Origin: Owenia fusiformis
Taxonomy: Eukaryota > Annelida > Polychaeta > Sabellida > Oweniidae
NCBI GenBank assembly: GCA_903813345.2
Contig: CAIIXF020000005.1
Location: forward strand, 18,231,375 to 18,295,374
Length of the DNA: 64,000 nt
Direction: 5' to 3'
Below are positions 1 to 64,000 of the stretch, one piece after another. A model generated the notes under the pieces. The model was not told the origin of the DNA. It saw only the letters and a list, made by a program, of their open reading frames with translations, and searched no databases. How positions within the stretch are numbered: the stretch's first letter is position 1; every line of letters begins with the position of its first letter. The position numbers and the translations under genes are program-made.

Positions 1-120
1 AGAACAGTACTGCAAAATTGGGTACGGAAGTAGTTTTCCACCTTTTCATTCTCACCTCCTGTGTAACAATTGTTACGTTTATCATTTACTATTATCAATC
101 ATTTCCACAAGCTTAGTATC
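1..120 (+). other. 3' flank of an upstream, out-of-window SDR copy
   Basis: The first 120 bases match the sequence about 440 bp after the stop of SDR copy 1 (3981 onward), copy 2 (16619 onward) and copy 3 (23018 onward). Shared landmarks are AGAACAG..., TACGGAAGTA, TCATTTACTATTAT and AGCTTAGTATC. An array unit, and presumably another SDR gene, should end just before position 1. Confidence 0.75.
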
Positions 121-520
121 GAAAATCATAAAATAGCAAGTAAAGGCCACCATTTTCCAAGATGGCTGCCATGTGCTTCTTTAATACCTACATTTTTAGC
201 TCTATTAATGTCCTATATAATTTTTTTACATTTAAAACATATTGCTATTACAGTTTTACATATTGTACCTTAATAACTGTAAAATCAGCACTAAAATGGC
301 CGCCATTTTTAGATGAGCGGCCATTTTGAAAATCGTTTTCGAGCAGAACTTCTACTCCCATAAGGTATATGTGTACAAAATATAAATAAAATCAGGCCAA
401 CGGTATTTGATTTATTGCCCGGCCGGCCGGCCGGCTGGCCGGCCGGACGTACGTACATACGGACGGACAGAGGCGTTCCCTATATCCCTCCGAACTTCGT
501 TCGATGGGATAATTATGTGG
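120..520 (+). mobile_element. pearl-like (Helentron-type) element, 5'-truncated
   Basis: It has TGGCCGCCATTTTT/AAAATGGCC segments, a GGCC/GGAC tetranucleotide run (418-470), then CCCTATATCCCTCC, the hairpin CGAACTTCGTTCG (491-503) and GGGATAATT. The layout of core, microsatellite and hairpin tail matches pearl elements. It is inserted at the same place (after TTAGTATC) in the flanks of copies 1 and 2, so it predates array expansion. Confidence 0.7.
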
Positions 521-897
521 ACCAAATAAATGGGCTAGAGGGTAACAGTAATGTAACCCTGGCAGCTTGTGTTTGGGCTAGTTTCTTAATATCACACAAT
601 TTGTGCACACCGAACTCCCCCAAACTGCATCTGTTGGAATAATGAGATTTTAAGTGATCTGCACATTCAACCATTGAGGCCTCACATTTTTCTTTTATTT
701 GATGACAAATTTAAATTCAGTACATGATCTTCTACTAGGATTTTTATTTATACATTTATCTTATGTTATTCAATTTGCAAGTTTTTGAATCTTTTTGTGG
801 AAGAAAGGTCAGCGTGTAGATCAGAATTACTACACAAACTGTCACCGGTACCCGCCGTGGGGGCGGGGCTACTAAACTGTAATATGGTCTCTACTAG

Positions 898-943
898 GCA
901 GAGTGTAGTTTAACTAGACTCTGCACGCAGGGTAATCGTACAT
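898..943 (+). repeat. Fragment of the ACTCTGCACGCAGGGT repeat
   Basis: GCAGAGTGTAGTTTAACTAG then ACTCTGCACGCAGGGT. It is an imperfect palindrome, matching the ends of the repeats near 51950 and 55500. It lies in the region 520-1200 before SDR copy 1, which otherwise holds only paralogous flank. Confidence 0.5.
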
Positions 944-1108
944 GTAAACTGCAGTGTAAAATGTAAATCACCTCGATCTTCCCCAAATATAGAGCCTCCG
1001 ATGGTTGGCCTATATTGGCAGAACTCAGGCATATTTTATGTCATGGTGACATAACCTCTAAACATATTAGTATGCTGTTGTCTTATTCATTGTTAGTGAG
1101 AAGATCAA

Positions 1109-1114
1109 GATAAG
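1109..1114 (+). promoter_or_regulatory. Conserved GATA-type motif upstream of SDR genes
   Basis: AGATAA in the context TCAAGATAAGG lies about 100-130 bp before the ATG and is kept in all three copies (also 9439-9444 and 19369-19374). The flank is conserved by recent duplication, so conservation alone is weak evidence for a GATA-factor site. Confidence 0.25.
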
Positions 1115-1214
1115 GCCAACCAAGTTAGAAGTAGACTTGACATACATGTATGTTGACGGATTTAGTATTTTTCTGATAACCATACACTAAAGTCAAAGCT
1201 CTGATCATAAGACT

Positions 1215-3542
1215 ATGTCTGCCATATTCTTCAATATGCAACCAGTTTTGGATGAATCATCCACAAAAGAGAGATTTAAAGGTAAGCATTTGTTAAGATT
1301 CTATGTTTCCTCATTTGTTCATTTAATTATTCAGTTATTTGTCACATGGAATTTATTATCAAAATTATTTGATTTTGTACATTGTCTTAGGATGATTAAT
1401 GAAATATGAATCTACTATAGCTAGGATTCTTCTTTTGTATTATTCTCCAAAGTAATATATTATAGGAAAAGTTGTAATAGTGACGGGGGGCGCTTCTGGA
1501 ATAGGAAAAGAAACAGCAAAACGGTTCTTAAATGACGGTGCCACTGTTGCTGTATTTGACATAAATGATGATGCCATTCGAAACACAGAACTTGAATTTA
1601 AACAAGCAGGTTTTTCGCCAATGTTCTACAGTGTTGATGTTTCTAACAAAGCAGAGTGTCTATCAGGAGTGGGGAAGGTGGCTGATGCAAATGGGGGAGT
1701 TGTACACTATCTAGTCAATGCTGCAGTCTACTTTTGCTTTGAAGGTAGTGCAGACTGTACATGTACTTTTTTAAAATGGAACTTTGCTTTATGATTCATC
1801 TTTTAATATTATTGTACAACCTTCGCTGAACATGAGAAATGAGAAAATAACTTTTTGTTTTATTACAGTTGATAAAAGATCCAGACAGGATATCCTCATA
1901 GAGGTTGTCTATGGAAGAAAACTGTTTTTGTGATTTAATAAATATAATAACCAACTTGAAGAACATGTTCAAGAAGAAGCAAATGACTATCCATTATGAT
2001 ATTGAATGATTTTGACATGGATATAACAGCCACTCATCACTGATTTTGAACGAGTATCATTATACAATATGGACATATACAGGGAGGTTCTTACAAATGG
2101 GACACCTTGTATCATTCTTAAAAACATTTAGGATCACGTGGATAAGCCATATGTAATACAGTTGATCCTGCTAAGTGGAACACCTCTATAAGTGGAACAC
2201 CTCGCAAGTGGAATGCTTTTTCAAAGTCCACTTACACAGGTTCTACTGTACAATTAAAAAAAAATGAATATTTAAATTCTAATGTAGTTGAAATTTATAC
2301 AATTTCCAATTATGAAATCGTAATTTACTAAAATCAAATTTTACTCTAATTTAAAATCTGTGAAAAATGGGTGTCAAAATATCCAAAAATGATAAGTTTC
2401 AATCAAACAGTCTATATTTTACAGTATTTATGCCCCCTTAAGTGATTTGTTACCATTCATGAGTTATTCTATCCTCAATCCTTTATTCTTGTTCTTGTTT
2501 TGTCATGCTGATGTGTTATCAGGCTTCATAATTGTAATGCATATATGGTATTCCAGCTCTTCAAGCTGAGCATGAACATTGGGCTAAGACAATGGCAGTG
2601 AATGTAGAAGGTGTGGCCAATATGGTGCAATCATGCTATCCTTATATGGTCAAAGGTAGGTTGATCACATGTCTCTGTTAAGTATATTGGTACACATGCC
2701 CAGAACAAGCTATCACTAATATCTTAAAGATTATATTGGAATGATGATTACGAGTGTTAACTATTTAAATTCATTTTAGCTGGTGGGAAAGTGTGTGGAA
2801 TCGTCAATTTTGCCAGTTTATCAGCTTATCGAGTACAGAAAAACAGATGGACATATTCTTCTACAAAGGGAGCAATTGTTTCATTAACAAAATGCATGGC
2901 ACTTGACCTATCAGAACAGGGCATTCGGGTCAACTCAATCAGTCCAGGTGCAATCTGGACTCCTGAGGTAAATGATGATCATGTTCAAGATTCAAATATT
3001 TAGTAAAATGATGAGAAAAATAAAAAATAAGGAAAATTCATGTAATTATTTTTTAGTGTAAAATGTATACAACAGTTCCCCAGAAAGATGGACAGTACAT
3101 GCTATCTAGTGTTTTTTGCCTAAGTGTGGACAATCAATCCAGTCTATGACAATGTCAACCAAAATATATGAGACTGATCATCACTTCCAATTTAAATAGG
3201 AAAATCTTAAATAGGAAATGCCTTCCAAACGTGATCCAAGAAACCAAATTCAAATCATGATCCAGATTAGTTTCTCTATATGCCCCTTTTATCTGATAAA
3301 GTGAGAAATCCCTTTGAAAAGTGTACTTTTTAAAAGTTGCGAAGTGTTTTGGGCCTGCTGACAAGAACAAGGCTCAAGAAACTTTTGGAAAAGCCCACAT
3401 GCTTCGTAGGATTGGTGAAGGTGCAGAAGTAGCAGCAGCAGTAGCATTCCTCTGCAGTAAAGATGCCTCATTCATCACAGCAACAGATTTGTGTGTAGAT
3501 GGGGGATACACTTCAATGTCACCAGAGGGATTTGGAGAGTGA
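1215..3542 (+). pseudogene. SDR oxidoreductase copy 1, last acceptor broken
   Basis: Classical short-chain dehydrogenase/reductase, probably NAD(H)-linked; the substrate cannot be read. Exons are 1215-1281, 1466-1744, 2557-2655, 2780-2967 and (by homology) 3336-3542; intact copies would make 279 residues. Exon 2 carries the TGGASGIG nucleotide loop and an acidic residue after strand 2 (VFDIND, favouring NAD). Exon 3 has the VNVEG Asn, and exon 4 has FASLSAYR, the YSSTK catalytic Tyr/Lys and [11 protein letters not shown]. The usual NNAG motif reads VNAAV. The base pair before exon 5 is AA instead of AG. The next AG, one base on, shifts the frame and gives a stop at 3430-3432, removing the C-terminal 69 codons including CVDGGY. 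All else matches copy 3 closely. It is likely a recent pseudogene, or it makes a truncated product. Confidence 0.85.
2159..2248 (+). mobile_element. 90-bp pogo-like MITE in SDR copy 1 intron 2
   Basis: TA-flanked ends read CAGTTGATCCTGC and ...ACAGGTTCTACTG, with repeated AAGTGGAACACC units. It is shared with copy 3 (20433-20521) and absent from copy 2. Confidence 0.6.
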
Positions 3543-3718
3543 ACATACAAATAATTGAGCAACCAAGGGAGACACAATTTGTCCCCAGAATTTGGTTGTT
3601 CTACAGTGGAATTAGACAAAGGAATGTCTATCAAATAAGAAACAGAGGAATAAGACAGCTAGACAGCTCACATAAAGAACAAATACCATTATTATGATGT
3701 TTTGCTTGGTACAGATGA

Positions 3719-3724
3719 AATAAA
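3719..3724 (+). promoter_or_regulatory. AATAAA poly(A) signal, SDR copy 1
   Basis: AATAAA lies 177 bp after the SDR copy 1 stop, in a flank shared by all copies (context GATGAAATAAATAG). The same context follows copy 2, near 15085-15090. In copy 3 it is pushed about 0.7 kb away by an insertion. Confidence 0.5.
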
Positions 3725-4099
3725 TAGTTCTTTCATAAATAGGGGGAAATTAGTTTATATATTTGTGTTTGTATATAAAATCATTTCTTCTTTGAATTTT
3801 TGAAGAAACAAAAAAAGATGACCTAAAATCCCCTATTAGGAAAGTCAATATACTTTTAAATTTTGACCTTATGTTTTGAGAGTACATGACATTAAGTTAG
3901 TGTACTCAAAAAGTGAGCAAATGGAATTAATGAAAAACTATTGGAAGATAATGACAATAAATGTTTTGTTTTAAAATAAAGAACAGTACTGCAAGATTTA
4001 GTACGGAAGTACTTTTCCCCCTTTTCATTCTTACCTCCTGTGTAACAATAGTTCAGTTTATCATTTACTATTATTATAATTTCCACAAGCTTAGTATCA

Positions 4100-4442
4100 A
4101 AAATCATAAAATAGCGAGTAAAGGCCACCATTTTTCAAGATGGCTGCCATGTGCTTCTTTAATACCTACATTTTTAGCTTTATTAATGTCCTATATAATT
4201 TTTTTTACATTTAAAACATATTGCTATTACAGTTTTACATATTGTACCTAAATACTTATAAAATCAGCACTAAAATGGCTGCCATTTTTAAATGAGTGGC
4301 CATTTTGAAAATCACAACAAAATCGGGCCAACGGTATTTGATTCATTGCCAGACGGAAGGACGGACGGACGGACATATGTACAGACAGACAGACGGACGA
4401 AAGTGTTCCCTATATCCCTCCAAACTTCGTTCATGGGATAAT
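4100..4442 (+). mobile_element. pearl-like element after SDR copy 1
   Basis: It has the same insertion point and body as the element at 120-520. Its microsatellite is GGAC/AGAC (4352-4400), followed by CTCCAAACTTCGTTCATGGGATAATT; one base of the tail hairpin is lost. Confidence 0.7.
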
Positions 4443-6539
4443 TATGTGGACCATATAAATGGGCTAGGGGGTAACATTTATGTAACCATGGCAGCTCAAA
4501 TTGTGGGTGGACTAGTTTATTAATATCACACAATTTGTGCACATCGAACTCCACCAAAGCGTCTGTTGGAATAATGAGATTTTAAGTGATCTGCACATTC
4601 AACCATTGAGGCCTCACATTTTTCTTTTATTTGATGACATATTTGAATTCAGTACATGATCTTCTACGAGAATTTTCTTATGTTATTCAATTAGCAAGGT
4701 TTTTTATCTTTTCTGAAAAAGTTAAATAGGATCAATCTTCACTGACATATTGTTTAAATCAAATAATGTTAAATATCTTTAAAAGTTCATTTACTCTTTC
4801 AAGGATTACAATTTTAAGGTAAAATCACTATCTGCTTGTCAACAAGATCAACTACTTGATTCTTGCCAATGTGAATTTACATGAGTAGATTTAGATTTAG
4901 ATGTGCATGTGCAAGTGCCAAAGGGAAAGGACCTAAATTGTAACATAACAATCACATTCCTATCAGCTCCAATATACTCAACTCCAACTCAATGTACCAG
5001 TCATACAACCAATCAAGCAAACAATCAACCAAGCAACCAACTAATCTACCAATCAACCAACTGACAAAACAAACATCCATATTCTGTCACTCTGGGAATA
5101 AATCAAGCAACTGACGTTGTTTTGTACATTTTACGTTTATTGACAGATAAAAGTTCAAGATTTATTTAATATCTAGTAGAAATCGGATTCATAGAAAACA
5201 ATCATCGATATCCTGCAAATCAGTCAGACAATAAATCAAGCAACTAGCATCATCGTACATGTAAACTGCAAGTGGAGCCAGTTTTAGGCAATAAAACTCT
5301 TGAATTGCACTTGCTATATATAAAGCACAATTTTTTGACATAAGTGTCATTAATACATATATTTTTGATATCTAACAAAGTGGTGTTGAAAACTGGCCCC
5401 AGTTGATAATGAGGCCCAGTCCTCGAAAATTTTCAATCTTCAAAAGACCCCCTGCAGAACAGTTCTAGAGTAATAAAGCCCATATTAACAGAATGTTACA
5501 ATAACATGACTATCTTGAAAATAAGAAGGCTTAAATTTTTTCTTATGCCTACTTCTTAAGATATTAACGCTTGAATTTTGGAAATTCCCCATTGGCTGCC
5601 ATTATAAATGCCTATCAATATCGCTTTACTAAAGTGTAAATCTAACGAAGTGGTGTTGAAAAGTGGCCCTAGTTGAAAATAACAGGCCTCAAAAATTTTG
5701 CTAATTTACATTGAGCTCTATGTTAATTTATCAATCTTCAAAAGACCCTCTGCAGAACAGTTTTAGAGTAATAATGCCCATTCTCCTTGAATGTTACAAT
5801 AACATCATTATGTTCAAAATAAGAAGGGTGGAAGTTTTTTCTTTTACCTTGTTCCAAAGATTTGGCTTTGAATTTTTGAAAATACCCATTGGCTGCCATT
5901 ATAAACCGCTATCAGTATGGCTTTACTAAAGTGTTTTTTTCTCAAAAAGTCCACTGTGGAATTTTCTAATATTGCAGATTTCTATAGTTATTATATTGAT
6001 TTAAAAAAATCAAACAGGTACATTTCTGAAAATTCCTTCTTTTTAATATATTCAGCCATTAAGTTAAAGATTGATAAATTAACATGAGGCACAATATAGT
6101 TTTTTTTATAGTTTTTGACGGCTTAATATATTAAAAATAAAAAAATTGAAATAGTAATAGTAAAAGGTAATAAGGAGAATGGTGATTTTTACTCTCAAAC
6201 TGTTCTGCAGGGAGTCCGTTGAAGATTGATAAATTAACATGGGGTTGAATATATAGTTTTTTTAAATAATTATACCGGTTAAATAAATCAAAAATAAGAA
6301 ATTTTTAGAAATGTACCTGTTTGATTTTTTTTAAATCACTACATTAACTATAGAAATCTGCAATATTAGAAAATTTCACAGTAGACTTTTTGAGAAAAGA
6401 ACACTTTAGCAGAGCCATATTGATAGCCGTTTATAAAGGCAGCCAATGGGGAATTTCCAAAATTCAAACCCCGATATCTTTAGAAGTAGGTAAAAGGAAA
6501 AAATCTAACCCTTCTTACTTTGAAGATAATCATGTTATA

Positions 6540-8375
6540 TTAACATTTATTTATTTATTTATTTCATGATAATATAACAATGGAATGTACAAAGCATGTG
6601 CACTCGACACCCTTAGTAATTGGGCGTATCAGTGCATATATCAAAAATTATTGCAGAGCAATCACAAAACGTATAATATATAACAGTATAACATACATTA
6701 TCTAAATTGTTTAGATGCAATACAGAAACTCTGAAGTCTGGATATAAATAATTAATTTAAATGGAATGTGATCTTACGAGGGTTGTCCCAGAAGTAATGC
6801 ACTATATGCTCTAACTTTATCAATAATTGATATTTTTCCATGAAATTTTCAGTAAATTTTCCTAAGAGACATTTTGATTATTCTACAAATTTTCAAGTTG
6901 ACTGATAAAACTATAGCGATGTTATAATAAAATCAAGTTGGTGTGTTTGGGTAGGGCGGGGCAGGTTATACAGTCACGTCAAAAGGGATAAAAAAATTGA
7001 AAATACGAAATAATTAATCAACAAATAACATTTTGTGTAGCTATAAGAAGTTGGCTCTAAAATACATTATAAGATACTAAATTACTATGAGCAAATCTTA
7101 GATTTAATTGATGTATTTTGCACAGTGTCCCATTTAATATTTTCTCAAAATATTGCCCTTTGCATGTTATGTACTTTTGATGCCTGTCAGGTCAAACACT
7201 CTTGGCAATTTCTTCCACTGTGACTTGTGGAGTTTTTGTCTCCCATGTTTGGAGTTGTCATTCAGGGTCCAGTCATCTCTTTTAAATCTCTTCTGCCACC
7301 TCATAATTGTAGTTCTATCTGGTTTATACTTCTTATATAATCTTTTCATGGTGGCATAAGTTTTGCGTGGCTTTGAGTCCAAGTGAAGTACGAAATTAGG
7401 CCATCAAACGCAAGTCCTTCTGTTATCAGGTGAGAATTGCAGCCATTTTTGCAATTTCTTGACCGTGACTGTATTAGAATTTGTGACCATTGAACTGTTG
7501 TATTATGACATCACAGTGCTAAATGCCATTATTTGTACTTGGTTAACATCATGCTGAATAAATTAAACAATTTCCCAAACATTTTGATCATTTAAAAGAA
7601 AGAAATATTAATAAAATAACACTTTGGATCTTTTCATTATTAGAAAAATTGGTACCTGCCCTGCCCACCCCTACCCTCATGTTGCTATAGCAACCATAGT
7701 AAGACTAAATACTAATGTTTGATGCTGAAACTTCAGGATAGTATATATAAAGCTTCAATTGTTATATACACAAAAATTCAGCTGAATTGAAGTATATTAA
7801 AGAAAGTTAGAGCATATAGTGCATTACTTCTGGGACAACCCTCGTATATAGTATTTCCATTCATCTTTTCCAAAAGGTCCTTTTTAATGTTGTGTTTAAA
7901 AGAATTCAAAGTTTTACATGTTCGAAATACAATTGGCAAAGAATTCCATAAAATAGCACCAGAATATGTCACTGATCTTTTTGTCAATTCAGTTTTTATT
8001 TTGCTGGGGCTAAATTATGAAACTGTCTTGTAGTACGATTACCAACATTATGATTGTGCATGTATGTAAAGTAGTTTTTGAAAAGATAAGCAGGAAAATT
8101 TGATGGTTCCTTGACACAATTATACATAAATTTTGATTTCTCTAACCTGTGAATGTCAAAAATTGTTAAGATTTTCATTTCCCTAAATAATGGTACACTA
8201 GATTGTTGATAATCTGCATTACAAATCAGTCTTACAACTTTTTTCTGAAGATTAAGTAATGGTGTAAGTAATGATTTGTTGGCATTACCCCATATGATGT
8301 TGCAATAAGAAATATGTGAATACACAAGTGAATAGTAAATGTCTAACAATGCATGTCTTGATAGTTTATTTCTTA
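6540..8375 (-). mobile_element. Non-LTR retrotransposon 3' fragment, interrupted
   Basis: A TTTA repeat at 6545-6566 is the TAAA-type tail of a minus-strand element. ORF fragments at 7996-8349 (SLVYSHISYCNIIWG...LQKKVVRLIC) and 7778-7987 (ITYSGAILWNSLP-like) match the C-terminal part of jockey/CR1-type reverse transcriptase proteins. The catalytic core is missing, so this is a 5'-truncated dead copy. It sits in the right arm of the 4-kb foldback element and is itself split by a mariner-like element. Confidence 0.75.
6777..7844 (-). mobile_element. Tc1/mariner-like element, degenerate
   Basis: Near-perfect 42-bp terminal inverted repeats (CGAGGGTTGTCCCAGAAGTA...) are flanked by TA on both sides. 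The minus strand at 7167-7382 encodes a mariner-type helix-turn-helix fragment (DRTTIMRWQKRFKRDDW, then a GRQK for GRPK). The catalytic domain is absent. It is inserted in the non-LTR fragment. Confidence 0.8.
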
Positions 8376-9569
8376 CATTTTTACTCTAAAACTGTTCTGC
8401 AGGAGATCTTTTGAAGATTGATAGATTAACATGGGGCTCAATATAGTTTTTTTATAACTTTAACGGTTAAATGTATCAAAAATAAGAAATTTTTAGAAAT
8501 GTACCTGTTTGATTTTCTTAAAACCACTATATTAACTATAGAAATCTCCAATATTAGAAAAGTCCACAAAGGACACTTTAGCAAAGCCATATTGATATGC
8601 GTTTATGATGGCAGCCAATGGGGAATATCCAAAATTCAAAGGCCAATATCTTTGGAAGTAGATAAAAGAAAAAAATTAACCCCTCTTATTTTGAAGATAA
8701 TCATGTTATTGTAACTTGCCAGGAGGATGGTGATTTTTACCCTAAAACTGTTCTGCAGGGGGTCTTTTGAAGATTAATGAATTAACATGGGGCTCAATAT
8801 AGTTTTTTTTACAATTCTAACGATTAAATACATCAAAAATAAGATTTTTTTAAATCACTATATTAACTATAGAAATCTGCAATATTAGAAAATTTCACAG
8901 TGGACTTTTTGAAAAAAGGACATTTTAGTAAAGCCACATTAATAGCCGTTTATAATGGCAGCCAATGGGATTTTTCCAAAATTCAAACGTCAATATCTTT
9001 GGAACTAGGTAAAAGAAAAAAAAAAATTTAACCATTCTCATTTTGAAGATAATCATGTTATTGTAATATTCTAGGAGAATGGGCATTATTACTCTAAAAC
9101 TGTTCTGCAGGGGGTCTTTTGAAGATTGTTAAATTAACATAGAGCTCAATGTAAATGAGCTAAATTTTTGAGGCCTGTTATTTTCAACTAGGGCCACTTT
9201 TCAACACCACTTCGTTAGATTTCAAAAATATATGTATCAATGATACTTATGTAAAAAAAAATGGTGCTCTATATATAGCAAGTGCAATTGAACAGCTAAC
9301 TGACCCCACTATGCAGTGTAAAATGTAAACCACCTCATTCTTGCCAAAATATAGAGCCTCCCAAGGTCGGCCTTTACAGGCAGAACATAACCTCTAAACA
9401 TATGCTGTTGTGTTATTCATTGTTAGTGAGAACATCAAGATAAGGCTAACCAAGTTAGAAGTTAGAAGAATGTAGATTGGAATAGTCGCAACTGATTCTG
9501 AGTTTTTCTGCTTAAAGAATAGTACTTGACATATGTTGACGGATTTAGTATTTTTCTGATCAGAAGATT

Positions 9570-12500
9570 ATGTCTGCCAAGAAATTGTTCAATATGCAAC
9601 CAGTTTTGGATGAATCATCCACAAAAGAGAGATTTAAAGGTAAGCATTAGTTGGATCCTTAGCTCGTTTGTCGATTTAATTATCCAGTTATTTGTCACAT
9701 GGGATTTTATTATCTAAAAAATTATTGAGTTTCCTACATTGTCTTACAGGGGTGGATCTGGGAACCAACAAGGGGGGGGGGCCAAATTTAAGGTCAGAAA
9801 AAATTTTTAGGCCCATAAAACCCAAAAGTGGGCTCAAATTTTGAAACTTTGAGGCCTATTTTTTCAAAATTTGGCCTGAATTAAAAAGGCCTAAAAGGCC
9901 CAGTAATGACCAAAAAGGCCCACTTTTTGAGGCCTTAAGGCCTTATCTGGGCGCACCCAAGGGAGGGGGGCAGACCCCAAGCCCCCCCCCAGCAGATCTG
10001 CCAGTGGTCTTAGGTGACTATAGTTGTATATGAAATATGAATCCATTATAGTTAAGATTCTTCTATACTGCATTATTCTCCAAAATAATATATTGTAGGA
10101 AAGGTTGTAATAGTGACAGGGGGTGCTTCTGGAATAGGAAAAGAAACAGCAAGACGGTTCTTGAATGACGGTGCCACTGTTGCTATATTTGACATAAATG
10201 ATGATGCCATTCGAAAAACAGAACTTGAATTTAAACAAGCAGGTTTTTCGCCAATGTTCTACAGCGTTGATGTTTCTAACAAAGCAGAGTGTCTCTCAGG
10301 AGTGGGGAAGGTGGCTGATGCAAATGGGGGAGTTGTACACTATCTAGTCAATTCTGCAGTCTACTTTTGCTTTGAAGGTAGTACATGTACCAGGCCCCTA
10401 ACCAGGGGGGTTGGGAGGAGGATTTCAAAATCATGCTGTTTTTCACCATTCTGAGCACTTTTCAAGTGATTTTGGCTATTTTTGAGCCAAAGTTCTCAGA
10501 AGTGACCCCCCTGGAATTTTTAAAAAAGAGACTCCCTTGGCAAATCCTGGCTACAGGCCTGTGTACTTTTTTAAAATGGAACTGTGCTTAGCATAATTCA
10601 GCTTTCATATTGTATAACCCTTACTGATCAAGAGAAATAAGAAAATGACTTAAGTCATTATGATATTAAATGAATTTGCATGTTATTTTACATGGATATG
10701 ACAGACATTCATCACTGATTTTAAATGAGTATCAATGAATGAGTATTATTATGCAATATGGACATATACAGGGACGATCTTACAAAAAACACCTTGTGTC
10801 ATTCTTAAAAACATCTAGGATCACATAGATAACCGATATGTAATACCCAAAACTAAAACTCAATTAACATAATTAATTTAAAAAACAATGGGAATTTAGT
10901 ATGAATATTTTAATTTCCAATTGTGATGTCATATTTCAATAAACACAGATTTCACTCATTAGCAATGAAGAAATCTACGAAAAATGGGTGTCAAAATATC
11001 TAAGAATGAGAAAGTTTGAAAGTTTCAATCAAGCAGTCCATATTTTACAGTATTAATGCCCCCTTAAGTGATTTGTTACCATTCATGAGTTATTCCATCC
11101 TCAATCCTCTATTCTTGTTCTTGTTTTGGCATGCTGATGTGTTATCAGGCTTCATAATTGTAATGCATATATGGTATTCCAGCTCTTCAAGCTGAGCATG
11201 AACATTGGGCCAAAACAATGGCAGTGAATGTAGAAGGTGTGGCCAATATGGTGCAATCATGCTATCCTTATATGGTTAAAGGTAGGTTGATCATATGCTT
11301 CCTGGTCATCTCAACACCAAGTCAACTCAACCCAGTAAAACTCAACCCTAGTAAAACTCAACCCCAAGTCATCTCAACCCCTGTAAAACTCAACCCCAAG
11401 TCAACTCAACCCTGTAAAACTCAACCCCAGTAAAACTCAACCCCTATATATTTTAAGTTGATTTTCATATGTTTGTTTATAATTAAAAAAAAGTTTTTAT
11501 AATTTTGTGTCAATTGTTGATTATCATTCTAAGACCTGCCTTGTATACTTAATGATGAGCACAATCTCTAAGCTCTAAAGAATTAAGAGTCATTTAATCA
11601 TATTCCACATGTCATCTTATTTCAACGCCTTCTTGGTACCATTTAAATCTTGCTAATACGTTTGGTTTGTTGTAATGCCTCTCAGGTTGACACTATTGAT
11701 CATTAATGATTTCATTAATACGTTTATAAAAAAAACATTGTTAATTGCCAAGATTTTATTTTCCTAAAATTTAATTTTAAAATATGTTAAACTGTTTGTG
11801 AATATATATATCTCGAATCATTATCCAAGATGAAAATAAACAGTGTCTAATATTATTATACCTCTGTGAAATATTCTAATTCTAACAAAGCATTGTTTAA
11901 AATATGCAAAATGCTAAATTATCAAAGTTAATGAACTAGAGAACTAGACATTACAGAAATGAATGGGGTTGAGTTTTACTGGGGTTGAGTTTTACAGGGT
12001 TGAGTTGACTTGGGGTTGAGTTTTACCGGGGTTGAGTTTTACTGGGGTTGAGTTGTACTGGGTTGAGTTGACTTGGGGTTGAGATGACCTGTCACCGATC
12101 ATATCACATGTCTGTAAAGTATATTGGTGCACATGCCCAAAACAGGCTATCACTAAAAGATTTAAGACCAAGAATTACAATGCATTGTTTGCTGAATCAT
12201 ACCATGAACATGTTATTTCCAAACCTTTGCAGTTGGAATGCATGCAGTTGGAACGCAAAGTTTAGGAAACAACACCTGAGTGGAATGACGGAGCTACAAT
12301 GCATTAAGTCTTGGGCTTAAATTCTTTTCACACATTGCAAATTTGTTTCTTTAAAATCATCTAAAAGGAACGAAATCACGAAAAGAACACATTTTCAATG
12401 AAATATTTTGCAAAGGTCAAGTTGACAAGTCATCAAATCCAATGTGAAAAATCCATTCATCACCATGACAACTGTTTAACTAGTGACCTTGCATGTGTGA

Positions 12501-14896
12501 TTGATATTTCACACACTGTTCATTGTGTGAATACTCTGTACGGATTGGCTGGAATCGGACACACCTTGCCTAGCTATGTGTGAATAATATTCCAAATACG
12601 TCTTAAAGATTATATTGGAATAATGATTACAAGTGTTTAACTAATTAAATTCATTTTAGCTGGTGGAAAAGAGTGTGGAATCGTCAACATGGCCAGTGTA
12701 TCTGCCCATAGAGCCCAGACAAACAGATGGACATATTCTACTTCTAAGGGAGCAATTGTTTCATTAACAAAATGCATGGCACTTGATCTATTAGAACAGG
12801 GCATTCGGGTCAACTCAATCAGTCCAGGTGCAATCTGGACTCCTGAGGTAAATGATAATCATGTTCAAGATTTAAAAATATTAAGTAGAATCACAGGGAA
12901 TCGTATGGAGGGTCGGGCACAACCCTCCCCAACCTCTAAAGACTTCTCTTTTAATAAGGGAACCCGAAAAGTGAAATGTCTAGAAAAATAAAAAAAAATA
13001 TTTTAAGCTAAAAATAAGTCGAAATCATTAGTATAAGGCACGCACACATTCAACATATAGAATTAGTGATTGAAAAAAATAATGGAAGCAATCCGTTGAC
13101 TAGTTGCTCAGAAATGTAGACAGATTCTTCGAAATGATGGAAATCGACGTTTTTACGAATTTTATCCGCGTTAAATGAAATACATTTCAGTCTATTTCTT
13201 TCTTATATACACTCACCATTAAAAATTGTTACTTCACGAGGTACTTCCTTTACGTGGCTTCCCTATGGTTACACGTTTATCACGAATTGCATCTCAGAAC
13301 GACTGCCACTCGTGGATATGTGTCGAAATAAAACTTTTCTGAAATATTTTGAACAAATATTGCCGGCAACTCGATGTGAATAATATCTGCATTTTCATTG
13401 GCTCAATCCCACTTGCCTGACATCTATAAATAAATATGAAATATAAGTGAACGTAATGTGCAAATTACCTAAAATTGCCTGGACGTGATTTTCACCTATT
13501 TCAAGACACACAAAAATATATTTTGTATTATATAAAATCAAAGTTTCTTTTTAACTAAGCGCCGAATATGTTATTCACGTTTCACATGTCTCCTTTACAT
13601 TTATCATTAATTGTTATAACGATTGTGAATGAGCCAATGAAAATGCAGATCTTCATTCATATCTGGTTGCCGGCCATTATTTATTTACAATTTTCGACAG
13701 AAGTTTCGTTTCGACACAAATCCACGTGTGGCAGTCGTTCTGAGATGTAATTCGTGATAAACGTGTAACCATAGGGAAGCCACGTAAAGGAAGTACCTCG
13801 TGAAGTAACAATTTTTAATGGTGAGTGTATATAAGAAAGAAATAGACTGAAATGTATTTCATTTAACGCGGATAAAATTCGTAAAAACGTCGATTTCCAC
13901 CATTTCGAAGAATCTGTCTACATTTCTGAGCAACTAGTCAACGGATTGCTTCCATTATTTTTTTCATTTGCTAATTCTATATGTTGAATGTGTATCTAGC
14001 TTATAGGAATGATTCGACTTATATTTAGTATACAATATTTTTTTTTATTTTTCTACACAGGTCAGTTTTCGAGAGCCCTTTTTAAAGAGAAGTAGCCTTA
14101 GGAGGTTGGGGAGGGTTCTGCCCAACCCTCCATGCAATCCCCTGTGAGTAGAATGATGAGAAAAATAAAGACATTAATTCAATTCTTGCCAGAAAGATGG
14201 ACATGCTCTCTATTGTTTTTAGTCTAATTGTGGACGTCAAGCAAATCCAATATCTTGAGTCTATGACAACTATGAAAATGTTCCCAAAATAAATGAGAGT
14301 GATGAACACTTCCAATTTACTAGGGGAGGGGGGGGGGGCTCAAAATTTTACTCTGAACTTTAGGAAATGCCTTCCAATAGACTTCTAAGTGCAATTTTAG
14401 AACATGCAGGAGTTTTACTAGAATTTTTCACAAAAGGCTAAATAAATGAAAACAACAGGCAAAATTAATGGAAATCATACATTTAACATGGAAAAGTTGA
14501 AAAGTCCCAAACAACAGGAGATTTTGTGAAAACAACCGGTGAAAATCACCTGTTCCCTGCAGCTAATGAAACCCCTGACATGGATGATCCAAGAAATCAA
14601 AATCAAATTATGATCCAACAAATAGTTTCTCTATATTCCCCTAATGGCTAATAAAGTGAGAAATCCCTTTGAAAATATACTTTTTATAGGTTGCAAAGTA
14701 TTATGGGTTTGCTGACAAGAAAAAGGCTCAGGAATATTTTGGAAAAGCCCACATACTTCGTAGGATTGGTGAAGGTGCAGAAGTAGCAGCAGCAGTAGCA
14801 TTTCTCTGCAGTAAAGATGCCTCATTCATAACAGCAACAGATTTGTGTGTAGATGGGGGATACACTTCAATGTCACCAGAGAGATTTGGAGAGTGA
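9570..14896 (+). CDS. SDR oxidoreductase copy 2 (280 aa, intact)
   Basis: Exons 9570-9639, 10099-10377, 11183-11281, 12660-12847 and 14690-14896 join in phase to give 280 residues. The start ATG follows the paralogous upstream sequence, and the N-terminus [15 protein letters not shown] differs from copies 1 and 3 by three bases. Motifs are [29 protein letters not shown] and the YSTSK catalytic pair; NNAG is replaced by VNSAV. It is the most diverged copy, with NMASVSAH against NFASLSAY and a C-terminal SPERFGE. All five introns and flanks are intact, but they carry about eight insertions missing from the other copies. The gene spans 5.3 kb, against 2.3 kb for its paralogues. The enzyme class is sure; the substrate is unknown. 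Confidence 0.9.
9747..10006. mobile_element. hAT-like MITE in SDR copy 2 intron 1
   Basis: The ends are CAGGGGTGGATCTG and the inverse of CACTGGCAGATCTG (11/14 match). They are flanked by GTCTTA repeats, or 7 of 8 bases if read as an 8-bp duplication. The interior is rich in AGGCC/GGCCT palindromes. The site is empty in copies 1 and 3. Confidence 0.65.
10391..10561. mobile_element. 171-bp MITE in SDR copy 2 intron 2
   Basis: The ends are CAGGCCCCTAACCAGG and inverted CAGGCCTGTAGCCAGG, with a TGTAC duplication on each side (10386-10390, 10562-10566). It is absent from copies 1 and 3. A relative lies at 35941-36106 in a WDR11 intron. Confidence 0.75.
11297..12096. mobile_element. 800-bp element with tandem GGGGTTGAGT ends, SDR copy 2 intron 3
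   Basis: An 8-bp duplication, GATCATAT (11289-11296, 12097-12104), flanks it. Both ends carry arrays of AACTCAACCCC-type repeats as an inverted pair (11309-11445 and 11967-12085), with GGTCATCTCAAC near each tip. The interior is AT-rich and non-coding. The 8-bp duplication suggests hAT-type transposition. The site is empty in copies 1 and 3. Confidence 0.75.
12157..12600. mobile_element. ~440-bp insertion in SDR copy 2 intron 3
   Basis: Copies 1 and 3 run straight from CTATCACTAA to TCTTAAAGATT, whereas copy 2 has 440 bp between. Part of it is an inverted repeat (12158-12190 against 12292-12322). No clear ends or target duplication were seen, and the family is not recognised. Confidence 0.5.
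12892..14146. mobile_element. 1,255-bp foldback element in SDR copy 2 intron 4
   Basis: Two inverted arms of about 519 bp (12892-13410 and 13628-14146) surround a spacer of about 217 bp. The tips read CACAGGGAATCGTATGGAGG and inverted CACAGGGGATTGCATGGAGG. A perfect 8-bp duplication AGTAGAAT flanks it (12884-12891, 14147-14154), and copies 1 and 3 have the empty site. No transposase ORF is present. The 8-bp duplication points to hAT-type mobilisation. Confidence 0.85.
14373..14590. other. ~215-bp insertion in SDR copy 2 intron 4
   Basis: Relative to copies 1 and 3 there is extra sequence after GCCTTCCAA, with repeated AAAACAAC and CAACAGG words. No ends or duplication are clear. Confidence 0.35.
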
Positions 14897-15270
14897 ACAT
14901 ACAAATAATTGAGCAACCAAGGGAGAGGGTAAAAGTAGACACAATTTGTCCCAAGAATTTGGTTGTTCTACAGTGGGATTAGACAAAGGAATGTCTATCA
15001 AATAAGGAACAGAAGAATAAGACAGCTAGAGGAACTCTTTCAAATAAGGAACAAATGTCATTATGACGTTTTGCTTGGTACAGATGAAATAAATAGTTCT
15101 TTCATAAATAGGGGGAATTCGGGGAAATTATTTGATATACATGTATATGTTTTTGTATATAAAATTATTTCTTCTTTGAATTTTTGAAGAAACAAAAAGA
15201 TGACCTAAAATCCCCTATTAGGAAAGTCTGACAATATACTTTTCAATTTTGACCTTTTGGTATATGAGTA

Positions 15271-16515
15271 CAGTAAAACCTGTATATCTGAACACCTGGC
15301 TAATCCGAACACCTTCCAATTTGAACACTTTTTTTCGGTCCCATTTTTTCCTTCCATTGACTCCCATGTTAAAAAAACCTTGAAATCTGAACACCTCCTA
15401 ATTTGAACAGTGAACAACCAGATTTGAAAAAGTGACCTGTCTAATCTGAACATTTTTATCAGAAATCAAATGTCTGGACATTTCAATTAAAGCCACATAT
15501 TGAGTCAATGTTATAGTTGTTATTTATCTTTACATATATACAAATGCAATCAAAAAACCAATTGTCCTACGACATCCCTAATTTGTGGAAAACAACAGAA
15601 TGTTTTCGAAAGGTGTGAATACAGGAGTTAATTGGTTTATCATATTAGAAAAGAACTGAATGTTTTATTTTTGGATTAAGAGAAAGGTGTGAAGATTATT
15701 GATTTATCATTATTGGAAATTACCTGGATGTTTTTGATTTGGATTAAGAGAAAGGTGAGAGTCTGGTAGATAATTGGTTTATCCTTATTGTAAATTAACT
15801 GCATGTTTTTGATTTGGATTATGAACAGCTCTTAACTGTTTTATATCCCATGGGTCTGTTATGATAGTTTATATTCAATCAGTAAATGTTTTATAATCAC
15901 AAAGACAACACAAACGCCATTTGCAGACACAATCATATCACGAGCGAGAAGGAGAAAAAATCCAACTTCGTAATATTCGCATACATCTGACATCCTGAAT
16001 GCCCTTGATATTTTGAAGGATTATACATCATCTCACTCATGAAAAATTATTTTTACTTGAAGAGGATATCTACTCAAATATTGCTAATGCTAAAAGTGCC
16101 AAGAAACAAACAACAATGAAGGACTTTTTCAAGCAAAAGTAAAGCAGTGCTATATACCGGTAACCATAATATGGGATAAGCCATATGATAAGCATAAAAT
16201 TTCGTACGAGACTTATCATATACTTTTACAGTGTATTACAAAGTTTTTGCCAAACTATAAGAGTTATTTTTACTAAAATGATGAAATTGTTCAAAATATA
16301 AATAAAACATAGCATATAGGCTATAGGCCTATTGTAGAATTAACTCATCAACAACATGTTTTGTTTTCTGACTTAGTATTAAGTGTTCAATATAGTGCAC
16401 TGAACAATGAAAATCCCCCCCCCCCCGACCAACAAAATCCTCGAAATTTGAACACCTGCCAATTTGAACGCTTTTGGCTGGTCCCATGGGTGTTCGGATT
16501 AGACAGGTTTTACTG
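15271..16515 (+). mobile_element. pogo-like element after SDR copy 2
   Basis: The ends CAGTAAAACCTGTATATC and inverted CAGTAAAACCTGTCTAATC are flanked by TA; copies 1 and 3 have the empty site GAGTACATGAC. TCTGAACACC-type repeats fill both ends. At 16043-16141 the plus strand encodes the last residues of a pogo/Tigger-type transposase, ending KKQTTMKDFFKQK and a stop. The rest of the transposase is gone. Confidence 0.8.
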
Positions 16516-16724
16516 TACATGACATTTAGTGAGTGAACTCAATGAGTGAGCAAATGGAATAAATAAAAAACTACTAGAAGATATATATACTAAATAAATG
16601 TCTTGTTTTTAAAATAAAGAACAGTACTGCAAAATTTTCCACCTTTTCATTCTCACCTCCTGTGTAACAATTGTTATGTTAATCATTTACTATTATCAAT
16701 AATTTCCACAAGCTTAGTATCGAA

Positions 16725-17103
16725 AATCATAAAATAGCGAGTAAAGGCTACCATTTTTCAAGATGGCTGCCATGTGCTTCTTTAATACCTACATTTTTAG
16801 CTCTATTAATGTCCTATATAATTTTTTTACATTTAAAACATATTGCTATTACAGTTTTTCATATTGTACCTAAATAACTGTAAAATCGGCACTAAAATGG
16901 CCGCCATTTTTAAATGAGCGGCCATTTTGAAAATCACTTTCGAGCAGAACTTCTACTCCCATAAGGTATATGTGTACACAATATGAACAAAATCAGGCCA
17001 ACGGTATTTGATTTATTGCCCGGCCGGACAGACACGTATGCACGTACGGATGGACAGAGGCGTTCCCTATATCCCTCTGAACTTCGTTCAATGGGATAAT
17101 TAT
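16725..17103 (+). mobile_element. pearl-like element after SDR copy 2
   Basis: This is the third orthologous insertion after the shared CTTAGTATC boundary, with a short GGAC/ACGT-type run (17025-17060) and the tail CTGAACTTCGTTCAATGGGATAATT. Confidence 0.7.
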
Positions 17104-17866
17104 GTGGACCATATAAATGGGCTAGGGGGTTACAGTAATGTAACCCTGGCAGCCCAAATTGTGGTTGGGCTAGTTTCTTAATATCACACAATTTGTGCAC
17201 ATCAAACTCCCCCAAACTGCATCTGTTGGAATAATGAAATTTTAAGTGATCTGCACATTCAACCATTGAGGCTCCACATTTTCTTTTATTTGATGACATA
17301 TTTGAATTCAGTACATGATCTTCTACTAGGATTTTGATTTATACATTTATCTTCACTGACATATTGTTCAATTAAATAATGTTAAATATCTTTAAAAATT
17401 CATTTACTCTTTCAAGGATTACAATTTAAGGTAAAATCACTATCTGCTTGTTAACAAGATCAACTGCTTGATTCATGCCAATAGAGATTCACATGAGTGG
17501 ATTTAGATTTAGATATGTACCAAGTGCCAAAGGGAAAGGACCTTAATTGTTACAGAACAATCATGTTCCTATTAGGGTTAGGAATTTGGTTTCATTTTAT
17601 GCCTCAAAATGCCCAACTCAATGTACCAGTCATACAACCAATCAAGCAAACAACCAACCAAGCATCCAAATAATCTACCAATAAACCAACTGACAAAACA
17701 AACATCCATATTCTGTCAATCACCCTGGCAATAAATCAAGCAACTAACATTGTATTTTACATTGTACGTTAATTGACAGATAAAACTTTCAGATTTGTTT
17801 AATATATTAAATCGCAATCATAGAAAACAATCATCGATATCCTGTAAATCACTCAGACAACCAGAA

Positions 17867-19184
17867 CAACGGCAACGCCAAAGCGTAGCGAATCCCATCG
17901 AACAGAAATGGCTTACAAACGAATAGCAAATATCATAAAACAACATACCAGAAAGGCCACCATTTTCAAAATGGTTGCTCACTAGCCAAGTTGTCATCAG
18001 AAGAAATAATATGCTTTTAAGTAGCCACCTCTAAAATTTTTGAAAAATCATACACATACTTGTAAAATAACACACATAAAAATGGTGGCCATTTTTCAAA
18101 ATGGCCGACTACTCTCAAAAGTTTAATTAGACAATGTGCCATGCTTAAAGCATTCACATATCAAATATGAACAAAATCGCTCCACTACTTTTTGAGTTAT
18201 AGTAAAATACGTTAAAATGGCGGCCATTTTTCAAAATGGCCACCTTCTACCAAAAGTGTCATTAGAAATAGACAGTGTGCCATGCTTATTGTATTCACAT
18301 ACCAAATATGAACAAAATCGCTCTACTACTTTTCGAGTTATAGTAAAATACGTTAGAATGGCGGCCATTTTTCAAAATGGCCACCTTCTACCAAAAGTGT
18401 CATAGGACAGTGTGCCATGCTTATAGTATTCACATACCAAATATGAACAAAATCGCTCTACTACTTTTCGAATTATAGTAAAATACGTTAGAATGGCGGC
18501 CATTTTTCAAAATTTTTTTCAAAATGGCCACCTTCTACCCAAAGTGTCATAGGACAGTGTGCCATGCTTATAGTATTCACATACCAAATATGAACAAAAT
18601 CACTCCACTACTTTTCTAGTTATAGCAAAATACGTTAAAATGGCGGCCATTTTTCCAAATTTTTTTCAAAATGGCCGCCTTCTACCAAAAGTGTCTTTAG
18701 ACAGTGTGCAATGCTTATAATATTCACATACCAAATATGAACAAAATCGCTCCACTATTTTTTGAGTTACAGCAAAAATCGTAAAATGACCAGTAAAGGC
18801 CGCCATTTATCAAGATGGCTGCCATGTGCTTCTTTAACATCTACATTTGTAGCATTATTAATGTCCTTTATAATTTTTTTACATTTAAAACATATTGCTA
18901 TTACAGTTTTACATATTGCACCTAAATTACTGTAAAATCGGCACTAAAATGGCCGCCATTTTGAAATGAGCAGCCATTTTGAAAATCGGCTTTCGAGCAG
19001 AACTTCTACTCCCATAGGGTATATGTGTACAAAATATGAACAAAATCGGGCCAACGGTATTTGAGTTATTGCCCGGACGGACGGACGGACAGACGGACGG
19101 ACGGATGTACGTACGGACGTACGTACGGACGGACGGACGGAGGCGTTCCCTATATCCCTCCGAACTTCGTTCGATGGGATAATA
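17867..19184 (+). mobile_element. Full-length pearl-like element with tandem core
   Basis: The head is ACGGCAACGCCAAAGC...ATCCCATCGAAC. Next come about five tandem core units of 135-146 bp (17930-18780), each with the hairpin GGCCATTTT-TC-AAAATGGCC and ACCAAATATGAACAAAATCG. A unique body, a GGAC/GTAC microsatellite (19073-19140), and the tail hairpin CGAACTTCGTTCG with GATGGGATAAT follow. The head's ATCCCATCGAAC is the inverted complement of the tail, as short terminal inverted repeats. No coding sequence is present, so it is non-autonomous. Confidence 0.75.
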
Positions 19185-19474
19185 AATCAAGCAACTAAAC
19201 ATCGTAAATGTAAACTGCAGTGTAAAATGCAAATCACCTCGATCTTCCCCAAATATAGAGCCTCGCATGGTTGGCCTATATTGGCAGAACTCAGGCATAT
19301 TTTATGTCATGGTGACATAACCTCTAAACATATGCTGTTGTCTTATTCATTGTTAGTGAGAAGATCAAGATAAGGCCAACCAAGTAAGAAGTAGACTTGA
19401 CATACATGTATGTTGACGGATTTAGTATTTTTCTGATAACCATACACTAAAGTCAAAGCTCTGATCATAAGACT

Positions 19475-21854
19475 ATGTCTGCCATATTCTTCAATATGCA
19501 ACCAGTTTTGGATGAATCATCCACAAAAGAGAGATTTAAAGGTAAGCATTTGTTAAGATTCTATGTTTCCTCATTTGTTCATTTAATTATTCAGTTATTT
19601 GTCACATGGAATTTATTATCAAAATTATTTGATTTTGTACATTGTCTTAGGATGATTCATGAAATATGAATCTACTATAGCTAGGATTCTTCTTTTACAT
19701 TATTCTCCAAAGTAATATATTATAGGAAAAGTTGTAATAGTGACAGGGGGCGCTTCTGGAATAGGAAAAGAAACAGCAAAACGGTTTTTGAATGACGGTG
19801 CCACTGTTGCTGTATTTGACATAAATGATGATGCCATTCGAAACACAGAACTTGAATTTAAACAAGCAGGTTTTTCGCCAATGTTCTACAGTGTTGATGT
19901 TTCTAACAAAGCAGAGTGTCTATCAGGAGTGGGGAAGGTGGCTGATGCAAATGGGGGAGTTGTACACTATCTAGTCAATGCTGCAGTCTACTTTTGCTTT
20001 GAAGGTAGTGCAGACTGTACATGTACTTTTTTAAAATGGAACTGTGCTTTATGATTCACCTTTTAATATTATTGTACAACCTTCGCTGAACAAGAGAAAT
20101 GAGAAAATGACTTTTTGTTTTATTACAGTTGATAAAGGATCCAGACAGGATATCCTAATAGAGGTTGTCTATGGAAGAAAACTGTTTTTGTGATTTAATA
20201 AATATAATAACCAACTTGAAGAACATGTTCAAGAAGAAGCAAATGACTATTCATTATGATATTGAATGATTTTGACATGGATATAACAGCCACTCATCAC
20301 TGATTTTGAATGAGTATCAATGAATGAGTATCATTATACAATATGGACATATACAGGGAGGTTCTTACAAATGGGACACCTTGTATCATTCTTAAAAACA
20401 TTTAGGATCACGTGAATAACCCATATGTAATACAGTAGAACCTGCCAAGTCAAACACCTCTATAAGTGGAACACCTCGCAAGTGGAACGCTTTTCAAAGT
20501 CCACTTACACAGGTTCTACTGTACAATTAAAAAAAATAATGAATATTTAAATTCTAATGTAGTTGAAGTTTATACAATTTCCAATTATGATATCGTAATT
20601 TACTAAAAACAAATTTTACTTGTAACGAATGAAGAAATCTGTGAAAAATGGGTGTCAAAATATCCAAAAATGATAAGTTTCAATCAAACAGTCTATATTT
20701 TACAGTATTTATGCCCCCTTAAGTGATTTGTTACCATTCATGAGTTATTCCATCCTCAATCCTCTATTCTTGTTCTTGTTTTGTCATGCTGATGTGTTAT
20801 CAGGCTTCATAATTGTAATGCATATATCGGTATTCCAGCTCTTCAAGCTGAGCATGAACATTGGGCTAAGACAATGGCAGTGAATGTAGAAGGTGTGGCC
20901 AATATGGTGCAATCATGTTATCCTTATATGGTCAAAGGTAGGTTGATCACACGTCTCTGTTAAGTATATTGGTGCACATGCCCAGAACAAGCTATCACTA
21001 ATATCTTAAAGATTATATTGGAATGATGATTCCAAGTGTTAACTATTTAAATTCATTTTAGCTGGTGGGAAAGAGTGTGGAATCGTCAATTTTGCCAGTT
21101 TATCAGCTTATCGAGTACAGAAAAATAGATGGACATATTCTTCTACAAAGGGAGCAATTGTTTCATTAACAAAATGCATGGCACTTGACCTGTCAGAACA
21201 GGGCATAAGAGTCAACTCAATCAGTCCAGGTGCAATCTGGACTCCTGAGGTAAATGATAATCATGTTCAAGATTCAAATATTGAGTAAAATGATGAGAAA
21301 AATAAAAATAAGGAAAATTCATGTAATAATTTTTTAATGTAAAATTTATACAACAGTTCACCAGAAAGATGGACAGTACATGCTATCTATTGTTTTTAGC
21401 CTAAGTGTGGACAATCAATCCAGTCTATGACAACTATGACAATGTTACCCGAAATATATGAGACTGATCATCACTTCCAATCTAGTGGGGGGGGGCATTG
21501 TAAGACAATAAAGTATCTTAAATAGGAAATGCCTTCCAAACTTGATCTGAGAAACCAAATCAAATTCAAATCATGATCCAGATTAGTTTTCTCTATATGC
21601 CCCTATTACCTCATAAAGTACATGAATTTGAAGTGTACTTTTTAAAGGTTGCGAAGTGTTTTGGGCCTGCTGACAAGAACAAGGCTCAAGAAACTTTTGG
21701 AAAAGCCCACATGCTTCGTAGGATTGGTGAAGCTACAGAAGTAGCAGCAGCAGTAGCATTCCTCTGCAGTAAAGATGCCTCATTCATAACAGCAACAGAT
21801 TTGTGTGTAGATGGGGGATACACTTCAATGTCACCAGAGGGATTTGGAGAGTGA
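19475..21854 (+). CDS. SDR oxidoreductase copy 3 (279 aa, intact)
   Basis: Exons 19475-19541, 19726-20004, 20839-20937, 21062-21249 and 21648-21854 join cleanly, all with GT-AG, to give 279 residues. It carries [19 protein letters not shown] in place of [33 protein letters not shown] and a C-terminal [16 protein letters not shown]. It is almost identical to copy 1, including a shared 90-bp pogo-like MITE in intron 2, but keeps the AG before exon 5 (AAAG|GTTGCG). A 709-bp TA-flanked element sits 11 bp after the stop and separates the gene from its normal 3' flank and AATAAA signal. This copy lies at the downstream edge of the array, inside WDR11. Confidence 0.92.
20433..20521 (+). mobile_element. 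89-bp pogo-like MITE in SDR copy 3 intron 2
   Basis: It sits at the same site as the copy 1 MITE. Ends CAGTAGAACCTGCCA and ...AGGTTCTACTG are flanked by TA. Copy 2 has the empty site ATGTAATACCC. Confidence 0.6.
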
Positions 21855-21865
21855 ACATACAAATA

Positions 21866-22574
21866 CTGTAGGATATGTAATTATAACGGTATGAAAATAC
21901 AACGAAAACACTCTAAAATTCGAAATAACTAGAAGAAATATTACCGTCCATGGACCTGATTTTTATTAGGAATTATCGATCCCGCTAGTCCTGATTGAGC
22001 AGATTAATTTTTTCTCCAAAAAATGTACGTCTATAATTACCGTGCATAATTACCCTGATAAACGGCAAACCTACCCTAATTGCCTAACTTATGTACAGTG
22101 GGCTACACCTCTCATGATTTTGTGAATGTTGTGTGTGTGTTTTTGACTGAACTTTTTATGTTTTATTGTGTTATTCATTGTTGAATAAATTTCAGAATTT
22201 TATTTGATCGTTCTTCGTGTGTATTATGAACTTTGACCTCTGGTTGAAGCATTAATGATCGAAAAAGTTGATTTTGGTATGTTTTTTTGCGGTTCAACGG
22301 TGAATAAAGATACTAAATGGTAACAGGAAAACAAATAAGGTAAGTCGCGTCGATATTCAACTGATTATGAATCAATATTATGTTGATTATGCTGTATGGT
22401 AAAGCAATTGACTTCCGTTTTCATTTTTTCTGAACTCCATTTTTATCCCGATTTTTTCAAACAACAATAATTAACTTAGTTGAAAGTCAGAACCGAGAAT
22501 AAAATATAACGACAAAGAAAATTTCGTTATTTTCTGTTATAATTAAATACACATTATAATTACATCTTGTACAG
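21866..22574. mobile_element. 709-bp TA-flanked element after SDR copy 3
   Basis: Ends CTGTAGGATATGTAATTATA and inverted CTGTACAAGATGTAATTATA are flanked by TA. Copy 1 has the empty site ACAAATAATTGAG. There is no ORF. It is probably a non-autonomous Tc1/mariner-type element and starts 11 bp after the SDR stop codon. Confidence 0.75.
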
Positions 22575-23240
22575 TAATTGAGTAACCAAGGGAGAGGGTA
22601 AAAGTAGACACAATTTGTCCCCAGAATTTGGTTGTTCTACAGTGGAATTAGACAAAGGAATGTCTATCAAATAAGGAACATAAGAATAAGACAGCTAGAG
22701 GAACTCTCTCAAATAAGGAACAAATATCATTATGACGTTTTGCTTGGTACAGATGAAATAAATAGTTCTTTCATAAATAGGGGGAAATTATTTTATATAT
22801 TTGTGTTTGTATATAAAATTATTTCTTCTTTGAATTTTTGAAGAAACAACAAAGATGACCTAAAATCCCCTATTAGGAAAGTCAATATACTTTTCAATTT
22901 TTATATTTTGTTTAGAGAGTACATGACATTTAGTTAGTGTACTCAAAAAGTGAGCAAATGGAATAAATGAAAAACTATTGGAAGATAATGACAATAAATG
23001 TCTTGTTTTTAAAATAAAGAACAGCAAGATGAGTACGGAAGTAGTTTTCCCCCTTTTCATTCTTACCTCCTGTGTTACAATTTTTCAGTTTATCATTTAC
23101 TATTATAAATAATTTCCTCAAGCTAAGTATCATTTTTATTAGATTTGTTAAATTGAAAAAAAATTAACTTGTCTTAATCCCTCTCCCTTCCCCATTCCCA
23201 ATACGTTTTCCCAAAACCTGTGTTAATATTGGAAGCCTAC

Positions 23241-23355
23241 CTCTTTCGTATCCCATATATCTACACCATCATTGTAAAGGACTAGTAATTTGTTGTTGCC
23301 ACGCCCTGGACCAAACTTGACTTTCTTTATCCATCCTCTATGGGTTGGAACAGCT
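23241..23355 (-). CDS. WDR11: WDR11 exon l (last exon visible)
   Basis: It encodes AVPTHRGWIKKVKFGPGRG, then LLVLYNDGVDIWDTKE, and ends at a good donor, GAG|GTAGGC. No following exon was found between here and position 1. The SDR array starts about 110 bp downstream in the direction of transcription. Confidence 0.9.
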
Positions 23356-26300
23356 CTGTAGAAAGAACATACAAATATAAATAATGAATTTTAGCTTTAC
23401 TCTTTTAATATTTATCACAGAGTTTGATTTCATTGGATAACATATTTTATTTCTATGCATTTGTGTTCCTAATGTTGAATGTTACCCTTTGTACTCCAAA
23501 TCAATTCCATTTCTCTTAAACTAAAACAAAATGTCTGTATTGTGTTGCAGGTTTATTCAATCTCAATCTCTAACTTTTTTGATTTTTGGTGTACAATAGA
23601 CGAGTTGCAATATGGTCCATGTAAACTGCAACCAGATTCCTATTGTTACTACAATTAATTGGCCAAATAATAACAAATTGTCCAAAATTGTAACTAATAA
23701 GAGCCAGAGTCACCCAGAGCCTGGTTGTAGTTTGCACACTTCAGTTGCAATATACATGGACAAAAAGATCTCAGTATCAATACTGTATGAACAAAGAGAT
23801 TCTTATGTGTTGCATACCAAAGACTGGAAATTCTGGACATTTGTTTACCTTGAAACTCTTGCCTTTAGGTCCCATAGGTTGAGGTTTCCATCAACATCCC
23901 CTAGTACCATAGTGTCTCCCTTCCACGCTATACATGTGATACTGCCCATACCACCCTGTAAAAGGTAAAAGGTACATATAATCTGGGCTTTCAATTGCAG
24001 GGGGCGAGTGTCCAAAATCGCCGTTTGTTTTCGATAATCCGCCGTTTGTTAGAAGTCAAATATTTTTCAGGGAAAATTAAAAGTCTTCTACAGACTATCC
24101 TTTATTTTATTCAGCGATCTTGTTTTGCACTTCCTTGTCTATGATTTGTACCTCAGTTTCGAACTGCACTGGAACGTCACTATAATCATAAAGATCACTT
24201 GATCTCATTATAGTAGTAAACACCGTCCAGTTTTTTACCCGTTTGGGCTATGCATTTTAGATCACTATCTGACCACTATCATGTGCATGATTGATAATTC
24301 AAATTCCAACCTTTGGTATAATTAGAGTTGGTTATTTTCCACTGGACATGCAGTTACATATATGATTGATACAACTTTTTTTGATACAACCAGTCACAGT
24401 ACAGTCTTTCCAATGGCTGTAAAATTGTGTTAATCAGTTAAAGGCCCCATATAAAGTTCAAACCACTTTGGCTTATATTGTTGTCTTATCCAATGTTATC
24501 AAAGTGTGAAATGTGAAACTTTTTATTAATTTCAAAAATGTTTTTGAAGGACTTTTTGTTCAAAATATCGTGAATTTATTTAAAACTAACTTTAAGAGGT
24601 CACACTTATCCTTTGAAGTGATAATTCACACCGATGCATAGCAATCATCCTCACTTGTTTTTTTGCCGACAAAATCAAGAAAATTGGTTGATGTATGAAC
24701 GAGCAATGAACTCATCCATGCATGAAAGTGGTTCAGGGAAAGATGCATTTCAAAATTTTAATTCTCATAGGAACCAATGGTAAAATAATATTAAAAACAT
24801 AATATATTCATCCTTTTAACCTGGTTAGACAGTCAAAATTGGTTTGTTTTTTAAGTTTAGCATATTTAGAAAAGATTGACATTGAAAAATGTTGCCACCT
24901 AAATGATGTCACGATGTGGTCACTTAGGTTGAAAACATTTTCGATATGCTAAATCATTATTGAATTGGCACATTAGATATAACATTTTTAACATAGTGTG
25001 TCCATTTTTCAATCTTTATATTGGTGTTTAAAAGATATAGAGGTTCTTATATGAGTACCTGTGCAAGATCGTCCATTCTTGATGAGCTTTGATAGGAAAC
25101 ATTATCAAGAAACATTATCAAAGCGACTGTCGGATAAATTATGAATGTAGTTTCGCACAGGTGTCAACGGAACCAAACAGTGAACCCCGCTTTCCCGAAC
25201 CCGAGTTTCCAGGATTCGCCTCGCATGCCTTCGACTCTTTCTCAAGATTTGGGCCCTATATTGTACCCCTACCTTATCATCCTGGTGTCTCGTTTATAAC
25301 ACCCTTGTATTGTATTTTGTTTACCACCAATGAAGGTGAGCAATACCTCTTGGGTATATTCCGTATATATACGGTCGTAATTTATGTAATTAACCTGGAA
25401 GACAGACCCAGAAACCCCTCCTTGAAGGAGCCCTGTGTTCTTTTATGTGCACTTATACATAACCATACAAGTACACACCACAGCCTTTTTGTATGAGTTG
25501 CGGACCATTCAGTCAAACACCCTGGAGTACTTCACGCAAACAAGCAAATTTAGTCTTGCCTGAACCGGGGATCGAATCCGGGACCTATTGCGTAAGAGGT
25601 ACATGCGCTACCGCAGAGCTACATGGGTGGACTTGTAATTACAATGCGAAGTTACTTAAGCATGATAAAAAGTGTATGTGTGGATTGGGGGGGGAGGTTT
25701 GACACCTCACTTACCAAAAGCTGGGACATGTATACCTTTATATACTCAACCGGCCAAGTATTAACAGTACAAAAGGGAGAAAAATCCATCAGGTCCATAA
25801 TTCTACACGTTCACGTACAAGTAAAAAAAACGTGTATCTTAAATTTATTTAGAACTACGCCTTTATACCAGCGACACACTTTCACAGGTGCATCTTTACA
25901 ATGGAACACAATAACGAAAATTGCAACTTTAGGATCTTGAAAAAAGTTGCAATATCCTTCCTGGTTAGAATAGGTTTCCACATACAACTAAAAACACTAT
26001 ATAAAATAACTATCTATACACCATCAATGCAAATATATGCTTTCTTCCATTCTGATACTCATAGCATCTTTCTGTTTCACCTGAAACACAGGGCTTAGAA
26101 GAAATGAGATGTCATGGTTTATCATGATGGCTTTCTTCGAGAATACATAATGTGGGCCCGGGAATGCGGGGTGCCACATTCATTGTAACACACCTTGCAA
26201 CATTGTCATATGAGGGTAATTTCTTATATTGAGAAGTTTATCATCTCTTGAAATAAATACTTGTAGCTACAGTCTTAGCTCAATAAAGAAAACAATATTT

Positions 26301-29300
26301 ACAACATGGTATCCTTAGTAGACTGTTCAATTTGGAATTTCGAAGCTTAGCCAAACATCAGCATTCTAACAAAGATCATCAAAAAAGGATTTTATCAAAG
26401 TCTTCCATGCAAATGAAGGTGCGAATTCACATTAACAAATTAAGATAAGATCCACAATATGCTATCAAATGGTTAAATGCACAAAATGTGTAGATATGTT
26501 TTCCTTAATAATGTGTGAGGAGGCCTTTCAGGCAATTTTCGAAAGCGTAGTGAGAACAAGTTTGGTGTAGAGGGGAGGGGGAAATCTCCCACCTCGGTGT
26601 CTCTCTAATGCCTAGGCCACATATGCACCGGGTGCTGGCCGATGAGTAGTCATCGGCCGATTTCTAAATCAGTTTCGACAAAAATTATATAATTCGGCAA
26701 TTTTAGTTACAAAACATGAAGGTACATTATGTAAAATTTTGAAGACAATTGGTGTATATTTAACAAAATACCAGCAACAGTCCTGTTTTTGGAACACCCT
26801 GGACCCTCTGGAGGTGTTAAAAAACTAAAATGAATCTGATATACACATAATCACAAGTGAATCATCTATTAATACATCACTCTCATTTTAATAATGACAA
26901 TTCTAGATTTTGATTTATATCAAAAGTGTTCAATTCAACAGGTGGTAAGTTATCTTATAAAAGGTAAATGACATTCTATATTAGTTGCCCTAGTCATTCC
27001 ACAGTTCCAGGTGTTATTTTGTGGAGCCCATGTCTTGCCACATCACACGTGGAAATGACTTTGACAAACCTTGGACATGTTTCTTTCAGTCCATGGACTC
27101 TAAAATAACAATAATTTGCATTGTTGGGAGCGTAAAATTGGTTATTTTGAATGCCGCCTCTTGTATTTTTCATCTGCCTCTTGTCAGCTTGTACACAAAG
27201 TTACTGAAACCACTGATAATGTCATCTTAGAAGTCTTCTTTTTGGCAAAATCTACACCCATGGCATGAGGTGATGCTGAAGAGGTCTATGCACATTAAGG
27301 CATCAGACAATGATAGGTAGCTTCTCTATACCTTTTCAAAATTTCATTTGGTGGGACAATAACAGAGAAGTGATTTGAGGGGACTACTTAAACCAGAATA
27401 GTTTTCATTCAGAAAGTAGAATTCAGGTCTCAGCAAGTCGAATTACATGTATGCAAGGGAAATTTTCTCTGAGATTATAATTCTTAAAAATTATTAACTT
27501 GAAGTTTCTGTAAATAATCCCCGGGGAATTAAAGCTTAGTAAAGTTTGAGTAAAGTTTGAACAAAAGCAGACACATTAATGTATCAAATTATCAAAAATA
27601 AACTAGTAACTATTTAATAAGTTTTTATTTGTCAGGTCAAGTCAACCCAATGTTTCTTGTACAGCATTTACACACATTGCATGAGATCATTTCCAGGAAT
27701 AAAATTATTTGAGTTTTTAATGCCCAAATCAAAAAAATAGCAACTCAACAAAGCACCAAAACAAAACATATTTAATCAAATCCCCATTCATTTTGGACAT
27801 TATATGACAATAAAAAAAATCACAATGTAGCAGAGTAGTATTGTCTTATTCAGACACCTATAATGTGATGTGACACCATCTTGAAAAAAGTCATGGCAAT
27901 AAGGCACTGGCACATGTCTGTTGAAAGCTGGAGTTATCAAAAACCATATCGAATTTTGAATTCAGCAGTCATCTTGGTATTTGAGGTATCAAGATTATAT
28001 TTTTTGACAAAATTTTGAAACATGGGACAGCCATATTGAAAATGACTCATTGAGCAGGGGTTCTCTGCCTATAGAGACATTTGCCTTTAAAATTAGGACC
28101 AAATTCTATAATTGGTATAAGTAATCATCCTCCAAACACAGAATATCTTCATTCTAATCTCTGATTAAAAACTTGCAATCTGATTCTATGTCAGATGCTG
28201 AACACCAGCTACCACCCAAAAAGTTGGAGATATAACAATGTGTCACCACTTGTTGTGGTGACATAATAACCAGGCAGTAGTAGTTTCTCCCTTTGTCCAA
28301 AACTTATAGTATTTAACTTGTAGCAAAATGTCTATTTACAAATCATGGTGCTAAAAAGGCATTGAAGTTTTAACCGAAAAAAAAAAATCAATTTACAAAG
28401 AAAAATGGTTCCCATTTCATTGCAGAGGGTAGTTTATAACAAGTCTCTTCATGTAGGGTAATAAATCCTTGGTTGCTTGCTGTCATTTTAATCAGTTAAA
28501 ATGGTAAGTTATCATTAAATAACTGTTTATTTGCTACAAAACTTTCAAAGTAAAACAATTATTAAGTATCTGTTCATAGTGGGTACAAAGGATTCATTGT
28601 CAGTCAGTCATCAATCTACCACATTCAGAGTGAATATTATGTATTGTTAGTACCTCAGTGTAAATACTCGCATCTGATTGGTCAATTAGCGGTCAAAATT
28701 TTTGCCTGTACCCCACCTGTGCATCATGGGATATCATATTATTGACCGCGTATGTTACTGTACTGCACTTGTGAATTATGGGGAATATGACGTCATAGTT
28801 TACAGAAAAAACATGGTAGACAGACATTTTGTAAACCTTGATGAAAGTGATATTTTGACATTGCAAGACGACAAGTACAGCAAAAATACAAATAGAAACG
28901 TAAAATTAACATTAATTTACCAGTGAGTACGCAGTGATGTGTCGAAAACAGAGAGTTTAGTCAATATCCATGAGAGGATTAAAATCATATCACGAGTAAA
29001 TCATAGGATGTTCTTTTTATTCCATAGTTAAAGTCATCATCAGAATCGTCGGAAAATAAGTGATTTAATTCGAACTTTCCAAACGATCCGGCGATGTTGA
29101 CACTTAGCCTCGTTTTGAGTCTGAAGTAGCAAAAATCAATAATTCATAGCATACGGCGCCTGTCTTGGCTTAAATACCGTATGCTATGGTTAAGTGAAAA
29201 TTTGTCAAAAATATCATACTTTACCACTGATTACAAAAATACCGTTTTTATTTTGACATGTTATCCTATGAATATCATGCTAACTATGGAATAAAGTAAT

Positions 29301-32300
29301 TTACTAGTTCTATTTCTGATGGCTGGAGGCTTGTGATTCATCATGTTGGAGATGCAGATCTCTTTCAATTTTCATAAGACAAAAATTTAGAAAAACTGCA
29401 CAAAAACTTAAACTTGATGTCAGAACAAAAAACCACTTTGTACACAAGTCTCCAAAACAGCTATGTGATCCGGGTGGACTATTGGTTTCGTAATTCAAAG
29501 CAAAAAGCTTTTGAAATAATACCAATCCAAATCCATTACTTAAAAACACAAGACCACAGTTTTGTCCACAGTACTGCAAACCAAACAGGTTAATGGTGAT
29601 GATACTAATATGTACAAACAAAACACCATATGCTAGGGCTACCATTACAGAAGCACATATCAAACCAATCAAACTTCCATTAAAAACTATGAAGATCATT
29701 TGACTGATACAGGTGAGTATACAAGAGAATAACAGAATTGATGACTTCGGAATGAATGGCCATTTCTGGAATATATAATCTGGTAACACTCCAACAAATA
29801 ATCGGGATATTACTGCAAAAATTGGTATTATCAAAGTGAATGTTATTTGATTTACATCAATCTGTGCAGATTCTACAATAATTGTGAGATTATTTACAAC
29901 AGAAATACAAATACCCATAATGATCAGACAAATCAAAAACACATAATAAAACTGAGGTGTTTTTATAATTTGCCAACAATTCATATCTTTTGGTATCTGC
30001 TTTGTTGTTTTCTCTGGAACAAGGGCTGTTCTATCATTTATGTTTTTATGTATTTCCATGTTTTTATTCTTATGTATATCATTTGTCTTATTCATAGCCT
30101 CTCCTGATTGTTCAATCACATCATATGGAGTGTCTTCTGGAACTGTTTTTAGCATCACAACACAAAATACACTTATACAAGCTGATAGTACAGCAAGCAT
30201 CATCATAAACTCTCCTAGCTTTTGATTCTCTGCATCCTCAAAGTGTCCTTGTACAAATAATCCTTCATAAAGAACAATTATAATTGCAGGACTAACCCCA
30301 AATGTGCCACTTAAGAGGCTGAGTACTTTACCCAAATGTTTTTTATCAAAGTTCTTGCAATTCACTACCATCGATGGTATGACTAAAAATGTGGGTCCAA
30401 ATCCTGTTAGAAAATAAAAAGCACACACGAGCCAACTTTTCGAGCTGAAGAATATCCTAAACGCAGTAGCCATCCACATTAGTAAAAATCCCATTGTAGT
30501 GACAATGAGTGAGATGCTGCATGTCACCTTTGGACCGAATTTGTCAATAACAATCCCTGCTGGAAACTGGAAACATTCTCCCCAATCACCACTTGATGCT
30601 ATGTAGTCCAGTTCAGTCTGAGTATAGTTAAACGTTTGTTTTAGGGAGATTGCATATACATTAAATCCAAACACAACTCCTCCTAAGAACCATCCAAGTA
30701 TACCTGCACCCAAAGAAAAATATTTCCGGAGTTGTCGACTTTTTGATGAATTCATCATTGAACTTATTGCTTCTCTTGTCTGGTTGTAGAAATCTTGTCT
30801 CTTCCTTTTGTGCTGTAGTGAGTAACTAGTTTATGAGCAAATAGTTCAGGTAGCTGGTTGGCAATGATTTACAATAGTGTTTTAATTTCTACAAAGATTA
30901 TTATTATTTAAGAAAGAAGATGAGTATCAACATTAACAATGTGTCAACCAGCATTTACAACATATTTTAAATAGTTTATTATTTTTGCAATTCAGGAAAA
31001 CTCATAAACCCTGGAAGCAGGTGTGTAAAAATTGAAACGGAGATAACAAAATAATGATCTTTAGTATTACATATAAACCCTGAAAGCAGGTGACAAGAAT
31101 GAAAATTGGAATAACTGCTTACAATATTACTCCCACATGGTATGCTATGACACAAACTTAATTCCTAATAAACTAGATAACGGCAACTCCATTGAATATA
31201 TTTTTCATTAAACTTTATTGCATTAATGAGTTTATTTATTAAACTCATTTATTGCAAGGCCTGTTCTCAAGCCAATGTATTTGTTTAACATACTCATACC
31301 TAATGGTAGATTTCTTTAATTTGTAGTACCAAAGATATCTATTTAAACATAAATATGTGCCAAATTGGAGAAAGAATTCAAAAATAAAACTAATAACCCA
31401 ATGTAACTTAATGTAAAATCATTTTTGAACATGATGCAAAATGTGCACAAAATCAATAATACCTAGTAGGCCCATATAAATAATAACAATCTGCTAACTT
31501 TAACCTAATTGACAGTACAATAGCTTTACAAGGACATTGCTTCAGTGTTGTAGGATCTGTACCAATTAAGTCACGATAAAATCTCACTTAACATTGTCAT
31601 CTGTAAAATCGCTCTGTCATCTTTTTAAAATATAATAGTTCACCCACTATGGCTCAGTGGCAGAGTCAAGGTTACCAATATCGCTTGGCCCCGGGTTCGA
31701 TTCCCGGTTCAGACAAGTTTGTTTGTGCGTTATGTAATTCTGGGTGTTTGACTGAGTGGGTCACGACTCGTATAAAAAGCTGTGGTGTGTACCTGTATGT
31801 CTGTGTACCTGTGCACATAAAAGAACACAGGGCTCCTCCAAGGAGGGGCTTCTGGCTCTATCTTCGAGTGTAAAATACGTAAAGTATGGAATATACCAAT
31901 GAGGTATTGCTCACCAAATATGGCAGTAACCAAGATATAATAATAATAATACGTAATGTTAGAATTGTCAGTTGTTAAGTGTCAAATTTTTACGAAAAAT
32001 TTCCGCCATTTTAAAATTAAGTGGCCATCTTGAAAAAATTTAGTCGAACATAGCTACTGTGTCCCTAAGCATCATCATATAAAATTTGAACCATGGTATT
32101 TGAACCTGGTATTTGAGTTATCAAAGATTACATATTTTTACGAAAGATGGCCACCATTTTGAAATTAAGCGGCCATCTTGAAAATCTATTTTTAAGCGAA
32201 ACTCCTTTGTCTCTAGGCATCAGCATATAAAATTTGAACCAAATCCGTCAACTTGTATTTGAGTTATCAACGATTACATTTTTTATGAAAAATGGCGACC

Positions 32301-35300
32301 ATTTTGAATTGAGTGGCCATATTGAAAATTCCTTCTCGAGCAGAGGTCCTACTCTCATAAGGCATAAGCCTATAAAATTTGAACCAAATCTGTCAACCGG
32401 TATTGGAGTTATCGCCTGGACACACGGACGGACGGACGGATGAGCGAACGGATGGACGGCTTCTCTATATCCCCCTCGAACTTCGTTCGGTGAGATAATT
32501 ATATGCACAAGAACTTGCTTCTTGTTTCATATCGAGTCATCAGGGCTCGACTTCTGGGAACAAAGTCGTTGACTGACATCACGGTAACACATTTTATGAT
32601 TATCGTCAGTGTCAAAAAAATATTCATGAAAACGCTTTGTGGTTTGTCATAAGGACATATATTTTTATCGATTGTGCAAATATACGTGAAGAATAATGTC
32701 AAATGAAGCTGAAATGATGTGTTCAAAATTGAACCCTGTATATTTCAATGGGGGAAAACCTGGAGGTAAAAAATCATTACCCGGAATTGGCTCTTCAACA
32801 CGAGAAGTAAGAATATTGTTGTCATTCTGAACTATCGCGTATAAGTCTATTGAAATCTATAAATGAACAGCCAAGATCACAAAAATTTCAAGTAGGTGGG
32901 AATTTTTGCATGCTGTGATGCTTGTGTATGGATGATGCAAGTCTGGGTAAAATATGCAGATTCTGCTGCTTCTGCACAATTAAATAAACTTGGGAAATGT
33001 ATACATGTAGATTGATACTTACATCTGGTGGTATTTTAGAGCCATCCTTAATCATATTCCCTTCCACTATAAAGTGATAGAGCAATCCATCAGCATCTGT
33101 GAAGACAAAGTGTTCTCTGGCTGAGATGTTGGAACTAGACATTGTAGAGTCAGATCTACAAATAAATGTTAAACTCAGATCTCAAATACATGTTAAACTC
33201 TACAAATAAATGTTAAACTCAGATCTACAAATACATGTTAAACTCAGATCTACAAATAAATGTTAAACTCTACAAATAAATGTTAAACTCAGATCTACAA
33301 ATACATGTTAAACTCTACAAATAAATGTTAAACTCAGATCTACAAATACATGTTAAATTCAGATCTACAAATAAATGTTTAACTCAGATCTAAAATACAT
33401 ATTAAACTCAGATCTACAAATACATGCTAAAATTAGATCAGATCTACAAATAAATTGTTGCTTCAGATAAAACATACATAGTAGAGTCATAACTATAACT
33501 ATATGATAGGGTCAGATAGAAAATAGAACTTAAACTACAAATACATGCAAAAGTCAAAACAAATAAATTGTTGCATCAGATCTATAAATGGAAGAGTCAG
33601 ATGCAAATAAATAGATGGTTCCAAATAGATGATACCATGGGCTTTCAAGAGACCTCTTGAAAGCCCATAATGATACAAATACATAGCATGGTCAAACTTA
33701 TAAATACATGTAAGAGTCTGTCAGGTCTACAAATACAGAATACAGTGAGATCTACAAATTCATGGGAGATTTATAACTATGCAAAAGAGTCAGCAACACA
33801 AATAGACGCTAAAGTCAAGTTTACAAATACACTTTTGCATCAGATCTAGAAATACATGAAAAAGTCAGATCTACACATTCATTGTAGAGCCATATCTATA
33901 AATACAGGGTATAGAGTCAGACCAAATAGCAACATACATTACCTGGCGAGGTTGTCTGATACACTTGATGTGAGAGAGATGTCAATCTGGCTTGTACTTG
34001 AAGACATTGATGTAGATATGTCTGGCTGAGTTGGTCTCTTCTTCAATGACTTCAAGTTGTGAGATGGTGACCATTCCTACAATAATACATGCATGCAAAT
34101 ACCACTATCAATAAAAAAACAATGAATATTACAAGGGATGAACACAAGAAAATGAATGTCACCATCTGGTAACAAATACAAAAATTTAACTATTTGTGAG
34201 ACACCAATGGCAAATGCTTAAAGTCTCTGATTGCCAGACATCAGTAAAAAATAAGTAGATATTACTTCTTGTTCTTGATACTGACAAGAAAATAGATATG
34301 CACATTTCTTTACCAGGTACCACTTTGTATAATAGAAATGTTGACAATGCCATAAACGCAGATATGCTTGACTTTCTTCCTCTACATATGAAATAATATA
34401 ACAGTTTAAATGCCACCCACCAGTGCAGTAACATGTGGAAAATTCTTAGGCATTTCTCTCAATAAGACGCCTGACCTAAGATCCCATAACTCCAGGGGTT
34501 TCTCCTTGAATAGGACAACAAAGTACTGCCTGCAAATAAAATGTTTTTGGCATCAAGAGCAGAAATGGGTAAGGGGAAACTTAAGTGGACCAGAAGCCAC
34601 TATCCTTAACAATTATCGCTAAATCTTCTAAAACATCTAAATTACCCATAAAATGGTTTGAGGACGAATGTACTTTTATATGGAATCAAATAAAGAATCA
34701 TTAGATATAAGAGTTTTTGCCTATATTTACTAATGTTGAATTTACTTTAGATGGCAAAAACATTGTTTTTATCCTGGATTTATCATTACATGTACATATA
34801 TTTATAGTCTATGACCAATATAGCTACAGAAGTAACATTTCTCACTTGAGGTGTGACACACGAACCATTTCTATTGGACTTTCTTCATCACGATTCTGGC
34901 GGAAATGAGTTGTTTTGCCTATAAATCATAAAATAGATGTAGAATGAAGAAATTCAATTTTTCTTTTCATTTTTAGAACAAACATTATTCAATTGGTACA
35001 TACATGTATATAATATATGAGCCACCAATTGCTATATTGGACAATCTTTAACTTGAAAGATATCTTATTTCGGCTTTTGATTTATTTATTATCATAGTCA
35101 TCACTTAAACAGGGTAGGGGCTATATATAAGCAACTTTAAATATGGCAAATTAATTTTCTATTGAAATACTGTACATGGCATTTTTTTACAAAAAGGATG
35201 AGTCGGGATATATTTTGTGATATCCCGACTCATTTCCTGACTTAGCCTTTCTAATCACACACATTATTCCAAATCAATACGAACGTAATTCTTGAAGTCT

Positions 35301-38300
35301 TAAATTCACATGAAAATGTATTTTCTACTAACCTGTGAGAGTGTCCAACATGATTAGTTCATTCTTAGTAGTACCACTGGAGCCGGGGTTGGGGAATGCG
35401 TATGTAAGGAACCCATGAAGACTCACCCATTCTATACCCCTACAATTAAAAACATTAATGTACATGTTCCAGAAAATATGTGACATGATTTCGAGGCTTG
35501 AATTTTGCATTCTGGTTCAAAGGACCAATAAAAGAGAAATACCATATAAAGGAGATTCAGTATATTTTAACTTTCATTTCAATTGAATCAATCACTCTAT
35601 TTTTACTTAACTTCTTTAATATTGCTGAGGTGATGATACATTAGAATAAAAGGCCAAGAAATTAAAATAATCTGATTCTGTTCCCTCAAACTGTCATTCC
35701 TCTATTGATAAGATTATCTATAACTAAAAGGTTAGTAGTCCTATGGTATGTCTCCTGGCTCCACACATTCCCCACACATTATTAGAAGTATCTACAGCTT
35801 TGGCTCTCAGGTCAGCTGCTTCCACTGCCTGGCGCTATTTTACCTTCTCTTTAAACTGTAGTTGAAAACACAAAGACCAACACCTCTTTTAAATGTAGTA
35901 ACATGAGCACTTGGCTCAACTGAGGACTCTTCATATTTCCCAGGAACGAAGCCAGCATTTGCCAAGGAGGTTCACTTTTCAAAAAATTCCAGGGGGGCTA
36001 ACATTTAACAGCTTTGGCTCAAAATTACTTAAAACGTGCTCAGAGTGGTAAAAAAACGTTAAAAATAATTTTGGACCAAAACCCCTACCCCCTGGCTAGG
36101 GGGCTGTTTCCTTACCTGACTGGGGCAGTGTGCATGTTGTACTCCCTAACCAACTGTCCACTTGTCAGGTTGAACACTTGAACTGACCCTGAATTGGTCC
36201 CTAAAAATATATTACAAATAATTTACTTCTGCACTATTGTATTCTTGTATTAACTCTCTGGTTATCTTATCTGTAAAAGGAGTAGTATCGATATGGAGAA
36301 CTGAATTCAACAATGTTTTTCTCTTAAACCAATCATTGAAATAATTCTGTAAAAAAACACTGTATTTTATGTAATGTTGACTGATTGACAAAAATTTAAT
36401 GCGAAAATAATTTAGAAATATTTTATATAACTGTTTTTGTTAACATTTTTTGTTTTTAGTGCAATTGTTTTTGCTCCCTTCTACCAATTCTTGAGAATGA
36501 AATAAAAACGTCTTTTCGTACCTTGTTGGAACAAAATAGCATATACAGCATGTTCTTAGACCTCTCAATATTATAGTTATACAAAGGAATTTTTGGTTGA
36601 TTTTAAAAAAAGTATTCAAAAAATTAAAACAAAATCCCCCCAAAATAGATAAACCTTTTATTTCATTAACAAGATACTTTTTTAAAATCAACCAAAATTT
36701 CCTTTGTACAATTACAATATTGAGAGACCTAAACATGTTGTGTTTATGTCGTTTTGTTCCAATGAGGTTCGGAAAGATGTTTCATTTCACTCTGGAAACA
36801 TGATACCAAGAACAAAGCAAGTGTTTGACGTGTTTTCTTAAACAATATAGATGAAAGTATACATATATTTCAAATTATATGGTTACCATTCAAAAGATGA
36901 CCATTAAATTGATGATGTGTAAAATTTTTAGATTTTTTTTGTGACTGGTTTAAGAAGATAAACGTATGTTCAAAAAGTTCTCCATATCGATACCACTCCT
37001 TTCAACAAAATCAATCTACTACGTTTAGCATTATACAGGGTGGGCCAAAAAAATGCCACTTTTTTTTCAAAATGCTATAACTTTTAATTTTTGATATTAA
37101 ATCATATTTTGTATACTAAATGAAACTTGAGGTTGTTATCTAGCCATGGATCATGAATTATACACTTTTACTTGAATAAAATATGTCACCAGCGTCTCAC
37201 TTAAACATGTGGTGTGCCATGAAAAGTAAGCATAATTTGCAAAATGCTCCTGAACTGAAACGGCCTGGTGATTGCCAAGCTAATAGCCCTGATGCAAACC
37301 CCAGTGAGTATAGGGTATGGGAAGGTCTCCAGGAGATTGAATGAAGGCACCCAATCTAGAAAATTGCTCAACTAAAGCTGGCAATTAAGACATGTTGAAA
37401 AAAACGTAGCTAACATTTCATTGATACTGCAATATTAGCAAGGCGACTAAAACCAAAATATATCATCAATTAGGATGGCTGACCAATTGAACTCCCCCTT
37501 TAGATCAAATATAATCCAAGTTGAAGGACTTATTACATTATATTATTACTCAGAACCCCTGGCACTATATAACTGCAAAATTTGGGGTATGTAGGTTGGA
37601 AAATAAAAAAGTTGTAGTGTCTTGAAAAAAAAGTGACGTTTTTTTGGCCCACACTGTAGTAAAAAATGTTAAACAACACACAGAAAAATGGCAGCCAATT
37701 ACAAAGAATTACACCTTTTATGACTTGTTTACACTATACTTCGAAAATTTAATCTGTTACACACTTATTAACCACCACTGCTTGTTGAACAAGTTCAGTC
37801 TGACTGAAGAGTACACAGTATACATGTATGTTCTGCAGAAGAGCTTTGTATTACTCTATCCAGGGTGGAGATGTTTGTCAATCCTTTGCTAGCAGTGTTG
37901 GTTCAAATTATCTAATCCAAAGGTCAAGTACTTGTTGAAACCACATGAAAGGATGTTCTGAAGCAAGGCATTAACATTCAAATTGCCACAACCTGCAATA
38001 TGTTACAGAAACCTCTAGTTCACAGGTTTTTTAAATGATATTCCAGCCAACAGAGCTTTTTTTGAACAAACCTTTTTGTCTTCTACATATTTTAGTTAAC
38101 AAGATATGGTGAATCTGAATTGTAATTAAAGTTTTGATTGTTTCTGTTGATCAGTTGAATTTCTAATGCAGCTATAGAAATTGACTCACATAAATATATA
38201 GAAAATCAAGTTTTAATTTTCCAAGTAATAATACTTTAATTTGAGCAGAGTCTGGGCATTTTTTATATTTCTGCCACCAGACCAACAACCATTAGTAACT

Positions 38301-41300
38301 TGAATAACAGAAAATTAAAAATTTTCATGAAAAATGGTAGCCATTTCAAATTCATCTTGAAAAATTATTCTTGAGCAGAGGTGCTATACCTATATAAGGC
38401 ATCAGCATATTAATCTTGAACCAAATTCATTGACTGGTATTTGTGTTATCAAAAGTAACATTTTCAGTCTCGTCTGGATTGGTCCAATTTTCTCAAAACA
38501 CACCCCTGATGTCACTTGAATGTTAGAGTAGTAGGCTGATTTGGACTTTCAACCTTTGAATTGCATCGCAGGGAGTATTCATCAGATTGAGAGAGGAGCG
38601 AATGAGAAAAACCTACAAAACTAGACTGTATTAAAACAATGAAACTCTTCATTATAGTGATTCTGTCAGTTAAGATCTGCCTAACTGACTGCAATACTAT
38701 TAATGAGGATCCAGAGACCACAGAGACTACAGTATATAATGAAACAGAATTGCTTGGTAAGCTACTATATAATATATACAGCAATATTTTATTGTGAAGT
38801 ATTGTTTTTCTTTTCTTCTCGAGGCTTCAGGCTTGTAATCACTCTACATTTGAATGATTATATCAACATCAACAGAGCTAAAGCGTTTGTTATACTGAAG
38901 CAGAGGTACTATACTCATAATATTGTGATTCGAATGTAGTTTATAAAATTAAATCGAACAACTAGCATCTGGGTTACCATCCAGATAAACAGATGGCAAA
39001 TGAATGATTTCTTCAAATCACTACACAAAGTTCAATCAGTTTAAAACTATCAATTTCTTTTTTTCAAAGAACCACCAGTCAATGATTCGGAGGTGTCAAC
39101 ACAAACGCTATATGTAAGAGGGCCTTGCCCCTATGGCTTCATACACAATCCTAATCAGAGGACCTGTTATTCCCTGAACATCAATAACCCAGGATTGACG
39201 TGGTTTGAGGCTCTAACTTTCTGCATGTCAATGCACGCCAACCTTGTTGCAGTAGAGTCTGAGCAGGAACAGATATTCATTATAGGTACAAATTGATAAC
39301 TTTTAAGTCTTTTTAAGTCTCGTTTATTTGTTTTGTTTTCTATAAAAAGACATGATATCTTTTTGTGCACAGTAGTACACATAAATAAACTTGAAATTTA
39401 ACTATAATTTGAAAACCACTAAGTAGCTAATATAAATGAAGAAATGAAAGTATGATCACAAAAAAATCATTTTGTTAAATTATATATATTCATGAATTAT
39501 AGGCATGATTAGGCACTTTGGTCAAGGGCATACTGATCTATGGACTGGTGGTAACACATTGACTAAACGAGGAGACTGGATTTGGGCAGGAGGTCTGCAT
39601 AGGCCACCAAAGCGCTTCACATACACAAGATGGGACCCAGGAGAACCAAGCAATAGCAACAATAATGAAAAGTGTGTCCACTTCAATAGGGCTAAATCAC
39701 ATAGATGGAATGATGCAAGATGTGACAATAAATATTACTTTATTTGTGAAAAGGATGTTTAAATAGCAATAAAATGAGTAAATTATTACAGAAACATACA
39801 TGTAGATACTATGCACAAACATTATAGAAAATGTTCAATTCCATATAATGTTGAAGGATTTAAGTCCAGGACTCAATAAATTGAAGATGATTTAAAGCAC
39901 ATATGTCTTGTTTCCAGACTTTGAATGAGGGACAAGGTAGCAGCTATTTGCATTTTGACCAGCATAATCACTTGCCTTGCTATATATTATATAGGTTTTC
40001 CCTGAACCTAACCGTTGGCAATGTACAGTGACAAAAAATATGTTGTCAATACATACAGGGTGATCATTAAGTTCTGGGAATTGGTCTGCCATTTCAAGAT
40101 TTCTCAACCATTTGATTTGAAATTTCCAGCAAGTGTATATTGCATAATTCTGAATTGACAGACAAGGTTTCATATACACATGGCTTCTACAATTTATTTT
40201 ATTGTAATTATAAAAAAGTAAAAGTGGTCCGCGGTTCAGCAAACTTTGATGTTAATCTGAAAATTTCCTGCTAAAACATATTTATCTTGCCTACATGGTT
40301 GCATCAAACTAGGTGTACAAGAGGCAGAACAGTACTCTTGAAGTCATTTATTTAGAAGTATTCTTCAGTGCTGAGCAGATCATTTCATTTATAATGGTTT
40401 CCATTAGCGTGGTCGCACATGCATTGTTGACAAACCTAGTCCATAAAGAGGTTTCCCAGTCCATCCTTTGGTATCCCTTGAAGATTTGCTCAAGTCTTTG
40501 GAATCAGTCCCATATCAGAATCGAACTTGTGACCTCTCATATGATGCTTCAATACCCCAAATGTAGCGAAGCCTAACCATTTGGTGAATAGTGTATGGTG
40601 AATTTGGGGCATTAACCACTTGTCTGAACCCTAATTCTTCAAGAAGAGTATGGGCAGTTTTAGGAGTGGGAAGGAGCATAGTCATAATGGAAGATAAACT
40701 CCCCACTATTTTGAGTCATGATTGTGACTTTGAGAGTCTGACGAATGATAAGAAAATAAAGCAAAGTACACTTTTCCATCAAAATACAGATGTTACTTTA
40801 GAAACTCTTTAAGTCAGAAATATTTGAAAACATAAAAAATCACAGAAATATTCCCAACAAATAGGTATTATTTAACCATTATACTTTTAGATCAAGTAAA
40901 ATAAAAATAAATTCAAATTTTGCTTGACCCGCTACGCTGTGAAACTGTTTTATCCAATCCAAACCAGAACAACGGCAACGCCAAAGCATAGCGAATCCCA
41001 TTGAACAGCCATGGATGGCATTTTTACAAACAAAGTATATAGCAAAAATGGCAGGCATTTTTCAAAATGGCCGCCTTCTACCAAAAGTGTCATTAGACCA
41101 TTTGCCATGCTTACAGTATTCACATACCAAATATGAACAAAATCGCTTCACTACTTTTCGAATTATTATAAAATACATTAAAATGGCGGCCATTTTTCAA
41201 AATGGCCACCTTCTACTAAAAGTGTCATAGGATAGTGTGTCATGCTTTTAGTATTCACATACCAAATATGAACAAAATCGCTCCACTACTTTTCGAGTTA

Positions 41301-44300
41301 TAGTAAAATATGTTAAAATGGCAGCCATTTTGAAAAATGGCCGCCTTCTACCAAAAGTGTCATTAGACAATGTGCCATCCTTATAGTATTCACATACCAA
41401 ATATGAACAAAATCGCTGCACTACTTTTCGAGTTATAGAAAAATAGGTTAAAATGGCAGCCATTTTTTAAAATGGCCACTTTCTACCAAAAGTGTCTTTA
41501 GACAGTGTGCAATGTTTATAGTAATCACATACCAAATATGAACAAAATCGCTCTACTACTTTTCGAGTTACAGCAAAATTCATAAAATAACGAGTAAAGG
41601 CCGCCATTTTTCAAGATGGCTGCCATGTGCTTCTTTAATATCTACATTTCGAGCTTTATTAATGTCCTATATAATTTTTTTACATCTAAAACATATTGCT
41701 ATTACAGTTTTACATATTGCACTTAAATTACTGTAAATTCGGCACTAAAATGGCCGCATTTTGAAATGAGCGGCCATTTTGAAAATCGGCTTTCGAGCGG
41801 AACTTCTACCCCCATAGGGTATATGTGTACAAAATATGAACAAAATCGGGCCAACGGTATTTGAGTTATTGCCCGGACGGACGGATGGAGGCGTTCCTAT
41901 ATCCCTCCGAACTTCGTTCGATGGGATAATTACATTCCTCATTTACCATGAAAAGTAAATTGGTTCAAAAATAATGAAATGACGGCTATTTATAAAACAC
42001 CTCCTACCTCATACCCACCTACGTGGAACATGATACAGTCATTGAAGGGTTCAATTTTAAAGATTATTTTAATAATGACCCGAGGGCGCCCCAGGGGAAT
42101 AAATAACTAACGACCGCGAGCATAGGTCCAACAAGCCAGATAAAGAAATTGAAAGAAAGTGTGCTAAATCCGATGCCCCGAGTGGGAATCCATATTTAGT
42201 ATTTTCAAGGGGTTTAATTTTTAGATGAAATCATTGAAAGTTACTTTAAAATTTTACCCTTCAAAGACTGTATCATGGTCCACGTATGTGGGTAGATGGG
42301 TATGAGGTAGGAGGCTTTTTATACAAAGCCTGAAATGACAGATAAATTCCCAGAACTTAGTGATCACCCGTATTGTATTTAACTGATTTGAAGGAAAAAC
42401 TAAGATGTAGATTTTAAAAAAATAATCTAAGGAATATATAAAAGATTTTCATTTTATCTTGGAAAGACTTTTAACATTCTATTTATGTTAACAGATTCCC
42501 GAGCAGTGCTCGAGCTCTTTCTCAGTAAGTTCACTGACATGATTGACTGGTTGAAAAATGTTGTTTTTATTCACATTTTCTTTGGTCATTTTTCCTCTGC
42601 CATCCTCTACACATTTTAGGATAGGTGATGTTTTGATAAATATTCATGTATTGGGTGTAATTTTTAAAAATCAGAACTGTATGTGTCAACGTCACTTGAC
42701 ATTGTCCATGTAATTGAAGTTCAATAATTTTATTCCAAAATACATAAAGGTTTTTAATGAGTATCAAGTGATACTTGAACATGTTCAAGTATCCCTTAAG
42801 TACAGATCATGTGGATGATACAAAAGATAAGGTTTTAGAATCCTGTTTATGCTGTATCTGGAAATTGTAAAAGTTAAATACTGTAGTTAACTAGAACACA
42901 GCAACACCAAAGCCAAAGTAGCCAACATTTTACAGGGCTTCATTAGCGGACCTTTATGGGCCTTTTGGGCTTTATTTTTTTAGTTTAGGCCAAATTATCA
43001 AAAAATATGGATTAAATTTTGGGCCCAATTTTGGGTTTTAGAGATCCAAAATTTATTTTCTGATTTGAAACACTGCCGGATCAATCCTGGGGGGACCCAT
43101 GGGGCCGGGCCGGGTTCAAAAAGTTTTTCGCGGAAGGGGATGCTAGGGGGTTGAGCACCCCCTTACAAAAAGCTGGCTACGGACATGCATACTATGCTTT
43201 TATTAATCCCAAGGGCCAAGATGATCCACTATAATTGCTCCTAGAATTTAAGCCCATTGACCTAATAGTCGATGTGTCAATTTCTGAACCTTTGAATCTG
43301 TAAAAACACAATGTTTTATTGTGGAATCACTATCATCTAAATGTCATGGGGTCTAACAGTCACTTCTAATGAAGCATACCAATCATCCATTATGAGATCA
43401 CACAATTCACATGACCATTATAATAGTTCACAACAGTCAAGAGCACATATCATTTGACAATTTAATGTGTCTGATAGCTTATTTGACAATTTATTATGTA
43501 TCAAACATGGTTAATGGGGGCTATTCTAGCTAGTTTTTTTATTTGCCCCAGGTGCCTTGATTTCAAGTTACTATGGCAACCATTTCTTAGTTAATGTTCC
43601 TGTTATTCTAAATATTTTTCGCGGGATTAATAAAACATTCCATGCTGCACATTCTGTGAAAATTTCATAGGAAAATATTAAAAAATAAAGAAATTAGAGA
43701 GATATTATGAGAACTTGATGATCAACCCTTGTAGCAGTGTTATTTATTAATGTGTATTAAAGTGACAAAAGTTTTAAATAGCTTCATCCTTCAATATTTC
43801 ATATGTTCAAGTATCATGTCATCAAGTGTTTATCTTAATTAGTAAATATTCAAATATAATAAAACAGTTTTTATTTTTGAGTATCAAAACATATTTATAA
43901 ACATCTGGCACACTGGTATTCATGAAAGGATGCATTAGAAAGACATTCTAACTTGAACAACAATTAATAAATGAACAAAAATTATAACACATCATGTGAT
44001 TTCAAAATTGTCAGATAACCAATATCATTCTGGTAGACATTTGATAAGTCTTCAAAAGAAATACTTGATAACAGCAGCGCCAGGGCGTAGCAAATCCAAT
44101 CAAACAGCCATGAGCCTATTAGTTAAATCATCATAAGACAGTAGTGTAATTTGTTTCTAAGTATTCACAGAATTCAAATAATTTTGTAAATATGGTAAAA
44201 AGTTAAGAAGGATTGAATATAACAACTCCCAAAATCGTGAGTGTGACTTTTTAGCATAAATTGACGTCAAACATTTGAGAAATCCTATATCCAGCAAGGT

Positions 44301-47300
44301 GCTTAAGAAGGGGTCCTTCTGAGACATGAAGTTAAATTGTTAGTTACACTGTACATTTAGAGGAATAGACCAATTTAAAAAGTCTTCAATCCAATTAAAC
44401 TTTGTGAAAAATATCAGTTATAGAATGAAAGTCTTATTAATAACAACCATTTTGTGATAGAATTTGAGGTAATATCCTTCAGATTCATAGTTCTATTCTC
44501 AGTTCAAAATTAGGGGTAGGGGTACTCTTTCTCGATGACCCATACATATGTTATACATCCTATACTTAGCTAATGTATACCAAAGTTTATGTCAGATGTA
44601 ATATATAAATGTGTTTATTGAGCAAAATGGTTGCATCCTATCCCTAATTTCACTGCTATTTAAGGTGTAAAATTGTGTAAAAATCATTTTTTAGACTGGT
44701 TTTGGCACTTCCATAATTTTCTGTCAGTGTGTCAATGTTTATTTCAAACCTGTCAGTTATGAATAGTTTGGAACAGGCTTTACAATGGTATGAAGAATAT
44801 AACATATAGAAAATGATAACCTAGGCTTAGAGGAAAATGAATAACACTGTATAATAGCAAATTATAATTTATGACGCAATTTAAAAAAAAGTCACATTAG
44901 TGAGTTTGTGACACAATGTCTTTAACCATTGCTAACTTTTTTAATTTTTCATCTAATTTCTTAAAACTTCCACCAGTTATTCACAACACACATAAAAATG
45001 GCAGATATTTTCAAAAATGGCTGCCTATTAGCCAGTGTCATAAGACAGTGTACCATGCTTATGAGTATTTACATATCAAATATGGACAAAATTGCTCCAC
45101 TAATTTTCTAGCAAAAATTGTAAAATAGCATATAAAGGCCACCATTTTTCAAGATGGCCACCGCTTTTTTAAATTAGATTTTCAACTTAATCAATCAATA
45201 ATTTTTTGCATTTAAGACATATCAATAAATTACAATTTTATAGGTTGTACCTAAAATGCTGTAAAATTGACATTTTTAAAGCAACCATTTTGAAAATCTT
45301 TTTTGAGCAGAATTTGTTCTTACATGGGGCATAATACTTATAAAATACTGAAAAATAGCAACTCCGCCGAGTAGCAAATACCGTCAAACAAAACATGTTG
45401 ATAAATAGCCCTCATCCTTGAAAGGATTGGTATCGATATGGCAAACTAAATTCAACATTGTTTTTCTCTCAAACCAATCACTGAAAACATTCTTTAAATG
45501 AAGGACCCACGGTCCTATGCTCACACAGTTTGGAACCTTCAGAGGAATTTATATCCTGACTTTCTAACAAAAATATTGATTTGGATTTGTAGTCTCAAAC
45601 TTTGAGAAACTTAGATAGCATAGTTGTGTGACTCAATTTGAAAAATCAACTTTTTTGACCTTTCGAAGGTCAAGTAAAGGTCAAATCCTAAAACTAATGT
45701 CATATTTGAACTCCTGGCAACTTTTAGATGATTTTCAAAAAAAGATTTGGTCACATTGAAGCAAGTTGAAAAATAACTTATTTTTACTGTTTTTTGACGT
45801 CAAATATCTCAAAAACGGTAAAAATTTGATGCTGACACATATTGAGAAATAGGTAGGGAAAGCTTAAATCTATTAATGATGTAATTTATTGCAGGAGATG
45901 ATCAAGTATAAGGCAAACTTTAAGAATCTTGTCAATCACAAAACCTGCCATTGACTTTATACATGAGAAAGTTTCCTGAAAATGACTAAAGTCCTACTTT
46001 TTTTCAAATTTTATAGAGTAAACACCAAAAACCATAATTCAAAGAGCTTTGAAATCTTTAGAGGACATAAGTTGCATATACACCAACTACTAAAAGTTAT
46101 TTTAAAGTTCTACTTCAACAAAGTGTCTAGTATTTACAGAAAATTTGACTTTTTGACGTCAAAATCCGCAATTTCTCAGAAACCGGGCAAACTTGGGAAA
46201 TGGCGATGATAGGTCAAATAGGCATTATGGATATGCATAAAATGAATGTGGAAATGACTCAATCCGAATAGCAGTTTTAATTTGTGCGGCCAATGTTGAC
46301 GAACGGACGGACCAACGGACAGACGGGCGCCTGGTCAATCCCATAGGCTCACTGTGTGAGCCAAAAACACTGTCCTTTATGTAATAGTCACTGATTGACA
46401 ACAATTCAATGCGAAAACTATTTATATATATTTCATATTATTGTTTTTGTGAACAATTTTTCCTTTTTGTGCAATTGTTTGTTCCTTTTTACCAATTCTT
46501 GAGAATTCTTGAGATCTTTCCGAAGCTTGTTGGAACAAAATAGCATATACAACATTTTCTTAGACTTCTCAATATTATAGTTATATAAATGAAAGTTTGG
46601 TTCATTTAACAAAAAGTATTCAAAAATTAAAACAAAACCTCACAAAATAGATAAAAGTTAAGATAAACCTTTTATTTTATTAACAAGATACTTTTTTAAA
46701 TGAACCAAACTTTCCTTTGTACAATTACAATATTTAGAGACCTAAACACGTTGTGTATATGTCATTTTGTTCCAATAAGGTTCGGACAGATGTTACATTT
46801 TATTCCGAACATATGATACAGAAAACAAAAGAAGCGTCTGATGTGTTTTATAAAACAATACAGAGAAAAGTATATATACTGTATATATATTTCAAATTGA
46901 ATTGTTACCATTCAAAAGATGATCATAAAATTGACGATGTGTAAAATTTTCAGAATTTTTTGAGAAGATCTCTGTTTTCACTAGGTATCAGCGTATAAAA
47001 TGAACCAAATTCTTCCAATGGTATTTGACTTATCAAAGTTTACATTTTTTACAAAAAATGGCTGTCATTTTGAAATTCAGTAGCCATCTTGAAAATCTCT
47101 TCTTGAGCACAGGTCCTATATCCCTAGGCATCAGAATTATAAAATCATTATGGTATTTGAGTTATCTTGAGCGGCCATACTAAAAATACCTACTTGGACA
47201 GAGTTCCTACACCCATAAGGCACAAGGTAACAAAATTTGAACCAAATCTGTCAACTGGTTTTTGAGTTATCACTCAGACACACAAACGAAACGACAGATG

Positions 47301-50300
47301 AACGGACAGACGGATGAACGAAGGAATATTCTTCTCTATAATACCTACGAACTTCGTTCAGTAAGATAATTGATGATATTGGGCCAAAAGAGTTATAGCC
47401 GGGCATACCAACAGATGGATGGAACTATTCTCTATTTCCCCCTAAACTTTATTCGATGGGATAATGACACAACGAGAAACACTATATAATAAACATCAAT
47501 ACGACGAGATAATAGATTAATTATCCAAATTGAATAATAACCAATAAGATCAGTTACTGTTGAATAATATTCTGCCCGGGATTTGTTATTAATCATATAG
47601 AAATGTCTTATCCGAACAGCTTACATGTACGTATTATCCGTTGCGGCCATTAACAATTTTACATATCTAATTAGCTAAGTAAATAAACATGCGTCGACAC
47701 AGTCGCAGTTGACTATGAAAAGCTCAATCATCAATCTTATTTTTATTTTCTTGATTTAAAGATTTATTATGTTTAAAAAAGAAAATGTTTGATTTTTAAG
47801 CTCAACCTTTAATTCTTATTATCAAGAACGCGCATGCAAATTCGCCAACCATGTACATTGTTTGCAGTCTGAGCAATTTAATGTAAATCATTGTATATTT
47901 TTCGATATACTGTAATACTATTCATTATTTGTAAAATTGAACCGAATATAATCTAAAATTAATCAGCTTTAAATACATTATATTTCATAAAAGTTGCCTT
48001 AAAACAATACAATTCGTGCGTTTGTAAATGCTCTAAAGCCCCGCTAGTATATGAACGAATCCTAAATAGAAATGAGTAAAATTCGTTCCCATTAGTGTGT
48101 ACACGTTCTACACCGAGACTTCTCCTTTAAATCAAATCAGTCCACTAGTATGAGTTAAGAATGGACAGAGGGACGGATGGCTTCATTCAATGGGATAATT
48201 AAGATATTTCAAAACCAGTGTCATTCTTCTATGCATACATCACTCCAATCATTAAACAAGCTGTTTATTTTAAAACTATTCTTTACGAATCTATGATAAG
48301 TGTATAATGTTCAATCATACAAATCGCAGTCAGTGATTGTTCTCCACACTCACCCCTCCCCCTTCCTGACATGAACTATTTTGTAAAATCATTGACAGTG
48401 TGGAAAGGATTTTTACACTCGAGTGTCAAGGGGGGGGGGGCAGTTACAGAAATATACAAGGCGATGGTTCAAATTGGACAATTTTCAAAACTGCTCAACA
48501 TGGTGAAAACTTCACGTTTTTAAAGAATGCTTGCCCGGCGAGTGGTTTGCTCTGGATTGCGAGAGAACAAAAACTTTGAGTTAGGATTTTTCCTAATACT
48601 ATCTATACCACCCTTGGTATACGCAGCTAACGAAAATTGACCGGTACGGGTCAAAAGCTGGACCGGTACGGGTTAACGGTTTTATTTGAATTTAAAACAG
48701 CCATAACTTGCTCAATATTGACTTCCTCGTGTCTAATTTGAAATATATGATGCCTCCCGATGCTTTTAAGTAGACCTACCCCAATTTTTTACAGATTTTT
48801 AAACGGACCAAAACTCTCTAAATGCGCATTTAGAATGTTTGTTTCTGTGCCCCCCCCCTGTCCATGGCTAGTAAGTAAGCTATGTGTATATATCTGTATA
48901 AAACCAGATGCAGGCATAGACATTGACAAGGCGAGGGGATTTAAATATAAAAATAGTCTTGTTTTTGGCTCCGACTTATATATTTTGGCACTGTTTAACG
49001 AAGCCGGTTTAAGGAATGAGAGGCAGAAATAATTCCTAGAAATAAGATGGCCTCATCGCGATAGTCGCGACCCCTTTGTCTTTATCCTTCCACAATCGGC
49101 AGATAAGAGTGGCTCTGGCATACCAGAATGAGATGGCCTGTCTTTACCGTAATCAAGATATGGTACCTAACCGCAGTTATTTTGGTTTTATAACGGGGAT
49201 ATTGCTCGAGCTTGAATAACAAATAAAAGGCATGTTCTTATTTCTGTATTCTGACCTTTGATTGTGTATTAAGTTGAGCTGCACGCCAAACGTTAAGATT
49301 GTTAAAATGCTGAAAATAAAACTTTATTCCTCTCAATTTACATAAAAATGAAACAGATTAGATTCGAATCTCAGTCACACCAGCACCACTGATCAAAGGA
49401 AGTACAAATATCTATATTAATCAAATGTCTGAGAATTTGATAACTGTCTGGGATCCAATGTTAATTTTATTGAAGCAAACTAAGAAAAGATGAATTTTAA
49501 ACGTTTAGAGGGAAAAGTCAAATATGCATTGTAACCCTAAAAATAATTCATTAAAGTGTCGTACACATTTTATAACATTTATATAAATAAAACAAATAAA
49601 GCACAACCCTAATGCCCTATAATGAATTCATATCGGCGCCAAATGGCCCTTGCAATAAAAACGCATCGAAGCAGGGAATGCTTGGAAAATTCTTCCGAGA
49701 CGGACTTTTGTTATTTTAAAATTGAAATATGCCTAATTCCTATGAACACGCGATCTTTTTCCCTGGGTTTTACTCAATTTTAGATTTACTAGAAAAATGT
49801 TTATATGATGATTGCGTTTGCTTCTCACGAGTTCATTGAAACGTTCAGTCGTAAAACTTTAGAGATCAAAAGACTAATTAGGCACCTGATTGCGGAAGTT
49901 TGATTGCATTTCGATCGCCGGGATTTTACAAACGTATTGTTTAAGTAGAGATCGTGTTCTTGGGATCTTGATAACTTCCTATTTTAAGTTTTGGATTGAA
50001 AGCAATGAGTATGTCGGACTTTCTCAAGTCCACATAATGAAACAATCCGGGGAAACAATATCCCTTTATATTAGTCCAATCGGAATTTGCATAAACATAC
50101 CAGTTTTATATTGCAAAAAGAACTGTAATTAATAGCCTACATAAAAGCATCATGATAAATAAAACATTAAAGCATATATAAAGCCTTTTGTTATCGCACC
50201 CATCGCACCCCCCCCCCCCTCCTGGCTACGCCTATGGATATTTTGGCAACTTTCACGTTTACCCCGCCCCCTAATAATTCTTGCGCCCCCTCTAAATATC

Positions 50301-53300
50301 AGACCCGTCAGGCGTTGAGGCATGGATCAGGATACCCTGACTCCCAAGCTGTGCGACTTCTGGCAACCGCTACACCTATATTCCCGGGGAAAGCGGTTTT
50401 AGAAAAATTGTCAAATATGGTCGTGTGTGGGCAAACACGGAGGAGGAGGAGAGGGGTGCGTGCATTGTGTGCGACCCTTCATCAGTTGTGTACCTTATTT
50501 TTTGTATGAATTTCTTCCGAATAGTTAGGCTAGAGGGGTTCTGATATTTATTTCTGTTTTCAAATGAAATAATTTCACCCTTGCCCGACTGACTTGTAGA
50601 TAATGCACGAATCAAATAGCATGGAGATCAGATAATCAGATTGATTCGTATTTTCGCAATCAGATGAATTAACTTATTGTTTTCTCTGATTAAAAGGTGG
50701 TTTGAAGCTACTTTTACAGGATTTGTAAATTCGCAATCAGACTAGCTTATTTTAATATTTAGTCAGTGCAAGAGGAGGGGACTATAATGTAGAAAATTGA
50801 TTTGGTTTCGACTCTAACTGAATAATTTATCACAATTGTTAAATAAGCAAACAGAAACAGGTTTAAAAATGAGAATAGAGGCAAAAGAGTCTATACATAA
50901 AATGTAATCAAAACCCGGGAATTAAAAGCAATTTTAGACTGTTAGATGATCTCTTCTGTAATCAAGGTGATGTTGGTACACTTCCGCCGTTAGAAAAACA
51001 AAGACTAAGACAAAGACTATATAGCAATTAGTCCTTTTGTAATCATTAAATGTTAGATTCTTATTATTTTGTTGGACAATGTTCAGACTTCTGACCAAGA
51101 TTAAATCATTTATGTTTGTATTTAAAAATAGTATTTCAATCAGACAGACGTTCTAATGAGTTAGAAAAATACATTTGTCCATTTCCTCTCAAGAAGTTTT
51201 CAAAGGTAATCAAGTCGATTTGTTTGAGTGTTTAGCATTGTTTTTCATAACTTGACGCTTCCATGAACAGAATGACTTTGAAATGAGTTTTTATAATTTT
51301 AGCTTTTATACGGACATGCTTATTGTATATTTCTATATGAACGTTGTAGTTATGTGATGTAACATCGCCCCCCCCCCCAATTACAGGTATACAAATTTTG
51401 GTCGGAATGCATTAACTTGCAATTAAAAGCAATTTTAGACTGTTAGATGATCTCTTATGTAATCTAGGTGATGTTGGTACACTTCCGCATTTAAGAAAAC
51501 AAAGACTAAAACAAAGAGAACTAAGCAATTAATCCTTTTGTTATCATTAAATGTTAGATTCTCATTTTTTATTGGACAATATTAAGACTTCTGTCTCCGA
51601 TTGTTATGCAGGTATGTGTATAAAATCATGTGAACAACATTATCGTGGAAACTCCTATATTCATTCTCATAATGTCTTACAGCTATTTCGCAAATGACAT
51701 AATCCTAAACAACATATGGAAATAATAGTGCAGAACTCAGCGAAAAGAAAGGTGGAACAAATCATATTAAGATATTTTATTTTTGAAATGCACAGAGGGC
51801 AACAGTTGAAGAACAAAAGTTAAAGGCGTTGTGAAATAGATCGTGCTTTTATATGATCCCCTTCTATAGTACCCTACCCTTTGCATTCGTTCGACTTCAC
51901 TTCTCTAATGAGAGTTTCGTCTTCTCGTAGTTTATAATTAGACTCTGCACGCAGCGTAATAGTTCCCCTATTATCCATGTTCATGTTCTCATTTGATTTT
52001 TCATCAGTTATGACTTGGTAACATTTGTTCCGATTTTCATTACGGCGCCCGGCCGATTGAGTATTTTGTTCAGAATTGAATACAATTTTGAACAAAATAC
52101 TCAACGGCCGGGCGCCGGTGCTGAAAATCTGAGCAAATGTGACCACGGCATTATAAAAGCATACTCTTTAAAGGGAATGCGAAGTTTCATGTTCTAATTT
52201 ACACGCTGGCTACTTATAATCATCATCTATCACTTCAGCTCACTCATGGGACATATCGTGTTTGAACTAACATATAATTCAAGTTCAAAGTACCCATATC
52301 TGGATCGCTGCGGATGCCGCCATTGTTATGTATCAATGACGTCATTGATGCCTTAAAATTGATGCCTGGGAAATGTCGCTATATAATCACGTCATACTCG
52401 GATCGCAGAAATAGAACACATTTCACTGATATTTTATAACTGTTTCTGTCCGCTTAACATTGTTGCCGCATGTTCATGTCCATATCATATCATATATTTG
52501 GAAAAGTTGTTTCAATATATTCTTCATAGAAATTGAATTGTTGCAATGTATTTTTTCAAATGTTTGTATTTATTTTCTCCAATGTGATATAGTATAGGCT
52601 AGGTAGAAAAATCACCAAACTTATGAGATATCGGCTGCGCGATTCGGAAGTCATCGCATTATATTCCACTTGAAAATATCCACTAGAATTGTTTTATATA
52701 ATGATAACACTGGGTCAAAAAGGATAAATCTGTTCAAATCCTGTAAATGCTTTCTTGTATATTTAACCAATAAATGAGGTAAATGCATTAAAATATACAA
52801 AATGGCATTTACACATAAATGCATTACTGTGCATCAATGGGGATTTATTTAACTAAGATTAATGTGGCTAATGTGTTGGCGTATTTGTAGTGAAAATAAG
52901 TAAGTTATATCATAGGCTGAACGCATCCAACAAATAGTTGCATCTACCATATTTATGTAAATACACGACATACGATTTAAAATATCAAAATCTATGCTAA
53001 TGTTCATTAATGCGCTGATGAGCATTTACGGCACATCATTAATACGTCGGGAAATGGGCATAATGCCGCAATTACTTTCTTACCTAATCATAAATGGTAG
53101 ATTTCTTCAATCTGTAGTATCAAATATGAATAGGTGCATATTGGAGAATGAAAGAAATAAAACAAAAAGTAGTAATCCAATGAAACAGTAACTCCTTAAA
53201 GTGTTAAGCGATTTAAATTATGATGAAAAACGCAAACAAAAAAACGAAAAATCAATGTCGTCTAAATGAAACGTATGTAAATGTAAATCTCCTAAATATT

Positions 53301-56300
53301 AAGATTGGCAATAGCTTTACAAGGAGATGCCACTGTATCATATCACCGTAGCGACATTCGATATGACAAAAAAGCTTTTCAAAATTCAATGGTATTTCAC
53401 CTTGGATCATGACAAGAGAAGGCTCGTAACATTCAGTGATGCGGGGAGACGATGGGGTTGATTGTAGTATGATATTTCATTTTAACGACGATAAGGCAAT
53501 TGCCGTATTGATAGTACGCCAATAGTTTAATGTTTATTTTATTGTATATTTATTTTTTGTTAAAAACAATTCCTGATTTCGAGCTCGAATTTAATTATAT
53601 AACATCCGTGGTGAGTACAGTTCTACAGTATTGATTTTCAATTTAATGGCATACAACCTTTTGTTTTTCTATATCGGAAAATAAGTGGAACATTATCAGT
53701 CGTACGGGAATCATAGTTTTCCTCATAATCAAGATACGCCATACTAGCAAATGTGACTGCTAAATTATCTGACTGCAGAAATACTAGTAGGCAACCATAG
53801 AAATCCTACTTACCACAGAAATGATAGACCGTACGGACCCCGTAAAAATGTGACGTGAGGCTAAGAATCCATGATAGTAATTGAATACGGTTTCAAAATT
53901 TAATTTTAAAATTTTAATTTCTTTGAATACGTGTTAAAGATAAACATAAATGCAATGAATATTAAATTACGAACACGTATTTTTGTAATGAGACTAGCAA
54001 ATTAAACCATTGCATACTTGGAAATTCAAGATGGGTTGGTTGAATTAATTTTATCATGTTTTATTCAAATAGTTTGCATTCGCCTGATAGAATTAGCATT
54101 CTCTGTTCGCATTTAGCGCTAGACCTAATAATAAAAGATAAAAAGTCACGAATCCCAGATTGTTTCAAGTGTAAATAAAGAATAAATCTAACCTGCATTC
54201 CATGTCTAGATAGGTAAAAAGCAATTCCGAAATTGCCGGTGTTAATATTCTATTGAAATCGTTCTTTATTATGGGTGGTTTATACGTATTCTTTTAGTTC
54301 CTTTGAAATGATTTCTTTGGTTTTGGAATGGCAACAACTCGGCATTCATTTTTTGATTCAAAAATGGCGCCACAAAACTTTTGGAATGCCAAGGCATCAA
54401 TCTGGCATCAATGACGTCATAACAATGTCGTAAAGAACCACTTTACGGTTGAAATGGCAGCTCCGTGGTCCAGTTCATATGCAAAACCCGGGGCTCAATA
54501 ACAATTAAAAGGATAATGATAGAACAATAAAACTAAGTTGGATTGAAAGATATATCTTTATTCTAACTTATTATCAAGTTTAAGGGACAAAACTTCGCAT
54601 TCCCTTTAATACACGAACAGATTCAAAATGAGACTTTATCTATCAGAGAAATAAAAATGGAAAATTTGTATTCTGAAAATATTAACTGATGCATTGGTTA
54701 GTATTAAATATCAAGTTTTACAGTTGGAAACCTCAAGGGGCGGGAAATTTGATTAAACAAAACGCCGGATTAATATGTGGACAACTTGCAAATGAAATGT
54801 AAGTAACATGACAGAACGAGTATGTACGCCCAATAAATACTTTTATAGTTTTAATGTGCATTCAAAGGACCCTGTTTGTTAAATTGATAGAAATGAATAG
54901 TTTTATTACCGGAAAAAACTGAGAAATATCTACCCGATTCGCCAGAATAGTCATCATCATATCAGTGCGAAAAATTAGCTATATTTATTTTCTATGCGAT
55001 ATACACCTGATATTGATAGCCTTCCACGATCACGGTCCGTTGACATCATCAACCTTGTGATTTGCCATAAGTGATTAACCAACATTTTAAAACAATTTAA
55101 AGTCGGGGTTGACGTTTCTTGACTTTTCACACTGACATCCAAACAAAACATAATTTGAAAATAAAAGGCATAAAATGGCCATTAAAAGTACATTTTTGAA
55201 CAAAAGTATCAACTTATATTACACTGCACGCAAATACAAAGTGAAAAGAACGTCTTCCCGGAGATTGAAATACGGATCGGTAAGTCAACAAATCTAACTG
55301 TTAAATAAACAAGCTTAGCCTATGTCTGCGATTGTTTGTCTGAGTGGCCAGATGTTATCCGTTTCGGATAATAAATTTCTGAGAATACTACTGATATCTA
55401 GAATACATCTTCCGTGATATTTTTCATAAAACTACCCTTTGCATTCGTTTGACTTCACTAAAAGAGAGCTTCGTCTTAGTGTAGTTTAACTAGACTCTGC
55501 ACGCAGGGTATCGTAAAACAGGCATCTTAGCTGCAATTTTGAATAATAGCGTAATTCATAGCACAATATAAATTAACCCGCCTCTGTTTAATTCAAATAT
55601 GCATTACCCTTAAGAATCATATACTTAGACACCTTTTCATTCTTGATTCGAATTTTTATCTTGTCTTTATCTAAATTTGTGGATTAATAACAGTTTTTAG
55701 TATACAAATTGAACATACAAAATGTAGCGTATTGATTACACGTTACAGTGGCGTAGCCAGCTTTAAGTCGGGGGGAGGGGGGGGGGTGCGATCGTGGCAT
55801 AAAAAATGTTTTTGAAGATTTGTTTTGAATTTTACAAAAATTGGTGCAACTCCGTTCAAAATCGAGCTAGAAGCTTCAAATAAAAAGCATTTTAAGACTT
55901 TTTTCTTCTATCTAATGGTTCTATTTTCATTGGTTATGGAGGGGGGGGGGGTGCGATCGCACACATCGCATCCCCCTGGCTACGCCTATGCGCTATATTA
56001 ATATAACAAGGTTATCATATCATGCCAATAGTTATATGGTTAACTAATATTAACACAAAATAATAATACACGATAATTAAAAAAATAAACCTCGGTATTC
56101 GGGCCTAAAATCCAAGGATACGTGTACCATTACTTAAGTGTAAGCTGCAATACCATATCGAATACCTGTACCATTACTCAATAATAACCACTAGTAAGAC
56201 CATAATAACAAGGTGAATAACTAGCTTATCGCAAATTATTCCATACGATTTTGTCTTGTGTGATGTGTTCACCATAAATTTGATTCATGACTATGTGCTT

Positions 56301-58473
56301 AGTAAAGGGGAGGTTTTAGGCTCAATAGTAATTTTTTGAAATCAAGTAAGAAAACATATTTCCTTTGCCTATACATGTATTTCTTAAGTAAACTGAGTAT
56401 CTAGTATGAATTGTATAAATCTGGTCTAATACGCATATGTACCATTTCTTTTGAACAAATATGGAAAATTGAACTGAATTAAAATATGGAGCATACTTAT
56501 ATGATATAGATGGTCAGTAATAATACTAAAACTTACCACAAGCTAAAAGAGGTTGATACACATTCCAATTCTTTGTTGTTAGTGGTGGGCACATTTTCAC
56601 CACTAGAGGGGGCTGTGCTGCCCCATTCAAAAATCCTGTGAGCATGAACCGTAGCATCACTCCATGTTTAGCAGTGCCCGATTGATACTCCTTGACAAAC
56701 TGTTGGGCCTGCCCGATTTGGTCAGCGAGACACTGTTTGGGGTGGGGCACTGTGGAGGTAAAGGGGAGGGGGGACTCAGGAGGGGGGTCAGATGGGAAGG
56801 TGAAAGCAACATCAGACAGACCAGGGGTATAGAGTGGAGATAGCAGCTGCTGTTGTGTGGAATTGGATGACGTATTCTGAATGCAGAAAAAGTACAAAAA
56901 GTTTTAACAGAGAATCAGTGAGTGACTTTTCCAAAAACAGCATTTTGAGGTATCATATTTAGGATTTTACGATTACATGGGTTATGATAGTAGTTGTTTG
57001 CAATATGTAAACTCCTACATCCCGCTTGCTTTAGTCATCATACTTAAATCAATTTTAATATATTCGACTGTACTGTACACATACAAACCTTCAATGCATG
57101 CACATGTAGTAAGAGAACTTGTTTATACCATATGATGAAGCTTACCATGTAATCAACCGTCTTTATCTCCCATAGTAATACCCTACTATCACTCATGATT
57201 AGTACAACCTTGTTCTCTGTGACTGGGCACGCAGCAATGTTTAACACCTTGTTATTCTTGGTGACCCTCATGTTGTCTGACTGGCACCTAAGGTCATACG
57301 TCACATCCTGGCTTTGGTGTATAGGGCTGTCATCTAAAAAAAATAAAAACAAAAGATTATTTTACATTCAAGTTTGAATTCTGCATGTATAGTCGGATAT
57401 TGAAGATGCTCAACCATAGAAACAAGAATACCAATATCTGTGTGCTTATGTAAGATAAATAAATCAAAAATTGGGATCGCAATCATTTGAGTGGGTATCT
57501 AATATTTTCAAAATGGTAAATGACAACACGGTAAGAATTCCTTGATTTCCTAATATTCTGATGTGATATACATGTAGGATATGATATGTAGGAGCTGTAT
57601 ATTTCAAGAAGGAGACTAAACTGACTAAAATTGTGTCTATATTGGTAGATAGCGCGACATATACAAACTCATGACAACTGAGAAAATATCTTTTTGTTAA
57701 ACTAGTCTTTCTTTCAGACAAATATAAGACAAAGGAAAATGAGGAAACATACCTAGAGACGCCATTGATCCTATAGAACTTCTTGTGTCTACTTCTGCTG
57801 GGCTTGCAGATGGCTTGTTGGCATGACGACGTACACGGACACTGATACTGGCATTCTCATGAAGACATATCAGAGCATCACGTTGCCATAGAGGAATCAG
57901 CTGAAGTAAAACAGGAAATATTTGGAAGTGATGTCAATATCCTAGAATAATGCCATACAGGGAAGGAATAAATGTATGAAAGACATTTATATATATAAAT
58001 GTGCCTTCATTTCAAATGCCATATTTCAAAATCATAAAAATGTGAATATAAAACAAAGGCATGAATGTGATAAAACGACACCATCAGGTAGTACTTGTAA
58101 ATAGTTACAAAAATGTAACAATTGTTACAGATGGCAAATGCCAACTGCTGGACCACCAAATGCCAGTCATAAAAATGAAGGCCATAACAATACGTAAAAA
58201 ATCTAGTTTAGAAAAATATTTCTGTAATTTATACAGAAGAGATGAAATAAAGTCGAAAAAAGTATGTACTTGTACTTAGTAACATAAATACTACCCACCT
58301 GCACAAAGGGGGAACCTGTGCGTTCAATTGGGATGATTCCTACTGTCTGGTTTATATCAAGGTCAAGGATGAGGATTTCTCTTGGATACATTAAGATGAG
58401 ATGGTTCCTACATGCCTCATGGAATGCTAACTGTACACAGTCATTCAACATAACAGAGTCCTCCTCTGGGGAC
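23241..58473 (-). CDS. WDR11: WDR11 (WD repeat protein 11), internal 12 exons
   Basis: WDR11 is a large double beta-propeller WD40 protein of about 1,220 residues in vertebrates. It acts at the trans-Golgi/endosome in the FAM91A1-C17orf75 complex and in Hedgehog signalling. Twelve GT-AG exons join without a phase break, in transcript order: 58299-58473, 57753-57900, 57146-57333, 56537-56876, 36116-36200, 35333-35439, 34846-34918, 34421-34529, 33943-34076, 33023-33155, 23849-23955, 23241-23355. Together they give about 571 residues, roughly vertebrate residues 280-860. Diagnostic stretches are YPREILILDL, CPPLTTKN, EWSPSHNLKSL, NISAREHFVFTD and YNDGVDIWDTKE. No exon for the N-terminal 280 or C-terminal 360 residues was recognised; they would lie above 64000 and below 1. 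Introns of about 20 kb, 9 kb and over 23 kb hold other genes and transposons. Identity rests on family knowledge; the exon joins are read directly. Confidence 0.93.
23849..23955 (-). CDS. WDR11: WDR11 exon k
   Basis: It encodes GGMGSITCIAWKGDTMVLGD, then VDGNLNLWDLK, a classic WD blade. The intron before it is about 9 kb and holds the MFS transporter gene on the same strand. Confidence 0.92.
23960..25320. other. WDR11 intron, nothing recognised
   Basis: Intron j-k near exon k. It is AT-rich with no exon-like ORF, RNA gene or clear repeat pair. Confidence 0.5.
25327..25630 (-). mobile_element. tRNA-derived SINE (minus)
   Basis: Read on the minus strand, it opens with a tRNA-like head: box A TAGCTCTGCGGTAGCGC, then box B GGATTCGATCC (25569-25579). 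The body contains GTGCACATAAAAGAACACAGG and GGGGTTTCTGG. It matches the plus-strand SINE at 31641-31950. There is no CCA end or cloverleaf, so it is not a tRNA gene. Confidence 0.75.
25640..29300. other. WDR11 intron, mostly featureless
   Basis: No gene was recognised. Faint pearl-like core traces lie near 27930-28090 (CAGCCATATTGAAAA, GAGCAGGGGTTCTC). A local hairpin, ATAGCATACGG...CCGTATGCTAT, lies near 29145-29190 after the MFS stop. Confidence 0.45.
29310..30758 (-). CDS. Nodulin-like MFS transporter, intronless (482 aa)
   Basis: Single-exon multi-pass membrane protein of the major facilitator superfamily. The N-terminal half (LGWFLGGVVFGFNVYAISLK, then TELDYIASSGDWGECFQFPA and GIVIDKFGPK) resembles the nodulin-like/NFD4 subfamily. 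About twelve hydrophobic segments are visible, six before and six after a central charged loop of about 60 residues (around 205-265). The substrate cannot be inferred; plant relatives are tentatively linked to metal or nitrate transport and fungal Mch1 to monocarboxylates. Two ATGs start the frame (30758 and 30755). It lies in the 9-kb intron between WDR11 exons j and k, on the same strand. The lack of introns may mean retroposition, but no poly(A) tract or flanking direct repeat was seen. Confidence 0.8.
   Translation of the reverse strand: MMNSSKSRQLRKYFSLGAGILGWFLGGVVFGFNVYAISLKQTFNYTQTELDYIASSGDWGECFQFPAGIVIDKFGPKVTCSISLIVTTMGFLLMWMATAFRIFFSSKSWLVCAFYFLTGFGPTFLVIPSMVVNCKNFDKKHLGKVLSLLSGTFGVSPAIIIVLYEGLFVQGHFEDAENQKLGEFMMMLAVLSACISVFCVVMLKTVPEDTPYDVIEQSGEAMNKTNDIHKNKNMEIHKNINDRTALVPEKTTKQIPKDMNCWQIIKTPQFYYVFLICLIIMGICISVVNNLTIIVESAQIDVNQITFTLIIPIFAVISRLFVGVLPDYIFQKWPFIPKSSILLFSCILTCISQMIFIVFNGSLIGLICASVMVALAYGVLFVHISIITINLFGLQYCGQNCGLVFLSNGFGLVLFQKLFALNYETNSPPGSHSCFGDLCTKWFFVLTSSLSFCAVFLNFCLMKIERDLHLQHDESQASSHQK
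31290..31610. repeat. Dispersed direct repeat, copy 1 (upstream of MFS gene)
   Basis: Shared words such as AATGGTAGATTTCTT, TGTAGTA and CAATAGCTTTACAAGGA match 53080-53420 in the same orientation. It lies 0.5-0.85 kb upstream of the MFS start. Confidence 0.5.
31641..31950 (+). mobile_element. tRNA-derived SINE (plus)
   Basis: It has box A TGGCTCAGTGG (31650-31660) and box B GGTTCGATTCC (31694-31704). The body includes GTGCACATAAAAGAACACAG and CTCCTCCAAGGAGGGGCTTC, and a TAA-repeat tail lies near 31938-31950. It is the same family as 25327-25630. Confidence 0.8.
32005..32500 (+). mobile_element. pearl-like element, variant subfamily
   Basis: About three core units of 130 bp use GGCCATCTTGAAAA and TATAAAATTTGAACCAAATC. 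They are followed by a CGGA microsatellite (32420-32455) and the tail CTCGAACTTCGTTCGGTGAGATAATT. It is a related but distinct subfamily, sitting just 3' of a SINE. Confidence 0.7.
33023..33155 (-). CDS. WDR11: WDR11 exon j
   Basis: It encodes SNISAREHFVFTDADGLLYH, then VEGNMIKDGSKIPPD, nearly identical to the family consensus. Its acceptor, TTTGTAG|ATCTGA, is repeated many times in the adjoining minisatellite. The donor is GAT|GTAAGT, in phase 0. Confidence 0.92.
33156..33470. repeat. Minisatellite at the WDR11 exon j acceptor
   Basis: The unit is about 25 bp, with shorter 17-bp variants: ACAAATAAATGTTAAACTC followed by AGATCT. It starts exactly at the 3' splice site; the minus-strand unit reads ATTTATTTGTAG|ATCTGAG, i.e. 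acceptor plus first exon bases. Decayed units continue to about 33920. Confidence 0.85.
33637..33668. repeat. Perfect 15-bp stem hairpin in a WDR11 intron
   Basis: ATGGGCTTTCAAGAG, a two-base loop AC, then CTCTTGAAAGCCCAT. No mismatch. Confidence 0.85.
33943..34076 (-). CDS. WDR11: WDR11 exon i
   Basis: It starts with EWSPSHNLKSLKKR, a WDR11 hallmark, followed by a Ser/Thr-rich disordered linker. The donor is GCCAG|GTAATG. The following intron is mostly minisatellite. Confidence 0.9.
34421..34529 (-). CDS. WDR11: WDR11 exon h
   Basis: It encodes QYFVVLFKEKPLELWDLRSG, then LLREMPKNFPHVTAL, close to the family's KPLELWDVRTCTLLREMSKNF. The acceptor ends TTTGCAG and the donor is CTG|GTGGGT, in phase 0. 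Confidence 0.9.
34846..34918 (-). CDS. WDR11: WDR11 exon g (73 nt micro-exon)
   Basis: This short exon was found because exons f and h do not join in phase without it. It encodes GKTTHFRQNRDEESPIEMVR and then VSHLK, matching the family's SAIEMIKVSHLK. It lies between ATTTATAG and AA|GTGAG. Confidence 0.88.
35198..35233. repeat. Perfect 14-bp stem hairpin in a WDR11 intron
   Basis: ATGAGTCGGGATAT, an eight-base loop, then ATATCCCGACTCAT. It lies 100 bp from exon f, in the intron after it. Confidence 0.85.
35333..35439 (-). CDS. WDR11: WDR11 exon f
   Basis: The exon encodes GIEWVSLHGFLTYAF, then KNELIMLDTLTG, matching the family's KGIEWTSL and RNELQLVDLPTG. Acceptor TTGTAG and donor ACAG|GTTAG fit phases 1 and 1. 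Confidence 0.9.
35941..36106. mobile_element. 166-bp MITE beside a WDR11 splice donor
   Basis: It belongs to the same family as 10391-10561, in the opposite orientation, with ends CAGGAACGAAGCCAGC and inverted CAGCCCCCTAGCCAGG. A TTTCC duplication flanks it (35936-35940, 36107-36111). It starts nine bases inside the intron after exon e. Confidence 0.7.
36116..36200 (-). CDS. WDR11: WDR11 exon e
   Basis: It encodes TNSGSVQVFNLTSGQLVREY and completes the split Gly codon of exon d. Its donor CAG|GTAAGG lies nine bases from the end of a 166-bp MITE inserted in the following intron. Confidence 0.9.
36275..37003. mobile_element. 730-bp palindromic element, copy A
   Basis: Left arm 36275-36640 and right arm 36645-37003 are inverted copies with tips AAAGGAGTAGTATCGATATG and inverted AAAGGAGTGGTATCGATATG. 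The arms contain TGTTGGAACAAAATAGCATA and AATATTATAGTTATACAAA. There is no ORF, so this is a foldback or MITE-type element. Confidence 0.75.
37036..37656 (+). mobile_element. Tc1/mariner-like element, degenerate
   Basis: TA-flanked ends CAGGGTGGGCCAAAAAAATG and inverted CAGTGTGGGCCAAAAAAACG. The plus strand near 37280-37340 keeps a transposase scar, SPDANPSEYRVWEGLQE, aligned to the PDLNPxDY motif with the third catalytic Asp. The rest is deleted or frameshifted. Confidence 0.75.
38325..38465 (+). repeat. Single pearl-variant core unit upstream of the lectin gene
   Basis: One core unit (ATGGTAGCCATTTC, TTGAGCAGAGGTGC, TTGAACCAAATTC) ends about 175 bp before the lectin ATG, so this repeat forms part of the proximal promoter region. 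Confidence 0.45.
38639..39762 (+). CDS. Secreted C-type lectin (197 aa, three exons)
   Basis: Exons 38639-38756, 39070-39285 and 39503-39762 join in phase to give 197 residues. The start MKLFIIVILSVKICLTDC is a signal peptide; a short Thr/Glu-rich linker follows. The lectin domain runs from about residue 59 (CPYGFIHN) to the C-terminus. It has six cysteines, DLWTGGN in the WIGG position, EPSN in the EPN (mannose-type) position and RWNDARC as the WND calcium site. It is therefore probably a calcium-dependent, soluble carbohydrate-binding protein, as in invertebrate immunity. An AATAAA lies at 39768-39773, six bases past the stop, and another near 39875. It lies inside the 20-kb WDR11 intron on the opposite strand. 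Confidence 0.88.
40056..42370 (-). mobile_element. mariner-like element with nested pearl-like insertion
   Basis: The ends CAGGGTGATCATTAAGTTCT and inverted CGGGTGATCACTAAGTTCTG are flanked by TA. The minus strand at 40515-40706 encodes a decayed mariner fragment (TAHTLLEELGFRQVV then NSPYT). A pearl-like element occupies 40965-41931. A small inverted repeat (41985-42060 against 42240-42318) lies near the right end. Confidence 0.65.
40965..41931 (+). mobile_element. Full-length pearl-like element inside a mariner-like element
   Basis: It has the same head (ACAACGGCAACGCCAAAGC) and four core units of about 140 bp (41040-41570). The unique body and a short GGAC run (41874-41888) follow, then the tail CCGAACTTCGTTCGATGGGATAATT. 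It lies within the mariner-type terminal repeats at 40056 and 42370. Confidence 0.75.
42373..44870. other. WDR11 intron, nothing recognised
   Basis: No gene was recognised. About 42930-43180 holds GGCC-rich decayed repeat resembling the hAT-like MITE of SDR copy 2 intron 1, and a pearl-head fragment lies near 44074. Confidence 0.45.
44880..45340 (+). mobile_element. Degenerate pearl-like core
   Basis: One old core unit (AAAATGGCAGATATTTTCAAAA, ATCAAATATGGACAAAATTGC) and part of the unique body are recognisable. A head-like fragment (AGCGCCAGGGCGTAGCAAATCC) lies separately at 44074-44100. No microsatellite or tail survives. Confidence 0.45.
45417..46965. mobile_element. Palindromic element, copy B (interrupted)
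   Basis: It is homologous to 36275-37003 along both arms (tip AAAGGATTGGTATCGATATG). It is split at about 45499-46364 by a Helentron-like element and loses its right tip where the next pearl-type repeat starts. Confidence 0.7.
45499..46364 (+). mobile_element. Second Helentron-like family with GGCTCAC hairpin tail
   Basis: The element interrupts a palindromic repeat. It ends with a GGAC/ACGG run (46300-46327) and a perfect hairpin GGCTCAC-TGT-GTGAGCC (46346-46362). The head contains CCTATGCTCACACAG, an inverted match to the tail. There is no coding sequence. The architecture parallels the pearl-like family but the sequence is different. Confidence 0.55.
46985..47464 (+). mobile_element. pearl-like variant remnants, two tails
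   Basis: Degenerate core units lead to an ACGG-type run (47285-47325) and the tail CGAACTTCGTTCAGTAAGATAATT. About 90 bp later a second remnant ends CTTTATTCGATGGGATAATG. They truncate the right end of the palindromic element to the left. Confidence 0.55.
47465..51869. other. WDR11 intron, nothing convincing
   Basis: Open frames at 48760-49032 and 50234-50509 lack recognisable domains, splice context or homologues and look fortuitous. Poly-C/G runs and a partial hAT MITE end (50219-50237) are present. A duplicated segment of about 120 bp (GCAATTTTAGACTGTTAGAT...) lies near 50930-51050 and again near 51425-51545. Confidence 0.45.
51870..51965 (+). repeat. Dispersed repeat with ACTCTGCACGCAGSGT, copy 1
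   Basis: ACCCTTTGCATTCGTTCGAC...AGACTCTGCACGCAGCGTA. It is related in direct orientation to 55434-55511; the last part also occurs at 898-943. Confidence 0.55.
52015..52145. repeat. GC-rich hairpin with ~60-bp arms
   Basis: The inner stem GGCGCCCGGCCG plus TTGAGTATTTTGTTCA pairs with its inverse with one extra or mismatched base. The arms extend outwards through ACATTTG and GATTTTC with mismatches. It is much more GC-rich than its surroundings and lies just before the TTAA element. Confidence 0.8.
52333..52350. promoter_or_regulatory. Palindromic CRE-type site
   Basis: ATCAATGACGTCATTGAT is an exact 18-bp palindrome centred on TGACGTCA, the CREB/ATF consensus. It is most likely part of the TTAA element; a related ATCAATGACGTCAT lies near 54408 in the other arm. 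Confidence 0.35.
53080..53420. repeat. Dispersed direct repeat, copy 2
   Basis: It is homologous to 31290-31610 (AAATGGTAGATTTCTTCAAT, GCAATAGCTTTACAAGGAGA) and lies within the TTAA-flanked element. Confidence 0.5.
55434..55511 (+). repeat. 78-bp MITE-like repeat, copy 2
   Basis: The sequence begins ACCCTTTGCATTCG and ends CTCTGCACGCAGGGT (ACCCT/AGGGT tips). The tail GTTTAACTAGACTCTGC is shared with 898-943 upstream of SDR copy 1. Confidence 0.55.
55746..55990. mobile_element. hAT-like MITE (CAGTGGCGTAGCCAG)
   Basis: The ends CAGTGGCGTAGCCAG and CTGGCTACGCCTATG are the common hAT MITE termini, with poly-G and GTGCGATCG next to both. No clean 8-bp duplication was seen. A partial relative (CTCCTGGCTACGCCTATGG) lies at 50219-50237. 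Confidence 0.7.
55991..56530. other. WDR11 intron next to exon d, nothing recognised
   Basis: AT-rich, with no ORF and no repeat pair seen. Confidence 0.5.
56537..56876 (-). CDS. WDR11: WDR11 exon d
   Basis: This is the longest exon found. It holds a low-complexity Ser/Pro linker with SPLYTPG, then LRFMLTGFLNG and the near-invariant KMCPPLTTKNW. It ends one base into a Gly codon before GTAAGT. The next exon lies about 20 kb downstream, at 36200. Confidence 0.92.
57146..57333 (-). CDS. WDR11: WDR11 exon c
   Basis: It encodes the blade DVTYDLRCQSDNMRVTK, then VVLIMSDSRVLLWEIK, matching the family's TYDLRSQ and VSDGRVMIWELK stretches. The acceptor ends TTTTTAG and the donor is ATG|GTAAGC, in phase 0. 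Confidence 0.9.
57753..57900 (-). CDS. WDR11: WDR11 exon b
   Basis: The exon encodes LIPLWQRDALICLHENASIS, then a basic, serine-rich linker. The CLHEN stretch is typical of WDR11. It joins exon a in phase 0 and ends one base into a codon at CTAG|GTATGT. Confidence 0.9.
58299..58473 (-). CDS. WDR11: WDR11 exon a
   Basis: This exon encodes VMLNDCVQLAFHEACRNHL followed by MYPREILILDLDINQ and ends at CAG|GTGGGT. It begins with one base of a split codon after an acceptor ending TTTCTAG. A 92-bp tandem duplication covers this acceptor and the first 45 bases of the exon. It is the most 5' exon visible. Confidence 0.9.
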
Positions 58474-58612
58474 CTAGAAACAGAAGAAAATTCAACATTA
58501 CACATTATTGAATCACTGTCAACTGTACACAGTCATTCAGCATAACAGAGTCTTCCTCTGGGGATCTAGAAACAGAAGAAAATTCAACATTACACATTAT
58601 TGAATCACTGTC
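58429..58612. repeat. 92-bp tandem duplication over a WDR11 acceptor
   Basis: Units 58429-58520 and 58521-58612 differ at only a few bases. Each holds 45 bp of exon a, its AG acceptor and 47 bp of intron, so exon a has two adjacent acceptors (exon starts 58473 and 58565). Confidence 0.9.
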
Positions 58613-59936
58613 AAGCCTGCCATTGTATGATTGTTAAAAGAATATGTAGAAACAAAACATGATCTTTCAACACTTTACATAGTAATAACATATTGATGGG
58701 ATTTTTTCATTTAGATCCTCCTCAATAATGGTATCAAAAGGTCAACGTAACATTTTAGATTGGAATAAAGAAATATGGTACATGTGATACAATAATATCT
58801 CGTACAAGGATGTATATTTTCTTCATATTTAATACTTTAGTTTATTACTCTTATTTATGATCTAGGCAACAACCTATTTATAGGTAGACAAGCACGATAT
58901 TGATCTTACAATGTCAAATTCTCAGAACAGAGGTATGTTTATGAGAATATTAATGACATGAACACAAATCTGAAATGATGAATTAACCCTGGTTTACATC
59001 AACCTTTTTTGAAGACCAGGCAAAAGTAATATTTGGTCCAATCAAAGAATCTTCTCAAGACAAACAAAAAACTCTCAATGAAAATTTTCAATGGACAAAC
59101 AAGGCTTTAGATGTTAAAGCATTTGATTCAATGATGTTAGGATGGAATATGAATATTTTCCCATGGTATAATAATACAACATGTATTAATTTCAAATTGC
59201 CCAACCAATCAGATTGCTAGAAATGTCACATCATCATTAAATAAGTATGATGATATGCCGGTTCATGGATTTCCTGAGGTCATCTTTAAGTATACATCCT
59301 GGTTTAATTTGGTTAAAGGATACCTGCCATAAATAATCCAATTTTTTTTTATTCAATCTATAGTACTTTAAAATGTATTATAATCAATATTTGTTATTAT
59401 ATTATATAGAATAATTTATAATTTCATTATTTTACTTTATTATATATCATATTATATTGATTTTATATAGCGAAGCCACTCCAAAAAGAATTCAAGCAAT
59501 TTCAATCTCATTTTCACTAAGTAACAGGCTTTAAATCATTTTTTCAACACATCCTTATTTTATGACATGAAATATCAACACAAGAATTCAAACCACAATA
59601 GCGAGCAGTAAAGAAACAACATCTTAAAACTCAAAAAGAAATACTCAGCTTAACACGATGAAGGTAATTACTTGATTTATTGATTAATTCAAAAAGCATG
59701 TTCATTTTTTCCTTTGCTATTAAAGATTAGATACATATATATGTAAATCACGATCACGACCACGATCACGACCACGACCACGACCACGACCAGTATGACG
59801 ACTATATCCCACCGATGGTGTGATAAAAACTTGTTTTGATTGAAAAAGGGGATCCAATTTTTCAAAATAGAAAATAAGAATGACATTGATGTTGTGAGCA
59901 AACATACAAACAACCTTTGACTAATTATGTAAATTT
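58613..59936. other. Region between WDR11 exon a and the TLR repeat
   Basis: No WDR11 N-terminal exon was recognised on the minus strand. AT-rich, with the CACGAC microsatellite near its right end. Confidence 0.5.
59747..59792. repeat. Hexanucleotide microsatellite (CACGAC/CACGAT)
   Basis: About eight CACGAY hexamers. It explains poly-Val or Asp/His-type reading frames here, which are not genes. Confidence 0.85.
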
Positions 59937-60337
59937 GAGTAGGTAGTTACCAGTTTTACCACCAGGTGGCTCGTTTGGGTCAGATAGCATGGCAGGTATT
60001 GTAGAAAGTTCCTTTTAACTTAAATTACAACTGTTTTAGTGGTTCAGTATAACCCGTATGTATCTAAAAGGTGTGCAAATTAAAATATGTTCAGTAACAG
60101 AAAATGCTATCTGTCCAATACAAGAAAAGATATTTCAATTTTTGTGATTTTGTAACATGGGGTCAATGGGGAATCAACCCGAACTAGAAGTCACATTTTC
60201 AAAAAAAATTATTTTCAAAGTCGATAAACAATTTTCGAAACAATATTTCTAGATGTACTTTTACATGTAGATTTCAAATATGACATCAGTTTGAATTTTG
60301 AATATCTAACAATGTAAATCAAGATTGTTTGTACTTG
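59937..60337. repeat. Left arm of inverted repeat flanking the TLR gene
   Basis: About 400 bp (starting GAGTAGGTAGTTACCAG) match 63238-63638 in reverse complement with scattered substitutions and small indels. The arm ends about 137 bp before the TLR ATG, so it includes the presumed promoter region. Confidence 0.8.
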
Positions 60338-60473
60338 TATCTAGTCTATTACATTTTGATTACAATTTTTCAGAAGCTTTTACTCTCAACTAGTCACTAG
60401 TCTTTTGTCACTTTAACCAACATTTTAACATTTTTGATTACTCAAGTCAGAACTGAATGTATCAACGCTCCTC

Positions 60474-62955
60474 ATGAATTATATTTTCCAGATTCCAACA
60501 TGGTACATGTACATGATGATATTGTTTGGTCTAATTGGCAAGATACAAACACAAGGAACAAAGCATACAGGATCCAATGACACCAAGAGCAGATCTTCAT
60601 TGGATCAAGGAATAAGATCTAAGGATCGACCAACTGTTGTAAATAGGCCAATTCCAGAATTTTGCATGTGTGGCCTCAATAAATGTAACTGTGACTGTAA
60701 CGAATGCACAGAATCACAAAAGGCTCATTGGTCTTTGGAAGAATTACTGGAATTCCTACCACGCAATATTTCCAAGATATATTTAACAGACTTTAACTTT
60801 GGTGTTTTGCAGAATAATACATTTAAAGACTTCCCAGACTTATTTGACATAAAAATTACTTATAGTAATTTAACAGCAGTAGAAGTAAATGCTTTCGAAC
60901 ATTTGGATAAACTGTTAGATATAAGTATTGCTTTGGATCATAATGATCTTCAGCGAATTGAACCAGGAGCATTTAGATGTGGCAATGGTATACTACTTCT
61001 ATCAATGAACTATAATTATAATCTGGGAATTCAAAATACTCAAAACATTCTGAGTGATTTGGAGAATAAGCAAGTAAAATATATCCAAATGGATGGATGT
61101 GGTTTAGTCTTTGAAAAATTAGATGGAACATTTTTCAGACCATTGAAGGAATCCAATCTCACAACATTACACTTTCGAGGAAATATGATTAAGACATTGG
61201 CACCTGATGCCTTTGAACCAATTAAAGATCTGACATATTTATGGATTTCAAATTTTATGTATGTAAGCCCATCATCTTTCAAAATTTTACATAGTCTCAA
61301 ACATTTTCGATTATTTGGAGCAATTCGGAAACCAAGTATTAAGTCAATTCCACTTACACTTGAATTAAATGGCCTCCAAAATTTAGAGGTTCTTCAACTT
61401 GATCTATCTGATGCAGCCATGAAGTTACACATAAGCCAGTTAAGAAATCTTAAGAGATTAGGGTTAGTTGATGCTCAAGACTTTGAAGGTCATCGAAAAC
61501 AAGTACTTGAATTACTCAATAACTCAAAGTCACTTGCCCACGTGGACTTGTCTGGAAACCTTTTGTTTCAATACACAGACTATGAGCTATGCCAATTGTT
61601 TCAAAACAAGCAGCGTTTCACTGATCTGAGCCTCACTAGAAACTATTTATCTCATTTACCTGATTGTATGTTCCAAGGAATGTTCAACTTAAGAGTACTA
61701 CTCTTATTTAAAAACAGAATTATCACAATTCAAAGGGATTTGTTTAAAGACCTTCATAATCTGAGATGGTTGGATCTGTCAGAAAACTCAATAACATTCA
61801 TCAATCCCGATGACTTGGTCTCAATGCCAAACCTAGGACGATTGTATATAGACCAAAATAACTTTGAATGCAGCTGTGAATTAAAAGGCCTACGTGATGT
61901 ATTAAAAACAAAATTAGACGAGCCTGGAATTTCTCCTGGGAGAAGGGTGCTGCATGGGTACCGCTTTGAAACATGCAGTTTGCCAATATCACGCAAGCAT
62001 GAGTTTATTCATAACTTCACCACACCTTGGATTGAATGTAACGCTAGAATGGTTGTTATAGCATGCTCTGCAATGGGGAGTACTATTATATTCCTGGCTT
62101 TTTTAACAGCTGTTTTGTTAAGGTACTTTTGGAATGACATAAAGTACATCAAAATGGTGCGCAAAGCAAGAACACACGGGAGAAATGATCCAATACCAGA
62201 AGCTCCAAGAGAGGATGGTTTTACAATTGAGGATGATGCCTTTATCAGCTACCATAGTGATAAACAGTTGTGGATTGAACGAGATTTGTGCAGGGAGTTA
62301 GAAAATGGAGATGATATTAAGTTCACTCTGATGTATGATGATAGGATCATGCCTGGTGGCTCAATCTTTACATCACTAGGCAACGCCATCAACAGCTGTA
62401 GGAGGATTCTATTTGTGGTGAGTCGTGGATGGGTAGCAGATGCCATGAACCAGTTCGAGGTGAGTATATTATATACACTGTACTACAAGTATATGAATTT
62501 TCAAAAATTATTCGAATTAATTAAGATTCAATTTGAAAATAAATAAATGAAAAAGGTTCATGCTGCACTCACTTCAAACCATAGAAATTTAACCTGTATA
62601 TCTCTAGTTTGACCGAAGATATTACAGTTTCAACCTACACCTGCATTTTCTCACTACAAGTGTATTACTACATATTTTTGTCAAGGCTAAATCATCGTGA
62701 AAATTACAGATACATATGATCTGTTTTCTGGTACAACAGGTTGATATGGCCTTGGTGAAGATGCTAGATGACCACAGGGACATGATCATTGTGCTTCTCA
62801 TGGAACACATCCCTAAAACGGAGATGCCTGACAAGCTAAAAATGATGGTGAAACACAACACCTGCCTCAGGTGGAGTGACAATGAGAGACTACAGGCAAA
62901 GTTCTGGAGGGACCTAAAACTGGAACTGGGGAAACATCACTTGGAGAAAACATAA
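60474..62955 (+). CDS. Toll-like receptor, single cysteine-cluster type (733 aa)
   Basis: Exons 60474-62459 and 62740-62955 join in phase 0 (GAG|GTGAGT, ACAACAG|GTTGAT) to give 733 residues. A hydrophobic leader (MYMMILFGLIG) makes Met-12 or Met-14 possible alternative starts. A cysteine-rich N-terminal cap (CMCGLNKCNCDC) follows, then leucine-rich repeats to about residue 475 and one LRR C-terminal cap (NNFECSCEL...TCSLP). A transmembrane helix spans 526-550. The cytoplasmic TIR domain has box 1 DAFISY (588-593), a box 2 variant reading DDRIMPGG where RDxxPG is usual, and box 3 FW (717-718). A single intron cuts the TIR domain. It lies on the strand opposite WDR11, between 400-bp inverted repeats. 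The ligand is unknown. Confidence 0.92.
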
Positions 62956-63237
62956 AGCCACAGTATTAGGAAAACATTGTTAATTGGAGAATACATAAAG
63001 CTTGACCATAAATTCACACACACTGAGTTTGATACATTATGTCATTATTTATCAATTATATCACTGCTCAGTGTACGGGCAAACCCATGCGGGTGTATAT
63101 AGTTACATATGATTATATTATAACAATATGTCACAAACATAGTTCCAACATAGTTCTCTATTGTGAGAAAACTTACTCATACATAGCCACTTTTAAATAG
63201 TGTCTGGCTCTTTACAAGTATAATAGACGCGAATAGA

Positions 63238-63638
63238 TGCGAGTAGAAATAATCATGATTTACGTCATTTATATATTCAAAATTAGGTCAAAGTGATGCC
63301 ATATTTGAAATCTACATGTAAAAGTACATCTAGAAAATATGGTTTTGAAAATTGTTTATCAACTTTAATTTTTGGGAAAGCATGACTTCTAGTTCGGGGA
63401 GATTCCCATAGACCCCATGTTACAAAACGTGAAATATCTTTTCTTGTATTGAATAGATAATATTTTCTTTTACTGGACATATCTTAATTTGCATTAACTA
63501 TTGGAGACATGAGGGTGATATGAAAATTGAACCACTGAAACAGATGAATATTTAAGTTAAAGGGAGCTTTCTACTATACCCGCCATGTTATCTGACCCGA
63601 ATGAGCCACCTATTGGTGAAACTGGTAACTACCTACTC
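63238..63638. repeat. Right arm of inverted repeat flanking the TLR gene
   Basis: This is the reverse complement of 59937-60337, starting about 280 bp after the TLR stop. Shared words include TAGATGTACTTTTACATG and ACAAGAAAAGATATTTCA (read on the left arm). Confidence 0.8.
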
Positions 63639-64000
63639 GTATCTGAGTTATTGCATTACTAAGCGTTCACTTGGTGAACCATTTTATATTTCTTCAATCA
63701 ATATAAGCTTCACTATTATAAGATACTTGAGCTCATTGATAAGAGACACAACTATTCACATTCATAAGTATGTTTATTCTATCTATCTTCTTTTTAATGC
63801 CTCTGTGCATTTTCAAACAAAAAGGTGTCACGCAGGATTGTGTACCTATACATGGTGACCACAAAAACTTTGACCCATTAATTTTGGAATAACTTTTTTA
63901 TTATGATGTGATCTTCTAGAATTATCATGTGGAGATATAGTGTTTCATGCGTTCCATGATGTACTTGCTGTAAAATATGTCAACCTGTTCATATTTCATG
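63639..64000. other. Right edge, nothing firm
   Basis: There is a possible Tc1/mariner-type terminus (GGTGACCACAAAAACTTTGA) near 63855, but its partner is outside the window. Confidence 0.3.

Follow-up and report, generated by a model that had tools for sequence, protein, structure and literature searches.

Transposable-element insertions and paralogous empty sites in a tandem SDR gene array of Owenia fusiformis

The 64-kb stretch of Owenia fusiformis DNA analysed here (the window) contains three SDR gene copies in tandem, and a preliminary description took the middle one, copy 2, to be a transposon trap. This raises the question of whether the introns of copy 2 attract or tolerate more insertions than those of its neighbours, or whether the pattern is that of everyday transposon traffic in clustered genes.

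The tandem array and its gene copies

All units of the array lie on the plus strand, and exon positions were set by motif or, in unit 1, by homology. The part of unit 1 common to unit 3 spans 935-4098, with exons at 1215-1281, 1466-1744, 2557-2655, 2780-2967 and 3336-3542. Unit 2 spans 9312-17860 (exons 9570-9639, 10099-10377, 11183-11281, 12660-12847 and 14690-14896), and unit 3 spans 19201-23131 (exons 19475-19541, 19726-20004, 20839-20937, 21062-21249 and 21648-21854). Unit 0 is represented by its 3' flank (1-762), and its gene would be upstream of the window. Among the paper titles listed in a literature search, none was on this SDR locus, and tRNA and Rfam scans (gathering threshold) of the window gave no matches.

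Copy 2 has an open frame of 280 amino acids, with GT-AG boundaries in all four introns. The dN/dS was 0.28-0.33 for copy 2 versus 0.09 for the pair of copies 1 and 3, making the copy 2 protein the faster changing one. The idea that copy 2 is a decaying gene was unsupported; its reading frame is intact and constrained. Copy 1 was also considered as a clear pseudogene, since its intron 4 ends in AA; this was not concluded, as an AG at 3343 preserves the frame.

Extra segments in and beside copy 2

Alignment of the copies confirmed the preliminary description: each of the eight listed segments occurs in copy 2 or next to it, and none is found at the matching place in copies 1 and 3. Within the unit, the gaps between copy 2 and copy 1 were 274, 170, 811, 442, 1265, 204 and 1247 bp, and a 4-kb segment lies upstream. 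The ends given in the preliminary description were nearly exact to the base: those of C, D, E, G and I were the same here, and that of A shifted from 5271-9310 to 5271-9311. For F (12159-12600, previously 12157-12600) and H (14381-14584, previously about 14373-14590), the ends are alignment breakpoints only.

Segment A (5271-9311), a foldback element of 4,041 bp between units 1 and 2, has ends AGTGGRGYCAGTT, a TGCA target duplication and long arms in inverted orientation, among them 5638-6011, which pairs with 8843-9222 at 90.8%. Judged by eye, its minus-strand frames resemble the terminal part of a protein from a non-LTR retrotransposon; a Pfam search of two frames of A returned no families. 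Segment C (9747-10006), a hAT-like sequence of 260 bp in intron 1 of copy 2, has the end CAGGGGTGGATCTGG and a 6-bp duplication, GTCTTA, and its inner part is similar to 42957-43063 (73%). Segment D (10391-10561), a hAT-like MITE of 171 bp, lies 13 bp past the donor site of intron 2, with paired ends CAGGCCCCTAACCAGG and CAGGCCTGTAGCCAGG and a 5-bp duplication, TGTAC.

Two segments lie in intron 3. Segment E (11297-12096) is a foldback element flanked on both sides by an exact 8-bp duplication, GATCATAT; its inverted repeats GGTCATCTCAACMCCAAGTCAACTC begin 7 bp from either end and are made of AACTCAACCC repeats, and its inverted arms pair 11304-11444 with 11965-12089. An alternative reading, with a 9-bp duplication (7/9 matching) and slightly shifted ends, is possible for E. 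Segment F, of 442 bp, is absent in copies 1 and 3 and is palindromic over its first ~170 bp; searches in copy 2 found no clear target duplication and no paired outer ends for it.

In intron 4, segment G (12892-14146) is a 1,255-bp element with ends CACAGGG and an exact 8-bp duplication, AGTAGAAT, on both sides; its inverted arms, about 520 bp long, are 89.4% alike. Segment H, of 204 bp, is also absent in copies 1 and 3, and a search for a target duplication and paired outer ends found none. Located 3' of copy 2 is segment I (15271-16515), a pogo-like element of 1,245 bp with ends CAGTAAAACCTGT and a TA duplication, with one TA at the empty site. Its terminal inverted repeats match at 16 of 16 bp (15268-15283 and 16503-16518, including the flanking TA), with TACAGTAAAACCTG at both ends.

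In the empty-site test, the element and one duplication were removed, and 60 flanking bases were compared with copies 1 and 3. The matches to copy 1 and copy 3, respectively, were 45 and 51 for A, 46 and 46 for C, 52 and 53 for D, 52 and 53 for E, 49 and 48 for G, and 49 and 50 for I. For A, the empty site is where the flank of unit 1 (to 5270) would run into the next unit, as in copy 3. A, D, E, G and I combine paired ends and a target duplication with a site that is empty in copies 1 and 3 alike, and insertion into the copy 2 lineage is well supported for these five of the eight segments; C is probably an insertion as well, whereas F and H may be either insertions or sequences lost elsewhere. 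The preliminary description credited the three-way alignment with giving ends and target duplications for families that a single copy would leave undefined. This fits C best, whereas A, E, G and I show paired ends within one copy.

The eight segments spare the exons, as first described, with none overlapping an exon and the gene left open. The P value for exon avoidance was 0.115 with 7 interior events, 0.046 with 10, and 0.034 with 11 (adding A, K, L and P, of which the last three are described below). Exon avoidance was not retained as evidence of selection; in any case, insertions that hit exons are expected to be selected against. No intact transposase was seen inside A to I or the elements L, P and Q when frames were read by eye, with six segments also run through Pfam. 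Exact-pattern scans for relatives in a genome set and a viral contig set gave no matches in either.

Insertions on other copies and the excess in copy 2

The other copies hold insertions that had been missed. Element P (21866-22574), a Tc1/mariner-like sequence of 709 bp with a TA duplication and inverted ends, begins 11 bp past the stop codon of copy 3 and is absent in copies 1 and 2; once P is excised, 58 of 60 flanking bases agree with copy 2 and 48 of 60 with copy 1. Element L, a pogo-like MITE, lies in copy 1 (2159-2248, 90 bp) with TA flanks and ends TACAGTARAACCTG like those of I (2 mismatches at the left end), and is found in copy 3 at 20433-20521 (89 bp) and not in copy 2. Copies 1 and 3 also have in common a segment of about 134 bp, K, with flanks AAATGACT that fit insertion or loss. 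In the spacer between copies 2 and 3 lies Q (17861-19183, plus strand), a pearl/HINE-like element with five ~147-bp central repeats and a CGGA microsatellite.

Because copies 1 and 3 hold insertions too (P, and the shared L) and the P value for an excess in copy 2 ranged from 0.026 to 0.35 over 11 countings, 4 of them below 0.05, the trap proposed at the outset is not established. That copy 2 is a true trap, its introns attracting or tolerating more insertions through, for example, open germ-line chromatin or relaxed constraint, seems unlikely to us, though it has the raw count in its favor (six to eight in copy 2 versus two to four on the other lineages). All 11 countings leaned toward a trap, the lowest P value (0.026) being obtained with Q assigned to copy 2; against this, 7 of the 11 were at or above 0.07, four of the countings giving 0.071-0.136 and the five-interior and shown-only sets 0.13-0.35. 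All 11 countings were picked after the data had been seen, and the outcome hinges on counting K and placing Q.

These values take copy 2 to represent about 43% of the tree under an assumed clock; the protein of copy 2 has changed faster, and copies 1 and 3 belong in part to a single lineage. With a share of 35%, two sets gave P values of 0.026 and 0.025, and with 50%, 0.172 and 0.145; with so few events, a true 2- to 3-fold excess in copy 2 could go undetected. The trap is further opposed by the pogo-like ends found in both lineages (I and L) and by the intact and constrained frame of copy 2. Overall, the pattern resembles the routine coming and going of transposons in a gene cluster, its main use being to read off transposon ends and the sequence of duplications, and the array reveals no new mechanism.

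Relationships among the units and a likely history

The suggestion that copies 1 and 3 are recent duplicates or were homogenised by gene conversion held in part: the two are alike, at 3% divergence on the left, but the similarity is uneven (8% on the right), and the flank of unit 0 pairs with copy 2. Noncoding divergence between copies 1 and 3 was 2.95% to the left and 7.74% to the right of position 2968 (block permutation, p = 0.0019), and the share of changes falling on copies 1 and 3 was 0.178 versus 0.474 (p = 0.0004), with this breakpoint chosen after inspection of the data. A change-point test in which changes within 6 bp were collapsed gave p = 0.039 and placed the break at 3335 instead of 2968. 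The longest run of sites identical in copies 1 and 3 was 44 (p = 5e-5).

The unit 0 flank differs by 5.2% from unit 2 and by 9.8% from unit 1, and units 1 and 2 differ by 9.3% (692 columns). In 100 columns, all four two-versus-two sites group units 0 and 2 against units 1 and 3. Over those columns, copy 1 differs from unit 0 by 8, from unit 2 by 8 and from copy 3 by 11; copy 3 differs by 16 from both unit 0 and unit 2, partly through a poor left edge. The closeness of the unit 0 flank to unit 2 hints at a block duplication, (0,2)(1,3), on the basis of one flank and four sites.

The account that we favor, and hold to be reasonably probable as a whole, comprises an array of at least four units, a block duplication, elements landing in both unit types at broadly similar rates, and conversion in the left part. 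A tandem array, probably of at least four SDR units, would have grown in an animal genome rich in transposons, likely starting from two early unit types and then, by a block duplication, producing units 0 and 2 of one type and units 1 and 3 of the other. Unrelated elements would have landed in the introns and spacers of both types. Six to eight segments would be seen in copy 2 because no other member of its type lies wholly within the window and because its unshared history is the longest there; a modestly raised insertion rate in copy 2 would be compatible with this. The clean look of copies 1 and 3 would be due in part to their close kinship, and conversion in the left 2 kb would have homogenised them further. 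With unit 0 read, insertions common to several units could show in which order the duplications took place.

A stronger version, which we consider rather unlikely, is a two-unit higher-order repeat, (0,2)(1,3), with transposon load differing between unit types: one type would be conversion-homogenised and lean, and the other would gather intron insertions while its protein diverges.

Heterology limits gene conversion, and insertions in copy 2 could have blocked conversion with its neighbours, so that copy 2 diverged and copies 1 and 3 stayed alike. A noncoding tract in which copies 1 and 2 are alike (copy 1 positions 2393-2556; 7 of 164 versus 150 of 812 sites, p = 6e-7), followed by exon 3, terminates near insertion E, which speaks for this view. 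However, copy 2-specific changes were no denser near insertions (p = 0.38, 0.47 and 0.30 within 30, 60 and 100 bp, respectively), leaving insertions as conversion barriers unsupported and this explanation improbable. Least probable is that the segments were ancestral to the array and then deleted from the lineage of copies 1 and 3: F and H yielded no target duplication or paired outer ends, and K shows that length differences run the opposite way too, but paired ends and a duplication mark each of A, D, E, G and I, copies 1 and 3 carry just one target at each of these sites, and each loss would require near-exact removal of an element and one duplication.

Likeness to known elements

From their ends alone, we take I, L and P to be pogo-like or other Tc1/mariner elements; they resemble Tc1/mariner MITEs in their TA duplications and inverted ends. 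C and D, which we presume to be hAT-like, start with CAG; the paired ends of D begin with CAG at 10391 and 10561, and D has a relative in the window at about 35941-36106, the far end of which is just partly alike. An 8-bp duplication, as expected of hAT MITEs, was not observed; the duplications seen were of 5 bp (TGTAC) in D and 6 bp (GTCTTA) in C. A 9-bp difference adjoins the insertion site of D, which is classed as hAT-like only. A, E and G share long inverted arms with foldback or long-inverted-repeat elements, but their duplications (4, 8 and 8 bp) and ends differ from one another, and they are therefore not one family.

The phrase related-empty-site analysis occurs in papers on MITEs or Tc1-like elements (e.g., PMC3626606, PMC3422177). 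The logic of filled versus empty homologous sites is the same here, except that tandem paralogues, all within a single 64-kb window, supply the empty sites. The array is a compact example of paralogues serving as empty-site controls: the termini and target duplications of several element families are fixed within one window, and it can be seen which insertions are common to which gene copies.

According to PMC7492417, pearl, an element of oysters, has up to six ~160-bp repeats, Cg_HINE has mostly 4-nt microsatellites, and HINE (non-autonomous Helentrons) are characterised by inverted repeats in subterminal position together with a palindrome at the 3' end. Q resembles them in its central repeats and its 4-nt microsatellite, which are frequent and not strictly defining traits. 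A second copy of Q lies in the window at about 40965-41930.

The SDR array and its genes

Self-comparison of the window, whose DNA appears to be of animal type with a GC content of 34% by base counts, revealed three tandem units of a short-chain dehydrogenase (SDR) gene (unit 1 at about 935-5231, unit 2 at 9312-17860 and unit 3 at 19201-23131) and, at 1-762, the 3' flank of one more unit (unit 0), whose gene would lie upstream of the window. The assignment to SDR was made because Pfam adh_short matched two exon segments (1.8e-16 and 7.4e-15) and solved SDRs matched the array gene (best E 8.6e-44). With exon limits that we placed from motifs, copies 1, 2 and 3 each have five exons encoding 279-280 aa. 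The copy 2 gene stays open as described earlier, with 280 aa and GT-AG in all four introns, and dN/dS was 0.33 for copy 2 against copy 1, 0.28 for copy 2 against copy 3 and 0.09 for copy 1 against copy 3. The copy 2 gene is intact and constrained. The irregular splice site belongs to copy 1, in which intron 4 ends in AA at 3334-3335 (AG in copies 2 and 3); an in-frame alternative AG at 3343 would yield 276 aa if used. In the unit 0-1 spacer, positions 801-934 have no match in the other units, and the last 33 bp are found again unchanged at 55478-55510 and in a less exact form at 51927-51958.

Insertions in copy 2 and the other units

Empty homologous sites are an established way of reading insertions. 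The preliminary description had listed eight segments in or beside copy 2 as missing from copies 1 and 3. Pairwise global alignments permitting long gaps, together with a three-way alignment omitting the seven interior segments, bore this out for all eight, and the ends proposed for six of them (A, C, D, E, G and I) fell within one base of those found here. The ends of the intronic segments F (12159-12600) and H (14381-14584) are known only as alignment breaks.

Segment A (5271-9311), between units 1 and 2, carries AGTGGRGYCAGTT as inverted ends and is flanked by a TGCA duplication. The left-hand unit 1 flank would continue directly into the next unit, and the same junction is found in copy 3, its last bases also in copy 1. 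Within introns, E (11297-12096) has an exact 8-bp duplication, GATCATAT, with inverted arms beginning 7 bp in from either end, and G (12892-14146) is bounded by an exact AGTAGAAT duplication, its arms spanning ~520 bp at 89.4%. I (15271-16515), 3' of copy 2, shows TA and pogo-like ends. The intronic D (10391-10561) combines hAT-like paired ends with a 5-bp duplication, and a relative lies at about 35941-36106; hAT elements as a rule make an 8-bp duplication. C (9747-10006), also intronic, is flanked by a 6-bp duplication, and a partial relative lies near 43,000. F begins with a palindromic part, and we found no clear duplication at its ends; at H we found neither. On this evidence, A, D, E, G and I are well supported as insertions, C is a probable one, and F and H may be either insertions or losses. 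The eight-segment observation is accurate, and the process behind the segments is ordinary.

Further segments in the array had been overlooked in the preliminary description. P (21866-22574), a Tc1/mariner-like element in copy 3, is flanked by TA; with P excised, the flanks agree with copy 2 at 58/60 positions and with copy 1 at 48/60, 13 bp being absent from copy 1 at this place. Common to copies 1 and 3 is L, a pogo-like MITE (2159-2248 in copy 1) with ends similar to those of I; against copy 2, the left junction of L is clean and the right one is eroded. K, of about 134 bp, is also common to both, and its flanks AAATGACT fit insertion and deletion alike. Q (17861-19183), in the copy 2-3 spacer, resembles pearl/HINE elements and has another copy at about 40965-41930; the comparison with HINE elements follows PMC7492417.

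Copy 2 as a proposed transposon trap

Across 1,960 noncoding columns, copy-unique changes amounted to 11.4% in copy 2, 2.4% in copy 1 and 2.0% in copy 3, giving copy 2 ~43% of the tree if a clock is assumed. We then calculated the chance (P) of at least copy 2's insertion share in 11 ways of counting. Segments C-I against K, L and P gave 7/10 (P 0.080), or 7/9 (0.038) with K left out; adding A and Q gave 8/12 (0.086), excluding Q 8/11 (0.046) and assigning Q to copy 2 9/12 (0.026). The better-supported interior segments gave 5/7 (0.128), 6/8 with A (0.071), 6/9 with Q (0.136) and 7/9 with Q assigned to copy 2 (0.038). A, D, G and I only, a set that predates the re-reading of E, gave 4/6 and 4/7 (0.222 and 0.349). 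The excess was below 0.05 in 4/11 countings but above it in 7/11, and the outcome hinges on K and Q; copy 2 may be a transposon trap, as first proposed, but this is not established. As for the avoidance of exons, coding sequence makes up 26.5% of the shared unit, which puts the chance of zero exon hits at 0.115 with 7 events, 0.046 with 10 events and 0.034 with 11 events.

Likeness of copies 1 and 3

Copies 1 and 3 had been taken for recent duplicates or homogenised sequences. This is partly supported, as their similarity is uneven along the unit: noncoding divergence was 2.95% left of 2968 and 7.74% to the right (block permutation p 0.0019). Across 2968, copies 1 and 3 accounted for a share of changes that rose from 0.178 to 0.474 (p 0.0004). 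The longest run of sites shared by copies 1 and 3 was 44 (p 5e-5), and a change-point test with changes collapsed within 6 bp placed a break at 3335 (p 0.039). The longest run shared by copies 2 and 3, of 4 sites, was not unusual (p 0.10). A run of 10 shared by copies 1 and 2 at 3303-3318 (p 5e-5) is a local difference of copy 3, which an alignment effect may explain.

In the 3' flank (692 columns), unit 0 differs by 5.2% from unit 2 and by 9.8% from unit 1, and all four informative sites in a 100-column four-way comparison group unit 0 with unit 2 and unit 1 with unit 3. In the same columns, where the alignment's left edge is poor, copy 1 shows 8 differences from each of units 0 and 2 and 11 from copy 3, and copy 3 shows 16 from each of units 0 and 2; these distances speak against a neat (0,2)(1,3) story. 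The history we prefer would begin with an old pair of unit types, followed by a block duplication and, later, by conversion of the left part between copies 1 and 3. At 4098 / 23131, copy 3 homology to the other units stops near the start of a short HINE-like fragment in units 1 and 2, a possible duplication breakpoint.

If insertions had blocked conversion in copy 2, copy 2-specific changes should be denser beside them; they were not (within 30 bp, 0.117 vs 0.110 with p 0.38; for distances of 60 and 100 bp, p 0.47 and 0.30), and this explanation is unsupported. Copies 1 and 2 are unusually alike at intronic 2393-2556 of copy 1 (copy 2 from about 11019), with 7/164 vs 150/812 positions differing (p 6e-7), through either conversion or constraint.

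Elsewhere in the window, a minus-strand open frame of 506 residues (29313-30830) by eye resembles a multi-pass transporter, a plus-strand frame of 702 residues (60438-62543) by eye resembles a Toll-like receptor, and 33150-33439 is a tandem array of about 12 copies of a 25-bp repeat.
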